Of a stretch of DNA of 64,000 bases, positions 1 to 64,000 are shown piece by piece. The translations under genes and the position numbers were made by a program. How positions within the stretch are numbered: position 1 is the stretch's first letter; each line of letters opens with the position of its first letter. Source of the stretch: Paraburkholderia sp. IMGN_8. Its GTDB lineage: Bacteria; Pseudomonadota; Gammaproteobacteria; Burkholderiales; Burkholderiaceae. Under the pieces are notes generated by a model, which was given only the letters and a program-made list of their open reading frames with translations, had not been told where the DNA came from and searched no databases. Where the stretch lies: the NCBI RefSeq assembly GCF_038050405.1, contig NZ_CP150900.1:4340001-4404000 (forward strand). Reading direction: 5' to 3'.

Positions 1-431
1 TCGAGCCCATTCTTTCGGTCATCAGCGCCAAACGCGTACACGTCGGCCCTGTGGGCGCAGGTCACGTAACAAAAATCATCAACAACCTTCTGACCGGCGT
101 ACACCTTCTGGCAACCAGCGAAGCCGTCCGTGCGGCGGAAGCCGTTGGCGTTGACCCGCAAAAGCTGGTCGAGGCGCTAAACGGCGGCTCGGGCCGCAAT
201 AGCGCGACGTTGACGAATTACCCCACGTGGATATTCAACGACAAGTTCGACTCCGGCTTCACGATGAAGCTGATGCGTAAGGACGTTCGCCTTGCGATGG
301 ACCTGCTGCGCAGCATCGACGCCAATGCGCCGATAAGCGCGGAAGCGGGCCGCTTGTGGGCGGAGAGCGCCAGCTCCATTGGTGATGCGGAAGATTTCAA
401 TCGCATCGTCCAGTTCGTTCCGGAACGGTAA
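1..431 (+). CDS. 3-hydroxyisobutyrate dehydrogenase-family oxidoreductase, C-terminal part
   Basis: The reading frame is already open at position 3 and stops at 431, so the gene starts outside the window and its Rossmann domain is not visible. What remains is the all-helical C-terminal domain of a beta-hydroxyacid dehydrogenase. The family motif G-x-G-x-x-x-K-x-x-N-N is present (GAGHVTKIINN), with the Lys that is catalytic in this family and the Asn that binds substrate. The family oxidises a 3-hydroxy acid to a semialdehyde with NAD(P)+. The next gene is an aldehyde dehydrogenase 24 bases downstream, so the two probably act in sequence, alcohol to aldehyde to acid, in one operon. The substrate cannot be read from sequence. 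Confidence 0.85.
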   Translation, partial: EPILSVISAKRVHVGPVGAGHVTKIINNLLTGVHLLATSEAVRAAEAVGVDPQKLVEALNGGSGRNSATLTNYPTWIFNDKFDSGFTMKLMRKDVRLAMDLLRSIDANAPISAEAGRLWAESASSIGDAEDFNRIVQFVPER

Positions 432-455
432 TCGACAGCTACAGGAGTATTGAAA

Positions 456-1967
456 GTGGAATTCAACGAAGCAGAACAGTTGCTGGCCGCATTTGCGCAT
501 TTCTTCCCGGGCGTGAAGACCATCGGTTCTTTCGTCGGTGGCGAGCTTGTCGAAGGTACCGGCGACGATATCCAGCTTTACAACCCTGCAACAGGAAAGG
601 CGAGCCTCGCATACAAGGACGGCGGAGCCGCAATCGCGGCACAGGCTGCCGATGCGGCAGAACGTGCGCAGAAGGAGTGGTGGGCGTTGACCCACGCGGC
701 ACGTGGACGGGTGATGTTTGCCATCGCGCGCGAATTGCGCTCCGATGTCGAGAACATTGCACGCCTGGAGTCGATTGGCTCTGGCAAGCCGATTCGCGAC
801 TGTCGCGGCGAAGTCGCGAAGGTGGCAGAGATGTTCGAATACTACGGCGGCTGGACCGACAAGTTTTACGGCGAAGTGATTCCGGTGCCGACGTCGCACT
901 TGAACTACACGCGTCGTGAGCCTGCAGGTACGGTGTTGCAGATTACACCGTGGAACGCGCCCATCTTCACATGCGGTTGGCAAGTTGCGCCGGCCATCGC
1001 GATGGGCAACGCTGTTCTTCTCAAACCGTCCGAATTGACGCCCTTCACATCGCTGGTCGTCGGCATGCTTGCCGAGAAAGCGGGAGCACCGAAGGGGCTC
1101 ATCAATGTCCTGTCAGGATACGGCCACACGGTCGGGCAGGCAGCCATTGGCAACAAGGCTGTCAAGAAAGTCGTGTTCGTCGGCTCGCCCGCGACCGGTA
1201 TCCGGATTGCAGAAGCCGCCGCGAAGCGTGTGCTTCCGTGCGTACTTGAGCTCGGCGGCAAGTCGGCGAACATCATCTTCGGCGACGCAGACCTGAAGCG
1301 CGCAGCGCTAACCGCCCAGGCCGCGATTTTCGCCGGCGCGGGCCAAAGCTGCGTCGCGGGTTCGCGGCTGCTGGTGCAAAGGTCGATTTACAACGAGTTC
1401 GTCGAAATGGTCGCCACGGGCGCGAAGAAGATTAAGGTCGGGGCGCCACTGGACGACGCGACGGAGGTCGGTCCGATTAACAATCGCCGGCAGTACGAAC
1501 ACGTCATGAAGATGATTTCGAGTGGCGTGGACGCTGGTGCAACGCTGTCAGCCGGTTCTACGGACGTCTCCGAGGGTGGCTATTTTGTTTCGCCGACCGT
1601 GCTGTCAAACGTGACGAACGACATGGACGTCGCGCGCACCGAGATTTTTGGGCCGGTCGTGGCCGCCATTCCATTTGATTCAGAAGAGGAAGCGCTCGCC
1701 ATTGCGAACGATACAGAATTTGGACTTGCAGGCGCAGTGTGGACGACCGATGTCGGTCGCGCGCATCGCGTGGCGGCGCAGGTCAATGCCGGAACATTCT
1801 GGATTAATGGGTACAAGACCATCAATGTCGCGTCGCCGTTCGGTGGCTATGGTCTGAGCGGCTACGGACGTTCGAGCGGTGTCGAAGCGCTCTACGAATA
1901 TACGCAAACCAAGAGCGTTTGGGTGGAAACGGCCAAAGAGCCGGCTACGGCGTTTGGCTATCTGTAA
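456..1967 (+). CDS. NAD(P)-dependent aldehyde dehydrogenase
   Basis: Full-length aldehyde dehydrogenase (503 aa from this start) that would oxidise an aldehyde to its acid in the cytoplasm. Visible family marks are the cofactor-binding stretch TPWNAP, the catalytic Glu in LELGGKSA, the catalytic Cys in AGQSCVAGSR, and the C-terminal FGPVVAAIPF and PFGGYGLSGYGR segments. A TTG at 450 also opens the frame, but it lies only 2 bases after the AGGAG ribosome site at 443-447; GTG at 456 has 8-base spacing and is preferred. It follows the oxidoreductase by 24 bases. It resembles betaine-aldehyde/vanillin-type dehydrogenases, but the substrate is not determinable. Confidence 0.92.
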   Translation: MEFNEAEQLLAAFAHFFPGVKTIGSFVGGELVEGTGDDIQLYNPATGKASLAYKDGGAAIAAQAADAAERAQKEWWALTHAARGRVMFAIARELRSDVENIARLESIGSGKPIRDCRGEVAKVAEMFEYYGGWTDKFYGEVIPVPTSHLNYTRREPAGTVLQITPWNAPIFTCGWQVAPAIAMGNAVLLKPSELTPFTSLVVGMLAEKAGAPKGLINVLSGYGHTVGQAAIGNKAVKKVVFVGSPATGIRIAEAAAKRVLPCVLELGGKSANIIFGDADLKRAALTAQAAIFAGAGQSCVAGSRLLVQRSIYNEFVEMVATGAKKIKVGAPLDDATEVGPINNRRQYEHVMKMISSGVDAGATLSAGSTDVSEGGYFVSPTVLSNVTNDMDVARTEIFGPVVAAIPFDSEEEALAIANDTEFGLAGAVWTTDVGRAHRVAAQVNAGTFWINGYKTINVASPFGGYGLSGYGRSSGVEALYEYTQTKSVWVETAKEPATAFGYL

Positions 1968-1976
1968 CAGCGCAGT

Positions 1977-2003
1977 GCCCTCGCTCACTAGAAGAGCGAG
2001 GGC
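1977..2003 (+). terminator. hairpin after the aldehyde dehydrogenase gene
   Basis: A perfect 9-bp stem (GCCCTCGCT at 1977-1985, AGCGAGGGC at 1995-2003) with a 9-base loop lies 10 bases after the stop. It has no U-run, so it may attenuate or stabilise mRNA rather than terminate fully before the DUF3100 gene. Confidence 0.45.
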
Positions 2004-2030
2004 GTGAGGAAACCAGAAAAGGGAGCAGTG

Positions 2031-3374
2031 ATGGAACACACGCTAACGTCGCCGCGCACTGAAAGCAATGGGATAAGAAGCGCGAAGCTGTTCTTGTACG
2101 CGGCGGTCATCCTTCTCATCGCCGAGTTTATAGGCTCATTTACCTTCAAGGTCGGGCCCGGGAAGGTGGTCCTGCTTCCGATGATATGGGCGCTACTGCT
2201 CGGTGCCGCACTCGGCCTTACGAGTGACCGCTGGCGAAGCGCGGCACGGCTCGATGCGAAGACGCAGTTCCTTGCCGCTGCGATTTTGCAGCCAGCGCTA
2301 CTTCTGTTCATCTCGAAGCTTGGTCTTCTTGTCGGAAGCGCGTTGCCCAAGCTTGCAGCAGCCGGGTGGGCGTTGGCGTTCCAGGAGCTGGGGCACTTCG
2401 TTGGCACCATTCTCCTCGGTTTGCCAATCGCCCTCCTGCTTGGTATCAAGAGAGAGGCAATTGGTGCGACCTTCTCCGTCGGTCGCGAACCCAGTCTCGC
2501 CATCATCGGCGAGAAATACGGGATGGATTCGGCGGAAGGACGCGGCGTTCTGGCCGAATACCTGACCGGGACCGTGTTCGGCGCGGTCTTCATTGCAATC
2601 TTCGCGGGCTTTGTTGCCAGTCTGAACATCTTCCATCCCTTGGCTCTGGCGATGGGTTCGGGGGTTGGCTCCGGGAGCATGATGGCCGCGGCCTCGGGTG
2701 CGATTGCGGCACAGCAGACGCCGGAGATGGCCAAATCCGTGCTCACGTTTGCGGCCGCCAGCAATCTTATCACTACCACCATCGGAACGTACTTCACTCT
2801 GTTCATCTCCTTGCCGATGGCTGTATGGGGCTACCGGCTTCTCGAGCCGATTATCGGTCGAACGACCAAGGCATCCGGCGCGTCCGATGCGATTTCAGCC
2901 GCTCGTCCAAAGCTGGGCGACGTGCAGACTGAAGCTCCAGAACTTGGCTACGGCGGCAAGTTGCTCGCATGGGGCGTGACGGCGGTCCTGGCGCTGGTTT
3001 GTGACTGGATTACCCATGGGACCACGCCCATCGAGGGCCTGCCCGGGATGCTGGTGATGGTCCTTGCTGTCATCGTAGGGGATGCAATCTGCAATGCGAC
3101 CGGCCGCAAAATTCCTGCAGTGTGCTGGGTATCGCTTGTTGCCATGTTCCTCACTTCGCCGCTCTGCCCTTGGGGCGCGCAAATCGCGACTCTCAGCGCA
3201 AAGAACGACTTCCTCGGCGTCACTACTCCAATGCTGACGTTTGCAGGGCTCTCCATCGCAAAGGACGTTCCGGCGTTCCGTCGGCTCGGCTGGAGAATCG
3301 TTCTGGTCTCGTTCGTAGCGAACGCAGGGACGTTCCTCGGCGCCACGCTTGTCGCTCAAATCTTTCACGTCTGA
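2031..3374 (+). CDS. DUF3100 family multi-spanning membrane protein
   Basis: A 447-aa hydrophobic protein with roughly ten predicted membrane helices (for example [19 protein letters not shown] and [15 protein letters not shown]) and small-residue-rich loops such as [18 protein letters not shown]. The overall pattern matches the DUF3100 membrane family, whose function is not established; the position between catabolic genes suggests transport. An upstream in-frame start at 2004 exists, but ATG 2031 follows a GGGAG ribosome site at the right distance and gives a proper N-terminus. It lies between the aldehyde dehydrogenase and an ArgE-like hydrolase, so uptake or export of the compound handled by those enzymes is an inference. 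Confidence 0.75.
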
Positions 3375-3580
3375 CCACTCACGCTCGCGTGGCGATGCAT
3401 GGCAACGGAACGCATTACGTTTCGCTGGACTCAGTCATCCGCACCATGATGCTGACCGGTGCCGATATGAAGACGAAGTACAAGGAAACGTCCAGAGGCG
3501 GCCTGGCCGTCAACATCATTGATGTGCTGATGCGACGAAATCGCGCAGTCAACCACCGCCACGTTTTTGAGGAGCCTTTG

Positions 3581-4768
3581 ATGTCAACTCCTGTTGCGAC
3601 AGCCACAACGTTCGACTGGGTCGAATCGTTGATGAGGATGGACACTACTAGTCGGAACTCGAATCTCGGCTTGATTGAGACCGTGCGCGACTACTTCAGC
3701 AGGAATGGCCTCGTCAGCACGTTGACGTACGACGAAGGTGGGAAAAAGGCAAACCTTTTTGCGACGATTCCTGCGCGAGATGGCGCGACCAACGGCGGCG
3801 TCGTTCTCTCCGGGCACACCGATGTGGTTCCCATAGACGGTCAGCAGTGGAACACCGACCCATTCGTTCCGGTCCTGAAAGACGGCCGTCTGTATGGACG
3901 GGGCTCGTGCGATATGAAAGGCTTTATAGGCGTGGCCCTGGGCCTCGTGCCAGGTATCGACCGTGCGCGTTTGTCCAGTCCCATCCACTTCGCGCTTTCC
4001 TACGATGAGGAAATTGGATGCGCAGGCGCGCCGTCGATGATTGCCGATTTACTGGAGCGAGGCATTCGGCCCGACGGGTGCATCGTTGGCGAGCCGAGCA
4101 GCATGCGGGTCGTTGTGGCCCACAAGGGCATTAACGCATATCGCTGTTGCGTCAACGGACACGCGGCGCATTCGTCACTTACTCCGAAGGGCGTCAATGC
4201 CATCGAATACGCAGCGCGGCTGATTTGCTTCATCCGGGACGTGGCTGAGCGTTACAAGTATGAGGGGCCATTCGACGAGGCATTCGATGTACCCTTCACC
4301 ACGGTTCAGACAGGCACCATCAGCGGCGGTATCGCGGTAAATACCGTCCCCGCCCATTGCAATTTCTCATTTGAGTTCCGGAATCTTCCCGGGGTCAACG
4401 CCGAAGGTATCTATCAGCAGATTAGGGAATACGCAGAACAGACGCTGCTCCCGAAAATGAGAATGGTCCGGGAAGAAGCAAGCATCACGTTCGAGAAGAT
4501 TTCCACAGCACCCGCGCTGGACACGGCCGAGCAGGAGGCCATCAACGGGCTGGTCCGGGCGCTTTGTCGTGACACGGACACACGGAAGGTGGCTTATGCG
4601 ACGGAGGCCGGACTGTTCCAGAAGGCCGGCATTCCGAGTATCGTCTGCGGCCCGGGGAACATCGAACAGGCACATAAGCCGAACGAATTTGTCGAAGTGC
4701 AGCAACTCGAAATGTGCGAGAGCTTCCTGAAGAAGCTCGTGGCGAGTCTCTCGGTTAAGTCTGACTGA
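3581..4768 (+). CDS. acetylornithine deacetylase-like M20 amidohydrolase
   Basis: A 395-aa zinc-dependent amidohydrolase of the ArgE/DapE (M20) family. All expected metal and catalytic residues are visible: H79 and D81 in SGHTDV, bridging D111 in RGSCDMKG, the E143-E144 pair in YDEEIG, E171 in GEPSSM, and the late His in [10 protein letters not shown]. The central dimerisation domain (about residues 185-300) is intact. ATG 3581 was chosen because GAGG lies just upstream and homologues begin near here; the frame is open further upstream but that part overlaps the DUF3100 gene. The setting with transport and dehydrogenase genes suggests an N-acyl amino acid or similar catabolic substrate rather than arginine synthesis. 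Confidence 0.88.
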
Positions 4769-5369
4769 GTAAGCAGCCAGCAGCCTCGTTTTAGCGCTGC
4801 CGCCACCGGGACACGTACAGATGCCTCGAAGAAGGTCACGGTTCGGTTGCCGGTACCAGACATCGCGTTTGCGGGCACCTCAGTCCATCCTCCAAATCAC
4901 ATTCTCGCCAGTTAGGGCAGGAATTCGACATTGCCGCGACGTCAGCGAGAATGTTACCTCGCCCGTAGCGCTCGCGCGTGCCGAGGCGGCCCGAGGAGAA
5001 AAGCGATAAGCGCCGAGCGTCCCAGCCAGGAGACATCTTCGGCTTCGCCTATAGGCCGGATTGTCTAGCGCCTGCGGACAGGTCTTCGGGGATGTTGCCA
5101 GCGTTCTAATAAACAGAACAAGAACGTGAACCCAATGCTATTGGTGAGTAATTTTGTTGAGCCGACACTGCTTTTCACGAGTAGCGGACACGCCTTTTTA
5201 GCGGGCCGCCTCGGGTGAGCGATTGGCGGGGTTATCCGTCGGATAAGGTTCTTCTGGTAGCAGTTCGGGAATTTGACTTGCGAATGTGCTGCTCAGAGAA
5301 ATCTTAATAATTCGGACACCATATGAAGATATACATAAACGAACGTTCTAGCACGGTCTGGAGATAGTC
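4769..5369. other. 601-base intergenic stretch
   Basis: No convincing gene. It contains a perfect separated inverted repeat, ACATTCTCGC at 4899-4908 and GCGAGAATGT at 4945-4954, with 36 bases between arms. The last 100 bases become AT-richer and hold a small palindrome GAACGTTC near 5341, just before the binding-protein gene, whose ribosome site is GGAG at about 5360. The promoter for that gene should lie here, but no clear -35/-10 pair with normal spacing was found. Confidence 0.4.
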
Positions 5370-6515
5370 ATGAGCCTTACGAAGAAAGTGGTCGTTGTCG
5401 GCGGTGCAGTTAGCGCCCTTGCATGTGGTGGTGTGTATGCGCAGGATGACACCGTGAAACTCGGATTTGCCGGTCCATTGACTGGTCAGAACGCAAATCT
5501 GGGGAAAGACGTTGAGCGCGGCGCGCGGATGGCGGTTGACGACCTGAACGCCAGTCCCCCGATAATCGGTGGTCAGAAGGTGAAGATTTCCCTTCAGGTC
5601 GAGGACGACGCCGGTGACCCACGTCAGGCGACACAGGTCGCGCAGCGGCTCGTTGATGCCGGTGTGAAAGGTGTGGTTGGCCACTTCAACTCCGGCGCGA
5701 CAATCCCTGCTTCGAAAATCTATTACGACGCACACATTCCGCAAATCTCGCAGTCGTCGACGAATCCGAAGTACACGATGCAAGGATTCAATACGGCCTT
5801 CCGTCTGGTTGCCAACGACGCTCAGCTAGGCTCAGTGCTAGGGAAGTATGCTGTTCAAAAGCTGAACGCGAAGACGTTCGCCGTAATCGACGACCGTACT
5901 GCGTATGGCGAAGGCATCGCTGACGAATTTTCGAAGTCGGCAACGGCTGCCGGCGCGAAACTCACCTCCCGACAGTACACAACGGACAAGGCGACCGACT
6001 TCAGGGGCGTGCTGACATCTGTCAAGGGTGCATCGCCCGATGTTGTCTTCTACGGCGGCATGGACGCGCAGGGTGGTCCAATGCTGAAGCAGATGGCTCA
6101 GCTTGACATTGCGGCAAAGTTCATGGGAGGCGATGGGATTTGCACGGGTGAGTTGCCTTCGCTTGCTGGCTCCTCGTTACAGAACCGCTCGGTTGTCTGC
6201 GCCGAGGCTGGCGGAATCACGAGCGAATACCAGCCTGGCATGCAGGCATTCAAGGACCGCTTCAAGAAGAAATATGGCGAGGACGTGGTCATCTATGCAC
6301 CGTACGCCTATGACGCGATAATGATTCTGGTCGACGCTATGAAGCGGGCGAACTCATCGGACCCGGCAAAGTATCTGCCGTACCTCAAAAAGACGGACTA
6401 CAAGGGCATCATCGGCGAGACGCAGTTTGACAATAAGGGCGACCTCAAGGACGCAACCTTGACGCTCTATACGTTCAGGGATGGCAAACGAGAAAGCTTG
6501 GGCGTGCAACATTAA
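5370..6515 (+). CDS. branched-chain amino acid ABC transporter-type periplasmic binding protein
   Basis: A 381-aa periplasmic ligand-binding protein of the LivJ/LivK family. It has a Sec signal peptide (residues 1-24, cleavage after GVYAQ or nearby) and then the family opening TVKLGFAGPLTGQNA, the ligand-loop segment GHFNSGATIPAS, and the hinge-region YGGMDAQGGPM. No permease or ATPase genes are adjacent, so it is an orphan that must share a transporter or act as a sensor partner. It is the same length as the paralogue at 52709-53854 and colinear with it, but diverged. Its place between two ArgE-like genes suggests that it delivers the substrate of this cluster; this is inference. Confidence 0.88.
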   Translation: MSLTKKVVVVGGAVSALACGGVYAQDDTVKLGFAGPLTGQNANLGKDVERGARMAVDDLNASPPIIGGQKVKISLQVEDDAGDPRQATQVAQRLVDAGVKGVVGHFNSGATIPASKIYYDAHIPQISQSSTNPKYTMQGFNTAFRLVANDAQLGSVLGKYAVQKLNAKTFAVIDDRTAYGEGIADEFSKSATAAGAKLTSRQYTTDKATDFRGVLTSVKGASPDVVFYGGMDAQGGPMLKQMAQLDIAAKFMGGDGICTGELPSLAGSSLQNRSVVCAEAGGITSEYQPGMQAFKDRFKKKYGEDVVIYAPYAYDAIMILVDAMKRANSSDPAKYLPYLKKTDYKGIIGETQFDNKGDLKDATLTLYTFRDGKRESLGVQH

Positions 6516-6598
6516 CCTCGTCTATCTCACTGGTGACATCGGTTGATTGATGTCGCCAGTCCTAGTCAGTAACAGCAAGATTGTCTGCGAGGTGAACG

Positions 6599-7414
6599 TT
6601 GTCAGATGCTGCTCGGGTCGTCGTGGCGGCCGAGGTTGATTCGTTTGATTGGGTTCATCGGCTCATGTCGATGGATACGACGAAGCGCGAATTGAATCTG
6701 GGACTTATGGAACTCATGAGGGACCATTTCGTCAGGCGAGGTCTTCCGGCTGACCTCACGCGGTGCAGCAGCGGCAAGAAGGCTTTTCTCGTGGCGACAG
6801 TTCCGACATACGACGGTCGAACTCGAGGCGGAATCGTACTGACGGGTCACACAGACGTATTCCCGGTTGAAAGTCAGTCATGGGACACGGACCCCTTCAG
6901 ACCAGAGGTCAAGGACGGTCGCGTGTACGGGCGCGGCGCTTGTGACATGAAAGGCTTCATCGGAGTGGCACTGGGGCTTGTTCCCGTAATGCAATCGGCG
7001 CCGCTGGCGTCGCCATTTCACTTCGCTTTCTCGTACGACGAGAGCTTTCCATGCGCAGGCGCGCCGTCGCTTTTCGCCGACTTCGTTAAGCGTGACGTGA
7101 GGCCTCAGCGCTTTGTCTTCGGTAAACCTAGCTCTATGAAGGTTGTTGCACGCCGCGGCCGCGTTGGCGCCTATTGCCGATACATCAGGAGGCGCGCACC
7201 ACTCAGGGATGCCGAGCGGACCGCAGTGTTGTATGCGGCTGAGAAGGGGCTGTTTGATGTCGAAGGTACCAGCGACATTGTGTGTGGTCCTGGCAACATC
7301 GAACAGGCGCATGGGTCGAACGAATACGTGGAACTGCAGCAGTTGGCTGAGTGCAGCCGGTTTTTGAAGCGCCTTGTGGTTAACGCTTGCATCGCAGAGT
7401 CCTTTCGACGTTAG
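6599..7414 (+). pseudogene. decayed ArgE-like M20 amidohydrolase with internal deletion
   Basis: A 271-aa frame clearly related to the ArgE-like protein at 3581-4768 but about 124 residues shorter. The N-terminal catalytic part aligns through GHTDVF, RGACDMKG and the region after it, then the sequence jumps to the C-terminal part ([10 protein letters not shown]), so most of the dimerisation domain is missing. Two metal/catalytic residues are also changed: the EE pair is ES (YDESFP) and GEPSSM is GKPSSM. With both losses it should not work as an M20 hydrolase. The frame is still open, starting at TTG 6599 after a GAGG, so it may still be translated. Probably a duplication that has decayed. Confidence 0.75.
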
Positions 7415-7696
7415 AGCCAATGCTAATTTGAGCGCGAATGAAATTTGGAGCACCATCGCGACGGCAGCATGCAGTCTTCGAGCGCTGTGGTGAGCCAGAA
7501 TTGCTTTCCTTCGCTGCTATCATGGACGACCGCCCCGGCGGAAATAGGTCAGGAAGAAATGCCTGCAATTCGTCAATGGTCGACGTTGGTGCTAGCGACG
7601 ACAGCGGCGCCAGATAAAGCCTCACTGCGCGTTAGAGGCTTCCGCTGAACTACCTTTTTGGGCTCCATGCAAATAAGCAAGCCCCCGGCATCCGTC

Positions 7697-8008
7697 CTAC
7701 GGTTTGCCTTTGAGCCTAAATGGAGCCAACAGTGACTGCACATCCACCTCCTGCCCCTGAAGCAGAAGCAGACGCGCGTGAAGCACGGTGTTTTCGAGAA
7801 CGAGCTTGGCTGTGCTCAGCAGGTACAGCGCGTGGATATCAGAGACCGACATGTTGCCGGCTTCGACCTGGTGATGACGCTCGACGAGAGAGGTCATGAC
7901 CAAGCGCCTGAGCTCCTGCTCTCCGAACGGCAGGTCCGCGTAGTCAATGGGGTCATCAGCTTCGACTTCTTGCAGCATGTCAACAAGCGTTTCTGTGCTC
8001 ACTTCCAT
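7697..8008 (-). CDS. conserved-looking hypothetical protein
   Basis: A 103-aa acidic, helical protein with no motif that I recognise. The start MEVSTETLVD at 8008 is preferred because AAGGAG sits just upstream; the longer frame from 8065 has no ribosome site. The middle and C-terminal parts (HALYLLSTAKLVLENTVLHARLLL) look like amphipathic helices. It is divergent from the SRAP-like remnant that begins about 15 bases away. Function unknown. Confidence 0.55.
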   Translation of the reverse strand: MEVSTETLVDMLQEVEADDPIDYADLPFGEQELRRLVMTSLVERHHQVEAGNMSVSDIHALYLLSTAKLVLENTVLHARLLLLQGQEVDVQSLLAPFRLKGKP

Positions 8009-8022
8009 GTGTCTGCTCCTTG

Positions 8023-8355
8023 ATGTCGTTAAGGACCAGCATAGCCAAACAGCCTCATCCAGCACCCTTAGCCTACCGGTTCTACTGGCCGGAGTCCAGC
8101 TTGGAACGTCTCAACGTTAGCCCGTTGGGACGTCGCTATACGTCCGCCCAAGTATCAAAGCTTGTAGTCCGGTTGTCGACGACGGACGTGCCTCCGCCAG
8201 AAACTGCGGCCGCAGGTCACGACCGCTGCATTGTTCTCATAACGCCTGAAAACGTTGACGCGTGGCTGAATCCGGATGGGTCGGACTTGGCGGCGCAGTA
8301 TGCGATACTGGATGACAGGGGCCGTCCTTACTACGAGCACCTGCTGGCTGCCTGA
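8023..8355 (+). pseudogene. remnant of an SRAP (SOS response-associated peptidase) gene
   Basis: A 110-aa frame whose last 45 residues read like the C-terminus of Burkholderia SRAP/YedK proteins, including the HDRCIVLI strand, WLNP, and the terminal ILDDRGRPYYEH stretch. SRAP proteins are about 220 aa and begin with the catalytic MCGR, which is absent here. The first 60 residues are not clearly SRAP, so the gene has lost its N-terminus and active-site Cys. SRAP crosslinks to abasic sites in DNA; this copy should not. It could also be a short uncharacterised protein that shares only the tail. Confidence 0.45.
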
Positions 8356-8382
8356 CCGTTCGCAATCATCTGCAACTGACGA

Positions 8383-8607
8383 ATGCACCTTTGGATTCAA
8401 CCTTGCGCGCGTTGCGCTGACCTGTACGGTAAGTCGGCGGCCGAGCTTCCGCACCAGGACCTCACGCTTAACGGTGCCGGCGCGGTGAAAGACGCGCGAG
8501 CAGAAGAGCACTACACCTGCGTTCGGTGCCGCGCGGTGTTTGCGCGAATTCTCGCCGGGCCGCCGACGCGGCAGATTTGGATGATGCTTAACGCCGGTCA
8601 GCATTGA
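8383..8607 (+). CDS. small CxxC-CxxC zinc-ribbon-like hypothetical protein
   Basis: A 74-aa protein with two Cys pairs, CARC near residue 8 and CVRC near residue 46, spaced as in a small zinc ribbon. No signal peptide is seen. It begins 27 bases after the SRAP-like remnant on the same strand. No specific family is recognised; single-stranded nucleic acid or protein binding is possible for such folds. Confidence 0.5.
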   Translation: MHLWIQPCARCADLYGKSAAELPHQDLTLNGAGAVKDARAEEHYTCVRCRAVFARILAGPPTRQIWMMLNAGQH

Positions 8608-8773
8608 CGCAACGCTTGCTCAAAACTCTCAGCAGCTCGAGTTTAGTCACGCTTCGATTGCACCAAATCGTGCGCAAGCTGCGCTCGATTTTCGCCGGCA
8701 ATACGCCTCGTAAACGGGGATTCCGGGACGACGCACTCCGCTCGTTAACTTAACCGGTGCGCGAAGACAATAG

Positions 8774-9595
8774 TTACACGTCCCATTCCGGGGCGAACGG
8801 CGGGGTGACGAAACGGTGGTTCTTCGGCAACACCGCAATAGCGTGACGGTCCTCATCGTCGAGTTTCACCGCCAGCGCGTCGAGATTGGATTTTTGACTT
8901 TCGCGGCGTTGAGCCTTAGGAATCACGGCGACCCCGTCCTGTTCCAGTAGCCAGGCGAGTGCAACTTGGGCAGCAGTCGCGCCATGCTTGGCGCCGATTA
9001 CCTGAAGTACGGGGTCGCTTGCTGCCCTGCCTTGTGCAAGCGGGGCATAGGCGACGAGCGGAATGCCTTTCTCGCGCAAGTAGCTCAGCATTTTCGACTG
9101 GTCCAGGAACGCGTGGTATTCAATCTGGTGGCAGGCGATGGGTGCGCCGATTTCCTCGATGGCTGTTCGCAGCATCGTCATGTTGAAATTGCACACGCCT
9201 ATTGAGCGGACTGTCCCGTTTTGCAGAAAGCCTTGCATTGTCTCCATGACTGCGCCGAGGTCCATGTCACGCGACGGCCAATGCACCATGTACAGGTCAA
9301 CGTGGTCGACACCGAGCTTTCCGAGGCTGGCGTCCAGTGCGCGGCGAAGGGACTCCGGCTTGAGATTCTCGTGCCATACCTTGGTCGTCAGATGCAGTTG
9401 CTTTCGCGCGAGACCCGAGGCAGCAATTGCGGCGCCGACAGCTTCCTCGTTCTGATACATCTCGGCGGTGTCGATGTGTCGGTATCCGAGTTCCAGTGCA
9501 CTTTCAACTACCGGTTGGCAACCTCCGCCCGGCATACGGAATGTGCCAAATCCGAGGCGCGGCAGTTCAATTCCCTGTGTTTTCAAAGCTTCCAT
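8774..9595 (-). CDS. aldo/keto reductase (2,5-diketo-D-gluconate reductase type)
   Basis: A 273-aa NADPH-dependent aldo/keto reductase with the usual (beta/alpha)8 motifs. The tetrad residues are visible: Asp in HIDTAEMY, Tyr in the same segment, Lys in TTKVWH, and His in MVHWP. Cofactor-site residues follow in the C-terminal VIPKAQRRES stretch. The start MEALKTQGIELP at 9595 is chosen over an upstream in-frame codon because the conserved fold starts there and GGGAGA precedes it. The size and motifs fit DkgA/DkgB-like enzymes that reduce methylglyoxal or other small carbonyls. It is divergent from a LysR gene 133 bases away that probably controls it. Confidence 0.87.
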   Translation of the reverse strand: MEALKTQGIELPRLGFGTFRMPGGGCQPVVESALELGYRHIDTAEMYQNEEAVGAAIAASGLARKQLHLTTKVWHENLKPESLRRALDASLGKLGVDHVDLYMVHWPSRDMDLGAVMETMQGFLQNGTVRSIGVCNFNMTMLRTAIEEIGAPIACHQIEYHAFLDQSKMLSYLREKGIPLVAYAPLAQGRAASDPVLQVIGAKHGATAAQVALAWLLEQDGVAVIPKAQRRESQKSNLDALAVKLDDEDRHAIAVLPKNHRFVTPPFAPEWDV

Positions 9596-9728
9596 TGATG
9601 CTCTCCCAAGCTGGTTCGGGTCCGCAGCGCAAGCCACCGCGGAGTTCAGGAGGACAATCTCTCATTTTCTGATTGTTGAATAAAGTACGTGCCGTTCAAA
9701 TCAGTCGTGACTAAACTCTTCGAATGAG

Positions 9729-10709
9729 ATGAGCATCGGAGTGGGCATGACGTTTGATGGTCGACTGTTTTCTGGTATCACCGTACTCGCCGCAGTCGCG
9801 GAGAGCGGCAGTTTCGTGCGCGCAGCACACGCTCTCGGATTGTCGCCATCGGGGGTCAGCCGCGCTGTTTCACGCCTCGAAAAGCGGGTAGGTGTGCGGC
9901 TGCTTGACCGTACGACGCGCTCGCAGACACTGACCGATGAAGGGAGGCGTCTATACGAAGCGGTTGGCCCGCACCTGACCGGTATCGAAGAGGCGGCTTC
10001 AGCGGCATCGGGTTCGGCGAACGTCGTGCAGGGAAAACTTCGTGTTAACGTCGACCCGTTCTTTTCAAGGACCGTGCTGGCGTCAAGGTTGCCAGATTTC
10101 TTGGCACACCATCCTGACCTTTCGCTCGAACTCATCATGCGCGACGACGTCGGCGACCTCGTGGCAGATGGATTTGACCTTGCGGTGCGCTTTGGCCCCC
10201 CACCAATAGATACACTGATTGCGCGCAAGCTGCTCGAGACGCGCATCATTACGGTCGCGTCTCCGCAGTATGTGGCTGAGCACGGGAAGCCAGGCAATCC
10301 GGAGGAGGTGAGGAAACATCAGCGAATCATGTTTTATAACCCGGTGACGGCCAAGCCCTTCGAGTGGGAATTCCATCGGGGTAAGAAGGTCACCGAGATA
10401 CCCGCAGAAGGGCGCCTTCTCGTGTCGGATGTGGAAACCATGCTCGGCGCGTGTATCGCCGGCGCTGGCATCGCCCAGGTGATGGAGATTGGCGTCGAGC
10501 AAGTAATGCGCGACGGCTTGCTCGTGGATATCTTCCCGGACTGGTCGGATGAAAGATTTCCACTGTATGCGCTCTTTCCATCCCGGCGGCATCGAGCTGC
10601 GAAAGTCGAGGCGTTCATCAATTTCTGCCTCGAGTCACTATCGGCAGCCACACCCGTTACGCGCCGTCAGATGAGCCTCCGGGGGGAACGGCGGCAGCGT
10701 AAAAGCTAA
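9729..10709 (+). CDS. LysR-family transcriptional regulator
   Basis: A 326-aa LysR-type regulator. The N-terminal winged helix-turn-helix is visible (residues 22-65, with SFVRAAHALGLSPSGVSRAV and LEKRVGVRLLDRTTR), followed by the effector-binding domain. It belongs to the branch that sits beside aldo/keto reductases and oxidoreductases and responds to small carbonyl or aromatic compounds. ATG 9729 is used; ATG 9747 is an alternative. It is transcribed away from the aldo/keto reductase, so the 9596-9728 gap probably holds the operator for both genes. Confidence 0.9.
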   Translation: MSIGVGMTFDGRLFSGITVLAAVAESGSFVRAAHALGLSPSGVSRAVSRLEKRVGVRLLDRTTRSQTLTDEGRRLYEAVGPHLTGIEEAASAASGSANVVQGKLRVNVDPFFSRTVLASRLPDFLAHHPDLSLELIMRDDVGDLVADGFDLAVRFGPPPIDTLIARKLLETRIITVASPQYVAEHGKPGNPEEVRKHQRIMFYNPVTAKPFEWEFHRGKKVTEIPAEGRLLVSDVETMLGACIAGAGIAQVMEIGVEQVMRDGLLVDIFPDWSDERFPLYALFPSRRHRAAKVEAFINFCLESLSAATPVTRRQMSLRGERRQRKS

Positions 10710-10770
10710 GGCGCGCACGCCATGGCGACTATGACATCTGATATCAAAACCGAGTACGGAGTAACTGGTA

Positions 10771-11388
10771 ATGCCGCAAGACTCGATACGGCTCGCTGGC
10801 GCGACTTCCACTGCTGACTCGCTCTTCGCGCAGTTCAGGGCACGTGTTCTCCTTCTCGCCGCCTTTGTCGGCTCCATGTGGGCGGTCTTTCTTTTGTCCG
10901 CCGCGCTGCCGTTCCTGCATTTGAACCGCCATGGGGTGATGCCGCGCACGCTTGGCGGGCTGCAGGGCATCCTGTTCGCACCGTGGTTGCACGCAAGCCT
11001 CACGCATCTGGTGGCAAACACGGGTGGACTGCTCATCCTGGGAGGGCTGTGCATGTGGCCGCGAATCGCAAACTTCTGGCAGGCGACAATCGGTGCGATG
11101 CTTGGTGCAGGCTTGTGCGCCTGGCTGCTCGGCGCGCCTTACACGGTGCATATCGGCGCGAGTGGCCTGGTGTTCGGTTACGCTGGTTACCTGGTCGCTC
11201 GAGGCTACTACACGCGGCACCTTCTCGCGATGATTGTGGCGTTGTTCGTGGCGACGAGCTATGGGCTGACCATGGTGTTCGGCCTGATGCCGCTCTACCC
11301 TGGCGTATCGTGGCAAAGCCATCTCGGTGGTGCGCTGGGTGGCATCCTTGCCGCGCGCGCAGCGACCCGCAGCGCACGACTTTTATGA
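10771..11388 (+). CDS. rhomboid-family intramembrane serine protease
   Basis: A 205-aa protein with six predicted membrane helices. The rhomboid signature is complete: HxxxN in HASLTHLVAN, the catalytic Ser in GASGLVFGY, and the catalytic His in the last helix within SHLGGALGG. Rhomboids cut substrate helices within the inner membrane. It stands alone, 61 bases after the LysR gene and convergent with the HU-like gene. Substrate unknown. Confidence 0.87.
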   Translation: MPQDSIRLAGATSTADSLFAQFRARVLLLAAFVGSMWAVFLLSAALPFLHLNRHGVMPRTLGGLQGILFAPWLHASLTHLVANTGGLLILGGLCMWPRIANFWQATIGAMLGAGLCAWLLGAPYTVHIGASGLVFGYAGYLVARGYYTRHLLAMIVALFVATSYGLTMVFGLMPLYPGVSWQSHLGGALGGILAARAATRSARLL

Positions 11389-11504
11389 CGCAACAATCCC
11401 GGCCGCATTCACACATTGAGCGTACCCTGATACCCGGCTGTATCGCCCAGTTCTTCTTGAGCGGCCCGATTAAATGAAGGCCCGTGCCCCCCAGGCATAA
11501 AAGC

Positions 11505-11537
11505 AAAAAAGCCCCTCAGACTTCCGTCGCGAGGGGC
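11505..11537 (-). terminator. rho-independent terminator of the HU-like gene
   Basis: A 7-bp GC-rich stem (GCCCCTC at 11511-11517, GAGGGGC at 11531-11537) is followed on the minus strand by six U (11505-11510). It lies 22 bases after the HU-like stop codon. Confidence 0.85.
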
Positions 11538-11559
11538 GCTTCCTTTCCAGCGGCTCGGT

Positions 11560-12018
11560 TTAGAGAGCTGCGTCCTTCAGCTTCTTCAGCGGACGCACTT
11601 TCAGACGCACCGAAGCGGGTTTTGCGGCAAACCATTTTTCCTCACCCGTGAACGGGTCCTTGCCGAAGCGTTTCTTCTTTGCCGGCACGTCCTGAGCGAC
11701 AACCTTAAGCAGACCTGGCAGCGTGAACTCCTTCGCGCCCTTCTTGTGGACCGATGCGAGCACCGTTTCTTCCAGTGCTGCCATCAAAGCCTTCGCGGCT
11801 TTCGGCTCGACACCTGCGCGCTCGGCGAGGTGGGTAGCGAGCGAAGCCTTCGTGAACGAATCCTTGATGGGCTTCAGCGGCGTGGCAGCGGCCGCCTTCT
11901 TCGTGACAGGAGCCGCAGCCTTCTTCACCGTCGGCGCCTTCGCCTTTTTTTCGACCGGCGTTACAGCTTTCTTCGGCGCCGGCTTTGCTGCAGCTTTCGT
12001 TACACTCGTTGTTGCCAT
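11560..12018 (-). CDS. HU/IHF-family DNA-binding protein with lysine/alanine-rich N-terminal tail
   Basis: A 152-aa protein. Residues 1-55 are a histone H1-like tail made of Lys, Ala, Pro and Thr (repeats such as KKAAAP). The rest is an HU-type domain: helical start SFTKASLATHLAERAGVEPKAAK, then the beta-arm region RFGKDPFTGEE and the C-terminal RPLKKLKD. HU proteins bend and compact DNA; the basic tail should add nonspecific DNA binding. ATG 12018 is chosen because GAGGAA precedes it; a longer frame from 12087 is less likely. This tailed form is common in Burkholderia. Confidence 0.88.
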   Translation of the reverse strand: MATTSVTKAAAKPAPKKAVTPVEKKAKAPTVKKAAAPVTKKAAAATPLKPIKDSFTKASLATHLAERAGVEPKAAKALMAALEETVLASVHKKGAKEFTLPGLLKVVAQDVPAKKKRFGKDPFTGEEKWFAAKPASVRLKVRPLKKLKDAAL

Positions 12019-12389
12019 GGGTTCCTCGTCATTGGTCAAAGGTTGGCCCGAGACCCTTGCCTTTGCACAGTCACCGACAATACGCAAAGGTCCAAATCCT
12101 CAGGCTGGCGCTAGCGTAGCAATCCGGATTTGAATCTGCAACGGGGGAGGCCCTAAAACAAGGGGTTTGACGCCGAGGTGACGCAAAAACGATGACCTGT
12201 ACCACTCCACTGAAGGCTGCACCCAGGTAAACGGCTATGCGAAAGGGTTTGAAGCACGGGCAAGAGGAGCAAACCTCTCGCACGAGTCCAGCGTCGGGTG
12301 CCCATGCAGCTCAACGACGGCAACGCACCGGTCTATTCTGCGTTCCTCCCCTGCGGACGCCAGGACCTATTTAAAAGGGCAATCGCACT
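12019..12389. other. 371-base intergenic region between HU-like and DUF429 genes
   Basis: Divergent promoter region. No additional gene, repeat or RNA could be supported. Confidence 0.4.
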
Positions 12390-13031
12390 ATGAGCTCCGG
12401 ACCGGCTGTAGCTGGCATCGATATCGGCGGCGACCGGAAGGGAAATCATCTCGTTATCCTGCGTGGCACCCAGATTGTGTGCAGCCTCAGCCAGGATACG
12501 CCGAAGCATATGCTCGAAAAATGCCTCCAATTTAAAGTTGCAGCGGTAGGTATTGATGCACCCTGTCGGTGGCGGATTGGCGAGGCCGGAAGGCAAGCTG
12601 AGAGAGCGCTTGCGCGGCAACGAATCTTTTCGTTTGCCACCCCGACTCGTGAACTGGCCATGGCGAGTAAAAGCGGATTCTACGGATGGATGTTCAACGG
12701 CGAGCAGGTATATGACACATTCAGCCCACACTTTCCTGTTTTCAAGAACGGTGGAGAAATTGGGGGCCGGCTGTGCTTTGAGACGTTTCCCCACGCAATA
12801 ACTTGTGCATTCTTTGGGAAGGAAGTCGCATCTGCGAAGAAAAAGGGAACTCAGCGCCGGGAAATCCTCCAACGTGAGGGGGTTGAAGCAACGTCACTGC
12901 GGTCTATCGACGACGTTGATGCGGCGCTGTGTGCGTTGACGGCAAATTATCTACTTGACGGAAAAGTCGATGCGTACGGCGATGAGCCAGGGGGATTCAT
13001 CGTGGTCCCACGCTTCCTGCGGTCGAAGTAG
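12390..13031 (+). CDS. DUF429 family protein (RNase H-fold)
   Basis: A 213-aa protein of the DUF429 family. The N-terminal AGIDIGGDRKGNH segment matches the first strand of an RNase H-like fold with its acidic residue, VGIDAP (about residue 54) supplies a second conserved Asp, and FETFPHA and DDVDAALCALTA (about residue 175) give the later family motifs. The family has a predicted nuclease-like fold with no proven general role. It has no co-directional partner close by and is flanked by chromatin-type and secreted proteins. Confidence 0.8.
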   Translation: MSSGPAVAGIDIGGDRKGNHLVILRGTQIVCSLSQDTPKHMLEKCLQFKVAAVGIDAPCRWRIGEAGRQAERALARQRIFSFATPTRELAMASKSGFYGWMFNGEQVYDTFSPHFPVFKNGGEIGGRLCFETFPHAITCAFFGKEVASAKKKGTQRREILQREGVEATSLRSIDDVDAALCALTANYLLDGKVDAYGDEPGGFIVVPRFLRSK

Positions 13032-13182
13032 AAGAAGTCATGTCAGACCTTTCTCGCGATTGAACTGGCACGCCTGATGCGGAAGAGCCGCCAAGTGTCG
13101 CGTGAGTATGAAGGGCACAAATTTGGAGTTCGCTCACAAGCGACCGCGGTTCAATCACGGTAATCACGTTCTAGGAGAACTC

Positions 13183-13851
13183 GTGCATCTGAGACGACAT
13201 CTGGCACTGCTGCTGTCACTGACAGCTTTGGGTTCAACCGGCGCATGGGCGAGCGATATTCAATGTGCAACCACGCGGCAACCGGCTGAGCGCGTGATAT
13301 GCGACCACGCCATTCTGAACAATGAATACGACGGTATCTTCGCACAGCAGCGGGCTCTGCTGACCAGCGGGAAACTTTCGCCCGAACAACTCACCCAGTG
13401 GAGACAATCGCGCAACGCCTGCACCGACGTCCACTGCATTGACGGCGTCTTTGCTCGGTGGACGGTGATGGCCAGGTCTGTCGAAATTACCTCTCGCGCC
13501 GCAGGGGCTCCGGTTATGGCCTCGCCTTCTGCAATGGCCCCTGTCGGACCTATTTCGGACGCAATCGCCCTTCCCGCATCCCAGGCCTCCCCGACATCGG
13601 AAGCATCTCTAGTGCGGCAAGGGAGTGCCGCTGGTGTGGCGCTTCCACAGCCTGTCGCGAGTCAGGCCTCGTTGACTGCTGTCATCTCTGCTGCTTCCAG
13701 CGCAAGTGACTCTCGTAGCGCTACGGGAATGAGTACCGGCCTGATGGCTGTCGTGCTCCTCGCGATTGCATGCGGCGCATTCGTCATCCGCCGAACCAAG
13801 AGCGTTCGCCGCAACGGGGACCCGACAAAACATGTCCGAGGTAAGGACTAA
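13183..13851 (+). CDS. exported LprI-like (DUF1311) protein with C-terminal membrane anchor
   Basis: A 222-aa protein. The GTG start at 13183 is preferred over upstream codons because AGGAG precedes it and it opens a good Sec signal peptide (LRRHLALLLSLTALGSTGAWA). The mature N-terminal part has the four-Cys pattern of the lysozyme inhibitor LprI N-terminal domain (CATT, VICD, NACTDVHC). A Pro/Ser/Ala linker follows, then a membrane helix near residues 186-205 (MAVVLLAIACGAFVI) with basic residues after it. Proteins of this type act in the periplasm; lysozyme inhibition is known for only some members. Confidence 0.7.
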   Translation: MHLRRHLALLLSLTALGSTGAWASDIQCATTRQPAERVICDHAILNNEYDGIFAQQRALLTSGKLSPEQLTQWRQSRNACTDVHCIDGVFARWTVMARSVEITSRAAGAPVMASPSAMAPVGPISDAIALPASQASPTSEASLVRQGSAAGVALPQPVASQASLTAVISAASSASDSRSATGMSTGLMAVVLLAIACGAFVIRRTKSVRRNGDPTKHVRGKD

Positions 13852-13980
13852 CGCTGAGCTGCATTCACTAAAAGGCAACATCGCGCTGCAATATCAGCGG
13901 GTCGCCCTCGAAATCAATGCTCTAGCCTTTTCTGGCCTGAACGTGGCATATTGCGACCACATTCATGAGGAGGCCACTTG

Positions 13981-14916
13981 ATGGCAACGACTTTGGAAGC
14001 AATTCAGGCGAAGATGAAAAAACTGCAAGCCCAGGCGGACGCTTTGATTGTAAAAGAATCGACAACGGTCTTGAAAACCATCCATGAGCTGATGGAAAAG
14101 TACGGCCTCACGACTGCGGATATTGATGCGCATGCTGGCGGCAAGCAACGAGCGAAGAAGGTCGGAACAAAAGCTGCCACCAAAGGAAGCGCTACTGCGG
14201 CCAAATATCGCGACCCGAAGACCGGTGCGACTTGGTCAGGACACGGCCGTGCGCCAGGTTGGATTGCTTCGGCGAAGAACCGCGACAAGTTCTTGGTTGG
14301 CGGAAGTACGGCGACCGCGAAGGCAGTTCCTGCGAGCAAAGCGAAGGCTGCTGGCAACTATGTCCGCGGGCCGCAGCCGGCGATGTACCAGGACCCAAAG
14401 TCGGGCGCGACGTGGAGTGGACGTGGGCGCGCGCCGGCGTGGCTTGCAATCGTCAAGGACCGCAGCAAGTTTCTGATTGTAGGCGGCGCTAAAGCGGTTG
14501 TTGCGACGAATGCAACTGCCGTGAGCAAGGCGAAGGTTGCGGTGAAGAAGGCCTCGAAGGCAGTTGGTACGACTTCCACCAAGGGTCAGCCGAAAGGTCC
14601 GCAGCTGGCCAAATATCGCGACCCTAAGACGGGTGCGAGCTGGAGCGGACGTGGTCAGGCGCCTGCGTGGTTGGCTGGTGCGAAAGACCGCAGCAAGTTT
14701 CTGATTGATGGCGCCAGTGCGACGGCCGATTCGAAACCGACGGTCGCGAAGGCAGTTGCGAAGAAGGCCCCGACGGTGAAGAAAACTGCTGTCCAGAAGG
14801 CCGTGAGCGCGACGGTGCCGGCCAAGAAGGCGCCGGCGAAAAATGCGCCGCGCCAGAGCGTGGCCGTGCCCGCTCCGGTGGCCGCAGTTGAGTCTGGCGC
14901 CGAGTTGACGACCTAA
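13981..14916 (+). CDS. H-NS-like nucleoid protein with three C-terminal DNA-binding modules
   Basis: A 311-aa protein. Residues 1-50 are the short helical dimerisation region seen in Burkholderia H-NS proteins. Three copies of the H-NS DNA-binding module follow instead of one, near residues 73-105 (KYRDPKTGATWSGHGRAP), 137-165 (YQDPKSGATWSGRGRAP) and 211-240 (KYRDPKTGASWSGRGQAP). Each ends in a K-F-L tail and is joined to the next by a Lys/Ala-rich linker. The standard protein at 46931-47233 has one module in about 100 aa. GAGGAGG gives a strong ribosome site for ATG 13981. Three modules should raise avidity for AT-rich DNA or let one protein bridge several sites. Confidence 0.88.
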   Translation: MATTLEAIQAKMKKLQAQADALIVKESTTVLKTIHELMEKYGLTTADIDAHAGGKQRAKKVGTKAATKGSATAAKYRDPKTGATWSGHGRAPGWIASAKNRDKFLVGGSTATAKAVPASKAKAAGNYVRGPQPAMYQDPKSGATWSGRGRAPAWLAIVKDRSKFLIVGGAKAVVATNATAVSKAKVAVKKASKAVGTTSTKGQPKGPQLAKYRDPKTGASWSGRGQAPAWLAGAKDRSKFLIDGASATADSKPTVAKAVAKKAPTVKKTAVQKAVSATVPAKKAPAKNAPRQSVAVPAPVAAVESGAELTT

Positions 14917-14929
14917 ACGTAGTTGTCAG

Positions 14930-14969
14930 GTGCCCGGTGGACCAGCGATTTTCTGGCTCCGCCGGGTAC
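14930..14969. terminator. hairpin between convergent H-NS-like and glycine-zipper genes
   Basis: A roughly 12-bp stem with G-U pairs (14930-14941 and 14958-14969) lies between two converging genes and could serve both. It is repeated in diverged form at 18734-18771 as part of a duplicated block. Confidence 0.5.
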
Positions 14970-14986
14970 ACCAAGCCGACGACGTT

Positions 14987-15235
14987 TTATTGCGCCTGTG
15001 CTGCCTGACGTTGCGCGGCCTGCTGTTGAGCTTCCTGTTGAGCGTGCTGCTTCGCAAGGTGCCTGCCGACCATGCAGCCACCGACCGCACCAACGACAGC
15101 GTGGTGCCCCGCATAATGCCCAGCGACCCCGCCTACCACCGCGCCCTTGAGGCAGCCGGCGGCGTTTGCCGTGCCTGCCGTTGCGAAGACCAGCGTCATT
15201 GCAATCAGGGCGATTCTTATCGGGTTTGCTTTCAT
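14987..15235 (-). CDS. exported glycine-zipper protein, copy 1
   Basis: An 82-aa protein. Residues 1-25 are a Sec signal peptide (MKANPIRIALIAMTLVFATAG, cleaved near ANA-A). The mature protein starts with a glycine-zipper stretch (CLKGAVVGGVAGHYAGHH, then VVGAVGGCMVGRH) and ends in a Gln/Ala-rich tail (QQEAQQQAAQRQ). Glycine-zipper segments pack as membrane-associated helices. A close paralogue is at 18791-19027. Function unknown; similar small proteins are common in Burkholderia envelopes. Confidence 0.75.
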   Translation of the reverse strand: MKANPIRIALIAMTLVFATAGTANAAGCLKGAVVGGVAGHYAGHHAVVGAVGGCMVGRHLAKQHAQQEAQQQAAQRQAAQAQ

Positions 15236-15288
15236 TCGAAGGCACTCTGAGGTTGGATTTTTCCGATGTGGCGCCTTCCGGCGCCGTT

Positions 15289-15600
15289 TCAATACCCGCG
15301 CCAATCACGATGCTCGCGCCACTCGTGCTCACGCCATTCCTGCCGGCGCCATTCACGTTCACGCCACTCGCGATGTTCGCGCCATTCGCGGGCTCGCCAG
15401 TCGTCATCACCGCCGTACGCGACGGCGACAGGTGCGGGAGCGTACATGACGGGAGGTGGCGGTGCGTACACTGGCTCTGCTGGCGCATACACGGCGCTGG
15501 GGATGCCCAATCCAATGGCGACGTCGACGTGTGCCGATGCTGCCGTTGATGCTGCCAGTACTGCCAGACCGAGCGCTGCGCCGAGAATCTTCTTGTTCAT
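15289..15600 (-). CDS. exported PXPV-type protein with tandem WRE repeats
   Basis: A 103-aa protein with a Sec signal peptide (MNKKILGAALGLAVLAASTA, cleaved near ASA-H), a middle part rich in YAP and PPPP (PXPV-like repeats), and a C-terminal tail of short repeats built on W-R-E with R/H/Q spacers (about residues 68-103). Burkholderia has many small exported proteins of this design with unknown roles. It lies upstream of the glycine-zipper gene on the same strand, 53 bases apart, so they may be co-transcribed. A decayed counterpart of this gene occurs at 19076-19185. Confidence 0.7.
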   Translation of the reverse strand: MNKKILGAALGLAVLAASTAASAHVDVAIGLGIPSAVYAPAEPVYAPPPPVMYAPAPVAVAYGGDDDWRAREWREHREWREREWRRQEWREHEWREHRDWRGY

Positions 15601-16469
15601 CTTCGCTACTCCTCGCACCTTGAGTGCAATGTCAGTGACTACGGCTCGGAGTGTAAGGAGCAATGTCGGACACATGTGAAACGGCGGTGCGAGATTCGTA
15701 ACGCGGGATTACCGACCTTATTGCCACCCGGGCAGCCGTATGCGAAAGATGTGGATATTCTCGACACACTTTCTAGGATGCCGATACCGGAAAAACCCGA
15801 GCACTTAATGCCACGCGTGCAAAGAGATGCTCAACGCGAGCGCGGCCGTTCCTTATCCGGCAGCGAGGTGCCGCCTTCAAGGGGGAATCTCTGTTTGGAA
15901 GCCGTCACCGGCGTGAACTGGCGCTCGCACGCACTCATGCTGCTGCGAACTTTAGTCCGTGTTGAGTTTTGTCATTCTTCCGCGGACGCGGCGTCCAGGC
16001 GGCTGGACCGAGAGTCGAACCAACTTCTAATCGTAGGCAATCCGAATAGCAATATCCCGCCACAACGCAGTGCGTATCCGAAAAGAGCAAAAAGAAATTT
16101 TTGGTAACACACGCAGCCTATACTGGGTGTGAAATCGGTGAGGTCTAAGAAATTTAAACCACGCCTTTCTATTGTTAATGTCAGTTGGGAGCTTAACTCT
16201 TTCAGAGTACTCGTCACACACTTCGTTGTGCACCATCACATCGGGCAATCCTCCCACACTCGTACGCGGTCGTCTCGAATTCGAGACGACACTATGCGAG
16301 ACGTGCCGCTTCTTTGTCCGAATTCGAACAGTTCTGCGAACAGCCTCGGCCAACCTATTGCGCCACTGCCACCCGGCATCGCGTTGGCCGTTGTCCGTTG
16401 CCTATTGCGAACCTCGTCCGCACGATTTCGGCCCTTCCAAAAACATGCTTTGACTTGTTGGAGGTTGCC
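15601..16469. other. 869-base region with a perfect palindrome
   Basis: No credible gene; open frames here lack ribosome sites and have unnatural composition. The 15.97-16.25 kb part is AT-richer than its surroundings. The notable element is a 22-bp perfect palindrome at 16269-16290, listed separately. Confidence 0.4.
16269..16290. promoter_or_regulatory. 22-bp perfect palindrome, possible operator
   Basis: GTCGTCTCGAA followed by its exact reverse complement. It lies 180 bases before the lipoprotein gene start, and a related CGAATTCGAAC element lies 25-40 bases further on. Length and perfection fit a dimeric repressor site; no regulator is identified. Confidence 0.45.
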
Positions 16470-17270
16470 ATGAATCACTTGAGCCTAACTATCAAGAGAG
16501 GATTGCAGACATCTGCAGTCGTCGTATCGCTTGCGACAGCGTTATCCGGATGTGGGGGAGACAGCGGCGGCGTTGGTACGGTCAATTCGGCAGTCGCTCA
16601 AAACGCAGCCCCCCCGGCGGGCTCTGTCAATCCTCCGGTCGTTCCGCTCAACGCGACGTACCAAGGCAAGACGTACACCCAGTGGGAGGTATCGTTCTGG
16701 CAGTGGGCACTGGCCTTGCCGCTCGGTCCCCTCCCACATCCGTTTAATGACTGCACCAACCGTCCCATCTCGGCGGGACAAACCGGACACGTCTGGTATT
16801 GGTCCGCGCCCGACCTTCCAAATGAGATTTGCAACCAATCTGCGAACATTATTCCTGCAGGGACATCCATCTTTCTATCCACGCTCGATTTGGAGGCCTC
16901 ATCGCTGGACGCCCCTCCCTTCCAGGCCTCCACGGCGGCAGGTCAACTGGCCATTGCCCAGCAGTTCGCGAATTACATCCAGGACTTGTTCGTAAGCATC
17001 GACGATGTCCCGGTCGCCAATGTAACCGCGTACCGGACGACGACCGGCCAGTTCACGTTTACCGCTCCTTCGCCGTGGATTTTTAACACTATCGGCGGAG
17101 ACGGTACGGCCGTAGGTGATGGCTACTTCCTGATGCTGAAGCCGCTACCCGCCGGCTCACACAAGATTCACTACGGCGGCAAGTTCCATATCCCCGCGGG
17201 CGTGTTCGGCCCAGACCCGGTGGACGTCATCAAGGACACTACGCTTCTGATTACGGTTGGGGCGGCTTAG
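16470..17270 (+). CDS. hypothetical lipoprotein
   Basis: A 266-aa protein with a lipoprotein signal: basic N-terminus, hydrophobic stretch VVVSLATALS, then lipobox LSGC at about residue 27. The mature part is aromatic-rich and starts with a segment like YTQWEVSFWQWALALPL, with C and W residues suggesting a stable beta-rich extracytoplasmic domain. GGAGG precedes the start at 16470. I know no function for this family. It stands alone between two long non-coding stretches. Confidence 0.72.
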   Translation: MNHLSLTIKRGLQTSAVVVSLATALSGCGGDSGGVGTVNSAVAQNAAPPAGSVNPPVVPLNATYQGKTYTQWEVSFWQWALALPLGPLPHPFNDCTNRPISAGQTGHVWYWSAPDLPNEICNQSANIIPAGTSIFLSTLDLEASSLDAPPFQASTAAGQLAIAQQFANYIQDLFVSIDDVPVANVTAYRTTTGQFTFTAPSPWIFNTIGGDGTAVGDGYFLMLKPLPAGSHKIHYGGKFHIPAGVFGPDPVDVIKDTTLLITVGAA

Positions 17271-17873
17271 ATAGACAATGTCTACCTACCCAGCCGTAAG
17301 TTGCATTCGGCGTAACGACAACGGGCGGCACTGCGTGGTGCAGCCCGTTGGGTGCAACAAGCATTACCTCTGAGGAGCCCTGAGCTTTCGTCAGTGTGAA
17401 GTGAAACTCCCGAATGCTCTCGACGGAGCATGCGCGGGCGTCCGGCATTCGGAGCGTCCAATGGAAGCGCAGCAACCGAATTGGCTGCGAGCGGTAATCG
17501 AGGAGAAGCGCAGTGGCAGTCATTCGCCTCGGTGCCTGACAAAGACATGCTCTCGGTTGCCAAGGTTGAAGACCAAACACCAGAGCTGGGAGCGCCTTCC
17601 GAGGCTGAAGACATCGTCGGCGACTAGGGTACAGGCTACTGGCGGAGAAGGTTGTTTCAGCCATTGAACCGATTTGCGATGCTAGGAGCCCGCTATAGAT
17701 TGCCTAGAGTGCGCAGAGCGCGTTTGCGGGACTCACGAATTGCAAAATGTATTTTGAAGGAGAAGCCAGCGAGCGGTCGGGCTGTCCGCTGACTCCGGAT
17801 AGGCGATGCTTGTTCTAGGCCATTCCGCTGAAGCACTCGACTGCCCATCGATATTGCCAAGGCGACGGTGCAG
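17271..17873. other. 603-base intergenic stretch
   Basis: Convergent spacer between the lipoprotein gene and the minus-strand gene at 17874. Short frames on both strands overlap one another and none has a ribosome site or family motif. Nothing else seen. Confidence 0.35.
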
Positions 17874-18548
17874 CTAGCGACTGAGGTACTCGGAGGAACC
17901 ACAGGCCCAGCCCAGGTGCAGCGTGACCCTACCGACCTTCTTCGCGCTATGTACGTGATTCAACTCGGCATCGATGCCAAACAAGGCAGCAAATGCCCTA
18001 TAGTCATCGAACCAGGCGTGCGTTTGGCTGAATGAGTGGACGAGCATCAGCGCATGGGAAGCGTTAAAACGCTCAGCCTCGAGGATTGCCGAGGCGGTCC
18101 TGTGTAGCAGTTGATACCGTATCGACGGAGGTACTTCGCGCAAGCCGAGGGTCTCAGTGAGGAATTGAAGGCGGACATGCTTTCCTGGAGTACGGGGCTC
18201 GAGCCACTCTGCCACCGTGCGGTCAAACGGTTCGGCGACCTTGCCCTCGATTGCGATGGAGACCAGTTCTTCGTCCCGCCTGCCCAGCACCCAGACGTCG
18301 TTCTGCGACTTCGTGCTGCCTCCAGGAAGCGCGACCTGGTGCTCTGGGATGCCGAGTAGCATTGTAGTGCCACGAAGAGCATCACAAGTACCCAAGGCCT
18401 CCAAGACTTCCTTTGGAAATCCTTCGGCATCCTGCCAGCAGTGGGCAAGGCTTCGGGCCGAATATCCTGTTCTCCAATGCTTCGTTGGCTCGGCGAGGAA
18501 TTGTGCCCAATTGTCGGCAGCTGAAGCCGGTATGTAGATTTTGCCCAT
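17874..18548 (-). CDS. hypothetical protein with PD-(D/E)xK-like nuclease motif
   Basis: A 224-aa soluble protein. The N-terminal WRTGYSARSLAHCWQDA and the central block NDVWVLGRR ... SIAIEGKVAEPF recall the DUF6946-type family. The block has the order Asp - spacer - hydrophobic strand - E-x-K expected of a PD-(D/E)xK nuclease core (N-D near residue 84, E-G-K near residue 100). It may therefore be a DNase related to restriction or repair, which is inference. ATG 18548 is chosen because the conserved start MGKIYIPAS lies there; a longer frame starts at 18569. Confidence 0.6.
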   Translation of the reverse strand: MGKIYIPASAADNWAQFLAEPTKHWRTGYSARSLAHCWQDAEGFPKEVLEALGTCDALRGTTMLLGIPEHQVALPGGSTKSQNDVWVLGRRDEELVSIAIEGKVAEPFDRTVAEWLEPRTPGKHVRLQFLTETLGLREVPPSIRYQLLHRTASAILEAERFNASHALMLVHSFSQTHAWFDDYRAFAALFGIDAELNHVHSAKKVGRVTLHLGWACGSSEYLSR

Positions 18549-18733
18549 CGCAATTCCTTCCGAATCCAATTCGCGTCAGGGAGCGGCGCGCCTCCCCTCC
18601 GGGCGAGTCACGTGCAGGAAGCCCTCGGCATTTCGGCCAAAGGGGGAAATCAATCTATTCTTTGAACCGCGTAAAGAATGGCCTTATCCAAGTCGGTGCG
18701 GGCTGTGTATCCACCACACCAGGTTTCTCACAG

Positions 18734-18771
18734 GTACCCGGTGGAGCAGCGACCTGCTCGCCTCACCGGGC
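18734..18771. terminator. hairpin downstream of glycine-zipper copy 2
   Basis: CCCGGTG and CACCGGG form a 7-bp stem. Sequence and position match the hairpin at 14930-14969, so it belongs to the duplicated block. Confidence 0.45.
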
Positions 18772-18790
18772 AAACCAAGGGCACGACGGT

Positions 18791-19027
18791 TTATTTTGCC
18801 TGTGCTGCCTCGTGCTGGGCAGCCTGCTCCTCGGCGTGTTTCTTCGCCACGTGTCTTCCCACCAAGCAGCCGCCAACTGCCCCCGCGACCGCGTGGTGCC
18901 CAGCGTAGTGGCCCGCGACACCGCCCACGACCGCGCCTTTGAGACAGCCAGCGGCGCTCGCTCTTCCTATTGTTGCCACGGCTACAGTACCGGTCAACAA
19001 GACGATTTCTATCGGATTAGCTTTCAT
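18791..19027 (-). CDS. exported glycine-zipper protein, copy 2
   Basis: A 78-aa paralogue of the protein at 14987-15235. The mature N-terminal stretch CLKGAVVGGVAGHYAGHHAV is identical, while signal peptide and tail have diverged (KHAEEQAAQHEAAQAK). Start MKANPIEIVLL at 19027. The sequence upstream matches the region upstream of copy 1, including a decayed PXPV gene, so the two loci share a duplicated block. Confidence 0.72.
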   Translation of the reverse strand: MKANPIEIVLLTGTVAVATIGRASAAGCLKGAVVGGVAGHYAGHHAVAGAVGGCLVGRHVAKKHAEEQAAQHEAAQAK

Positions 19028-19075
19028 TTGAAGGTGCTCTGAGTTGTATTTTGGGGTCGTCGCGGCTTCCGGCAT

Positions 19076-19185
19076 TGTTTCAATACCCCCCAACGGCGAC
19101 GTCCGCGCTCACGACGCTTGCGCCATTCGCGAGTCCGCCAGTCGTCGCAGTTGCCGTAGGCGACGGTCACGGGCGTAGGCGGTCA
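19076..19185 (-). pseudogene. relic of a PXPV/WRE-repeat gene
   Basis: Bases 19076-19185 align with the 3' part of the gene at 15289-15600, sharing the GCGCCATTCGCG and GCCAGTCGTC segments and the following stretch, but most of the repeat tail and the signal peptide are gone. No usable frame is left. Confidence 0.6.
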
Positions 19186-19309
19186 GCGGCTAGCGTATGC
19201 AAATTACGCATTCGCTTCGACCGACCAGACTATAGCCTCGTACTGTCTTGGCTGCTCTTGCTTGCGCTGTCATCCGCGCAAGGTTAGTTGACCGGCCCTA
19301 TTCGCGAGA

Positions 19310-19573
19310 CTAAGCGAACGGGTTATCGACAGTACCGGTCGGAGCCGGCGGCTCGTCGGCGATGTGTTCCGGCAACGACGGGTCCGCCTGCAGCACATCG
19401 ACGACGCTTCCGATGGCCTGCTGCAGCGCGAGTGCTGTCTTCAGTCCAACCCTGTCGCGGGTGAGTTCCAGTGTGCCCGATATGACAATACGTACCAGGT
19501 CGTTGGTTACTGTCAACGCGTCACCGTCAATGTTCAGGACGTCCGTGTCATTCGCAAATGCCTTAAACACCAC
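19310..19573 (-). CDS. small hypothetical protein, last gene of motor-nuclease operon
   Basis: An 87-aa acidic protein with no signal peptide or membrane helix. Its start overlaps the end of the endonuclease gene by 11 bases, so translation is probably coupled. Its Asp-rich composition could suit an immunity or inhibitor protein for the basic nuclease next to it, but this is speculation. No family recognised. Confidence 0.55.
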   Translation of the reverse strand: MVFKAFANDTDVLNIDGDALTVTNDLVRIVISGTLELTRDRVGLKTALALQQAIGSVVDVLQADPSLPEHIADEPPAPTGTVDNPFA

Positions 19574-20318
19574 TCAGCCCTCCGATTCGCTTGTCCTTCA
19601 TGGACTCCGGGATGCCGGGGAAGCGCAGACCGCTCGCGGCTTCGAGTTCGTGCACGCTCTTCACGTCGTACCGATTCGTGGCTTCGTTATTAGCCACGAT
19701 GGCAAACGCGAGTTGCTGCGACGGAATGTATACGACTTTGAACAGCTGAGTGGGTACGAAGACGCCTGTTGCGCCGATAGTTTTCAGCTGACGGCCGGTG
19801 AACATCGGGCCGGTCACAACATATGTGTCACCAGCACTGACCGCCATACGGCGAACCGCCTCCTCAATATGAGCCCACAAATGACGGTTATTCGTCGGAT
19901 TCTGTGGGACCATGTTTGCGAGCGTGAACGATTCCGCCATGGCTTCGTCGTTCCACCGGTCGCCCGCGGGGCTCATATGCCCGCGGTCGAAGCCGCTCTT
20001 TCGGTAGTCGGCGAGCGTCGCACCGTCGCCTTCCGGCAGAGCGGTCTCCTCATAAAACTTGTTTGTACGGAGTTCGCCTCTCGCGGCGCCCATATGAGCG
20101 CGCGTCAAGTGTTCGGCTGACCAGAGCGGCCCGTGCGTGACGCCGGAGTGAAGGACTGTGAAATCCGAGTAACACAACACCTTGGTCTTTGTCGCCAACT
20201 TTGCATTCGCGAGGACGGGAGGCTGTCCGTTCGGACTGAACTGAGGACATGCCGGGCCAGCGGAAGCATGCGTTGCCACTGCGGCTAGCAGAGCAGCTAA
20301 GAGTTTTTTCATTCGCAT
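19563..20318 (-). CDS. secreted DNA/RNA non-specific endonuclease (NucA/NUC1 family)
   Basis: A 251-aa protein with a Sec signal peptide (MKKLLAALLAAVATHASA) and a betabeta-alpha-metal nuclease domain. The hallmark DRGHMSPAGD (about residue 115) holds the general-base His, and NMVPQNPTNNRHLWAHIE (about residue 137) holds the metal-binding Asn and helix Glu. The family cuts DNA and RNA without sequence preference, normally outside the cytoplasm. It is the fifth gene of a six-gene operon with a MotA-like channel, so a secreted nuclease appears to be part of the system. The gap to the gene upstream is 36 bases. Confidence 0.88.
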   Translation of the reverse strand: MRMKKLLAALLAAVATHASAGPACPQFSPNGQPPVLANAKLATKTKVLCYSDFTVLHSGVTHGPLWSAEHLTRAHMGAARGELRTNKFYEETALPEGDGATLADYRKSGFDRGHMSPAGDRWNDEAMAESFTLANMVPQNPTNNRHLWAHIEEAVRRMAVSAGDTYVVTGPMFTGRQLKTIGATGVFVPTQLFKVVYIPSQQLAFAIVANNEATNRYDVKSVHELEAASGLRFPGIPESMKDKRIGGLSGV

Positions 20319-20354
20319 TGTGAATACGCAGGTTAGTACACCGCCCGCATCTCT

Positions 20355-21449
20355 TCAGCTTCGAAGCTCGAGCTTGTAGAAGAAGTTCTCGATGGCATAG
20401 CGGTGTCGATTGAATGAGTCAAGGTCCCTGACGCGATTTTTCAGGTACACGTAGTGACGGCACTCTTTGGCCTTGCTCAGGCGGTCAATGCCTTGCATCG
20501 CCGCACTAAATTCGGCCAAAGATAACGGCTTGGGCATGGTCAGCTTGTCCACGTCAGGCAAGGCGGCCGCGTCCGTTTGGCGCGTGTCAGGCCACGCCGG
20601 GGTGATAAGCAGCCCCTCGGGCAAAATCTCGATGGTAAAAAGGAACTCGACCTTCCCGGTTTGCTCGTTTGCCCAGCACGGCGGGTAGTCGCGCCCGCCG
20701 CGCGCATCCAGCCGCGCCTTCAAGAAGGCGACCTGTCCACGCAAATCAGCGTTTTCCTTTTTTAGAGTTCCTGGCATTAGCGGGTTCTGCCCTGTTTCTC
20801 GCTCAAGCTTGCTCGCCGCGACGAGTTGCTTGGCTAGCTGAGCTTCCTGCCCTGGGATGTACCTTTCGTTGAGTTGTTCGCGTAACTGCTGCTGAATCTG
20901 GCCTTTCAAGGTGACGCCGGCGAGCGCTTCTGTCATGACATCTCGCGGGACCGAGGGGCGCGTGGGGCCGCTCGCCGGTTGCCCCGATTCGTCCTCCGCC
21001 TTCAGCTGCTTCTTCAGTTTGGCCTTGAGCGCCAGCGCATCAGTGACTTCCTTTTGAATCGTGTCGCTCGCCCCGGTGCCTGCGCGCGCCGCATCGAGCG
21101 TATTCTTTACCTCTGTCAGGGCGCTGAGCTGCGCATCGAGGTCGTCGACGCGTTTTTTGAGCGCATCGCGTTCTTGCACAAGCTTCGACTGCGAAACGAG
21201 CGACGAAATGATGTCATCGGGCTTCGCTCCCCTTTCTGACAACGTTTTTGCTAGTTGTGCGCGGGCCGTCTCCAGCAGCTCGCGTTCGGCTGTGACGTTG
21301 CCGGCCGCGAGCAGCGCTTGCTCGAACTGCCGCGCACGTTCGTCAGCCTGAAAGAGCATCCATCCCAGCAGCAGAAGCAGCAAGAATGTCAGCGTGAACG
21401 CAATCTCAGTCAGGGAGAGCTGGAAAATCTGGTCATTGGCTCGCTGCAC
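20355..21449 (-). CDS. ZorB/MotB-like partner: one N-terminal membrane helix, coiled coil, C-terminal domain
   Basis: A 364-aa protein. Residues 12-33 form one membrane helix (LSLTEIAFTLTFLLLLLLGW) with a Glu at residue 15, near where MotB, ExbD and ZorB carry their proton-binding Asp. Residues 35-240 are largely coiled coil with Gln/Lys/Glu heptads. The last 110 residues form a compact domain (PPCWANEQTGKVEFLF, then CRHYVYLKNRV and ENFFYKLELR). This tail is not a classical OmpA peptidoglycan-binding domain. It starts 15 bases after the MotA-like gene, the same order as zorA-zorB. Most likely the stator-type partner of that channel; the assignment rests on topology and gene order. Confidence 0.7.
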   Translation of the reverse strand: MQRANDQIFQLSLTEIAFTLTFLLLLLLGWMLFQADERARQFEQALLAAGNVTAERELLETARAQLAKTLSERGAKPDDIISSLVSQSKLVQERDALKKRVDDLDAQLSALTEVKNTLDAARAGTGASDTIQKEVTDALALKAKLKKQLKAEDESGQPASGPTRPSVPRDVMTEALAGVTLKGQIQQQLREQLNERYIPGQEAQLAKQLVAASKLERETGQNPLMPGTLKKENADLRGQVAFLKARLDARGGRDYPPCWANEQTGKVEFLFTIEILPEGLLITPAWPDTRQTDAAALPDVDKLTMPKPLSLAEFSAAMQGIDRLSKAKECRHYVYLKNRVRDLDSFNRHRYAIENFFYKLELRS

Positions 21450-21464
21450 ATCGGACTCCTTTCC

Positions 21465-23186
21465 CTAGAGTTCCGCGCGCGGGAGTTCGTTGACCGGCGG
21501 ATGAGTGGTCGGTGGGTGCTCCGAATTCCATGCGGGGACTTGAAGGGCCGACCCGTTGCCATGCTGGAGGACATGACTACCATCAAGCCCAGAAGGCGTG
21601 AGCGGGGCCGGCACTTTCCCGTTCGAGGAATTCGCGGGGAACGCCGAGCGGTCGCGAGTGTAACTGTGTAACTCGCGCACCAAAGTGGCCAAGTGCTCCG
21701 TCATCGCGTGAACGGCCTCCTTCATCCCCGGCAGTTCATGCATCGCTGCATGGAGTCGCTGTGCCGTGTGTTGCGTTGTAGCGTGAGTTTGCTCGGCCGT
21801 TACTTGGGCGTCCACCACGCGTTGCGAAAGCGCGAGCACACCGTGGGAGCATTGGTTGACAGCGGCCGCAACATCGCCAAGGGTACTAGTAAGTCCTTGC
21901 AACTCTCGGGTCGCTTGGCCTAGCGCCGCCGATTGTCCGGCAGCTTCGGCGGATACCGATGTTAGGGTCTTCTGCTGTGTTGCAATGTCCGCAACTGTAG
22001 TTTTGACTGCCTCACTGAGCGACTGAAATGTCGGCATGACATTCGCCAGACCTGCGGCCTGCGCCGTGAGAGCCTGTGCGGCGGCCGTCAGCGCTTCCCG
22101 TTGCGAAAGCACGTTATCGCTAAGTCTGCCCAAGCCATCTTGAGTAGCCCGCAGCGTCCCGTTGAGAACGCTCAGGGTATCGAGTTGTGCTTGCGAGCCG
22201 ACGAGTAGAGCGTCTTGGCTGGCGGCGAGTTGAATAACACGCTCCAGCATGGCGTCGACGTCGCCGCTACGCGAGCGCATTGCTGCCGCTGCAGTCCGCA
22301 ACGAGTCGACGGATTGATGCACTTCCCCCGCCGCCGTGCGAACTGTTGTCGCAATGTCGTGCGTGCTCTGGCTGAGCTGCGCCATCGGTTCACTGAGTTT
22401 GCTCGAGAAGTAGTCGTCTGGAAATGTGGTTTGCTCGAGTCGCCGGGTCACCTCGTCAGCGAACTGAATAACCCTGGCCTCGACACTCTGGAGATTTTGC
22501 TTCATCCCGTTCGAGTAGCCGTCAACGGAGTGCGATAGCCTTCGACTGGCCTCCTTCACTTCGTTGAGAGATGAGCTGAAGGCTTTCGTGTTCTCAGCAG
22601 CCAGTCGCTGGAAGAACTCGGTCAATTTCTGCCCGTAAGACTTGGTCAACTCCTCAACGCCGACGCTCACTTTGGCGACGGACTGGTTCGTGGCGTCATC
22701 CACTTGCGTTTGAAGGTCTCGGAGATTATCAAGAACCATCGTGAGTTGCTCGCGCAGCCGGTGTGACGCATCAATGAGTCCTTCCTCGGCCGATTTAACC
22801 GCGTCGTCAAGGTCCTCGCGAAAGCTTACCCAGTACACCCGGACCATCAGACCGAATACAGTGCTAACCATCGCTGCGCCAAATCGCACCGCGATGAGCG
22901 ACATCTTGGTGCCGATGCTGGGCAGGTCAAGAAGGCAAAAAATAATCGACGTAATCGTGAAAATGAAGCCGAGGTAGTAGCAACTATCCGCAAACTTCTC
23001 ATCGGAGACGCTCTTATCAAGCCGTTTGCTGCCAATCAGGATGTACACGGCCATAACGGTCAGCGGAATGGTAAAGCCGAACAACCAGGGGTCGTTGATG
23101 GCCCAGCCGATGCCAGAGGAGGTCACCTTCAATAGAAGCGTGACAACGAAGAGCTTCTGGACGGGTACGGACAAAATCTTGCGCAT
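21465..23186 (-). CDS. MotA/TolQ/ExbB-like (ZorA-like) channel protein with long coiled-coil tail
   Basis: A 573-aa protein. Four membrane helices fall in the first 121 residues (about 10-29, 34-53, 69-87, 97-121). The last one, RFGAAMVSTVFGLMVRVYW, has the small-residue A-x-x-S-T-x-x-G-L pattern of the conserved MotA/ExbB/TolQ helix. Residues 125 to about 520 are a long cytoplasmic coiled coil rich in Ala, Gln, Ser and Thr, then a disordered Pro/Ser tail. This plan (short channel domain plus very long tail) is that of ZorA, not of flagellar MotA. ATG 23186 follows AGGGGTGA and lies 4 bases after the preceding stop. It probably forms an ion-driven motor with the next gene product. Confidence 0.78.
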   Translation of the reverse strand: MRKILSVPVQKLFVVTLLLKVTSSGIGWAINDPWLFGFTIPLTVMAVYILIGSKRLDKSVSDEKFADSCYYLGFIFTITSIIFCLLDLPSIGTKMSLIAVRFGAAMVSTVFGLMVRVYWVSFREDLDDAVKSAEEGLIDASHRLREQLTMVLDNLRDLQTQVDDATNQSVAKVSVGVEELTKSYGQKLTEFFQRLAAENTKAFSSSLNEVKEASRRLSHSVDGYSNGMKQNLQSVEARVIQFADEVTRRLEQTTFPDDYFSSKLSEPMAQLSQSTHDIATTVRTAAGEVHQSVDSLRTAAAAMRSRSGDVDAMLERVIQLAASQDALLVGSQAQLDTLSVLNGTLRATQDGLGRLSDNVLSQREALTAAAQALTAQAAGLANVMPTFQSLSEAVKTTVADIATQQKTLTSVSAEAAGQSAALGQATRELQGLTSTLGDVAAAVNQCSHGVLALSQRVVDAQVTAEQTHATTQHTAQRLHAAMHELPGMKEAVHAMTEHLATLVRELHSYTRDRSAFPANSSNGKVPAPLTPSGLDGSHVLQHGNGSALQVPAWNSEHPPTTHPPVNELPRAEL

Positions 23187-23190
23187 GGCT

Positions 23191-23994
23191 TCACCCCTCG
23201 AGCGGTCTGACTGCCACAATGTGCGCGCCGCCAGCAGCAAAGTAGTCCTCCCAGAATTTCAGGTTCCGGCGAGTTTGTAGCTTCGGCGTGTTGAGAAGGT
23301 ACTCAATCTCTACCTCGACCCCTGAGAGGTCAGCAGTCACTTTCCGGCCGTAGTCGGAGTCGTGAAACCGGTTGAAATCGAAGTTGCCACGGTACATCGA
23401 ATATTCGGGCGTGTTGTGCAGCATGTCGGAGACGATGAAGAGGCGGTGCGGACCCGTTACATTTTGCTTTCGGAAACCATTGATGGCGGTCATCTCGAGC
23501 ATCTCGAATATCGGCGAAAACCTCGACGACTTTTTCGCCTCGAGTTCGTCCGCAAGCCGCAACATCGGTTCGCGGAAGCCCTGTTCGAACCGCTTTTTGA
23601 GATGTGAAAGGTTGGCATTCATCTCGCTTTTGCCGGTTCCGTCGCCCGGATTGCATTCCTCGAACACGGGCCGCGCTGTGGCGGTGTAGTCATTGTCGAG
23701 GACGAACACGGACAGTAGGTATCCGACCGGGATGCGCTGCGTTATCAATTGCTCTAGAAACGCTTGAAACGCTTGCTTTTGCGTAAAGTTCAGCGGGTCG
23801 GTCTTGTCGACGAGCAAGACAAATTGCCCCCCCGGTCCGCTAACCGGGCACATACGCTGGTCTAACTCCGTTGTGCGGGTGAGGCGCATGTAGAAAATGG
23901 CAGTGCCGAGAATCGCGAGGGAGAAGAACATGATGACCGTTCCCCATACCACGTGACGCGTTCGACGTCGGGCGGCTGCTCGGCTACTCCTCAT
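23191..23994 (-). CDS. membrane-anchored VWA-like protein
   Basis: A 267-aa protein with one membrane helix at residues 15-36 (VWGTVIMFFSLAILGTAIF). It then has a Rossmann-like domain beginning QFVLLVDKTDPLNFTQKQ, where DKTD sits at the place of the MIDAS DxSxS, and a later strand HRLFIVSDMLHN that resembles a VWA strand and loop. The motif is not canonical, so metal binding is uncertain. Basic N-terminus RSSRAAARRRTR suggests N-in topology, placing the domain in the periplasm. The gene overlaps the upstream coiled-coil gene by 4 bases (ATGA), so the two are translationally coupled. Confidence 0.6.
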   Translation of the reverse strand: MRSSRAAARRRTRHVVWGTVIMFFSLAILGTAIFYMRLTRTTELDQRMCPVSGPGGQFVLLVDKTDPLNFTQKQAFQAFLEQLITQRIPVGYLLSVFVLDNDYTATARPVFEECNPGDGTGKSEMNANLSHLKKRFEQGFREPMLRLADELEAKKSSRFSPIFEMLEMTAINGFRKQNVTGPHRLFIVSDMLHNTPEYSMYRGNFDFNRFHDSDYGRKVTADLSGVEVEIEYLLNTPKLQTRRNLKFWEDYFAAGGAHIVAVRPLEG

Positions 23995-25454
23995 GCTGCC
24001 ACCGCTTTGAGTGAACGCGAATTGGCGCGGGGCGGAAGGTGGTCCTCAAGGGCAGTAAGCGTGTCAAACTCTTGATTGAAGGACGACTGAATCGCAGCGC
24101 GCAGCGTCTGAACCTTCTCGAGCAGCGTTTGTACGCGCGCTTGTTGTGCCTCGAAGGCTGCTCGGTTTTCTTCGAGTTTGAAGTTTGGCCACTCGACTTC
24201 CACTAACGTCGGCATCACCGAAAAGCTCGCAGGCGGAGGGGTCCCTTTTCTATGCATCACGTTTTCGGTGCGGAACAATGTGATGAGCGCTTGGTGGCAC
24301 CGTTGAGCGTTAAGCATCGCGCTCTGAAGGCGCGATAGTGTCTTTGTCTTAATCCCGAGCGACGCCTCCTGCCGCACGAGAAACGCTTGCGCGGCTTTGA
24401 TGTTTTCGTCGACCAGTTCCAGCGCCTCGTCCTTGAGTGCCGCCAGTTCATCGCGCACGTCCGAAATTTCTTCCTGGTAAGCATCGTGAGCCTCGTCCGC
24501 TTCCCGCGAATGCCGTCCGTACCCCGGATAGGTGTCGTCGAAAAGGACGCCGTCAGCGAGCGCGGCAGTGGCGAAGAGCATGCTGAGGCCAAAGAGAAGC
24601 CAAGACGTAATGTCGTCAAACCCGAAAGGAGTATGTTTAAGGGTCTCCAACGCGATTTTTCCCGGGGCGTCGATGTCGGCGACCAAGGCGGCACGATAGT
24701 GCGCGATGGTGAGGCTGACGCTTGTCATCGTGACAAACGCGGCAATCAAACCGAGGCTCCCCAATACTTTACGAAGCCGACTACGATGAAAGAGATTGGG
24801 CAGGAAAAACCGCCCGAGGCTGGCAGCGAGCGCCACGTTGACCAGCGCAAGCCCCGCCGCGTACACGAATCCGCTTATCAGCCCCCCCTCCAAGCCTGTC
24901 GCAAAGAGCGCCGAATTTACGCCGCCCTCCACCACGATGAGCAGGACGAGGACGGCAATCCGAAGGAACGTCCCGGCACTCTGCGGATAGCGGGCACTGC
25001 GCACCAATCGATTCTGCTGCCTGAATTCATCCAGCGCCGTATCGCATCGAGCGACCTCTTCCTTGAGTTCGCGCAAAACGGCGCTTCGTTCGGATAAGAG
25101 CGCGTTTGCCTTACGTGCGAATTCCTCGGCGGCCTGTGCCGCGTGGTTCACGACCGTCGTGACGTCCAATCGCGACAGGTCTCCATTGACAACAGCGAGT
25201 CTGCTGGCGGCCCAATCGAGGTAGCTTGCCCGAGCCTTATCGATGCGCTGAACAATCTGTGCCTCGATGCCGGCCGGAATGGTGGAATCGGGGGCGGGCT
25301 GCCCTGCTTCTCCCAAGCGTTTCGCTTCTTCGCGCAGTTGGAGTTCTTCCGCGATATCAGCTTCGTTGGGTTCGGGAGGGAACTCCGGCGAACGTGTCTC
25401 CTGTCGTCGCGACGGCGAAAAAAACCACGCGATACACCGCTGCCACAGGCCCAT
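23991..25454 (-). CDS. membrane protein with coiled coils on both sides of four helices, first gene of motor-nuclease operon
   Basis: A 487-aa protein of unrecognised family. Residues 30-150 are charged and helical, likely coiled coil. Four membrane helices follow, about 162-183, 190-215, 230-252 and 281-302. Residues 315-470 are again coiled coil (EISDVRDELAALKDEALEL and EAQQARVQTLLEKVQTL). It opens an operon of six genes with overlaps or gaps of at most 36 bases; its promoter should lie in the AT-rich 25455-25560 stretch. Its plan suggests an inner-membrane scaffold or sensor for the motor complex, which is inference. Confidence 0.62.
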   Translation of the reverse strand: MGLWQRCIAWFFSPSRRQETRSPEFPPEPNEADIAEELQLREEAKRLGEAGQPAPDSTIPAGIEAQIVQRIDKARASYLDWAASRLAVVNGDLSRLDVTTVVNHAAQAAEEFARKANALLSERSAVLRELKEEVARCDTALDEFRQQNRLVRSARYPQSAGTFLRIAVLVLLIVVEGGVNSALFATGLEGGLISGFVYAAGLALVNVALAASLGRFFLPNLFHRSRLRKVLGSLGLIAAFVTMTSVSLTIAHYRAALVADIDAPGKIALETLKHTPFGFDDITSWLLFGLSMLFATAALADGVLFDDTYPGYGRHSREADEAHDAYQEEISDVRDELAALKDEALELVDENIKAAQAFLVRQEASLGIKTKTLSRLQSAMLNAQRCHQALITLFRTENVMHRKGTPPPASFSVMPTLVEVEWPNFKLEENRAAFEAQQARVQTLLEKVQTLRAAIQSSFNQEFDTLTALEDHLPPRANSRSLKAVAA

Positions 25455-26152
25455 GTCAGCTTCTTTTTAATCTATATTTTTGATAAACCGTTCGCCGCTC
25501 GTTTTTGTCAGAGTCGGTCGAACTCCCCGAGAGATACTGGAAATAACCATATCTTAGGTACCGCGCTTGGCATTGTTCGCCAGCGTACTCATGACGAAAA
25601 GATTGTCGTCAGCATACGCGCCGTCGTTGTTCGCCCGACCAATTGACCGGCTGGCATACACCCCCGGTCCCGCTGGGTATTGTTACCACCGCTACCAGAC
25701 CAATTGGATGGTCGGCGTTTTCTTGACGCTGATACCACTTTCGTCGCAATCGGCTCGACACGCCCAGCGCACTGGAGACGTGCGTGCGCCCAGTGTTATG
25801 GCGTTCGATGACGTCGGATTAGCGTCGAGTCTTGGCGCCCAACCGAAGTGCGTCAGTTCCACCCGAGCTCGCGTCGTGCTTCCACGTGGCATTCGTGCTC
25901 CATTTGTGGCAACCCGATTGCGCTTCCTAGCTTCGGTTACGGCTGATTTGGCGTACCCCTTGAGACTGGTAAACCCTTGCCTCGCCGTCGGTGCAATTCC
26001 ACTGTAGTCGAACACAGCGCCACGCTCGGCAGCGTGGGACGATTGTGTTCGGTGATGCCTTTGGCAGTTTGAAAGCAAACCTATGCCATTCGAAATGAAA
26101 AGTGCGTCAATCACATTGAAACGCATATTGATATGTCGATGGGCAGCGTCGA
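25455..26152. other. 698-base region upstream of the motor operon
   Basis: The first 100 bases are AT-rich and probably hold the operon promoter. The rest has frames on both strands (for example 25567-26007 and 25692-26126) with no motif, ribosome site or convincing composition. No gene is called. Confidence 0.4.
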
Positions 26153-26347
26153 GGGTCTAGGTTTTTGATTGATGGCGCCGGTGCGGTGACGGATACGGGC
26201 GCGGCGAGCAAGCCAAAAACTGGCACGAAGAAGCCCGCGACAAAGACGGTGGTAGCGAAGAAGGCACCGACGAAGAAACTTGTTGGGGCCAAAAAGATGG
26301 GCGCGACGACGAATGTCGCGGCCGCGCCGGAAGCTGCGGCTGCTTAG
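26153..26347 (+). pseudogene. fragment of an H-NS-like gene (C-terminal tail)
   Basis: The frame reads SRFLIDGAGAV then a Lys/Thr/Ala-rich tail (KKPATKTVVAKKAPTKKL) and stops at 26347. It matches the KFLIDGASA-plus-tail end of the last DNA-binding module of the protein at 13981-14916. The preceding module is missing. A rho-independent terminator follows, as expected for the true 3' end of a lost gene. Confidence 0.7.
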
Positions 26348-26357
26348 TTGACCGTGT

Positions 26358-26385
26358 AAGCGAGTTCACAGAGTTCGCTTTTTTT
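26358..26385 (+). terminator. terminator of the H-NS-like fragment
   Basis: AAGCGA (26358-26363) pairs with TCGCTT (26375-26380), followed by a run of seven T (26379-26385). Confidence 0.65.
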
Positions 26386-26411
26386 GCGCCGGCACGCGCG
26401 ATTGGCGTGGT

Positions 26412-27050
26412 TTACCTCGCGCGGGCCCGCAATGCGTCCAGACGAGCGGCGCATTTTGCGTTCGAGCCACCGCGCTTGTAGGCCTGTGCCGCCTTTGCGC
26501 TGTCGGGGACGACGTCGCCGGGAGCACTCGTATCCCAGCATCCCTCCCAGTACAAGCCAAGGTTGTACGCGGCCGACCGGTGTCCAAGCTCCAGTGCCGT
26601 GGCATACATGCCCTTGGCCATCTCTAGGTCGGGGTCCATGCCGCGACCAAGCCGCGCACTGTCCGCGAGAGCTGCTGCCGCCATGCCGCGCAGCGGCTCA
26701 CTTGCCGTATCGTCCTTCAGCACGTCGCCTAGGATGACGTGCCCTCCCTCGTAATCCGCAGGTCCACCTGTCTCTGTGACAAGAGACAGTGCAAGCGCGA
26801 CTCGGAGGGACGGGTGCCGGTCAGGGCCAACCCGTTCAAGCAGCCGCCGGCCGAGGTAAGGCGCGCCAGACAGCGGGCTTGTGAGCAAGCCATTCGCAAT
26901 GGCCGCGATAGATTCAAGTGAAAGAAAGCCAACCTTGTTTGCCGATACAACGTGCCGGAAGAACTTATCCACGTCGAGTGACGGGTCGCCCTCGCGAAGT
27001 TGTGCCCACTCGTGTTCAATCTGGCTAAACCAGCTGGAATCTATGGACAT
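26412..27050 (-). CDS. Sel1-like repeat protein
   Basis: A 212-aa helical protein. The C-terminal half has Sel1/TPR-type helical pairs, clearest in AKGMYATALELGHRSAAYNLGLYWEG (two adjacent parts of one repeat) and KAAQAYKRGGSNAKC. The N-terminal half is also helical but lacks clear repeats. No signal peptide. Sel1 repeats are protein-binding scaffolds. The gene lies between two H-NS fragments and beside two putative defence loci; no function is assigned. Confidence 0.65.
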   Translation of the reverse strand: MSIDSSWFSQIEHEWAQLREGDPSLDVDKFFRHVVSANKVGFLSLESIAAIANGLLTSPLSGAPYLGRRLLERVGPDRHPSLRVALALSLVTETGGPADYEGGHVILGDVLKDDTASEPLRGMAAAALADSARLGRGMDPDLEMAKGMYATALELGHRSAAYNLGLYWEGCWDTSAPGDVVPDSAKAAQAYKRGGSNAKCAARLDALRARAR

Positions 27051-27166
27051 CAGATTTTCCGTCCTTTGGTGAGTGATGAGAACGATGATACCTCACCGCT
27101 ACTGTCGACTGACGCCGCAGGGCGGACGAGGCCTTGACTTGCCCGGGCAACGCTGGTCAACCCGGA

Positions 27167-27277
27167 GGTCCGCAGCCGGCGCTCTATCGTGACCCCAAGT
27201 CGGGTGCGACGTGGAGCAGCCGTGGACGGGCGCCGGGCTGGTTGGCTAATGCTACGGGCAGGACAACGTTTTGGTAG
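27167..27277 (+). pseudogene. fragment of an H-NS-like gene (one DNA-binding module)
   Basis: The frame reads GPQPALYRDPKSGATWSSRG, then RAPGWLANA, ending at a TAG. It corresponds to the second module of the protein at 13981-14916 (GPQPAMYQDPKSGATWSGRG). No start or dimerisation region is present. Confidence 0.75.
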
Positions 27278-27724
27278 GGTGAACGGGGGCTGCGCCGACA
27301 GCCATATCTGCGACCGCAGCCATTGGGAAAGCACTAGCCGACCACTGGTGCAGACCGATACGCGAAACCGAATTCCGTCCCTCGTCTTCTCTGAAAAAGG
27401 ACGGGTGGCTCGACTTCGAATCTATGATGAAGTTATCTGGTCAGTCTGGTTGAGACCGAGAACCGCGTCGCCGGATGGACGGCAACGGATATTTTGAACA
27501 CTTTTCCCGACGCGTCGAAATAGCGTCAAACTGTCTCAAGCGCGGCCGCCGGCCTCGACTTGCAATGCCAAAAATGCACATGCCAAGAGTCGCTCAAAGC
27601 ATTGATTCTCGAAACGTGGCAGCGAAAATAAAATGGCAGTTCCATTTCGCGAGACCGCCCGATTCTGCAACAATATACGTCGTGTTCAGTGAGAAAACCA
27701 GCGCTGATAAAAAGGGCACAGCCA
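27278..27724. other. 447-base region upstream of the kinase-helicase gene
   Basis: No gene or strong repeat seen. It should carry the promoter of the kinase-helicase/PLD operon; composition becomes AT-richer toward 27620-27720. Confidence 0.35.
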
Positions 27725-30700
27725 ATGAGCGGCGACACTTCAAACGGGATGAGATTTCGGTCAACAATAACCCTTGCGGGCACCGGTCCCAGGTTTTTGT
27801 CGAATGGACGGTATGTAATCAAGGGCGCGCCACGCCGTGGCGGACTAGCCTCGGTATTCAAGGCATACGATACCCAGTCCGAGTCTCATGTCGCCGTTAA
27901 GATTTTCAGGGCAGACCCGACAGACGAGGTGGTCGAGGAGTCATTTCGGCGGGAGACGCAGGCTCTGCGGGACCTCCGACATCCCAACATCGTGAATATT
28001 TTCGACTCTGGTATCGATGACGAGACCGGTGAACATTTTATCGCGATGGAATGGGTAGAGAACGAACTCTCGTCTGTCTTGGACAGGAAGCGCTACGACG
28101 AGTGGGGAGACTATTTCGCAGCCATCGGGCGACCAGTATTAGAAGCTCTTGCCTTTGCCCACACCCGCGCAACAGCACATCGCGACATTAAGCCGTCGAA
28201 TATCTTAATACATCTCGACGGAACGGTTCGGGTTTGCGACTTTGGGATTTCGAAGATAAGGGATTTTCTTGAGCCAGGCATCACCTTGGCTCAGTACGCT
28301 TCAATGCCTTTTGCCCCACCCGAACTCGACGATGGCTCATTTACATACAGCCGCGACGTTTTCGGCTTCGCAGCCTTGAGCGTTTTCTCTCTATGCACTG
28401 CGCCTTGCTCCACTCACGCCGCATTAGTCGCTGCTGCAGACACGATTAGTGTCCCGGAGCCTGTTCGAGTGCTGTTGAAGCGCTGCCTCGCGCTGGAAAA
28501 TCCGGCAGAACGGCCTTCCGACGCCGCAAGTCTTCTGATTGAGTTCAGCAGACTGGAGCCACGGCGCGTGGAGGAGAAGCTGGGAACTGTGTTGATTAGT
28601 TTGACGAAGAAGGTCAATTCCGTCATCGAGTTCGACCTAGGTCTGCGGAGTGATGCAGAGTGTGTTCGTTTCATCGAATCAGACCTCACGAATGCGAGCT
28701 GCGGACGTCAGCCGGCGATAGCCGGTACTGAGGGTCGGTCTGCAGCATCAGGGAAGGGTGCATTGAGACTCATCGGAGAGAAATATCGTTATATCGCAGC
28801 GATATCTGATAATGAGCAAAAACTAGTGCTGACGGCTGCTGTAGGCATGACGGCATTCCAAAGCGAGAAGTATCGAGAAGAAACATTGCAGTGTCCTTTC
28901 CGGTTGGTCGCGGCAGACGCTGCTGCTCATCTTTCTGAGCGCAACATCGTTACACTCATCGAGACGCTCGATGAGTTCGATGCTGAACAGAAGGTTGTTC
29001 TTTTGCAGCAAAGAAAGCACCGTATGTACAAGACGTGGCTTGACCTTCTTTCCGCGAAGACAGAGCTTGAACGCATGCGCGAGCGCCGCATCTACTATTC
29101 GGGCGTCGAGCTTCTTTCCGCGTTTGTACTCCAATTTGACTTGTCTTCGACGCTGGCTGACCAGGGGCTCGAAGAAGCTGACGTAAAAATTGTCCTTCCA
29201 GAATCGGGAGACTTCTTCGGCCAGATTGTGTCGGTGGCTCAAGACACGTTGGTGGTACGAATCAGCGACAGAAACAAGGTTGCGCCTGATGAACTTCCCG
29301 AACACGGCCACTTGGTCGTTGACACTGCGAAAGCCGACGCGGCTCTTGACAAGCAGAAAACCGCGTTAGACGCAGTGCGTTATGGCAGAGCTGTCAACTC
29401 ATCTCTCGGCGACTATATCGTTGAACCCGAAACTGTGCCTGCATGCGTTCCAGTCGATGTCGACTTCATCCAACCGGAAATCGACGACGATAAGAAGGAC
29501 GCGATTCGGATTGCTCTCGCCGAGCCGGCCTTGATGGTGATTCAAGGACCACCCGGGACCGGTAAGACCACGCTCATTTCTGAGATGGTCCTCCAGACGT
29601 TGCGTCGACAGCCGACCGCACGGATTCTTTTGACTTCGCAAACGCACGTCGCGCTGGATAACTCGTTAGAGCGAATTTCAAAACTGAGTGAGGACTCCGT
29701 TAGAGCGGTCCGAATAGGTCACGACGACGATGACAGAATATCCGAGTCTGCTAAGCGTCTGCTGATTGACCGAAAGATGCCAGCGATGCGACGAAGTGCT
29801 ATAGCCGCAGGAAAGCAGTTCATTGAGAATTGGGCCGCGACCCGCCAGTTACGCTTGGAGGACATCCGGCTCGCTATGGCGTTGGAGCGACGTGCCGGCT
29901 TCCTTGAGCGCCATGAAGTAGTCATACATCGTCTTAGCGACCTTCAGTCAGCGCTTTCTGAAGACAAGCGACGCACATTGGAGCCGGACGAACTGGTCGA
30001 GATTGAGCAGGAGGTGTCTAGCCTGCTGGCTGAGGAGCGTGCCTTGACTAAGGACGTTCAAGAGACCCTGTCCGCGATTCGCCAGCTTGAATCCGACGCA
30101 AGCGCCGTGTCGCATCTTTCAAAGTGCGCCGCAAAGGAACTCCGCGAGTGGGCGGATGCATACGCAAATCCCGGGGACCAAGCGACGGCTCAACTCCGCA
30201 AACTGCTCGCCGCGCATGCCGACTGGGAGAGTAGATTTGGACGAGCTCCAGAATTTCGGGCAGCAGTGATTTCCGCATCCCAAGTTGTTGCCGGAACATG
30301 CCTCGGCGTCATGGCAATACCTGGACGGAATGAAATTGTATATGACCTCTGTATCGTCGATGAGGCGTCGATTGCTACACCCACCGAGGTTTTAGTTCCA
30401 ATGGCTCGAGCGCGCCGAACCATCTTGGTTGGCGACAAAAAGCAGCTATCACCGTTTCAAGACCCCGAGCTGAGTGCCAAAGGTCTGCTTGAGAAATACA
30501 AGCTCACGCCCGAAGACCAAAAGGCCACTCTCTTCGACCACTTGAGCAACGGTTTGACCGAGGGTCTGCGCAAAGTGCTGGCGACGCAACATCGTATGGT
30601 CCCGGCAATCGGGAACATGATTTCAGCGTGCTTCTACGATGACGGACTGCAAAGTGGTCGAAAGGATGCGCCCAGTTATCTTGCAGCGGCGATGCGTCGC

Positions 30701-31219
30701 CCGGTCACGTGGTTTACGACCAGCAAGTTTCAAAATCGGGCATCTCACACCGTCGGGTCATCTCACTACAATGAGCTCGAGATTCAGATTATCGTAAAGC
30801 TGTTGGCGAGGTTTGATTTCTCAATCTCGAAAGGTTCGGACAAGAAAAAGAGCATCTCTGTGGCTGTGCTTACCGGATACGGTGAGCAGAAACGTAGACT
30901 TCGCACGGCGATTGAGCGTCGCAAGAAGGAATGGTCCAGCTTCTCCGAGATTTACGTCAATGTCGTCGACGCGTTTCAGGGGCGGGAGGCCGACGTGGTT
31001 ATATTCTCGGTGACGCGCTCTGAAGCGAACGGTTTAGGCTTTTTGAAAGACCTCGAGCGAATCAATGTCGCCCTGTCGCGTGGCAAAGACTACGTCGCGA
31101 TAGTCGGCGACGACGCTTTCTGTCGAGGCGCCGATGCTCGTAGAAATCCCTTGAAAGCTGTTCTCGAACATATGAGCGCGCATCCCCAGGACTGCGTGGT
31201 CGAAGAGGCAACAAAGTGA
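27725..31219 (+). CDS. protein kinase fused to SF1 (UPF1/COG1112-type) helicase, Mokosh MkoA-like
   Basis: A 1164-aa fusion. Residues about 25-270 are a Ser/Thr protein kinase: Gly loop GAPRRGGLASVFKA, Lys in VAVKIF, catalytic loop HRDIKPSNIL and metal-binding DFG in VCDFGISK. From about residue 570 an SF1 helicase follows: Walker A GPPGTGKTTL (near 607), Walker B DEAS (near 879), QLSPF, and C-terminal motifs VVDAFQGREADVV and NVALSRGKDY. A coiled coil interrupts the helicase near 735-800. ATG 27725 begins the kinase neatly; an upstream in-frame codon at 27689 is possible. It is coupled by a 4-base overlap to a PLD-fold gene. This pair matches the reported layout of the type I Mokosh anti-phage system. 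Confidence 0.85.
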   Translation: MSGDTSNGMRFRSTITLAGTGPRFLSNGRYVIKGAPRRGGLASVFKAYDTQSESHVAVKIFRADPTDEVVEESFRRETQALRDLRHPNIVNIFDSGIDDETGEHFIAMEWVENELSSVLDRKRYDEWGDYFAAIGRPVLEALAFAHTRATAHRDIKPSNILIHLDGTVRVCDFGISKIRDFLEPGITLAQYASMPFAPPELDDGSFTYSRDVFGFAALSVFSLCTAPCSTHAALVAAADTISVPEPVRVLLKRCLALENPAERPSDAASLLIEFSRLEPRRVEEKLGTVLISLTKKVNSVIEFDLGLRSDAECVRFIESDLTNASCGRQPAIAGTEGRSAASGKGALRLIGEKYRYIAAISDNEQKLVLTAAVGMTAFQSEKYREETLQCPFRLVAADAAAHLSERNIVTLIETLDEFDAEQKVVLLQQRKHRMYKTWLDLLSAKTELERMRERRIYYSGVELLSAFVLQFDLSSTLADQGLEEADVKIVLPESGDFFGQIVSVAQDTLVVRISDRNKVAPDELPEHGHLVVDTAKADAALDKQKTALDAVRYGRAVNSSLGDYIVEPETVPACVPVDVDFIQPEIDDDKKDAIRIALAEPALMVIQGPPGTGKTTLISEMVLQTLRRQPTARILLTSQTHVALDNSLERISKLSEDSVRAVRIGHDDDDRISESAKRLLIDRKMPAMRRSAIAAGKQFIENWAATRQLRLEDIRLAMALERRAGFLERHEVVIHRLSDLQSALSEDKRRTLEPDELVEIEQEVSSLLAEERALTKDVQETLSAIRQLESDASAVSHLSKCAAKELREWADAYANPGDQATAQLRKLLAAHADWESRFGRAPEFRAAVISASQVVAGTCLGVMAIPGRNEIVYDLCIVDEASIATPTEVLVPMARARRTILVGDKKQLSPFQDPELSAKGLLEKYKLTPEDQKATLFDHLSNGLTEGLRKVLATQHRMVPAIGNMISACFYDDGLQSGRKDAPSYLAAAMRRPVTWFTTSKFQNRASHTVGSSHYNELEIQIIVKLLARFDFSISKGSDKKKSISVAVLTGYGEQKRRLRTAIERRKKEWSSFSEIYVNVVDAFQGREADVVIFSVTRSEANGLGFLKDLERINVALSRGKDYVAIVGDDAFCRGADARRNPLKAVLEHMSAHPQDCVVEEATK

Positions 31220-32706
31220 AAAAGCTTGAGGACATTCTTCAATCGGCTGCTTATGCGCGGCCGGGATACGTGCTGGCGACCTTCAAGGAAGCCGCAGCAC
31301 CAGTGTTTAGGCTCAATGCTCGCGTCTTGACGCTTGCCAAGAAGCCGCTCAATCCCATCGAAGAGGGTTATCTGCGAGCCATCTCTGCCGGGCTGACAAA
31401 CACCGCCGAGATTTCACAGTTTTTAGGACTGCCCTCGCAGCTCCTGACCGGAACGCTGGCAGCCTTGAACGCCAAGGAATACGTTCAGTATTCAAGGGCG
31501 ACATCCTCCGTGTCGGCGTCCGTTTCACTCACGTTCAAGGGACGCATCGCACTTGCAGAGCTGATATCCATCGTTCCCGAAGAGCGGATGGTGCGATTGG
31601 CATACGACCCGGTCCTTAAAAAAGTGATATTTGCGCCTACGTCGTCACTTTGGAAGCCGGCTGAGATTCGTGAATCTGGAAGATTAGAGTTACCTCTTTG
31701 TGGAGCCAGAAAACCCGAAGCTTCTGAAGTATCTCTGAGCGAAGTAGACAAAATCCTTAAGCGCTTTCCACGTCGTGACGAAGCTGTCCCTAATCTGCTG
31801 GGTATTCAGCGTATCGAGCGAGCGGAACTCAACTTCATTCCGTGCCTCGCGCTTTACTACCGAGCTGTTTCGGGCAATGACGTTCAAGTTGCGTTTGTGT
31901 TCGAGGATAGATTCGACGGCAGCAGCGATTTTTTCGACGAGGGCTACGAGTTAGCATTCAGTCGTCTGGGAGGGCCGGAGCTTATTGGCTCGCGGCATGT
32001 ATCCGAATCAGCGCAGGTTGAAAATCTCTCCGCACTGTTCCCAGACACAGACTCCGCGGCGCAGATGGCCAAACTCGCCGAGCTAGAGCAGGAAATCGCC
32101 TCTTCGCAAGAGCATGAGGCGACACCACCAGAGGCGCCGATTGATTTCAAGGTTGACAAAGCGACGAGGGCGCAGTCGCGGCTTCGCGACTTGACGCAAC
32201 GATTCATCCGATGCCATGAGCACCCTAAAATGCTTGAGAAGGCGCTATCTGAAACCTCGGAGCGTCTACTTATCATTTCTCCATGGGTTAGGGCTCAAGT
32301 AGTGGACAAGTCGTTCAGAGAGTCACTGGAAAGGCTGCTCAAAAAGGGAGTCAAGGTACATATAGGATATGGGCTGGCGGAGGACGACGGAAACAAAAAG
32401 CCGAAGGACGCGGCACGCGGGAAGGTGCCAATTTCTGACTCGACAAGGCGAGATTTCGAAAGGCTGGCCAAGGCTTACGCAAACTTCAAGGTGTACTTCG
32501 TCGGAAACACACATCGAAAGCATCTTGTGTCGGACCAGCGCTTTGCGATTGTTTCCAGTTTCAACTGGCTCTCGTTCAAGGGAAGTCCCGATGACCGCGC
32601 GCGCGATGAACTTGGTTTTATGGTGACTGAGCCGGAACACGTCGAGAAACTGTTTCTAGATGGAATCGAACTTCTTCAGCAAGGTTACGACCATCCGGCA
32701 CAGTAG
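31216..32706 (+). CDS. phospholipase D-fold protein, Mokosh MkoB-like
   Basis: A 496-aa protein with GTG start overlapping the stop of the kinase-helicase gene (GTGA). Residues 45-105 look like a winged-helix region (EEGYLRAISAGLTNTAEISQ). The C-terminal third is a PLD-type domain with one HxKx4D motif (HRKHLVSD near residue 433) and the following strand IVSSFNWLSFKG. A single HKD is normal for dimeric PLD nucleases. No signal peptide is seen, so it should act in the cytoplasm, probably cutting nucleic acid with the helicase partner. Confidence 0.8.
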   Translation: MKKLEDILQSAAYARPGYVLATFKEAAAPVFRLNARVLTLAKKPLNPIEEGYLRAISAGLTNTAEISQFLGLPSQLLTGTLAALNAKEYVQYSRATSSVSASVSLTFKGRIALAELISIVPEERMVRLAYDPVLKKVIFAPTSSLWKPAEIRESGRLELPLCGARKPEASEVSLSEVDKILKRFPRRDEAVPNLLGIQRIERAELNFIPCLALYYRAVSGNDVQVAFVFEDRFDGSSDFFDEGYELAFSRLGGPELIGSRHVSESAQVENLSALFPDTDSAAQMAKLAELEQEIASSQEHEATPPEAPIDFKVDKATRAQSRLRDLTQRFIRCHEHPKMLEKALSETSERLLIISPWVRAQVVDKSFRESLERLLKKGVKVHIGYGLAEDDGNKKPKDAARGKVPISDSTRRDFERLAKAYANFKVYFVGNTHRKHLVSDQRFAIVSSFNWLSFKGSPDDRARDELGFMVTEPEHVEKLFLDGIELLQQGYDHPAQ

Positions 32707-32800
32707 TATCTACCGCATCTTTGAACAACGCGCATCTCCTTGATGATGCGCTGTCGCGGCCAGCATATCGACAGCATGCTTGGCTGCCAGACCTAACACT

Positions 32801-33109
32801 ATGAGAATGGAATCCGTTACCTCAATTGTGACCTACGCTAGCGCGCTGGCGGCCTTTGTGGCAGCCTTATTTTGGTGGTGGGCGTCTGTCGCAACCGTTG
32901 AATCGGACTACGACGGAGCGTTTCCGCAAGGCGTAACGTACCTGACATTCCACGGCGGCCGCGGACCAATCCAAAGAGCCAAGAATGGAAAAATTATCGA
33001 TATAACTGCCACAACGGCATGGCAGGGTCGGTTGAACTCCTTTGCGGCCCAAGCCGCTGCTGTCGCAGCCGTTTTGCAGGGAGTAGCCATAATGCTGCCG
33101 AAAGCATAG
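32801..33109 (+). CDS. small two-helix membrane protein
   Basis: A 102-aa protein with a membrane helix near residues 8-28 (YASALAAFVAALFWWWAS) and a second at the C-terminus (FAAQAAAVAAVLQGVAIML). A short soluble loop lies between them. ATG 32801 or 32807 could start it. It follows the PLD gene by 94 bases and precedes a DUF2971 gene. Function unknown. Confidence 0.55.
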   Translation: MRMESVTSIVTYASALAAFVAALFWWWASVATVESDYDGAFPQGVTYLTFHGGRGPIQRAKNGKIIDITATTAWQGRLNSFAAQAAAVAAVLQGVAIMLPKA

Positions 33110-33216
33110 CGTCGCACGGCCTTTTTACTATGCAGGTCAGATTCCATCCAACCAGTGACCGAATGCGCGCCACGTTACGCGACGACCTGCTTCAGCTAAC
33201 TTACAGTGAACCCGCC

Positions 33217-34188
33217 ATGAGCACGCGTCAATACTCCCTCGAAGAGCTTCACAGCCAGTTGTCTCTGCGAACGAAGAAAGGTGTGAATTTCCCTGAGGCG
33301 CGGCCGTTGATTGCGCACTATTGCTCCACAGGTACGTTAGAGTCGATTCTCAAAAACCAGCAAATTTGGTTTTCAAATCCTCTTTTGATGAACGACTCCG
33401 AAGAGTTAGCTTTCGGCATGCTATGGGGCCGGGAGCGTTTTCGCAACCATGAGGGGCTGAAGAAAGCGCTCGGCTCGCGCGAGCATTACGACCTATTCAG
33501 GAACCACCTTGAGCATCTCTTCGACGGATTCGAGCGTGAAGGAGCATTTGATGTCTATATCGCCTGCTTTGCGGAGCATCATCCAGATAACCGGGATGGC
33601 TCGCTTTCGATGTGGCGCGGGTATGGCGCAAACGGCAATGGCGCTTGCGTTGTGTTCGACACCGCAAAGCTCACTGAGGTACCGTCTTCTCCGCTCATCA
33701 TCGGGAAAATCGAATACGCGAGCCGAGACATACGGATAGGCTGGATTGACCGGATTCTAGATGTGTTTGGTGAACTGGTTGCTCTCACGGACTTACCGAC
33801 AGAAGAATTGCACACAGCCGCATGGACACTATTTCAACGGTTGCTCTCCCTTTCTCTGTACACGAAACATGAGGGCTTCCAGGAGGAGCAGGAATGGCGC
33901 ATTGTGTACATGAAACATCATGACACGGCTAATCTTCTGACTCGCATGCTCGACTATCACATCGGCCCTCGTGGCATCGAACCGAAGCTGAAATTCGATA
34001 TCAAGCCGCTACCGGGAGCAGCTGATGAATCGGTTCTGATTGACCGACTAGTCCATAGCGTCATCCTCGGCCCGACGGCGGCAGCAGACATTCACCGGAA
34101 GTCCGTACTGCGCATGCTGAAGCGGCTTGAACGCGATGCTCTGGCTGCCAGAGTGTTCTCATCGACGATTCCATATCGTTCCAACTAG
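33217..34188 (+). CDS. DUF2971 family protein
   Basis: A 323-aa soluble protein. The DUF2971 opening is clear: HYCSTGTLESILKNQQIWFSN followed by LMNDSEEL. Further marks are CFAEHHPDNRDGSLSMWRGYG and a C-terminal EEQEWRIVY. The family is of unknown biochemical function and often sits in variable regions beside defence genes. ATG 33217 is chosen because the conserved part follows directly; the longer frame from 33019 would overlap the membrane protein. Confidence 0.75.
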   Translation: MSTRQYSLEELHSQLSLRTKKGVNFPEARPLIAHYCSTGTLESILKNQQIWFSNPLLMNDSEELAFGMLWGRERFRNHEGLKKALGSREHYDLFRNHLEHLFDGFEREGAFDVYIACFAEHHPDNRDGSLSMWRGYGANGNGACVVFDTAKLTEVPSSPLIIGKIEYASRDIRIGWIDRILDVFGELVALTDLPTEELHTAAWTLFQRLLSLSLYTKHEGFQEEQEWRIVYMKHHDTANLLTRMLDYHIGPRGIEPKLKFDIKPLPGAADESVLIDRLVHSVILGPTAAADIHRKSVLRMLKRLERDALAARVFSSTIPYRSN

Positions 34189-34434
34189 AATCGAATGCGA
34201 CCGAGGAGTGCGTCTGGTGCGAGACACAGCTTACTGGCTCAATACTGTGGCCCTTCACGTTCACAGGTAGGGAACTATGGCGAATGTCGTGATTCGTTCA
34301 GCTTGACAGTAGCCGCAGTAAATGTAACTGCGTGCGTCGAGATGTTCGTGCTCGTAGATATGCGTGTCAGTCCTCCCGGCTGTATGACCGCATAGGATAC
34401 GTCGAGAGTCTCGGATATGGGCACCTCACGGGCG

Positions 34435-35160
34435 TCACCTCGCACAGGGATGTCGCGTCACCCACCCCCAAGGTGTCCACAGGTAGGGCGAAACAAATCT
34501 CTCGCCTGTTCCAGCGTCTGTCCATCCGCCGCCCGTGAAGCGGCGGACGGTGCTACCGCGGGGCAGCAGTGCCAGCAGCCACTGAGGGAGGCCTGCGCGC
34601 TGCACCGCAGCCCGACCGCTATCATCCAGTCCGCCGTAGCCGAAAAGGCGGGTGGCTTTGGGAATGCGCGCCACGCTGTTGAACTTGGCCATGTAGCGGC
34701 CCCAGCGCTTGACCTGCTTGCAGCAAGCGGTCCACGTGGAGCCCCACGCCCACCATCGCGCCAGCTTCTGCTTGTCGAGGATGAAGTCCCGTGGTAACCA
34801 GAGCATCAGGTGATAATGGAGCCGACCTTCGCGCTCGAGAACCCAGGTGTAGGGCAGCGCATGGCCGCGGCGTTTCAGGGCCTTGCGTACGCGTTCAAGG
34901 AAATCACTGATGTGCCCGGAGCAGAACGCTCCGTTGTCCTCGAACGTCAGCGTCAGCGCGACAGCACGCAGACCCGCCGTTCGTGCCTGACGACGCTGCT
35001 CCCGGATAGCTCCCAGCAACCTCTTTCGGGCTCTGGATTTTCGCCTTTTGGTGGCTGGCGTCGCACTAGTTCCAGTCTTTCTGACAAGTTCAGCAAAGCG
35101 GGACGTGGACGCTTCGGTACGGGACGGGCAGCAGACTGCCTTCGGCGAAACAGAACACAT
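34435..35160 (-). CDS. rolling-circle replication initiation protein (HUH type)
   Basis: A 241-aa basic protein. Visible motifs are a motif-1 strand AVALTLTF and the HUH motif LHYHLMLW near residue 114. Downstream, KRWGRYMAKFN resembles the helix that carries the catalytic Tyr in single-Tyr Rep proteins. Such proteins nick DNA at an origin to start rolling-circle copying in filamentous phages, plasmids and satellites. With AlpA and integrases next to it, it belongs to an integrated mobile element. The start is not certain: no strong ribosome site at 35160. The first 50 residues are Arg/Lys-rich. Confidence 0.7.
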   Translation of the reverse strand: MCSVSPKAVCCPSRTEASTSRFAELVRKTGTSATPATKRRKSRARKRLLGAIREQRRQARTAGLRAVALTLTFEDNGAFCSGHISDFLERVRKALKRRGHALPYTWVLEREGRLHYHLMLWLPRDFILDKQKLARWWAWGSTWTACCKQVKRWGRYMAKFNSVARIPKATRLFGYGGLDDSGRAAVQRAGLPQWLLALLPRGSTVRRFTGGGWTDAGTGERFVSPYLWTPWGWVTRHPCAR

Positions 35161-35401
35161 GGCACACCTCGTATGTATGCCGCTTCAGCCAGATAGTTGT
35201 CCTCAGTAATGAAATATGTCCTCCGCGTGCTGAAATGCGGCAGGTTAAAACGTATTCCGCGCCCATACTCGACCGTTCCGGGAGTATCGGCGTGCAAATC
35301 CAAGGCCGCCCTGACCCTCAAGGCCCATGCTTGAGACCTCTGCCAGGCGACCTGGGACAAACCGTAGCTGCTCGAACTGGCAGGTCTACGGTATCGACAG
35401 G

Positions 35402-35662
35402 CTATTCAGCAGGAAGCGCTGACGCGCCTTGACTGACAAGCTGCTGGATATCACTGGCCCGCCACGCAACGCAGCGAGGGCCAAGAGAAATCGGCTTTGG
35501 ATAGCGGCCGCTTTTCACTCCCGCATACCAGGTGGCACGGGAAACGGGAACAATCGTCAGCACTGCCGGAAGGCGCAAAAGATGGTCAAGCTGGGTTTGC
35601 ATGGGACTATCAAGCGCCAGCGCTGCGGAAAGGTGCAAAAGTACGTCATCCTGAGTTTGCAT
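35402..35662 (-). CDS. AlpA-like helix-turn-helix regulator/excisionase
   Basis: An 86-aa protein whose C-terminal 55 residues form an AlpA/MerR-like DNA-binding domain: RLPAVLTIVPVSRATWY, then GRYPKPISLGPRCVAWRASDI. Such proteins control prophage-type integrases or act as excision factors. ATG 35662 follows GGAG with 8-base spacing. A second in-frame ATG lies 60 bases downstream at 35602, and both open with MQTQ, the result of an imperfect 60-base tandem duplication. The gene is downstream of the 462-aa-frame integrase on the same strand. Confidence 0.8.
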   Translation of the reverse strand: MQTQDDVLLHLSAALALDSPMQTQLDHLLRLPAVLTIVPVSRATWYAGVKSGRYPKPISLGPRCVAWRASDIQQLVSQGASALPAE

Positions 35663-35776
35663 GCAACTGTCTCCAGAAAAGAAACCCGTGTAGATATCGC
35701 CTATCCACGGATACGCCATGGAAATACGGTTTAAATTTGTCCCATCAGCTGCCGGCGTCGGGGCTTGCCGGCAACT
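35656..35776. repeat. imperfect ~125-bp repeat, copy A
   Basis: Starts TTTGCATG at the AlpA start codon and ends GGGCTTGCCGGCAACT. It aligns with 37135-37261 along its length, sharing ACTxTCTCCA, GATAT, TCCACG and GGAAATAC blocks. Confidence 0.65.
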
Positions 35777-35800
35777 GTGGTTGATGAGCGGCAGAAGACG

Positions 35801-37141
35801 TCAGACGGCTCCCACGTGGACGCACGCCTCGTCGTCGACATCTTCACGCAGGTGGTCCAGATAGTCCGCCCATTGCTGCATCATCTGTCGCCTGACGGCA
35901 AGAAATCTCGTGCGGTTATAGGCGTCCCCCAACGAGTCAGGCACGCGGTGGGCCAACTGATGCTCAATCACTTCCGGTGCGAAGCCCAGACCTTCGTGCA
36001 GGATGGTCCGCGCCATCGCCCTGAAACCATGGCCCGTGTGCTCGTCGCGGGTGCTGTAACCTGCACGACGCAGGGCAGCGTTCACCGTGCCGCCAGACAT
36101 CGGCTGGTTCCTGTCCGCCACCCCGGGGAAGACGTACTCCTGTCGGCCGGTGAGCGGATGCAACTCACGCAGGATGGCGATGACCTGCGTTGCCAGCGGA
36201 ACCAGGTGCAGGACAGACGAACTGGCAGTGGCAGCATCCTCTCGCCTCTTTTCCGGAACGTAATTCCACTCCGCCATCTCCAGGTCGACGTCCTCCCAGC
36301 GCATCGTCCGCAATTCACCTGGCCGACAAAAGACATACGGAGCAATCCTCAGGGCGCATTTGACCGCGAAGGTTGCACTGACCGCATCCATCGCGCGGAG
36401 CAGAGGTCCGACATCCGCCGGGTCAGTGACGGCGGCAAAGTGACCGGGCGTGGCGGGTGCCAACGCGCCGCCCAGGTAGACGGTGGGGTTGTGTTGCGCC
36501 CGTCCGCAGGCGACGGCGTAGTTGAACACCTGAGAGCAGTTCTGCTTCGCCCGGTGCGCGGTGTCGTTGGCGCCTCGGTCCTCGATGCGTCGAAGACACG
36601 CCAGCACTTCGGGCGCAGTGATGTCCGCGATAGGGCGGTTGCCCAGCCACGGGAAAATGTCGTTCTGCAGGCGCGCAATGATTTTGTCGCGGTGCGACTT
36701 TGCCTTCCTCGACATCATCCGCTCGAACCACTCGCGAGCGACGGCCTCAAAGGTGTTGGCAGCACTCACCAGCCTCGCGGCCTTGATGGCTTTTCTCTGC
36801 GCGCTCGGGTCAATGTGGTCGTCCAGCAGTTCGCGCGCCGTGTCGCGCTTTTTGCGGGCCTTTTCCAACATGGTTGTCGGGTATTGGCCTAACGAAATTC
36901 GTTTCTCTTTCCCGTCGAACCGATACTTCAGTCGCCAGAGCTTCGAACCTCCGGGAGTCACTTCCAGATAGAGGCCCTTGGTGTCGTAAAGGCGATAGAC
37001 CTTGTTGCGCGGCTTGGCGTTTTTGATGGCAAGGTCTGTGAGCAGACTGCGAGCGCCGCGCTCTACTGCAACCGGAGGTTGAACAGGGAACAGCGCCACG
37101 ACATTTGTCGAGCGCACAAAGGTGTCATGCAGGGTTTGCAT
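35801..37141 (-). CDS. tyrosine recombinase/integrase (P4-like), first copy
   Basis: A 446-aa P4-type integrase. Residues 30-110 are the DUF4102-type arm-binding domain (LTDLAIKNAKPR, YDTKGLYLEVTPGGSKLW). The core-binding domain follows, then the catalytic domain with Arg in FCRPGELRTMRW, His-x-x-Arg in GHGFRAMARTIL, and the terminal region EVIEHQLAHRV ending with the Tyr in GDAYNRTRF. The start at 37141 has GGAGATAG upstream and opens with MQTL, like the AlpA gene. It is clearly related to the integrase at 37346-38530. Confidence 0.9.
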   Translation of the reverse strand: MQTLHDTFVRSTNVVALFPVQPPVAVERGARSLLTDLAIKNAKPRNKVYRLYDTKGLYLEVTPGGSKLWRLKYRFDGKEKRISLGQYPTTMLEKARKKRDTARELLDDHIDPSAQRKAIKAARLVSAANTFEAVAREWFERMMSRKAKSHRDKIIARLQNDIFPWLGNRPIADITAPEVLACLRRIEDRGANDTAHRAKQNCSQVFNYAVACGRAQHNPTVYLGGALAPATPGHFAAVTDPADVGPLLRAMDAVSATFAVKCALRIAPYVFCRPGELRTMRWEDVDLEMAEWNYVPEKRREDAATASSSVLHLVPLATQVIAILRELHPLTGRQEYVFPGVADRNQPMSGGTVNAALRRAGYSTRDEHTGHGFRAMARTILHEGLGFAPEVIEHQLAHRVPDSLGDAYNRTRFLAVRRQMMQQWADYLDHLREDVDDEACVHVGAV

Positions 37142-37261
37142 GTGACTATCTCCATGTAACGCAAACAGCCCCTGGAGATATGTCCTCAATCCACGAAATG
37201 CTCGTGGAAATACAGCCTCAATTTTTCCTGGAAGCTGCGGGAGCAGGGCTTACCGGCAGCT
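37135..37261. repeat. imperfect ~125-bp repeat, copy B
   Basis: Diverged copy of 35656-35776, placed the same way across the start codon of the downstream gene. It ends GGGCTTACCGGCAGCT. It may be a shared regulatory region or a trace of stacked element insertions. Confidence 0.65.
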
Positions 37262-37345
37262 TGTCGTCCAGTGACGACAGCGGAAGTATTGCGGGCCATC
37301 ATCCGCACCGTCAAGCGGTTGTGGCTCATTATTTTCAACTTTCTT

Positions 37346-38530
37346 CTAATTTTCGCGCAGTTTATCCAAATAGTCCGCCCATTCCTGCATCATTTTTCTC
37401 CTGTCTTCGAGGAACCTGGTCCGGTTATAGGCCGTGCCCAGTGGGTCGGGAACGCGATGCGCCAGCTGATGCTCGATGACCTCCGGCGGAATGCCGAGCC
37501 GTTCGTGCAGGATGGTGCGAGCCATCGCCCTGAAGCCATGCCCGGTCTGTTCGTCGCGAGTGCTGATGCCCGCTCGCCGCAATGCAACGTTGACCGTGTT
37601 GCCCGACATCGGTTGCTTCTTGTCGTGCCTGCCCGGGAACACGTAGTCCCATCGCCCCGTCACCGCCTGCAACTCCCGTAATATCGCGACAGCTTGTGTC
37701 GCCAGCGGGACCAGATGAGGCGCCTGCGTCTTACCGACCACATAGCGCCACTCGGCCGCGTCAAGATGGACCTCGTCCCACCGCATCATGCGTAGTTCGG
37801 CAGGACGACAAAACAGATACGGCGCGAGCCTGAGCGCGCATCTGACCGGAAAGGTGGCATTCACGTCGTGCATCTTGCGAAGCAGCGGGCCGATTTTTTC
37901 CGGCTCCGTGACGGCGGCAAAGTGACCCGGTCGGGCGGGTGGCAGCGCGCCCCTGAGGTGGGCGGCAGGGTTGTTTTGCGTCTTGCCGATGATGACGGCG
38001 TACCGGAAGACCGCCGCGCAGTTTTGCATCGCGCGGTGTGCCGTATCGCGCGCCCCGCGCTCCTCAATGCGGCGCAGACAGGCGAGTATCTCGGGCGCGG
38101 TGATGTCAGCTATGGGGCGCTTGCCCAGCCAGGGGAAGAGGTCGTTCTCCAGCCGGGCAATGACCTTGTCCTTGTGCGATTTCGCCTTGTCGGCCATCAT
38201 CCGCCCGAACCAGTCGCGCGCCACGTCCTCGAACGTGTTGGCGGCGCGCTCCAGCCGCGCGGCCCTGGCCGCTTTCCGGTGCGCGCTCGGGTCGACGTCG
38301 TTCGCGAGCAGTTTGCGCGCGGCGTCGCGCTTCTCCCGCGCATCCTTGAGGCTCACCTCCGGGTAATGCCCGAACGACAGCCGCTTCTCTTTCCGGTCGT
38401 AGCGGTACTTCAGGCGCCAGAGCTTCGACCCGGCCGGCGTAATCTCGAGATACAGGCCGCCGCCGTCCCAGAGGCGCTGGGTCCGCGCCGTCGCGTGGGC
38501 ATGCTTGATAGCGAAGTCGGTGAGGGACAT
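37346..38530 (-). CDS. tyrosine recombinase/integrase (P4-like), second copy next to tRNA
   Basis: A 394-aa P4-type integrase. Marks include LTDFAIKHAHATART and GGGLYLEITPAGSKLW (arm-binding domain), FCRPAELRMMRW (catalytic Arg), GHGFRAMARTIL (His and second Arg) and GTAYNRTRF (catalytic Tyr). It starts at ATG 38530, 164 bases from the 3' end of tRNA-Ala. That is the standard place for an integrase that uses the tRNA as attachment site. It is colinear with the integrase at 35801-37141, so the pair arose by duplication or by two related elements inserting one after the other. Confidence 0.92.
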   Translation of the reverse strand: MSLTDFAIKHAHATARTQRLWDGGGLYLEITPAGSKLWRLKYRYDRKEKRLSFGHYPEVSLKDAREKRDAARKLLANDVDPSAHRKAARAARLERAANTFEDVARDWFGRMMADKAKSHKDKVIARLENDLFPWLGKRPIADITAPEILACLRRIEERGARDTAHRAMQNCAAVFRYAVIIGKTQNNPAAHLRGALPPARPGHFAAVTEPEKIGPLLRKMHDVNATFPVRCALRLAPYLFCRPAELRMMRWDEVHLDAAEWRYVVGKTQAPHLVPLATQAVAILRELQAVTGRWDYVFPGRHDKKQPMSGNTVNVALRRAGISTRDEQTGHGFRAMARTILHERLGIPPEVIEHQLAHRVPDPLGTAYNRTRFLEDRRKMMQEWADYLDKLREN

Positions 38531-38626
38531 GGGGGCATCCCGAAGCGAGCGCGGAGGCCTATGCCCCCTATCCTGCTCCGAAAAGCCTCAAGATTCCAGC
38601 AGATGCAGTTGGACAACCGTGGATGC

Positions 38627-38669
38627 AAAAAAGGCCGGAAGCCTTATGGGATAAGGACTTTCCGGCCTT
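38627..38669 (-). terminator. rho-independent terminator of tRNA-Ala
   Basis: AAGGCCGGAA (38631-38640) pairs with TTCCGGCCTT (38660-38669); on the minus strand a U-run follows (38627-38632). It lies 25 bases after the tRNA 3' end. Confidence 0.85.
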
Positions 38670-38694
38670 CGCTGGACTTAACCAGACTTGAATG

Positions 38695-38770
<76 letters not shown>

Positions 38771-38834
38771 GACGTGCAAATAATTCTAGCACAAGCATTT
38801 TCCGTTTTGCCAAGCGCCGCAGCGTGGCAAAACC

Positions 38835-39185
38835 TCACCTCGAAGGCGCTCCAGCGAGCACCCAATCGACCACCGCGCGAATGTCCGCATCGCTCATCGA
38901 CTGATGTGCCGGCATCGGAATCATGCCCCATACGCCAGCCCCACCATCCTTTACTTTGCGCGACAGTTTTGCCGGCGCTTGCGTATCGCCCTTGTACTTC
39001 GAGGCGACCTGCTGGAACGACGGCCCGACCAGCTTGCGGTCCACCGCGTGACATCCCATACACGCATTCGCATTGGCAACGATCTGACCGCGCGGCACAT
39101 CGGCCGCCTGCGCCGTCGATGCAAAAGCACAACACAAAGCACTCACAGTCAACACCGCGCTTACGAAAGAAGCCCCCCACTTCAT
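38835..39185 (-). CDS. class I cytochrome c (c551/c5-like)
   Basis: A 116-aa periplasmic cytochrome c. Sec signal peptide (residues 1-27, cleavage near AQA-A), heme-binding CMGCH near residue 42, and the sixth ligand Met in the IPMPAHQS segment near residue 91. It carries single electrons between respiratory partners. Its start overlaps the stop of the BON lipoprotein gene (ATGA), so the two are co-translated. Confidence 0.9.
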   Translation of the reverse strand: MKWGASFVSAVLTVSALCCAFASTAQAADVPRGQIVANANACMGCHAVDRKLVGPSFQQVASKYKGDTQAPAKLSRKVKDGGAGVWGMIPMPAHQSMSDADIRAVVDWVLAGAPSR

Positions 39186-39973
39186 GGCGTCGCCTTCGGA
39201 TTACCCGGATGCACCGAGTTCGAATTGCTGACCGGGGCCGGCGCCTGCTGTTCGAGCGGTCGCGCACTTACCGACGAATCGGGAATCGCGCCGATCGTCG
39301 GAGCGCTGGCGTCCGGTTGCGATGCAGTCACCGGCGCTGTCGCCGCAGCCGCGGCAGCCGCCGTCGCTTCCTGCGGCTGGATGTACTGGAACACCTTCAC
39401 GACCTGCGTCACGCCCGGCACGCGGCTCGCCACATCCGCGCCGCGATTGCCCTCGTCCATCGTGACGAGGCCCATCAGATACAGCGAGCCACGCTCGGCC
39501 ACCACCTTGAAGTCGTTCGCCGAAATATTCTTCTCGGCGATCAGGGCGGTCTTCACGCGCGTTTCAAGGTAGGTATCGTTGGTGCGCGACGAGAACGAGC
39601 TGGCCGGTGCGATCGCGAGTTCGTTGACGATCGTGTTCACGTTGTTCAGCCCACGCACGATCGTCTCAGCCCGTTGCTTCGATACGTCGCCCGGCACTTC
39701 GCCGGTCAGCAGTACGCGCCGGTTGAACACCGTCACGTTGACATGCGCGGCGTCCGGCAAATTCTGGCTGATCTGCGCCAGCGCCTTCACCTGCAACTCG
39801 CGATCCTCGGTCTGCGCGCCGAGCGTGCGCCGGTCGGTGGCCACCAGCGCGCCGCCGCCCGCCGCACCGGCAACGGCGAGGAAGCAGCCCTGCAACGTCG
39901 CGGACAGTCCTGCCGCAAACCCGACCACCAGCACGGTTCTCACCAGTGTTTTCTTGACGCGGAATACGCTCAT
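39182..39973 (-). CDS. BON-domain lipoprotein, DolP-like
   Basis: A 263-aa lipoprotein: signal TLVRTVLVVGFAAGLSATLQ, then lipobox Cys (LQGC near residue 29). Two BON domains follow, about 50-115 (VNVTVFNRRVLLTGEVPG) and 128-195 (FKVVAERGSLYLMGLVT). A disordered Ala/Pro/Ser tail ends it, longer than in E. coli DolP. DolP binds anionic phospholipids at division sites and supports outer-membrane integrity. The order diaA - BON lipoprotein is the same as E. coli diaA-dolP. Start ATG 39973 follows GGGAG. Confidence 0.88.
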   Translation of the reverse strand: MSVFRVKKTLVRTVLVVGFAAGLSATLQGCFLAVAGAAGGGALVATDRRTLGAQTEDRELQVKALAQISQNLPDAAHVNVTVFNRRVLLTGEVPGDVSKQRAETIVRGLNNVNTIVNELAIAPASSFSSRTNDTYLETRVKTALIAEKNISANDFKVVAERGSLYLMGLVTMDEGNRGADVASRVPGVTQVVKVFQYIQPQEATAAAAAAATAPVTASQPDASAPTIGAIPDSSVSARPLEQQAPAPVSNSNSVHPGNPKATP

Positions 39974-39999
39974 CAACTAGCTCCCCTTCGAAATCAGTC

Positions 40000-40758
<759 letters not shown>

Positions 40759-40792
40759 TTATCGCACTCATGCATGATCTCAGCGCACCGCG

Positions 40793-41278
40793 TCAGACTT
40801 CGTCGGCGCGAAACGCATCGCGCAGCCAGACAAGCCGGCCCGCTTCGAACGCAATCACGTCGAAACGGCACGCGGGCTCATCGCGCGAATGCCGGCTGCG
40901 GGTCGCCAGATAGTGCCGCGCGGCGCGCACGAGGCGCTGCTTCTTATGCCACCCGATGCTCGCCGCCGCGCCGCCATAGTGCCGCTGCGCACGCGCGCGA
41001 ACTTCGACGAACACCAGCGCGCCGTCACGCTCGCGCATCACGAGATCAATCTCGCCGCCCCGGCACAACACATTGCGCGCAACAAAACGCAAACGCTGTC
41101 GCTGCAGAAATTCCAGCGCACGCGCCTCAAAAGCGGCGCCGACGAATTTGGACCCAGCAGGTCTCAAAAAGTTGTGCGCATTGACCGGGGTGCTTGCCGG
41201 CGTTGCATCGGCGCGGTGCCGCGCCGGCCGCGAGTCCGGCTGTGAGTCGCCCGGCTCGCGCGCCGCTGCGTGGCACAA
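40793..41278 (-). CDS. yraN: YraN family (UPF0102) protein
   Basis: A 161-aa protein of the UPF0102 family with a predicted PD-(D/E)xK nuclease fold: [12 protein letters not shown], then [18 protein letters not shown] and [17 protein letters not shown], where D and E-x-R stand in the core. Conserved next to rsmI and diaA in many bacteria; function not fixed. Start: TTG 41278 gives LCHAA, like the MCHA start of Burkholderia homologues. ATG 41317 is an alternative that would overlap the rsmI ATG on the other strand. Confidence 0.82.
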
Positions 41279-41315
41279 TGACGGCCTCGTTCTGTCTGTC
41301 TGCGTCTTCTGCCTC

Positions 41316-42191
41316 ATGACTCCTCTCTCCGAACTCGCGCAAGGGCAGCAGTACCCCACTGCCGCGCTGTATGTGGTGGCTACGCCGATCGGCAACATCG
41401 CCGACGTCACGCTGCGCGCGCTGCATGTGCTCGGGCTGGTGGACCGCATCGCCGCCGAAGACACCCGCAACACTGGCCAGCTGCTCGCGCGCTACGGCAT
41501 CTCGAAGCCGCTTGTGGCGGTTCATCAGCACAACGAGCGGGAGGCGGCGCGGCGCCTGATCGAACATCTGCAAGCGGGCGAACGCGTGGCGTACGTTTCG
41601 GATGCGGGCACGCCAGGCATCTCGGACCCCGGCGCCAAACTCGTCGACGCAGTACGCGAAGCGGGCTTCCCGGTGATTCCGCTGCCCGGCGCAAGCGCCC
41701 TCGCGACCGCGTTGAGCGCAGCCGGCGACTGGGTCGCGACGTTCTCGTTCCTCGGCTTTCTGCCGCCGAAAGCAAAGCAACGCGCGGCGACGCTGCAAGC
41801 GCTCGCGACGCATCCGCACGCGATGGTGTTCTACGAAGCGCCGCACCGGATCGTCGAAACGGTGCAGGCACTGGCCGACGCGCTCGGCGGCGAACGCAAG
41901 CTGCTGATCGCACGGGAATTGACGAAGTTACATGAAGCGCTGCATCGCGGCACCCTGGCCGAAGGGCCAGCGTGGCTCGCCGCCGATCCGAACCGGCAAC
42001 GCGGTGAATTTGTGCTGGTAGTCGAAGGCGCGCAGCCGGAAGCCGCCGGCGAACACGATCACGACGCGCTGCTGGGCATCCTGCTGGAAGAGTTGACAGT
42101 GAGTAGCGCGGCGAAAGTCGCGGCGGCCATCACCGGTGCGTCGCGCAACGCGCTGTACACGCGCGCGTTGGCGCTGAAGAAGGACGAATAA
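41316..42191 (+). CDS. rsmI: 16S rRNA (cytidine(1402)-2'-O)-methyltransferase
   Basis: A 291-aa protein of the tetrapyrrole-methylase fold. RsmI marks are [19 protein letters not shown] at the start, [38 protein letters not shown] and [15 protein letters not shown], plus a C-terminal helical tail. It adds the 2'-O-methyl group on C1402 in the ribosomal P site, using SAM. It is divergent from yraN and closed by a hairpin at 42196-42220. Confidence 0.95.
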
Positions 42192-42195
42192 AAAC

Positions 42196-42220
42196 AAAGG
42201 GCCGCGCGAGGCGGCCCTTT
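42196..42220 (+). terminator. terminator after rsmI
   Basis: A 10-bp perfect stem (AAAGGGCCGC at 42196-42205, GCGGCCCTTT at 42211-42220) five bases after the rsmI stop. It lies between convergent genes and may work in both directions. Confidence 0.8.
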
Positions 42221-42315
42221 GACTTGAATCTTTTAAAGACCCGGCGCGCAGTGTTGCGTGCTGGTCCGCTCGCCGGCGTGGCGGACGCACCCGAAGCGCG
42301 CCCGCCGCCGTCAAC

Positions 42316-42918
42316 TTACTTCTCGGCGCTCGAAACCGAGTTCGACGCCAGCATTTCGTTACGTGCAGCCCTTGCTTCCTGCTGCGTCAGACCTTCGATC
42401 TTGACCCGCGCCGTACCGGCATGGCGCATGTTGAGCACGTTCGCAGCGGCCATCGACAGGTCGATTACCCGGCCGCGCGCGTACGGCCCGCGGTCGTTGA
42501 TGCGCACGACGACCGAGCGCGAGGTGGTCGGATTGGTGACACGCACATACGATCCGAGCGGCAACGTACGATGCGCCGCGGTCAGCGCATGCATGTCGTA
42601 ACGCTCACCGTTGGCGGTACGGCGGCCATGGAAGCCGCGGCCGTACCACGAGGCGCGGCCGGTTTCACGATAGTTCGAAATGCTGGGACCATCGTCCGTC
42701 AGAGGTTCCGCATCGGCTAGCGATGTGCCTTTGGCGGCTGCATCGGATGCCTGTGCGCCACTGAAGGCTTGCGGCCCAAACGAGCCCGCTTGCGCATTCT
42801 TGTTGCTGAGCGGCATGCCGCTTGCGGAGGTGTTGCTGGCGCCAGGAGGCGTCGCACAGCCGACCAGCACAAAAAAGGCAAAAAGACTCCCTAGACCACG
42901 GGTTAACCGAGTTTTCAT
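42316..42918 (-). CDS. rlpA: septal ring lytic transglycosylase RlpA family lipoprotein
   Basis: A 200-aa lipoprotein: hydrophobic LGSLFAFFVLV then lipobox Cys (VGC). A Ser/Ala-rich linker follows, then the double-psi beta-barrel: ASWYGRGFHGRRTANGERYD, the Asp/His region HRTLPLGSYVRVTN, and VRINDRGPYARGRVIDLS. No C-terminal SPOR domain, so it is a short RlpA. RlpA cuts denuded glycan strands at the septum in Pseudomonas. Start MKTRL at 42918; an upstream ATG at 42948 is possible. Confidence 0.87.
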   Translation of the reverse strand: MKTRLTRGLGSLFAFFVLVGCATPPGASNTSASGMPLSNKNAQAGSFGPQAFSGAQASDAAAKGTSLADAEPLTDDGPSISNYRETGRASWYGRGFHGRRTANGERYDMHALTAAHRTLPLGSYVRVTNPTTSRSVVVRINDRGPYARGRVIDLSMAAANVLNMRHAGTARVKIEGLTQQEARAARNEMLASNSVSSAEK

Positions 42919-43556
42919 AAGACGTGCAATCACGTTGTCGAGCCGCATCACGCGAAAGTTGAGCGTGTTGCCTGCGACTCCGGCGGCAACGGACGACAAC
43001 GCGCCGCGCAGACGAGCGCAGTACGTAGAAGCCCGGATGCGGCTCACACAGCCGCTACCGCACGGTTAATTTTCACGTCTGGCGCAACCTGTCCCCGGCA
43101 GCCTGACCAGACCCCACATGCCGCCATCGAACGTGGCAAACACGTTCTTGCGCGCGGAACTCAGCGCGCAGGAACGGCGGCGTAGGCCCCACCCAGCGTC
43201 ACGGCAGTTAAGTCCGTTGCAGGCGCGCGGCGCCTGGCTGGGTAAGACGTGTGCATCGAACGCTTCGATACTGGATTGCCGTCGATAAAACGCGACGGCA
43301 CATACTTGAGTGGCAATCCGCGTTCCCATTTTTGATGGGGACGCATCGCCTTGTGACGGCACGGTTTCCCGTGCACTGGGGGCATTATACCCAAAAGATA
43401 TTTTCAGGATGGCAAGCGACTGAAAACCTTGATGATTTTTCACTATCGCTGCAAAAATGGGCAAGCAACAGCCCGCCGCAACTAGGCCTCGACGCCCCCG
43501 GCGGGGGTAGGCGAGACGCCGGTACAATCAACGTTTTTCCAGCGGCGCCGTCATCC
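42919..43556. other. 638-base intergenic region between rlpA and a GloC-like gene
   Basis: Divergent promoter region. Frames on both strands (for example 43066-43527 minus) lack ribosome sites and family motifs. No RNA gene recognised. Confidence 0.4.
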
Positions 43557-44201
43557 ATGAAAGTCACCTTGATCCCTGTCACGCCGTTCCAGCAGAACAG
43601 CTCGCTGCTTGTTTGCGAGGCGACCGGGCGCGCAGCCGTCGTCGATCCAGGCGGTGACCTCGACGTCATTCAGGGCGAGATCGTGCGCCAGAACGTGACG
43701 GTCGAAAAAGTTTTCCTGACGCACGGGCACATCGATCACTGCGCGGGCGCGAAGACACTCGCCATGCACTACGGCGTGCCGATCGAAGGTCCGCATCCCG
43801 ACGAGCGCTTCTGGCTCGACAAGCTGCCGGATCAAAGCACGCGCTTCGGCTTCCCAGCCGCCGACGCGTTCGAGCCGGACAGTTGGCTGCAAAACGGCGA
43901 CACCGTGCAGTTCGGCGACGAAACCCTCGAGGTCTATCACTGCCCGGGCCATACGCCCGGACACGTGGTGTTCTTCAGCCGCAAGCATCGGCTCGCGCTG
44001 GTGGGCGACGTGCTGTTCGCCGGCTCGATCGGCCGCACTGATTTTCCGCGCGGCAATCATGCCGATCTGGTGCGCTCGATCCGCGAGAAACTCTGGCCGC
44101 TCGGCGACGATGTCACCTTTGTCCCCGGTCACGGACCGACTTCGACGTTCGGCGCCGAGCGCCGCACCAATCCGTACGTCGCGGACGGAGTAGAAGCATG
44201 A
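43557..44201 (+). CDS. MBL-fold hydrolase, glyoxalase II-like (GloC type)
   Basis: A 214-aa metallo-beta-lactamase-fold protein with [10 protein letters not shown] (HxHxDH), CPGHTPGH, the bridging Asp in ALVGDVLF, and FVPGHGPTS for the last His. The short length and motif spacing match GloC/YcbL, which hydrolyses S-lactoylglutathione. It is coupled by a 4-base overlap to the exonuclease gene downstream. Confidence 0.88.
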
Positions 44202-44827
44202 GCGGCGAAATCTACGTGAGCACCGACGTCGAAGCGGACGGCCCGATTCCCGGCCCGCATTCGATGCTCAGTTTCGCCTCCGCCGCCTACACGGAAGACA
44301 AGCAGCTGATCGCCACTTTCTCGGTCAATCTCGAATTGCTCGAAGGCGCCGCCCCGCATCCGGTGCAGGCTGCGTGGTGGAAGACGCAGCCCGACGCATG
44401 GGAGGCCTGCCGCAAGGATTTGCAGCAGCCGGAAACGGCGTTGACTGCCTACGTCGAATGGGTCGAGGCATTGCCGGGCAAGCCGGTGTTCGTGGCAATG
44501 CCGGCCGGCTTCGACTTCACCTATATGTTCTGGTACATGATGCGGTTTGCGGGCCGCTGCCCGTTTTCCTGGTCGGCGCTCGACATCAAGACGCTGGCCT
44601 TCGCGATGACCGGCCTGCCGTACCGCAAGAACATCAAGCCGCGCTTTCCAAAGCACTGGTTCGACGATCATCCGCACACCCACGTCGCGCTCGACGACGC
44701 GATCGAACAGGGCGCGCTCTTCTGCAACATGCTCAAGGAGCTGCGCGCGACTCAGGCGGCAACTGCCGCAGCCGGCAAAGATGGGGACGGCTCAGGACAA
44801 AACACCACTGAGGAACCAGCAAATTAG
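44198..44827 (+). CDS. DEDD-family 3'-5' exonuclease
   Basis: A 209-aa protein with an RNase T/DnaQ-like fold: first acidic pair D10 and E12 in STDVEADG, second Asp in [10 protein letters not shown] (about residue 106), and HVALDDA near the end for the last His and Asp. A disordered Ala/Gly tail follows. It should remove 3' nucleotides from DNA or RNA with two metal ions. The start overlaps the stop of the hydrolase gene. Confidence 0.8.
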
Positions 44828-44917
44828 GGAATCTCCCTCGCCGAAGCCGTTTTACATTGCGTTTCGTTTTCGCGCCCTCTACCATGCGTTGATACGGCGA
44901 CGCAAACGGAGGCGCAG

Positions 44918-45376
44918 TTGACACTCGATACGTTCTCTCAAAAAATCCTGCGCCTGCTGCAGCTCGACGCACGCCGCTCCGTGCAAGAGATTTCCGACCA
45001 GGTCGGCCTGTCGAGCACACCGTGCTGGCGGCGCATCAAGGACATGGAGCAATCGGGGGTGATCCAGCGCTACACGGCGTTGCTCGATCGCGAAAAGCTC
45101 GGGCTGCACGTCTGCGCGCTCGCGCATATCCATCTGACGCGTCACACCGAAGGTGGGGTCGAACAGTTCGAGCGCGAAATCGCCACCTGCCCGGAAGTCA
45201 CCGAGTGTTACAGCACGACCGGCGAATCCGATTACATCCTCAAGATCGTGGCGCCGGACATCAAGGCGTACGACAGTTTTCTGCACGAACGCATCTTCAA
45301 GATTCCAGCCGTTGCACAGGTGCGCACGAGCGTCGTGCTACGCGAAATCAAATTCGACACGCAATTGCCGCTATGA
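44918..45376 (+). CDS. Lrp/AsnC-family transcriptional regulator
   Basis: A 152-aa regulator: helix-turn-helix residues 10-50 (KILRLLQLDARRSVQEIS, GLSSTPCWRRIKDME) then the RAM ligand domain (CPEVTECYSTTGESDYIL). TTG start at 44918 with GGAGG five bases upstream is preferred. Such proteins sense amino acids and control nearby or distant genes. It converges on the CDF exporter gene. Confidence 0.92.
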   Translation: MTLDTFSQKILRLLQLDARRSVQEISDQVGLSSTPCWRRIKDMEQSGVIQRYTALLDREKLGLHVCALAHIHLTRHTEGGVEQFEREIATCPEVTECYSTTGESDYILKIVAPDIKAYDSFLHERIFKIPAVAQVRTSVVLREIKFDTQLPL

Positions 45377-45431
45377 CACCGTGAAGCCGAGCCTGGCGCG
45401 GACTTTTCGGTTCAACGCCATGGCGGTGCGT

Positions 45432-46676
45432 TCAAGCGGCGTTGTGCGGCTCCGCGAGGTTGGGGTGCGCGATAGCCTCGCCGGTCGTGGCTTCCTGCGT
45501 GGAGACGGTTTCGGCCGGCGTCGCGTCCAATGCCTGTACCACGTCGAGCTTGCGCGCGCCCAGGCGGTGTTTGAGCGCAACCAGGTCGACGCGCACCAGC
45601 CTCTGCGCGTCGCTTTCGACAGCGCGCGAATCGTCGGGCGGTAAGGTCACTTCGACATCCAGCCCCGTGCTCAGGTAGTGGATATTGACCCCCGCAGCCT
45701 TCATGCCGCCCTCGGCAAACGCTGCGTCGACTTCAGCGACGACCCGCTCGCGCGTCGGCAGGTTGACCGGCGGCCGCGCGACTGCATCGTTTTCCGGGTC
45801 GACATGGATTAGTGCGTCGAGCACGCGGTTGTCGGTCAGCACACGCAAGCGCGCAGCCTCCGCGATGTAATGCCCTTCCGATACCGAGATCAGCGGATCG
45901 ACCAGAATGTGTGCGTCGACGAGCGCGAAATCGCCCATCTTGCGCGTGCGCAGTTCGTGCACGTCGCATACGCCGGGCGTCGATAGCAACAGCGCGCGCA
46001 CGTCGGCGGCCGCGGATTCGTCGAGCGCGCGGTCCGACAGATCCTGCAGCGCGTCCCAGCCGAACGTCCAACCCATGCGCGCCACCATGAAGCCGACAAT
46101 CGCCGCGGCAATCGGATCGAGCAGACGCACACCCGCGAGGCTGCCGATAATACCGATCGCCACCACCAGCGACGACGCCGCATCCGAACGCGCGTGCCAA
46201 GCGTTCGCGATCAACATCGCCGAACGCACGCGCTGCGCTTCGCGCAGCATGTAGCGAAACAGGCTCTCTTTGGAAATCAACACCAGCACGGCGACCGCGA
46301 GCGCGCTCATATGCACGGCGGGGATGTTCTGCAAATCGGCGAGACGCGTGCCTGCGCGCCATAACATGCCGACGCCTACCGCGATCAGCAGTCCGCCCAG
46401 AAATAATGAAGCGACGGTTTCATAGCGGCTGTGTCCGTAATTGTGATCTGCGTCGGGCTTCGCGCCGCTGTGCCGATTGGCGATCAGTACGACAAAATCG
46501 GAAATCAGATCGGCAAGCGAATGGACACCGTCTGCGACCAGCGCTTGAGAATGCGCAAAGACGCCGATGACGATTTGCAGCGTCATCAGCACCATATTCA
46601 CCGCGATACTGACAAAGGTACTTTTGCGCGCAACGCGATGTTTCTCGGCGGACTGGGCGGTGATAGTGGAAGGCAT
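45432..46676 (-). CDS. cation diffusion facilitator (CDF) metal exporter
   Basis: A 414-aa inner-membrane protein of about six helices with CDF zinc-site motifs ADGVHSLADLISD (helix 2) and HARSDAASS (helix 5), and a cytoplasmic C-terminal dimer domain. The C-terminus is longer than in FieF, with about 100 extra residues and the end EAIAHPNLAEPH. It should export Zn2+, Fe2+ or similar ions by proton exchange. Confidence 0.9.
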   Translation of the reverse strand: MPSTITAQSAEKHRVARKSTFVSIAVNMVLMTLQIVIGVFAHSQALVADGVHSLADLISDFVVLIANRHSGAKPDADHNYGHSRYETVASLFLGGLLIAVGVGMLWRAGTRLADLQNIPAVHMSALAVAVLVLISKESLFRYMLREAQRVRSAMLIANAWHARSDAASSLVVAIGIIGSLAGVRLLDPIAAAIVGFMVARMGWTFGWDALQDLSDRALDESAAADVRALLLSTPGVCDVHELRTRKMGDFALVDAHILVDPLISVSEGHYIAEAARLRVLTDNRVLDALIHVDPENDAVARPPVNLPTRERVVAEVDAAFAEGGMKAAGVNIHYLSTGLDVEVTLPPDDSRAVESDAQRLVRVDLVALKHRLGARKLDVVQALDATPAETVSTQEATTGEAIAHPNLAEPHNAA

Positions 46677-46853
46677 CTGAAGCTACGAGAAAAGTTCAAT
46701 GCCCGCATTCTACCCGGCGCGTCTCGAAAACACGTCGCCATGGAATAAAAATTTCCTTTTAAATCAGATGCTTATCTAAACGAAAAGCATTCGCGTTCCA
46801 GCTGTATGGAACACGTGTAACACAAATCCGTGTCAATTCGCCGGCGCAGTAAT

Positions 46854-46884
46854 AAAAAAACCGCGCCCTGAACGGTACGCGGTT
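46854..46884 (-). terminator. terminator of the single-module H-NS gene
   Basis: AACCGCG (46859-46865) pairs with CGCGGTT (46878-46884), with U-run on the minus strand at 46854-46860. Confidence 0.8.
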
Positions 46885-46930
46885 TTCTCTGTCAGCAGCG
46901 GCGCGGTAAAGGCGCCACTGGTGTACGGCA

Positions 46931-47233
46931 TTACTTCTGGATCAGAAACTTCTCACGATCGAGGCCTGCGATCCAGCGCGGCGGCTTGCCACGACCCGAC
47001 CACGTGCTGCCGCTGTCCGGGTCGCGATATTTCGGCGCAACACCAGCACGCGGACGACCGGCTTTAGCGCCCTTGGCTGCACGGCCGCCGCCGAGTTCGC
47101 TCAGCGTAATGCCGTAATCGGCCATTTTCTGCTTGATCTCATTCAACACTTCCGCGTATTCACGCGACTTCGCTTCTTCGATCTGCTTTTCGAGCTTCTC
47201 GCGCTGGGCGAGTAGTTCCTTGTAGGAAGACAT
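46931..47233 (-). CDS. H-NS family histone-like protein
   Basis: A 100-aa standard Burkholderia H-NS: N-terminal coiled-coil dimerisation region (YKELLAQREKLEKQIEEAK) and one C-terminal DNA-binding module KYRDPDSGSTWSGRGKPPRW, with final REKFLIQK. It silences AT-rich, often foreign DNA. The 394 bases upstream are strikingly AT-rich, in line with autoregulation. Confidence 0.93.
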   Translation of the reverse strand: MSSYKELLAQREKLEKQIEEAKSREYAEVLNEIKQKMADYGITLSELGGGRAAKGAKAGRPRAGVAPKYRDPDSGSTWSGRGKPPRWIAGLDREKFLIQK

Positions 47234-47627
47234 AGGTTCCCTTGTGATATGGATAAATGACTGCCAGTCTTAAGCCGGCTTGCCCTTTGAAGGTGTTCAT
47301 GCCTCGGAATTTGCAGGCGAGATTAACACAAAATAGAAAAACTGCAAAAGTCACTTCGTAAAATTAATCATATTTCGTTTCAAAAAATTTCCTTCGAACA
47401 CGGTGTTACGCACAGTCTTTCAAATGGCTGATTTCGTCTTTTGCAGAAAACTCGTCGCGGCGTTTCCGTAATTATGGGATTAATTATCAAAACATGAAAA
47501 TTAAGATGCATATTTCGCGCCAACATTTCATGCCATGAAAGCTTTAACATGAAGTCACGAAGCATATTGCGATAGATGCCCACGCCGTTATTGCGATATC
47601 CGTGTTTCCCCGAACGGCAATCAAAGC
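47234..47627. promoter_or_regulatory. AT-rich region upstream of H-NS gene
   Basis: This stretch holds A/T runs (for example 47320-47400 and 47470-47520) quite unlike the flanking GC-rich DNA. It has no gene. It is the likely promoter and H-NS binding region of the gene at 46931-47233. Confidence 0.5.
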
Positions 47628-48290
47628 CTAATTAGCGTGGCGTTGGATGCAATCTTCGAGCGCGGTGTGCAAGGTTTCGGTGTCGTGTATGGCGTCGTCG
47701 AAAATGAAACGCGTGCGCGCACCGTCTTGTTTCAGATCGACGCCATATCGATCGACGCCAAGCAACTGGAGTTTGGCGGCGCGCGCCGAATGCTTTGTGA
47801 AGTGCTCGATCAACGCGTTCTCTTCATCGAAGCCGAGCGGCGCCAGCGGATCGAGTTCGGCGCCGTCGAGCCATCCCATCGCGCCGAAGCCGCCGATGTA
47901 GCGCAGCCTTTCAAGCCTCATCACCCAGAACGTGAAGTCGCCGAGAACCAGATAGCGTTCGGCGTCCGGGTGATAGCGCAGATAGCGATCCACGACCTCG
48001 GGCGTCGAGTCGACCGGTTCGAAGGTGCCGAGCAAGGTGACGCGCTGGCCGCTCTGCACGTCGCCATCGGGCGCGTCGACGGCCAGAAAACCGGCGCGCG
48101 GGTCGGCGTGCAGGTTGTGCGTATGCTCGGCGAGCTGGCTCACGAGAATTGTCGGACGGTGCCGCGGGTCCGGGGCGAACGGCAGCACCGACGGGTAGGG
48201 AAAGCCTTGCGGCTGGCGCGCATGGGTCGCAAGCGTGCCGACTGCGGCCGTATGCAGCAGATGCAGCGGAGCGTGGGCGGGAATGTTCAA
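47628..48290 (-). CDS. pyridoxamine 5'-phosphate oxidase-fold protein, HugZ-like
   Basis: A 220-aa protein of the FMN-binding split barrel: LLHTAAVGTLATHA and YPSVLPFAPD begin the barrel, TILVSQLAEHTHNLHADPRAG follows, and a C-terminal DUF2470-like domain (FDEENALIEHFTKH) ends it. This two-domain plan is that of HugZ/HutZ heme-degrading proteins, but substrate residues are not certain here. Stands alone. Confidence 0.75.
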   Translation of the reverse strand: MNIPAHAPLHLLHTAAVGTLATHARQPQGFPYPSVLPFAPDPRHRPTILVSQLAEHTHNLHADPRAGFLAVDAPDGDVQSGQRVTLLGTFEPVDSTPEVVDRYLRYHPDAERYLVLGDFTFWVMRLERLRYIGGFGAMGWLDGAELDPLAPLGFDEENALIEHFTKHSARAAKLQLLGVDRYGVDLKQDGARTRFIFDDAIHDTETLHTALEDCIQRHAN

Positions 48291-48490
48291 GTGGGCGCTC
48301 CTCGATGGATGGCCGGCAAAATAACCAACGAACGAATTGCAGGCGGGTGCTGCTCTCCTCTCACGCCGCCCCGAATAATCGTAAATACTAGATCACCGCG
48401 CGCCGAGCAGAGGGCGGCATGCTTCGATAGAATCGAAAATTCGCTTTCAACGCGCTTTCTTCCGGCGTTCTCTTCCTCGACGAGATTTCA

Positions 48491-49702
48491 GTGTCCGACC
48501 GCTCTTCCGACTTCGCCGCCCTCCCCGCCGCTCACCGCGATCTTTCCTGCACCGCGCGCCAGCGCGCCCGTTTTGCCACCATGGCGGTGTTTTTCATCGC
48601 CGGGATGATGTATGCATCGTGGGGGGTGCACGTGCCGACCGTGCGCGACCGCTTCCATCTGAACGCGGCGCTGCTGTCGTTCGCGCTGCTGGCGGTGGCG
48701 GGCGGCTCGATCGGCGCGATGGCGGCGAACGCTTCGTGGATCGCGCGCGTCGGGACGCGCCGCGCCTGTCTCACGGGCGGTCTCGTGATGACGGTGTGCG
48801 CGGCGCTGATTCTGGTCGTGCCGGCTTACTGGCTGTTGCTGATCGTGCTGGCCATCTTCGGCGCGGGCATGGCCACACTCGACGTCGCGATGAACGCGGA
48901 AGCCAGCGCCGTTGAGAAGACGCTCGGCAAGCCGATCATGTCGTCGCTGCACGGCATGTTCAGCGTCGGCGGAATGTTCGGCGCGGCGGTCGGCGGCGCG
49001 TTGCTGTCGCGCGGCATGGCGCCGGCGGTTCACCTTGCACTGGCCGCGGCGGTCAGCGCGCTGGTGCTGATCGCGGCCTGCCCATCCGTGCTGCCACATG
49101 TGCCGCACGCCGACCACCCCGACGCTGCCACGCCGCGCGCCAACCGCTGGCGCTCGCCGGCGTTGTGGGCACTCGGCGCGATGGCGCTGGTCGCGCTGAT
49201 CGCCGAGGGCGCCATGTACGACTGGGCCACCGTCTACATGCGCGACGTCGTGCTGGCGACGCCGGCACTCGCCAGCGCGGCATATGCGGCGTTCTCGGGC
49301 GGCATGGCAGCGGCGCGTTTCGCCGGCGACGCGGTGCGCGCCCGCTTCGGCGCGCCGCAACTGGTGATGGCGAGCGCATCGCTCGCCTGCGCGGGGATGG
49401 TCGGCGCGCTGCTGCTGCCGAATGCGATTGCGGCGCTGATCGGCTTCACGCTGATGGGCCTCGGGCTCGCCAACATGATGCCGGTGCTGTTCGCGGCGGC
49501 GGCGAGCGTCAAAGGGTTTCATGCGGCCGAAGGACTCGCGCACGTCGCGGGGCTGGCGTACTTCGGCCTGTTGCTCGGGCCGGTGATTATCGGCGCAGTG
49601 ACGCAGGTGACCAGTTTGCCGATCGGTTTGTCAGTGGTGGCGGTGTGTTCGGCGCTGATCGCGGTTGCCGGTCCGAAGGTGCTGCGGCGTTTGAAAATCT
49701 GA
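48491..49702 (+). CDS. major facilitator superfamily transporter
   Basis: A 403-aa protein with about twelve membrane helices. The first-helix segment MMYASWGVHVPTVRDRFHLN and the loop ARVGTRRACLTGG fit MFS carriers of the YbjJ-like branch. GTG start at 48491. Substrate unknown. Confidence 0.85.
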   Translation: MSDRSSDFAALPAAHRDLSCTARQRARFATMAVFFIAGMMYASWGVHVPTVRDRFHLNAALLSFALLAVAGGSIGAMAANASWIARVGTRRACLTGGLVMTVCAALILVVPAYWLLLIVLAIFGAGMATLDVAMNAEASAVEKTLGKPIMSSLHGMFSVGGMFGAAVGGALLSRGMAPAVHLALAAAVSALVLIAACPSVLPHVPHADHPDAATPRANRWRSPALWALGAMALVALIAEGAMYDWATVYMRDVVLATPALASAAYAAFSGGMAAARFAGDAVRARFGAPQLVMASASLACAGMVGALLLPNAIAALIGFTLMGLGLANMMPVLFAAAASVKGFHAAEGLAHVAGLAYFGLLLGPVIIGAVTQVTSLPIGLSVVAVCSALIAVAGPKVLRRLKI

Positions 49703-49959
49703 GGCAAAACTGCGCCTCCGGCGTGTCGGCGAACGTAACGACATACGAAAAACCGACGACTTACGTTACGTTACGCGCGGCCTGCACACGGCGGTGTTCC
49801 GGGCCACATTGGCTTCTTCGGCGCTTTTATGCACCAGCGCCCGAACCGACAACCCGTTGATCCATATGCATTTTTTCGTCTGTCCGGTCATGCGGATATA
49901 GATGGCATGAGCCTTGCAGTTAGCTCCCCAGCAGTTTCCAAGTTACCGGGGAGCAGGCC

Positions 49960-51411
49960 ATGAATCACAATTTCAAACTATCGGCGATCGCTATGTGCGT
50001 GACGTCGATGATTATTTTGACGGGGTGCGGGACCACGTTGCACACGCCGAACCTGGCCACTGGTGCGGGAAGCGGTTCCGGCGGCGGCTCGGGAAGCGGC
50101 ACGCCTACACCAACTCCGACGCCTACGCCGACACCAACACCGACGCCAACGCCAACGCCCACACCAACCCCGACGCCCACCAGCGCCAATCCGATCGGCA
50201 CAGTCGTTCAAAACACCGGCAACGTCGTCACCGCGACCGGACAAACCGTCTCCTCGATCGGCAGTCAGATCGGCCTGACACCGATCCCGGGCGCGAACCC
50301 GGCGACCACCAGCGCGCTCGGCGGCGTCGTATCGAATCTCGGCAATGCCGTCACCGCGCTCGGCGGGGGTGCCACGAACGGCCCCGGCCAGCTCGGCAAT
50401 TCCACCGATCCGCTTGGCACGACGCTCGCGAGCAACGGCAACCTCGTTTATGACGCGGGCCAGGCCGTCAACAGCGCGGGTCAACTCGTGACCAGTCTCG
50501 GCAGCGGCCCCACCGCGCCGCTCAGTCCGCTGACCACGCCGCTCGGCAGCACCGTCTCGACGGTCGGCACCGCGGTCAGCAGCCTCGGCACCATACTCGG
50601 TTCGCAAGTGACGACAGGGCCAATGCAGCAGGTCTCGCAAACTGGGAGCACGGCGATCACGCCGATTACGGCCACGCTCGCGCAGACGACCCAAACCGTC
50701 GGCGATACAACCGGCCTCGGTTCACCGCTGAACGGCTCGCTATCAACGATCGGCCAGGGCCTCAACAGCGCGGGCGGCCAGATCAGTAGCGCCACCGACA
50801 ATCCGATCGGCCAGAACCTCGGCAACGTCGTGAGCACGCTCGGCAACACGGTCACGTCCGCCGGCGGCCTGCTGACGGCTGGCAGTTCGGGAAGCGGCAA
50901 CCCGCTCGGCGGCATCACCGGCATCCTCAATCCGGGCGGCGGCGATGCTTCGGGCAGTCCGCTCGCGCCGTTGACCAGCATTCTCACCGCGTTGCCCGGC
51001 ACCTTGAGCAGCGGCCTGAGCAGCGGCGGTGGCGCCGGCAGTCCGCTTGCACCGTTGACCAACGTACTGACCACTTTGACCGGCAGCCTCGGCGCCGCCG
51101 CCGACGGCTCGGGCGGCCCGCTTGCACCGCTGCGCGGCGTGGTGAGTTCAGTCACCGGCGCATTGAGCGGCGCGACGGGCAGCGCCGGCAATCCGCTCGC
51201 ACCTGTGACCTCGGCGGTGTCGTCACTGACCGGCACGCTCGCGTCAGCCGCGGGCTCGGGCGGCACCGGCGGGACCAGCAATCCGCTCGCACCGATCACA
51301 GGTCTGCTTACCACCGTGACCGGCGCGCTGAGCGGCACGGCGGCACCGACGGGCGGTACATCGGGCGGCGGTTTGCTCGGCGGTCTCGGCGGACTGGCGA
51401 CGAAGAAGTGA
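49960..51411 (+). CDS. collagen-like repeat lipoprotein with (TP)n linker
   Basis: A 483-aa surface-type lipoprotein: signal LSAIAMCVTSMIILT and lipobox TGC near residue 23. A Gly/Ser stretch and about thirteen Thr-Pro pairs (residues 48-74) follow, then 400 residues of degenerate Gly/Ser/Thr/Leu repeats such as NPLAPxTxxLTxxTGxL, of the collagen-like triple-repeat type. The TP part is encoded by near-perfect 6-base repeats (about 50103-50180), so its length should vary in frame by slippage. Likely an outer-membrane or exported spacer protein. Closed by a strong terminator. Confidence 0.8.
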   Translation: MNHNFKLSAIAMCVTSMIILTGCGTTLHTPNLATGAGSGSGGGSGSGTPTPTPTPTPTPTPTPTPTPTPTPTPTSANPIGTVVQNTGNVVTATGQTVSSIGSQIGLTPIPGANPATTSALGGVVSNLGNAVTALGGGATNGPGQLGNSTDPLGTTLASNGNLVYDAGQAVNSAGQLVTSLGSGPTAPLSPLTTPLGSTVSTVGTAVSSLGTILGSQVTTGPMQQVSQTGSTAITPITATLAQTTQTVGDTTGLGSPLNGSLSTIGQGLNSAGGQISSATDNPIGQNLGNVVSTLGNTVTSAGGLLTAGSSGSGNPLGGITGILNPGGGDASGSPLAPLTSILTALPGTLSSGLSSGGGAGSPLAPLTNVLTTLTGSLGAAADGSGGPLAPLRGVVSSVTGALSGATGSAGNPLAPVTSAVSSLTGTLASAAGSGGTGGTSNPLAPITGLLTTVTGALSGTAAPTGGTSGGGLLGGLGGLATKK

Positions 51412-51466
51412 CGAACACGAATAACGACAGCAAATAACGACGGCAATACAAGCGTCGAAGGGGGGC

Positions 51467-51497
51467 GGCGAGCCGGGCAACCGGTTCGCCTTTTTTT
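51467..51497 (+). terminator. terminator of the collagen-like gene
   Basis: GGCGAGCCGG (51467-51476) pairs with CCGGTTCGCC (51481-51490), loop GCAA, followed by seven T. Confidence 0.9.
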
Positions 51498-51551
51498 ATC
51501 GCCGCGACCTAAGCTGATGCCGCGGCGCGGGTATCCCTCCGCTTCGCCGTT

Positions 51552-52568
51552 TCATAGTTCGTGATACGTGTCGTAATTGCTCGAGAAGTCGTTACGCTGC
51601 AGAAAATTGGTGAAGGTCATCGTCACCGACGCGTCGAGCCCTTCGACGTAATGCCACCAGCCGATCGGCAGAAACAGCAATTCGCCCGGCGCGAGCGTGC
51701 ATTCGATCAACTGCGCATTGCGCATCGACGGGAAACGCGCGTAATCGATCGCGCTGCCGTCCACGTGCGAAAAACAATGCAGGTAGTTCGCCATATGGGG
51801 CGTATCGGACAACGGAACCAGCTTGATATGTTTGCGGCCGATCACCTGCGCCATGAAGTTATTAGTCAGATCATGGTGAAACGGCGTCCTGGTGCCCGCC
51901 GGTCCGAACCAGAAGAATCCGGTATCGGGCGAACCGGCATCGAGATACTCGCGGATGGCCGGCACATCCGACCATAACGCGGCCAGTGCCGCGCGATTGT
52001 GCGAAGTGTTATTGGCCGTCATATAGAAATCGTTAGTCGAGCCGCTGCGCTCGACGAGATCGACATAATCGGCAAAGCGCATCATCCGCTTGAGCTTGGG
52101 CTGATTGATTTCATAGTTCGCATCCGACTCGCGGCCGAACTGCACTTCGACTTCGCAATCGCCGCAACGCGAGCGAAAGTAATCGAAATTCCATTGAGTA
52201 CGCGCCGGCCAGAAATCGAAAGCACCGGTGATGATGACCGGCCGGTTCTGAAAGTAGTACTGCTCAAAGAATTCATCGCGCGTTAGACGTTCGCGCCGTT
52301 CGACCGTATCGCCGCAAGCGCGTAAACGATTCAACGTGCCGTACACCGACAACATCCAGTCGCGCTTACGCAAACGATTGCGCAAGCGCCCAGCACCCTG
52401 CAGATAAGGACTCGCGAGCGCTGCTTCGATTTCGCGCGCAGCTTCGGCCGCGTCGAAACCATGCCCCACCAGCGCGCCGTGCACCGCGGGCGGCGGAGCA
52501 TCGAGCAACAGATTCTCGGCAATCCAGCGGCGCCAGCCGTCATCGAACGAACGGATCACAGAGCCCAC
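51552..52568 (-). CDS. cupin/JmjC-like Fe(II) and 2-oxoglutarate dioxygenase family protein
   Basis: A 338-aa protein. The C-terminal two-thirds is a cupin_8/JmjC barrel: RPVIITGAFDFWPA opens it, TPFHHDLTNNF (near residue 228) gives the H-x-D metal pair, and IGWWHYVEGLD (near residue 305) gives the last His. The N-terminal 100 residues are helical. The family hydroxylates proteins or small molecules. GTG 52568 follows GGGGAG; the longer frame has no ribosome site. Confidence 0.8.
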   Translation of the reverse strand: MGSVIRSFDDGWRRWIAENLLLDAPPPAVHGALVGHGFDAAEAAREIEAALASPYLQGAGRLRNRLRKRDWMLSVYGTLNRLRACGDTVERRERLTRDEFFEQYYFQNRPVIITGAFDFWPARTQWNFDYFRSRCGDCEVEVQFGRESDANYEINQPKLKRMMRFADYVDLVERSGSTNDFYMTANNTSHNRAALAALWSDVPAIREYLDAGSPDTGFFWFGPAGTRTPFHHDLTNNFMAQVIGRKHIKLVPLSDTPHMANYLHCFSHVDGSAIDYARFPSMRNAQLIECTLAPGELLFLPIGWWHYVEGLDASVTMTFTNFLQRNDFSSNYDTYHEL

Positions 52569-52628
52569 GTCTTTCTCCCCAGCGGTATTCGTCAGACCGT
52601 CGGCGTCACATGCGTCCGACCAAAAGAA

Positions 52629-52660
52629 AAGGCACGCGGGCCATGCGGCGCGCGTGCCTT
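52629..52660 (-). terminator. terminator of the LivK-type gene
   Basis: AAGGCACGCG (52629-52638) pairs with CGCGTGCCTT (52651-52660); on the minus strand it is followed by a U-rich run. Confidence 0.85.
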
Positions 52661-52708
52661 CTAACCACTTGACCGGCGACAAACAACGTTGTCGCCAGAC
52701 ACGCAGTT

Positions 52709-53854
52709 TTACATCTTCACTACGTCGAGCAGGGTCTTCTTGCCCGACTTGTAGTTGTACAGCGAGATCACGCCGTGTTGAAGGTCGCCCTTCGAATCGA
52801 ACGTGGTTTCACCGATCACACCCTTGTAGTCCGTGCTCGGCATTGATGCCAGGATCTTCGCCGGATCGGTCGAGTTCGAACGCTTCATTGCGTCGACGAC
52901 GATGTACACAGCGTCATACGTGAACGGAGCGTAGATCTGGATCGGCTGACCGAAACGCTTCTGATACTTGGCGAGGAACGCTGCGCCGCCAGCCATCTTT
53001 TCGAGCGCCATACCGGCTTCCGAGCAGACGATGTTGTCGGTTGCGTCGCCGGCCAGATCCGACAGCTTGTCGGTACAGACGCCGTCGCCTGCCAGCACCT
53101 TCGCGCGCAGGCCGAGCTGCTTGGCTTGCTTGGCGAACGGGCCGCCGGTAGCGTCCATGCCGCCGTACATGATCGCGTCCGGGTTTTCGCCCTTGATCTT
53201 CGTCAGAATTGCGCGGAAGTCGACAGCCTTGTCGTTGGTCGCGTCATGCGACATCACGTTCAGGCCCAGCGACTTTGCGGTCTTTTCGAATTCGTTGGCG
53301 AGGCCCTGACCGTAAGCGGTCGAGTCGTCGACGATCGCGACGCTCTTCACCTTCATGGTCTTGGAAGCGTAGTTCGCGAGTGCCGGACCTTGTTGGGCAT
53401 CGGTCGCCACAACGCGGTACGTCGTCTTGAAGCCCTGTAGCGTGTACGCCGGGTTCGTTGCCGACGGCGAGATCTGCACGATGCCTGCATCGCTATAGAT
53501 CTTCGAAGCCGGAATCGACGTGCCCGAGTTCAAGTGACCGACCACGGCGACGACCTTATCGTCGACCAGCTTCTGGGCGACTTGAGTTGCCGTACGCGGG
53601 TCAGCTGCGTCGTCTTGTGCGTCGAGTTGCAGCGTGATTTTCTGGCCGCCGATCGTCAGGCCCTTGGCGTTGATTTCCTCAACTGCCAGACGCGCGCCGT
53701 TTTCGTTGTCCTTACCCAGGTGAGCGATACCGCCAGTCAGCGGTGCCACGTGACCGATCTTGACAACCGTGTCGGCCGCGGCCGTTGTTGCCAACGTTGC
53801 GAACAGCATCGCCGCAGCGCTGATCGGCAACAGCTTTTGAATCTTGATGTTCAT
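52709..53854 (-). CDS. branched-chain amino acid ABC transporter substrate-binding protein (LivK type)
   Basis: A 381-aa periplasmic binding protein with Sec signal peptide (PISAAAMLFATLATTAAA) and family stretches VVKIGHVAPLTGGIAHLG, GHLNSGTSIPASKIYSD and YGGMDATGGPFAKQ. It is monocistronic and closed by a strong terminator; no permease genes are near. Colinear with the protein at 5370-6515. Binds Leu/Ile/Val or related amino acids by family. Confidence 0.92.
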   Translation of the reverse strand: MNIKIQKLLPISAAAMLFATLATTAAADTVVKIGHVAPLTGGIAHLGKDNENGARLAVEEINAKGLTIGGQKITLQLDAQDDAADPRTATQVAQKLVDDKVVAVVGHLNSGTSIPASKIYSDAGIVQISPSATNPAYTLQGFKTTYRVVATDAQQGPALANYASKTMKVKSVAIVDDSTAYGQGLANEFEKTAKSLGLNVMSHDATNDKAVDFRAILTKIKGENPDAIMYGGMDATGGPFAKQAKQLGLRAKVLAGDGVCTDKLSDLAGDATDNIVCSEAGMALEKMAGGAAFLAKYQKRFGQPIQIYAPFTYDAVYIVVDAMKRSNSTDPAKILASMPSTDYKGVIGETTFDSKGDLQHGVISLYNYKSGKKTLLDVVKM

Positions 53855-54321
53855 GTAAGTCTCCAGTTTCGGTCCCAAAAACAACGTAATCGCCCTGTGC
53901 CCCCCGCTTCCCCTACACGTGTCGCTCAGTCCCGTGGACGACCACGCCGGTTGCATCGTTCATGCACTTGGCCAGCACGTCCGCCAACCTGTTTGTGACA
54001 GGCGGCAAACCGTACTTGCGCGCAAGTGTAGGCTATCAAATTAAATTGTGGGACTTTTTTGAGGAAGTGGGATGAACACTAATAGCGTTTATCCAACAAG
54101 CGCCGGTTCCGCGTGGACAGACAGGCCGGAAAGCACCAGCCCATGCGGGTTTCCGCTATGTGCTGCGTTCCTCTGACTGGACGGCCTAAAGGTTTTAGCG
54201 TGTTAAACCGTTAATGGTTCGAATAGGCTTTGCGCATAAAAGCAGGCGCATCGCGGGCAGGCGCGAGAGGCGTACGAACCGCGTACGACCTGCGCACGAA
54301 CCGCGCCTGAACCGCGCTGAA
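53855..54321. other. 467-base intergenic region with 11-bp tandem repeat
   Basis: Between two minus-strand genes. It holds the promoter of the binding-protein gene at its left. Near 54272-54326 an 11-base unit (GTACGAACCGC) is repeated about five times with decay. No gene supported. Confidence 0.45.
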
Positions 54322-55425
54322 TCAGCGTTTGAGCGCGGCGATCCGCGCCGCCGCCGCAAGCCATTCCTGATCGAGTTGCTCGACCAGTTCGGCGGCGCCC
54401 AGACCTTCGCGGCGCTTGCGGCCAATGGGTGTACCCTGGCCCGACCAGAGCGACAGATAGTCCGCGTTTTCCGCACGGCTCGCGGTTTGACGCAGTTCCT
54501 GCGTCAAAGCGTTTTGCACCGGATACGGCGCGATCTTTTGCGCTGATTCCGTCAAGCGCTGCATCAGCGGATTGCGTATGCCGCGCGCATGACGGCCGGT
54601 GATGGCGCGCGTCACGCTAGTCGCGGTGTCGGGCATCGAGCGCAAACGGCCTTTCCATGCTGGCGAAATCTCACTCTCCGCACAGGTGATGAACGCGCTG
54701 CCCATCATCGCCGCCTGTGCGCCCAATGCCAGCGCGGCGGCCACGCCACGTCCGTCCATGATGCCGCCCGCCGCCAGCACCGGCAGGCCGGTCGCGTCGG
54801 CGAGTTGCGGCACCAGCGCCATGGTGCCGATCAGCGCGTCTTCGAACGCGCCGATGAAGGTGCCGCGATGCCCGCCGGCTTCCGCGCCTTGCGCGACGAT
54901 CGCGTCGGCCCCCGCGGCGCGCCAGGCCAAACCTTCGGCGACATGCGTCGCTGTGCCTATTACATATAGACCGTTTGCCTGCAGACGGGCGACATCGTCT
55001 TCAGAGAGCAGTCCGAACGTAAAGCTCGCCACCGGCACGCGCAATTCGATCAGCGTTTCCAGTTGCGCGCGGAAGTCCGGCGCGTAACGTTCGAGCGGCT
55101 GGCCCGGCGGCAAACCGAGATCCGCGCGCAATGGATCGATCGCTTCGAGCGCGCGACGTACGGTCGCATCGTCCGGCGCGACCGGCTCCAGCACAAACAG
55201 ATTGACGCCGAACGGACGATCGGTCAGCAAGCGAATCGCCGCGACTTCGCTCGCGATCTTCTCTGGCGCCAATGCTGCGCCGGCGAGAAAGCCAAGTCCG
55301 CCGGCATTCGACACGGCCGCGACCATCGCGGGCGTAGTCGCGCCGCCGACCATCGGCGCCTGCACAACCGGCACCCGCATCCTGAAACGTTCGGCAAACG
55401 GCGTCACAAAACTGCCTTCACTCAT
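54322..55425 (-). CDS. nitronate monooxygenase (2-nitropropane dioxygenase family)
   Basis: A 367-aa FMN-dependent TIM-barrel enzyme: [20 protein letters not shown] at the start, [17 protein letters not shown] with the catalytic-type His, and [20 protein letters not shown] for the phosphate site. Oxidises propionate 3-nitronate or similar. MSEGSF at 55425 is chosen; the frame begins at 55449. Confidence 0.9.
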
Positions 55426-55699
55426 AGTCGATTCCTTTTCATACAACACCTTCGCAGCACGGGCGAGCAGATACGCTCGACTGTACCCAGCCGCGCAGCA
55501 ACGGAGAAATGAATAATCGAGAATGTTTCAATCGTCTTACGAGATTGTCGCTGCGCCTTGCTCGCCGTCAGCCCTCGCGCGGCCTCGCTGCACGCCCTTT
55601 CTTTTGATGGCAAACTGACCGCCCGCTTCAGGCACTCAGGCCTTTGGCATTCATTCAGACCGGCCTCGCGCATCGACGCGCAGGTAAATGGAGAGCGAC

Positions 55700-56398
55700 A
55701 TGAGCACGACTTCCCGATGGATCGATATCCCCGCCGGCAACGACAGCTTCGGCGGCTATCTGGCGCTGCCCAAAGGCGGCAAGGGACCGGCCGTCATCAT
55801 CATTCAGGAAATCTTCGGCGTGAACAGCCACATCCGCTCGGTCGCGGATCAGTATGCGCAAGACGGCTACATCGCACTCGCGCCGGACATCTTCTGGCGC
55901 ACGCAGCCGCGCGTCGAACTGACCTATGAGGGCGCCGACCGCGACAAGGGCATCGAGTTGATGCAAAAGACCAATGTCGATCTGGCGGTCGCCGATATTG
56001 GCGCGGCCTCCGCGGCGCTGCGCGCGATGCCGGAAGTGACCGGCAAGATCGCCGCGATCGGCTTCTGCTTCGGCGGCCAGCTCGCCTATCTGGCGGCAGC
56101 GCAAGGCTCGCTCGACGGCGCGGTCGCCTACTACGGCGGCGGCATCCAGAACAAGCTCGAGCAGGCCGCGAAGATCAAAGTGCCGATGCTATTCCACTAC
56201 GGCGAACTCGACGCGCATATTCCACTGTCGGCAGTCGGCCAGATTCAGGAGCGCTTCGCGGGCCGCACGGATGCGGAATTCAACATCTATCCGAACGCCG
56301 ATCACGGCTTCAACTGCTCGGACCGCGCGTCGTATAACCAGCGCGCGGCAGCGCTGGCGCACGGCCGCACGCTGACCTTCCTCGGTGAGCGCCTGTAA
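55700..56398 (+). CDS. dienelactone hydrolase family protein
   Basis: A 232-aa alpha/beta hydrolase. Catalytic triad: Cys in IGFCFGGQ (near residue 121), Asp in GELDAHIP, His in NADHGFNC. The oxyanion part IIQEIFGVN also fits. Dienelactone hydrolases open lactones in chloroaromatic breakdown, but many act on other esters. Start ATG 55700 with GGAGAG upstream; ATG 55688 is also in frame. Confidence 0.92.
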
Positions 56399-56433
56399 CT
56401 CGCGCGTGTATCTCGGTTACTCTTTCCAAAAGA

Positions 56434-56458
56434 CGGCGCGCGTCCGGCGCGCTGTTTT
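56434..56458 (+). terminator. terminator of the dienelactone hydrolase gene
   Basis: An 8-bp GC-rich stem (56434-56441 with 56447-56454, one G-U pair), followed by four T. Confidence 0.7.
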
Positions 56459-56568
56459 CTCCAATGCGCGTGCATGAACTGGAGGCGGCGGCACGTCCGG
56501 CGCTGCGGTTCATCACGCATCAGTGCAACTGGCAGATTCCAACACCCGATAGCGAGGGCTCATCCGTC

Positions 56569-58089
56569 GTGCAATCAGACTATCTCGCCTATGACGCCAT
56601 CGGCCTCGCCGAACTGGTTCGAAGCCGCAAAGCAAGCGCGCGTGAATTGCTGGATATCGCGATCTCACGCACCGAGGCCGTCAATCCCGCGATCAATGCG
56701 ATTGTCCTGAAGGACTACGATGCAGCGCGTCAACGCGCATCGCGTGACGACGCGAGCAGAGCGAATGGCGAAAATCGTGCGGATGGCGTAATCACGCAAG
56801 GCGCGCTGGCAGGCGTGCCTTATCTGATCAAGGATCTGGGCGCAGCGGTCGCCGGGCTGCGCATGTCGATGGGCAGCCGCCACTATCGTCACTTCATTCC
56901 CGCCGAGGACGCACCGGTTGTAGCGCTCGCCAAAGCGGCCGGGCTCAACATCTTCGCCAAGACCAGCACGTCCGAACTCGGCCAGATGCCTTATACGGAG
57001 CCCGAACTGTTCGGCGCGTGCCGCAATCCGTGGAATCTCGACCACACGCCGGGCGGCTCCAGCGGCGGCGCGGCGGCGGCGGTCGCCGCGGGCATCGTGC
57101 CGCTCGCGCATGCGTCCGACGGCGGCGGTTCGATCCGCATTCCCGCCTCGTGCTGCGGACTGTTCGGCCTCAAGCCGTCACGCGGACGTGTGCCGCGCGC
57201 GACGCCGGCTGCCGCTGTCGGTGAACTCGGCATCGATCACGCGGTATCGCGCAGCGTGCGCGACAGCGCGTTGCTGCTCGATCTGCTGAGCGGTAATGCG
57301 GACCGGCTGGCCGGCGCACCGGGCACTTTCCTGAGCGCCGCTCGTGAGCCCTGCAAGCCGCTGAACATCGCGTACGTCACCGAGCCGATGCTCGCGCCGT
57401 CGTTATCCGCCGACGCGCGCGCCGCACTCGATGACGCCGCGCAGCTCGCGAGTTCGCTGGGTCATAACATCGAGCCGGTTTCGCTCGGCATCGATTTCGC
57501 GGCAGTCCGGCATGCGTTCCTGACGATCTGGTCCGTGACCGCCGAGGACCTGGTGCTGAACGCCGATCGCACCACCGGCCGCAAACCTCAGCGCACAGAC
57601 TTCGAAATTTCGACGTGGACGATGGCGCACGTCGGCCGCAAGCTGGGCGAACGCGGACTGCCTGCCGCGCTCGAAGAACAGCGCCGCATCACCGAACGGC
57701 TCACCGGCTTGCTGAGCCGCTACGACGTGATTCTGTGCGCGACGCTCGCCGCTCCGCCGATCAAGATCGGCGAAATGCAGCCCACCTCCGCGGAGCGCAT
57801 GCAGATGCGCGCCGTCACCGCGATGCCGCTCGAACCGCTGATGAAAAAATTGCTCACCGAAGCGTCGAACAAAGCGTTCGCGTGGGCCGGCTGCACGGAG
57901 TTGTTCAATCTCAGCGGCCAGCCGGCGATGTCGATGCCGCTTTACTGGAATGCGCGCGGATTGCCGGTCGGCGTGCAGTTCGCCGCGCGTGACGGCGGCG
58001 AAGCAATACTGTTGCGCCTTGCCGCGCAACTCGAAGCCGCACGGCCATGGTTCGACAAGCGACCGCCGTTGATGCAGGCGCGCAGCTAG
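56569..58089 (+). CDS. amidase signature family enzyme
   Basis: A 506-aa amidase. The Ser-cisSer-Lys triad is visible: Lys in [10 protein letters not shown], cis-Ser in [16 protein letters not shown], and nucleophile Ser in [12 protein letters not shown]. Hydrolyses amides; substrate unknown. GTG 56569 gives the usual start [16 protein letters not shown]; a start at ATG 56464 would add 35 residues of low quality. Confidence 0.9.
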
Positions 58090-58197
58090 CGAAGCCACCC
58101 GTTCAGGCGTGCCCTCGCGAAGGTACTCAGGCTGCAGGTGAAGCAGCCTGGGAAACAACGTGAAAACGGCATGAGAAACAGCCGCTGAAAGAGCCGT

Positions 58198-59490
58198 TCA
58201 AGCAGGCTTGCCGCGCGCGTCGAGATCCGCGTGGCGCTTGCCGGGGATGCAGGCTACCGCGACGATCGACAGCGCCAGTCCGCCCATCACGTAGTAAGTC
58301 GGTGCGAGCGGTGATCCGGTCGTGTTGATGAGCCACGTCACGACGAATGGCCCGAAGCCGCCGAACAGCATCACCGCGAAGTTGTACGCAAGCGATAAGC
58401 CAATGGAGCGCACATTCGCCGGAAACAGTTCGGCAATCAACGCACCGAACGGACCATAGTAGCCAGACAGCGTGATCGACAGAAGCGCCTGCACGAGAAT
58501 CAGTTTCGACACGGTCGGCTCCGCCGCCAGCCACGTGAACAGCGGATAGATGATCACGAGCGTCAGCACCAGCGACCACAGCGAAAGTCCCTTGCGTCCG
58601 ATCCTGTCCGACCACGCGCCGGTCAGCGGCGAGAGCACGGTCAGCAGCAGGTTGCCGACGATCACCGCGTAAAAGGATTGCGCGTAAGGCAGCTTGAGTT
58701 GCTTGACGGCGAAGGTCGGCAGATAGCTGATCAGCACGTAGATCGTCACAGTGAGTGCGATCACCGCGCCGAGTCCGCACAGGATCTCGCGGCTGTGGCT
58801 GCTGAGCACTTCGCCGAGCGTCGCGCGGCGCGCGGTTTTTTGCGCGTGCAGAAAGGCTTCCGAATCGGCGAGATGCCGGCGGATATAAAACCCGATCGGC
58901 CCGATGATCAAACCGAGAATGAACGGTACGCGCCAGCCCCAGGATTTCAGCGCTTCAGGCGACAAGCCATGTGTGATCAGGGCGCCTACCACCGCGCCGA
59001 GCAGCAGCGCCGCCGCCTGGCTCGCCATCTGCCAGCTGCCGTAAAAGCCGCGTTTCGAGAACGGCGCGGCTTCGATCAGCAATGCTGTCGAACTGCCGAA
59101 TTCGCCGCCAGCGGAAAAGCCTTGCAGCAACCGCCCGAGCACGATCATCAACGGCGCGCCGATGCCGATGGCCGAGTACGGCGGCGCAATGGCCAGCAGC
59201 AGAATGCCGAGCGTCATCAGCGCGATGACGAGCAACAACGCCGCTTTGCGTCCAGCGCGATCCGCATAGAGTCCGAGTACGATGCCGCCGACCGGCCGCA
59301 TGAAGAACGCGACGCCGAAGGTCGCGGTGGTGAGCAGTAACGATGAGTAATCGTTGCCCGCCGGGAAGAACAACTGGGCGATCACCACCGTCATGAAACC
59401 GAACACGGTGAAGTCGTACCACTCGAGCGCATTGCCGATTACGGCCGCCGCGACGGCCCGCGTATTGAGGCTCCTTGACGCTGGTGCCAT
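58198..59490 (-). CDS. MFS transporter, metabolite:H+ symporter (MHS) branch
   Basis: A 430-aa inner-membrane protein of twelve helices. MHS marks are GNALEWYDFTVFGF in helix 1, FFMRPVGGIVLGLYADRAGRKAA (two parts) and LLQGFSAGGEFGSS in helix 4. The branch takes up organic acids, proline or betaine with protons. Stands alone. Confidence 0.9.
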   Translation of the reverse strand: MAPASRSLNTRAVAAAVIGNALEWYDFTVFGFMTVVIAQLFFPAGNDYSSLLLTTATFGVAFFMRPVGGIVLGLYADRAGRKAALLLVIALMTLGILLLAIAPPYSAIGIGAPLMIVLGRLLQGFSAGGEFGSSTALLIEAAPFSKRGFYGSWQMASQAAALLLGAVVGALITHGLSPEALKSWGWRVPFILGLIIGPIGFYIRRHLADSEAFLHAQKTARRATLGEVLSSHSREILCGLGAVIALTVTIYVLISYLPTFAVKQLKLPYAQSFYAVIVGNLLLTVLSPLTGAWSDRIGRKGLSLWSLVLTLVIIYPLFTWLAAEPTVSKLILVQALLSITLSGYYGPFGALIAELFPANVRSIGLSLAYNFAVMLFGGFGPFVVTWLINTTGSPLAPTYYVMGGLALSIVAVACIPGKRHADLDARGKPA

Positions 59491-59624
59491 TCGAATCTCC
59501 AGCCTGCGAAAAGTGTCCCGTGGTGCGTCGCGTGTGCGCGATCTTGCGTGCCCTTGCGAGAAAACAGCGCCAGCCTCAGCAATCGCATTGGAGTGTAAAG
59601 AGCGCGCAAGCTGTTTTCAAGCAG

Positions 59625-59660
59625 CAAAAAGGCGTCTGACGCGAGTTGCGGCAGACGCCT
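59625..59660 (-). terminator. terminator of the HiPIP gene
   Basis: AGGCGTCTG (59630-59638) pairs with CAGACGCCT (59652-59660), U-run on the minus strand at 59625-59630. Confidence 0.85.
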
Positions 59661-59741
59661 CGATGATCGAACTGCAATCCGGCGCCGTCATGTTGCGGCG
59701 CGTTTGCCGCGCCGCTGAACGCGTACGCGGCGTGGACGCTA

Positions 59742-60056
59742 TCAGGCCTTCTTGTTATATGCGCTGCACCAACCCGTCTTCGCGACCTGCTTGCCCGGGA
59801 ACATTGGGCAGCCGGCGAAGGCGTCGGTCGGCTTGCCCTGATAGAAACTGCAATTGCCGCAGTCCTGGCCGGCCGCGTACTTCGCGAATTTGGCCTTGTC
59901 GACCTTGGTGGCGTCGGCCTTGTAGCCGAGCGCCTGTGCGGTCGGATCGGTTTCGGCGACGTGCGGCGGTGCGTCGGCGAAAGCCTGACGCGACAGTGCG
60001 AAGCTGGATGCAACACCAATGCTGGTGATCAAAAACGTACGACGGGAAGATTTCAT
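59742..60056 (-). CDS. high-potential iron-sulfur protein (HiPIP)
   Basis: A 104-aa periplasmic electron carrier. Tat signal peptide SSRRTFLITSIGVASSFA (twin Arg) and four Cys ligands in the HiPIP spacing: CGNC (near residue 66), CPMFPG (near 83) and GWCSAY (near 97). The cluster is folded in the cytoplasm and exported by Tat. Carries electrons to respiratory oxidases or reaction centres. Confidence 0.94.
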   Translation of the reverse strand: MKSSRRTFLITSIGVASSFALSRQAFADAPPHVAETDPTAQALGYKADATKVDKAKFAKYAAGQDCGNCSFYQGKPTDAFAGCPMFPGKQVAKTGWCSAYNKKA

Positions 60057-60272
60057 GGGGACTCACTCCATTTATATTGAACTGATCGCCGTTCTGATGA
60101 CAGCGGTACCCAAGGATAGCAATTAAGCCGTCGCTCGTGACGGCCCAAATGATAGAGATAAGCGAATTGGTACTGCGCCGCGCCCGACTATCGAGCGCGG
60201 CGTGCGGAATGCGGATGCCTGACGAGAACGCCAGGTGAAAACGCTGGGCGAAACCCGCTTTGCGAAACCCTA

Positions 60273-61379
60273 TTAAGCGCGGCCGCTCAGTTCGCAGACG
60301 CGCTGCGCAATCGCAAGCGACGCCGTCAACCCCGGCGACTCGATGCCGAACAGATTGACAAGTCCGCGCACACCATGCGCGGCCGGACCTTGAATCACGA
60401 AGTCGGCGGCCGGTTCACCCGGGCCGGACAGCTTCGGACGGATCCCTGCATAGGCCGGCTGCAACGCATCGTCGGGGAGCGCCGGCCAGTACGCGCGGAT
60501 CGCCGCATAGAAGGACTCGGCGCGGTGCGGATCGACGTCGTAATTGATCGTATCGACCCATTCGACGTCGGGACCGAAACGCGCCTGCCCGCCGAGGTCG
60601 ATCGTCAGATGCACGCCCAGGCCGGCTTCGTTAGGCATCGGATAGATCAGGCGGCTGAACGGCGCACGGCCTGAAATGCTGAAGTAATTCCCGCGCGCGA
60701 GATAGAGCGGCGGCACATGGCGCGCGTCGAGCCCGCGAATCTTGCGGGCCAGTGTATTCGCGTACAAACCGGCGCTGTTGATGACACAGGCGGCGCTGAT
60801 GGTGGTCGGCGCACCGCCGCCCACTTTGAGAACGAAGCGGCCATTGCTCGCCTCGATTGCTTCGACCGGTGCGTGGAATGCGCACACCGCGCCGTCGCGC
60901 TCGGCATCGCCCTGAATCGCCAACATCAGTTGGTGACTATCGACGATGCCGGTCTGCGGCGAAAACACCGCCTCGACGCATTCGAGCGCCGGTTCGAGCG
61001 CCTGCGCCTGGTCGCCGCTGATCCGCATCAGGTCGAGCACACCGTTCTCGCGGCCCTTCGCCATAATGCTTTCGAGCTGCGGTATCTGATTGCGCGAGGT
61101 CGCGACCAGTAGCTTGCCGCACCGGGAATGCGGCACGTTGTGCTCGGCGCAGTAGTCGTACAGCAGCTCGCGGCCGCGCACGCATAACGACGCCTTCAGC
61201 GAGCCACGCGGATAATAGATCCCCGCGTGAATCACCTCGCTATTGCGCGAACTGGTGCCCACGCCGATCGCTTCGGCCGCTTCCAGCACGATCACTTCGC
61301 GCCCGCGCGCCGCCAGTGCGCGCGCCACGGCGAGGCCAATCACGCCCGCGCCGATCACTACACATTCGATTTGATCCAT
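60273..61379 (-). CDS. FAD-dependent oxidoreductase, L-2-hydroxyglutarate oxidase-like
   Basis: A 368-aa DAO-fold flavoprotein: FAD-binding [17 protein letters not shown] and E of [11 protein letters not shown], then [15 protein letters not shown], which is the LhgO/L2HGDH signature, and the C-terminal [10 protein letters not shown] and [14 protein letters not shown]. Likely oxidises L-2-hydroxyglutarate or a close 2-hydroxy acid. Start MDQIECV at 61379. Confidence 0.8.
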
Positions 61380-61857
61380 GTCCCTTGACGCGGCTAACTC
61401 CACCGCGCGCTGCCTCGTTCACCCGATAATGATGAAGACGGGATGCGGCTATCGAGTGCCGCACGCCGCTCGCTGTCGAACGCACCTGCCCACACCTCAA
61501 AATTGTACGACGCTGTACAGACACAAATGCCCGCAGTCGGAGACAACTGCGGGCATTCGGTCTTGAGCGGATCTTGAATGTATGGGCCGGACAGAATCAG
61601 TGTACGCCGTCCACGGTCGCCGCGCTCGCTTCTTCATGCGAGCGATGGGCTCGCCGCGCGGCTCGCGCTGAGTTCTGCGTGCGGACGCCTTGACGCGACG
61701 CGTCCACCACGTCGGTTCTGGCTTGCGCGTGGACATCATCTCGTTATTAGCAACAATTGCCGCGACATTCACCCTATCTCAAGTATGGATTCCGTGAATT
61801 GAGGTAGTAAAAAGCCGCCAGAAGGCGGCTTGGAGGGGCAAAACAGGCCAAAAAACA
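61380..61857. other. 478-base intergenic region with two hairpins
   Basis: No gene supported. It contains a perfect 12-bp inverted repeat (61526-61537 with 61546-61557, AATGCCCGCAGT type) and, at 61807-61831, the terminator of the AAA ATPase gene. Confidence 0.5.
61807..61831 (-). terminator. terminator of the AAA ATPase gene
   Basis: AAGCCGCC (61812-61819) pairs with GGCGGCTT (61824-61831), with U-run on the minus strand. Confidence 0.85.
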
Positions 61858-62835
61858 TCAAAAACCGATCGGTTTTCGACGATTTCCGTAGTCAAGCCGA
61901 ATGTCGCCGGCGTCAATCCGATCGCGCCCGGCGATGCGCGCCGCACCGAAGCCATTGAGAATCGCGCGCCGCATTTCGCGCGGCGATGCCTGCTTCAGTA
62001 CGTCGAGCGCACCGTCGCCCAGTTCGGCGGGAAAACGCAGACCCCAGGCGTGCGCCGAGCGGATCTCGTCGTAGATCGACTGCGCGATGCGGCGTGCGCC
62101 TTCGTGATCGGGCGGCGGAATCTCATAGACGTTCATGCGGTTCAGGATCGGTTCGGGAATCGAGCGCTCGTCATTCGCGGTCGCGATCCAGATCACATGG
62201 CCCGCATTGATCGGAATCTCGGCGAATTCGTCGATGAAGGTCTGCGCCGTGTCGTGCTCGAGCAGCGCATAGAGCGCGCCGAGCGGATCGTATTGCGAAT
62301 CGCCCGTGGCCTTGTCGATTTCGTCGACGGCAATCACGGGGTTCGCATAGCTGCCGTTCACCAGCGCCTCGAACACCTTGCCTGGCTTCGCGTTCTTCCA
62401 TTGCGACGAGGCGCCCGACAGAATCCACCCCGCCGTCAGCGAACTCATCGCCACGTATTGATAGGCGGTGCCGAGCAGGCGCGCCAACTGCTTCGCAAAA
62501 TGCGTCTTGCCGATGCCGGGATCGCCGAGCAGCAGGATCGGCATCAGTTCGAGCCGGTCTTCGGTCTCGAGACACAAGGCGACCTGCTTGCGGATATCGT
62601 CGAGCGGTTCGGAAAAGTTGGGCAGCGCGTCGATCAGATCGTCGATCGAGGGCATCCGGTTCGGCTTGACGCAAAAGCGCAGGTTGCCGGTTTTCAGCAT
62701 CTTTTCGTATGTGGCACGCAGCGCCTCGTTCGCGCCTTCGCCGAGATCGTTCAGCGCGGTTTCTACCTGATCGAGGTCGTACACCTGACTGAAAGACGCC
62801 ACCGCGATTTCCTGTTTGACCATAGCTGTTGTCAT
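61858..62835 (-). CDS. Lon-like AAA+ ATPase without protease domain
   Basis: A 325-aa AAA+ protein: Walker A GDPGIGKTHFAKQLA (near residue 105), Walker B NPVIAVDEIDKATG (near 167), sensor-1 WIATANDERSI and C-terminal lid PREMRRAILNGFGAARIAG. The fold resembles the ATPase part of Lon, but there is no Ser-Lys protease domain. It probably remodels protein substrates; partner unknown. Monocistronic. Confidence 0.85.
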   Translation of the reverse strand: MTTAMVKQEIAVASFSQVYDLDQVETALNDLGEGANEALRATYEKMLKTGNLRFCVKPNRMPSIDDLIDALPNFSEPLDDIRKQVALCLETEDRLELMPILLLGDPGIGKTHFAKQLARLLGTAYQYVAMSSLTAGWILSGASSQWKNAKPGKVFEALVNGSYANPVIAVDEIDKATGDSQYDPLGALYALLEHDTAQTFIDEFAEIPINAGHVIWIATANDERSIPEPILNRMNVYEIPPPDHEGARRIAQSIYDEIRSAHAWGLRFPAELGDGALDVLKQASPREMRRAILNGFGAARIAGRDRIDAGDIRLDYGNRRKPIGF

Positions 62836-63140
62836 CGCTCACCCCGTCTGGCTGGTCTTGCTGCAGCGGCCCCCTGTTGGGCGCCGTTTCAAGATCAGTG
62901 TAACGAGGCCATATTCGCGTGCAAGCCAGCAGTCGTGCGGCTCTGCTGCTAACAACGGCTTGTTATTCGCGACACCCCGAAGGAAGTCCTCTTGGGGGAT
63001 TTACAACCCCAGCAGAAATTCACTATTGCTGAACGCGGCCCCCTTTGAAGTGTCAGAAAAGCGTTGCGGTCATCAGGCGTAAGATGGCCGTCTGACTACT
63101 CGGGCGGACGCCGTCCCGGACTGTCCCGGAGAATTTTTCT
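62836..63140. other. 305-base divergent promoter region
   Basis: Between the AAA ATPase gene and the periplasmic protein gene. No gene or repeat supported. Confidence 0.35.
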
Positions 63141-63635
63141 ATGTGGAAAACCAGTATCGCGGCCGTGCTGCTCGGCACTTCGTTGCTTGCATATGCGCAA
63201 CAACGGCCGGCACAGCAGGCCGTGCAATGGCAGTTGCAGGTGATGCGCGACGGCCAGCAGATCGACGCATTCGACGGCACCACGACCGTCGGCCAGGCGC
63301 GCACCGACACGCATCACAAGATCGTGCAGCACAATGTCGGTTGCAAAGACCAGCCCGCCGGCAGCCTCGATCTGGCGCGCACGGTGACGGTCTCGCCGCT
63401 GCAAGCCGATACGAACGAGATCACACTGTCGATCGAATCGCAGGAAACCTTCGAGGAAAACACCCCGCAACAAACCGACACCGGTTGCAAACTGCCGCCG
63501 CAACCGCGTCAGGTGAGCGCGAGCCATCCAGGTCTGAAGGTGCCGGCCGGCCAGTGGACCAGTTGGACGATCGTCGACAAGAACCCGAACCTGGTCTACC
63601 GCGTGCGTGCGAGCCTCGCGAATAGCGCAAATTGA
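63141..63635 (+). CDS. periplasmic hypothetical protein
   Basis: A 164-aa exported protein with Sec signal (MWKTSIAAVLLGTSLLAYA) and a beta-rich mature domain with two Cys (VGCKD and TGCKL) that may pair. Repeated Gln/Thr and the ending VYRVRASLANS. No family recognised. It lies 64 bases upstream of the EEP-family gene, so the two may share an operon. Confidence 0.65.
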   Translation: MWKTSIAAVLLGTSLLAYAQQRPAQQAVQWQLQVMRDGQQIDAFDGTTTVGQARTDTHHKIVQHNVGCKDQPAGSLDLARTVTVSPLQADTNEITLSIESQETFEENTPQQTDTGCKLPPQPRQVSASHPGLKVPAGQWTSWTIVDKNPNLVYRVRASLANSAN

Positions 63636-63699
63636 AGCTGAAGCGGATAACCGCAGCGAATAACTGAAGCCCCCAAACAGAACACGTGGACAACGCGGC

Positions 63700-64000
63700 A
63701 TGCGAAACCCCGAAGAATTGATCCGCGAGAACGTAGCGCCCAAGGATTTCATTGCGGTGAGCTGGAACCTGCATAAAGGCCGCACGCCGCTCGGCTTTCA
63801 GGCCTGGCAGGCGATGCAGCGCTGGGTTCAGTCGACCCACGCGGACGCGTACTTTTTGCAGGAAGCGATGGCGCGACGGATGCCGTCGCCGGTGCTCTCG
63901 CCCGGCTTCGGCGCGCTTCACACCGCCGATCCGTTGAGCGACGTCTGGCACTGCCAGGCCACCGAGATTGCGCGCGCGCTGGAACTGGAAATCGCGCTTG
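63700..64000 (+). CDS. endonuclease/exonuclease/phosphatase (EEP) family protein, N-terminal part
   Basis: The frame from ATG 63700 runs off the window at about 100 residues. The EEP fold is shown by AVSWNLHKGRTPLG (catalytic Asn) and AYFLQEAM (metal-binding Glu). The family covers DNases, phospholipase-like enzymes and phosphatases; the C-terminal motifs are not visible. Confidence 0.8.
   Translation, partial: MRNPEELIRENVAPKDFIAVSWNLHKGRTPLGFQAWQAMQRWVQSTHADAYFLQEAMARRMPSPVLSPGFGALHTADPLSDVWHCQATEIARALELEIAL

What the first reader, a model, noticed from the sequence alone, without database searches (positions are those of the whole stretch)
19310..25454. Six-gene membrane motor operon related to, but distinct from, Zorya
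Six minus-strand genes with gaps of at most 36 bases and several overlaps encode a four-helix coiled-coil protein, a membrane-anchored VWA-like protein, a ZorA-like MotA-fold channel with a ~400-residue coiled tail, a one-helix partner with Glu in the helix, a secreted DRGH nuclease and a small acidic protein. Known Zorya has ZorA and ZorB plus cytoplasmic effectors (ZorC/D, ZorE or others). Here the effectors are replaced by a periplasmic nuclease and two new membrane proteins, and ZorB's OmpA domain is replaced. It lies next to a Mokosh-like pair, so a role in phage or plasmid defence is plausible.
Basis: partly seen in the sequence, partly recalled or inferred. Interest (0 to 1): 0.92.

Follow-up and report, generated by a model that had tools for sequence, protein, structure and literature searches.

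The report
Motor-driven putative defence operon with nuclease
A rare set of four bacterial membrane proteins that looks like a proton-driven motor, often found beside a DNA-cutting enzyme that appears to be secreted and near anti-virus genes, may be an undescribed way for bacteria to stop foreign DNA at the cell envelope.

Summary
The operon is real, but the recurring unit is four genes plus an interchangeable one, not six. A (four-TM), B (membrane-tethered VWA), C (MotA/ExbB-type channel, long tail) and D (one TM helix with Glu15, periplasmic domain) occur together in the same order in 21 of 23 loci. C keeps two threonines that align with ExbB's pore threonines, in 22 of 22 members; D's helix aligns with ZorB's, Glu on Asp. 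D's periplasmic domain may be TolR/ExbD-like, on a weak, tied fold match. B is a VWA fold. A nuclease adjoins the core in 11 of 23 loci: Endonuclease_NS in three, SNase in eight. F, and usually an E-type nuclease beside it, occur across the genus without A-D. The core is rare; several loci carry named defence genes, though my control weighs that only roughly. No ZorA or ZorB model fits. Best reading: an undescribed 5:2-motor system, probably defence against incoming DNA, with a periplasmic nuclease as frequent, not obligatory, effector. Function is untested.

The parts
23991..25454 (-). Gene A: 487 aa, about four TM helices (residues ~156-305) between two helical, probably coiled-coil, arms; no Pfam, PADLOC or NCBIfam family above cut-off; core gene
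   Evidence: present in 21 of 23 loci
23191..23994 (-). Gene B: 267 aa, N-terminal TM anchor + VWA domain with D63-x-T65-x-P67 and D190 (MIDAS-like, incomplete) and conserved Cys49/Cys114; core gene
21465..23186 (-). Gene C: 573 aa, MotA/TolQ/ExbB-type channel subunit (four hydrophobic segments, invariant T77 and T109) with a tail of about 450 aa that is probably coiled coil; core gene (alternative TTG start at 23240)
20355..21449 (-). Gene D: 364 aa, one TM helix with near-invariant Glu15 (ZorB-like helix), helical stalk, periplasmic alpha/beta domain (about 256-364) with conserved Cys258/Cys330, first fold-comparison rows TolR/ExbD (weak); core gene
19563..20318 (-). Gene E: DNA/RNA non-specific endonuclease (Endonuclease_NS, DRGH) with signal-peptide-like start; accessory, an SNase stands in its place in other loci, none adjacent in others
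19310..19573 (-). Gene F: 87 aa, found across the genus, usually beside an E-type nuclease; not a component of the core
27689..32706 (+). Neighbouring Mokosh type I pair (MkoA 27689-31219, MkoB 31216-32706): context, not part of the system
35801..37189 (-). Tyrosine integrase, 1.5 kb from tRNA-Ala (38695-38770): context suggesting a genomic island
   Evidence: no second copy of the tRNA 3' end in the window

Best explanation
A-B-C-D is an undescribed inner-membrane complex built round a proton-driven 5:2 motor: five copies of C form the channel and cytoplasmic coiled rod, two copies of D run through the pore with Glu15 as the proton site and end in a TolR/ExbD-like periplasmic domain. B is a tethered periplasmic VWA sensor or force arm, and A a four-TM partner contacting the rod. 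It is carried as accessory, apparently mobile cargo, often among defence genes, and most likely protects against DNA arriving through the envelope (phage genome ejection, perhaps conjugation or transformation). When the periplasmic parts sense an entry event, ion flow turns or strains the motor; a secreted nuclease (Endonuclease_NS here, SNase elsewhere) then acts on the DNA in the periplasm. Shown by computation: conserved gene set and order, channel family and pore residues, VWA fold, nucleases of two unrelated families beside the core, named defence genes near several loci. Inferred: 5:2 stoichiometry, proton use, who binds whom, the trigger, secretion of the nucleases, that the nuclease is the effector, and defence itself.
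For: Core A-D, same strand and order, in 21 of 23 loci (window, 18, 4) from Betaproteobacteria, a Pseudomonas, a Pasteurellaceae and a Nitrospirota MAG. C: MotA_ExbB in 16 of 22 members at E<=0.1; best of 28 profile comparisons is C against ExbB (E 0.0087, 51 columns) with T77 and T109 on ExbB threonines, both invariant in 22 of 22. D: Glu15 in 140 of 141 rows with a letter, the exception being P0104, whose start does not align; its helix matches ZorB's (probability 56%; B's helix as control 3.9%) with Glu on ZorB's Asp. TolR/ExbD are the first three rows of the fold comparison. B is VWA. A nuclease next to the core in 11 of 23 loci, two families, two positions; L008 (Endonuclease_NS) groups with SNase loci in the A tree, with unstarred support; the own genome has 2 Endonuclease_NS and no SNase gene in 9.1 Mb. 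Flanks: hallmark proteins of named systems at E down to 0 in L005, L008, L011, L012, L015, L030, L031 and the window; control list much poorer in families (7 for 107 ORFs, against 66 + 73 for 153). Rarity: 2 credible of 398 phylum genomes, 3 of 399 order genomes, 2 of 196 relatives (A), own genome included each time.
Confidence: 0.5

Rival explanations
1. The operon is a motor-driven envelope machine without a defence role: a VWA force transducer of the kind proposed beside tolQR-like genes, for surface translocation, envelope maintenance or uptake; defence neighbours reflect shared mobility.
For: PMC12204202 (section 8 read) describes membrane-tethered VWA proteins next to tolQ/tolR-like genes, function unknown, gliding suggested. 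B is a tethered VWA. Twelve of 23 loci lack an adjacent nuclease of the two families. The protein-level contrast with the control is modest.
Against: Very patchy distribution, named defence genes near several loci, recurrent adjacency of two unrelated nuclease families. B has no conserved His or acidic residue in its TM helix, unlike either published VWA family.
Confidence: 0.27
2. It is a DNA acquisition or processing machine: the motor and VWA arm pull extracellular DNA across the envelope and the secreted nuclease degrades it for nutrients or uptake.
For: Apparently secreted non-specific nucleases of two families beside an energy-coupled envelope motor.
Against: In the all-against-all comparison of 20 loci, the only gene families shared by three or more loci besides A-D are the SNase and a HIT/HNH pair; no pilus, pore or translocase family recurs. 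Defence genes near several loci.
Confidence: 0.09
3. It is a Zorya subtype: C is ZorA, D a ZorB that lost its OmpA domain, and A, B and the nuclease are subtype-specific effectors.
For: Long tail; D's TM helix aligns with ZorB (probability 56%); Zorya is modular in its effectors (PMC11890865, abstract and passages).
Against: ZorA models hit only the tail, 16.5 of 190 bits; C's channel part compares better with ExbB (E 0.0087) than with ZorA (0.11); no OmpA Pfam match in D at E<=1; no ZorC/D/E/F/G model match in the operon proteins.
Confidence: 0.1
4. The nuclease adjacency in the window is incidental: A-D came to lie beside a secreted nuclease pair common in the genus that has nothing to do with the motor. 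(Compatible with the other readings; its odds are not exclusive.)
For: F is in 84 of 146 relatives; in 8 of 9 places examined away from A-D an E-type nuclease adjoins it, one of them in the own genome; L095 has window-type E-F without A-D.
Confidence: 0.27

Closest known systems
Zorya (ZorA5B2 plus ZorC/D, ZorE or ZorF/G)
   Same: Inner-membrane MotA/ExbB-family channel with a long tail, one-helix partner with acidic residue in the pore helix, modular nuclease effectors, defence neighbourhoods
   Different: No ZorA or ZorB family match above cut-off; partner's periplasmic domain not recognisably OmpA-like and perhaps TolR/ExbD-like; Glu instead of Asp; extra VWA protein B and four-TM protein A; nuclease apparently secreted, not cytoplasmic
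TolQR / ExbBD motors
   Same: Channel TM pair and pore threonines; partner with one TM helix and a periplasmic domain of possibly similar fold
   Different: D is not hit by the Pfam ExbD model; long stalk in D and long tail in C; four hydrophobic segments in the window's C; no TolA/TonB-type transducer recognised
Membrane-tethered VWA force transducers beside tolQ/tolR-like genes (PMC12204202)
   Same: TM-tethered VWA protein encoded next to a TolQ-like channel and a one-helix partner
   Different: No conserved His (SHLS) and no pore acidic residue in B's helix; different partner genes (A, D with stalk); nuclease; defence neighbours
SNIPE (PMC13190303, abstract read)
   Same: Precedent for nuclease attack on phage DNA at the membrane during injection
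   Different: Single membrane-bound nuclease system; no motor or VWA named in the abstract

Membership tests
Zorya | ZorA by curated model (NCBIfam NF033914, PADLOC ZorA) | tested here: not met
   16.5 bits against cut-off 190; best stretches lie on the tail
Zorya | ZorB-type pore helix with conserved acidic residue | tested here: met
   hhalign of D 1-50 with three ZorB: probability 56%, Glu15 on Asp; B helix control 3.9%
Zorya | ZorB periplasmic OmpA-like peptidoglycan-binding domain | tested here: inconclusive
   No OmpA match in Pfam at E<=1; the fold comparison lists TolR/ExbD first and no OmpA fold among the rows shown, which does not exclude one
Zorya | ZorC+D, ZorE or ZorF+G effectors in the operon | tested here: not met
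   None of A, B, E, F matches any PADLOC model at E<=1
TolQR/ExbBD | MotA_ExbB channel domain | tested here: inconclusive
   Window C 20.1 bits, cut-off 22.9; 16 of 22 members at E<=0.1, best 7e-6
TolQR/ExbBD | Two pore threonines in the last two TM helices | tested here: met
   T77 and T109 align with ExbB threonines, invariant in 22 of 22
TolQR/ExbBD | ExbD/TolR family partner (PF02472) | tested here: not met
   Absent from the window D's Pfam hits at E<=1; profile comparisons negative
TolQR/ExbBD | TolR/ExbD fold of the periplasmic domain | tested here: inconclusive
VWA force transducers beside tolQR | TM-tethered VWA next to a TolQ-like channel | tested here: met
VWA force transducers beside tolQR | SHLS/His motif, or a pore Asp, in the VWA protein's helix | tested here: not met
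   No conserved His, Asp or Glu in B residues 14-39 in the 16 sequences that cover it
Any 5:2 motor | Five C and two D in one complex, ion flow | not testable with these tools
   No multimer prediction on hand
Anti-phage defence system | Protection of a host against phage or other incoming DNA | not testable with these tools
   Only context: control 73

The most novel reading that the evidence does not exclude
A new class of immune machine: a proton-driven 5:2 motor with a VWA sensor that senses DNA or a phage entry apparatus in the periplasm and delivers, licenses or activates a replaceable periplasmic nuclease, so that foreign DNA is destroyed before it reaches the cytoplasm and self DNA is safe by compartment.
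Probability: 0.26. Interest if true: 0.92.

Novelty: new variant of a known kind. Interest (0 to 1): 0.74.

Why it matters
Motor-based immunity is known from Zorya, where the effectors ZorC/D and ZorE work with the ZorA tail inside the cell. If this operon is defence, motor-driven immunity has a second form with a different periplasmic partner domain and a VWA protein, and the cutting moved into the periplasm, where compartment alone could separate self from foreign DNA. The replacement of one nuclease family by another beside the same core gives a direct test of the nuclease as effector. Even if it is not defence, A and D are uncharacterised families tied to what looks like an energised envelope complex.

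Tried and rejected
Zorya membership by profile: only the tail matches. D against ExbD and MotB by profile: negative, except the pore helix against ZorB. Foldseek with the D model: nothing at E<=0.001; no OmpA fold among the 50 rows shown of the second look, which does not exclude one. A phage, viral-contig or plasmid reservoir: no D match; blastn of the operon found five partial plasmid records, all over the E-F end of the query. F as an operon component or dedicated immunity gene: rejected as operon-specific. An att repeat for the tRNA-Ala integrase: none in the window. Promoter and terminator scans: no clear excess over shuffles. Rfam on 14000-40000: only the tRNA. Homologue search with the A alignment returned only 10 proteins, because only the candidates sharing most words are scored.

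Rows dropped before counts: the flank scans used 153 of 160 ORFs of 200 aa or more, from 21 loci (seven left out, two of them the SNases of L010 and L020). The control used 107 of 147 ORFs, from 10 of the 13 regions fetched. The direct PADLOC scans tested 30 proteins that I chose as likely hits, so they are not an unbiased sample. The nuclease search in the loci used profiles of SNase and Endonuclease_NS only, on ORFs of 60 aa or more. In one search I count 2 of the 5 matches as real; the other three have E of 2.2e-4 to 2.8e-4 and I take them for coiled-coil matches. The phylum and order draws are samples. L004/L030 and L007/L009 are near pairs on the A tree, so the 23 loci are not 23 independent cases.

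Literature: searches list no paper that I recognise as describing this gene set; most subscription papers are not held. Read: PMC11890865 (abstract, passages), PMC12505986 (passages), PMC12204202 (passages, section 8), PMC13190303 (outline with abstract). The Nature Zorya paper PMC11946911 is not held. Recalled, from no call: DRGH as the catalytic motif, the MIDAS rule for VWA, signal-peptide features, that Ku and Rpn10 have VWA folds.
Full report
1. What is there. Six minus-strand ORFs lie at 25454-19310 with the gaps described. E is a DNA/RNA non-specific endonuclease (Endonuclease_NS, 3.5e-44); C is a MotA_ExbB match just under the cut-off (20.1 of 22.9 bits). A, B, D and F have no family above a curated cut-off in Pfam or NCBIfam; in PADLOC A, B, E and F have no match at E<=1 and D only weak LmuB coil matches. 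ZorA models in PADLOC and NCBIfam touch C on its tail. Next door is a Mokosh I pair, and a tyrosine integrase lies 1.5 kb from a tRNA-Ala. The genome is probably Paraburkholderia: the D relatives closest in sequence (96%, 82%) are named so.

2. The recurring unit is four genes. With the window this makes 23 loci. C and D are in all 23 (D by construction of the search), A and B in 21, in the order A-B-C-D on one strand. The exceptions are L014, with C and D only, and L003. In L003 C lacks its membrane part, the contig ends about 380 bases before it in an ORF that looks like a transposase by eye, and the probable same genome, G019, had no match to A, so this copy may be broken. In L016 gene A is split over two frames; in L019 D is split and B's start appears out of frame. 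Hosts include Burkholderiales and other Betaproteobacteria, a Pseudomonas, a Pasteurellaceae and a Nitrospirota MAG. L017 is on a record called a plasmid. The set is rare: credible D matches in 2 of 398 genomes drawn from the phylum and 3 of 399 from the order, and A in 2 of 196 relatives, the window's genome included each time. The protein database gave 428 D relatives at E<=0.001, of which the best 120 were listed.

3. The motor. The window's C has four hydrophobic segments, then a tail of about 450 residues. Sixteen of 22 C members match MotA_ExbB at E<=0.1 (best 7e-6). Of 28 profile comparisons, C's membrane part against the genome's own ExbB/TolQ-type set is the best (E 0.0087, 51 columns); against five ZorA it is 0.11. 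In the ExbB alignment T77 and T109 of C fall on two ExbB threonines, and both are invariant in 22 of 22 members. D has one TM helix with Glu15, kept in 140 of 141 rows that have a letter there; the exception, P0104, has a start that does not align. The helix aligns with three ZorB sequences (probability 56%, Glu15 on the ZorB Asp). The same test gives 51% for ZorB-MotB, 42% for ZorB-ExbD, 1.4% for D-MotB, 0.2% for D-ExbD and 3.9% for B's helix with ZorB as control. The corresponding residue of ZorB, D24, is crucial for defence (PMC11890865, passage).

6. The nuclease. A nuclease of two families adjoins the core in 11 of 23 loci. Endonuclease_NS: window and L003 after D, L008 before A. SNase: L010, L012, L013, L015, L031 after D, L020 before A, plus partial or broken SNase frames after D in L017 and L019. 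Pfam confirms SNase in the six intact ones and Endonuclease_NS in L008. Their starts look like signal peptides by eye; no signal-peptide program was run. On the A tree the nuclease label needs 7 changes (least possible 5; shuffles as low in 8 of 200); L008 groups with SNase loci and the most distant locus, L031, has an SNase, though with unstarred or open forks. The window's genome has no SNase and only two Endonuclease_NS genes in 9.1 Mb, so adjacency by chance seems unlikely; I computed no p-value. Against a strict role: 12 loci show no adjacent nuclease of these families. F is in 84 of 146 relatives, 81 of them of the own genus with the own genome counted. Of nine places where F lies away from A-D and I looked, eight have an E-type nuclease beside it (L095, L097, L098; L089-L091, L093, L094) and L092 has none within 1.5 kb. 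Genomes without an adjacent nuclease may use such a copy in trans: G069 does have one. That is inference.

7. Context. Of 160 flanking ORFs of 200 aa or more, 153 were scanned: 67 gave 66 PADLOC families and 86 gave 73 families at E<=1e-15. Of 147 control ORFs from other regions, 107 were scanned and gave 7 families, each in one ORF: WYL, mad3, PycC, HEase, mad8 and two RT-Protease_XI models. Family counts overstate the contrast, since one HamB protein alone matches 25 models. Counted by protein, 13 of the 30 chosen proteins have a hit: PDC-M27 (L005, two), PDC-S28 and an E1-E2 match (L008), PDC-S36/PD-T4-1 (L011), Lamassu LmuB (L012), Hachiman HamB, type I restriction and an LmuB-like match (L015), the STK_OB kinase of the TerY-P set (L031), retron-type ATPase-Toprim (L030), RtcR (L018, ambiguous) and a weak helicase match (L017). 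Families such as mREase_IV (1.7e-94), LmuA (3.9e-39), HamA (8.8e-103), SngB (9.6e-170), TerY (1.4e-127) and PP2C (1.4e-76) are hit but by none of these 13, so further proteins match. That is more than 13 of 153 against at most 7 of 107, with hallmark proteins of named systems on one side only: suggestive, not a measured enrichment. The 30 proteins came from 17 loci, of which nine gave a hit; those tested from L003, L004, L006, L010, L013, L016, L019 and L020 gave none. Integrases lie near the core in the window, L030 and L033.

8. Reading. The best-supported account is a motor complex C5D2 with a VWA arm (B) and a membrane partner (A), carried as mobile accessory cargo, often near defence genes, with a replaceable periplasmic nuclease. 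I think it acts on DNA crossing the envelope. SNIPE (PMC13190303, abstract) shows that attack on phage DNA during injection at the membrane exists. Zorya (PMC11890865) shows that a 5:2 motor can recruit or activate a nuclease. The new elements would be D's periplasmic domain, the VWA protein and the periplasmic site. The chief rival is a non-defence VWA force machine as proposed in PMC12204202.

9. Verdict. New variant of a known kind (5:2 motor systems): Zorya-like in outline, but failing Zorya's model tests. PADLOC 2.0.0 has no model for A, B, E or F at E<=1 and only weak coil matches for D, and the papers listed by searches do not, as far as I could see, describe it.

Noticed in passing
window 27689-32706: Complete Mokosh type I pair (MkoA, MkoB) on the opposite strand, about 2.2 kb from gene A.
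   Followed up: partly
window 35801-37189 and 38695-38770: Tyrosine integrase (Arm-DNA-bind_3) 1.5 kb from tRNA-Ala(CGC); no second copy of the tRNA 3' end in the window, so the island's far end is not fixed.
   Followed up: partly
G000:C2:4040317-4041319 (L097), L098, L095, L089-L094: F-type small gene across the genus, beside an Endonuclease_NS in 8 of 9 places examined away from A-D; window-type E-F in L095 stands without A-D beside genes like those at window 12390-13978 (by eye).
   Followed up: yes
L010, L011, L012 flanks (e.g. L011:6396-9035): A HIT-domain protein and an HNH endonuclease recur as neighbours near A-D in three loci, in L011 and L012 with a NOV_C protein (PDC-S36/PD-T4-1): perhaps another defence unit.
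   Followed up: partly
window 14987-15304 and 18791-19093: Two similar small minus-strand ORFs with the stretch AAGCLKGAVVGGVAGHYAGHHAV, about 3.5 kb apart, suggesting a local duplication.
   Followed up: no
window 17874-18569: DUF6946 protein (5.4e-89) downstream of F.
   Followed up: no
L014:8483-10681: C and D without A and B; the downstream 221-aa protein (10720-11385) has no Pfam match.
   Followed up: no
L003:1-1498 (same as the end of L096): C lacks its membrane part next to a transposase-like ORF at the contig end (by eye): probably an interrupted copy.
   Followed up: partly
L031:14240-17546: STK_OB-type kinase and, by batch hit and by eye, PP2C and TerY-like VWA genes near the most distant A-B-C-D-SNase locus.
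   Followed up: partly
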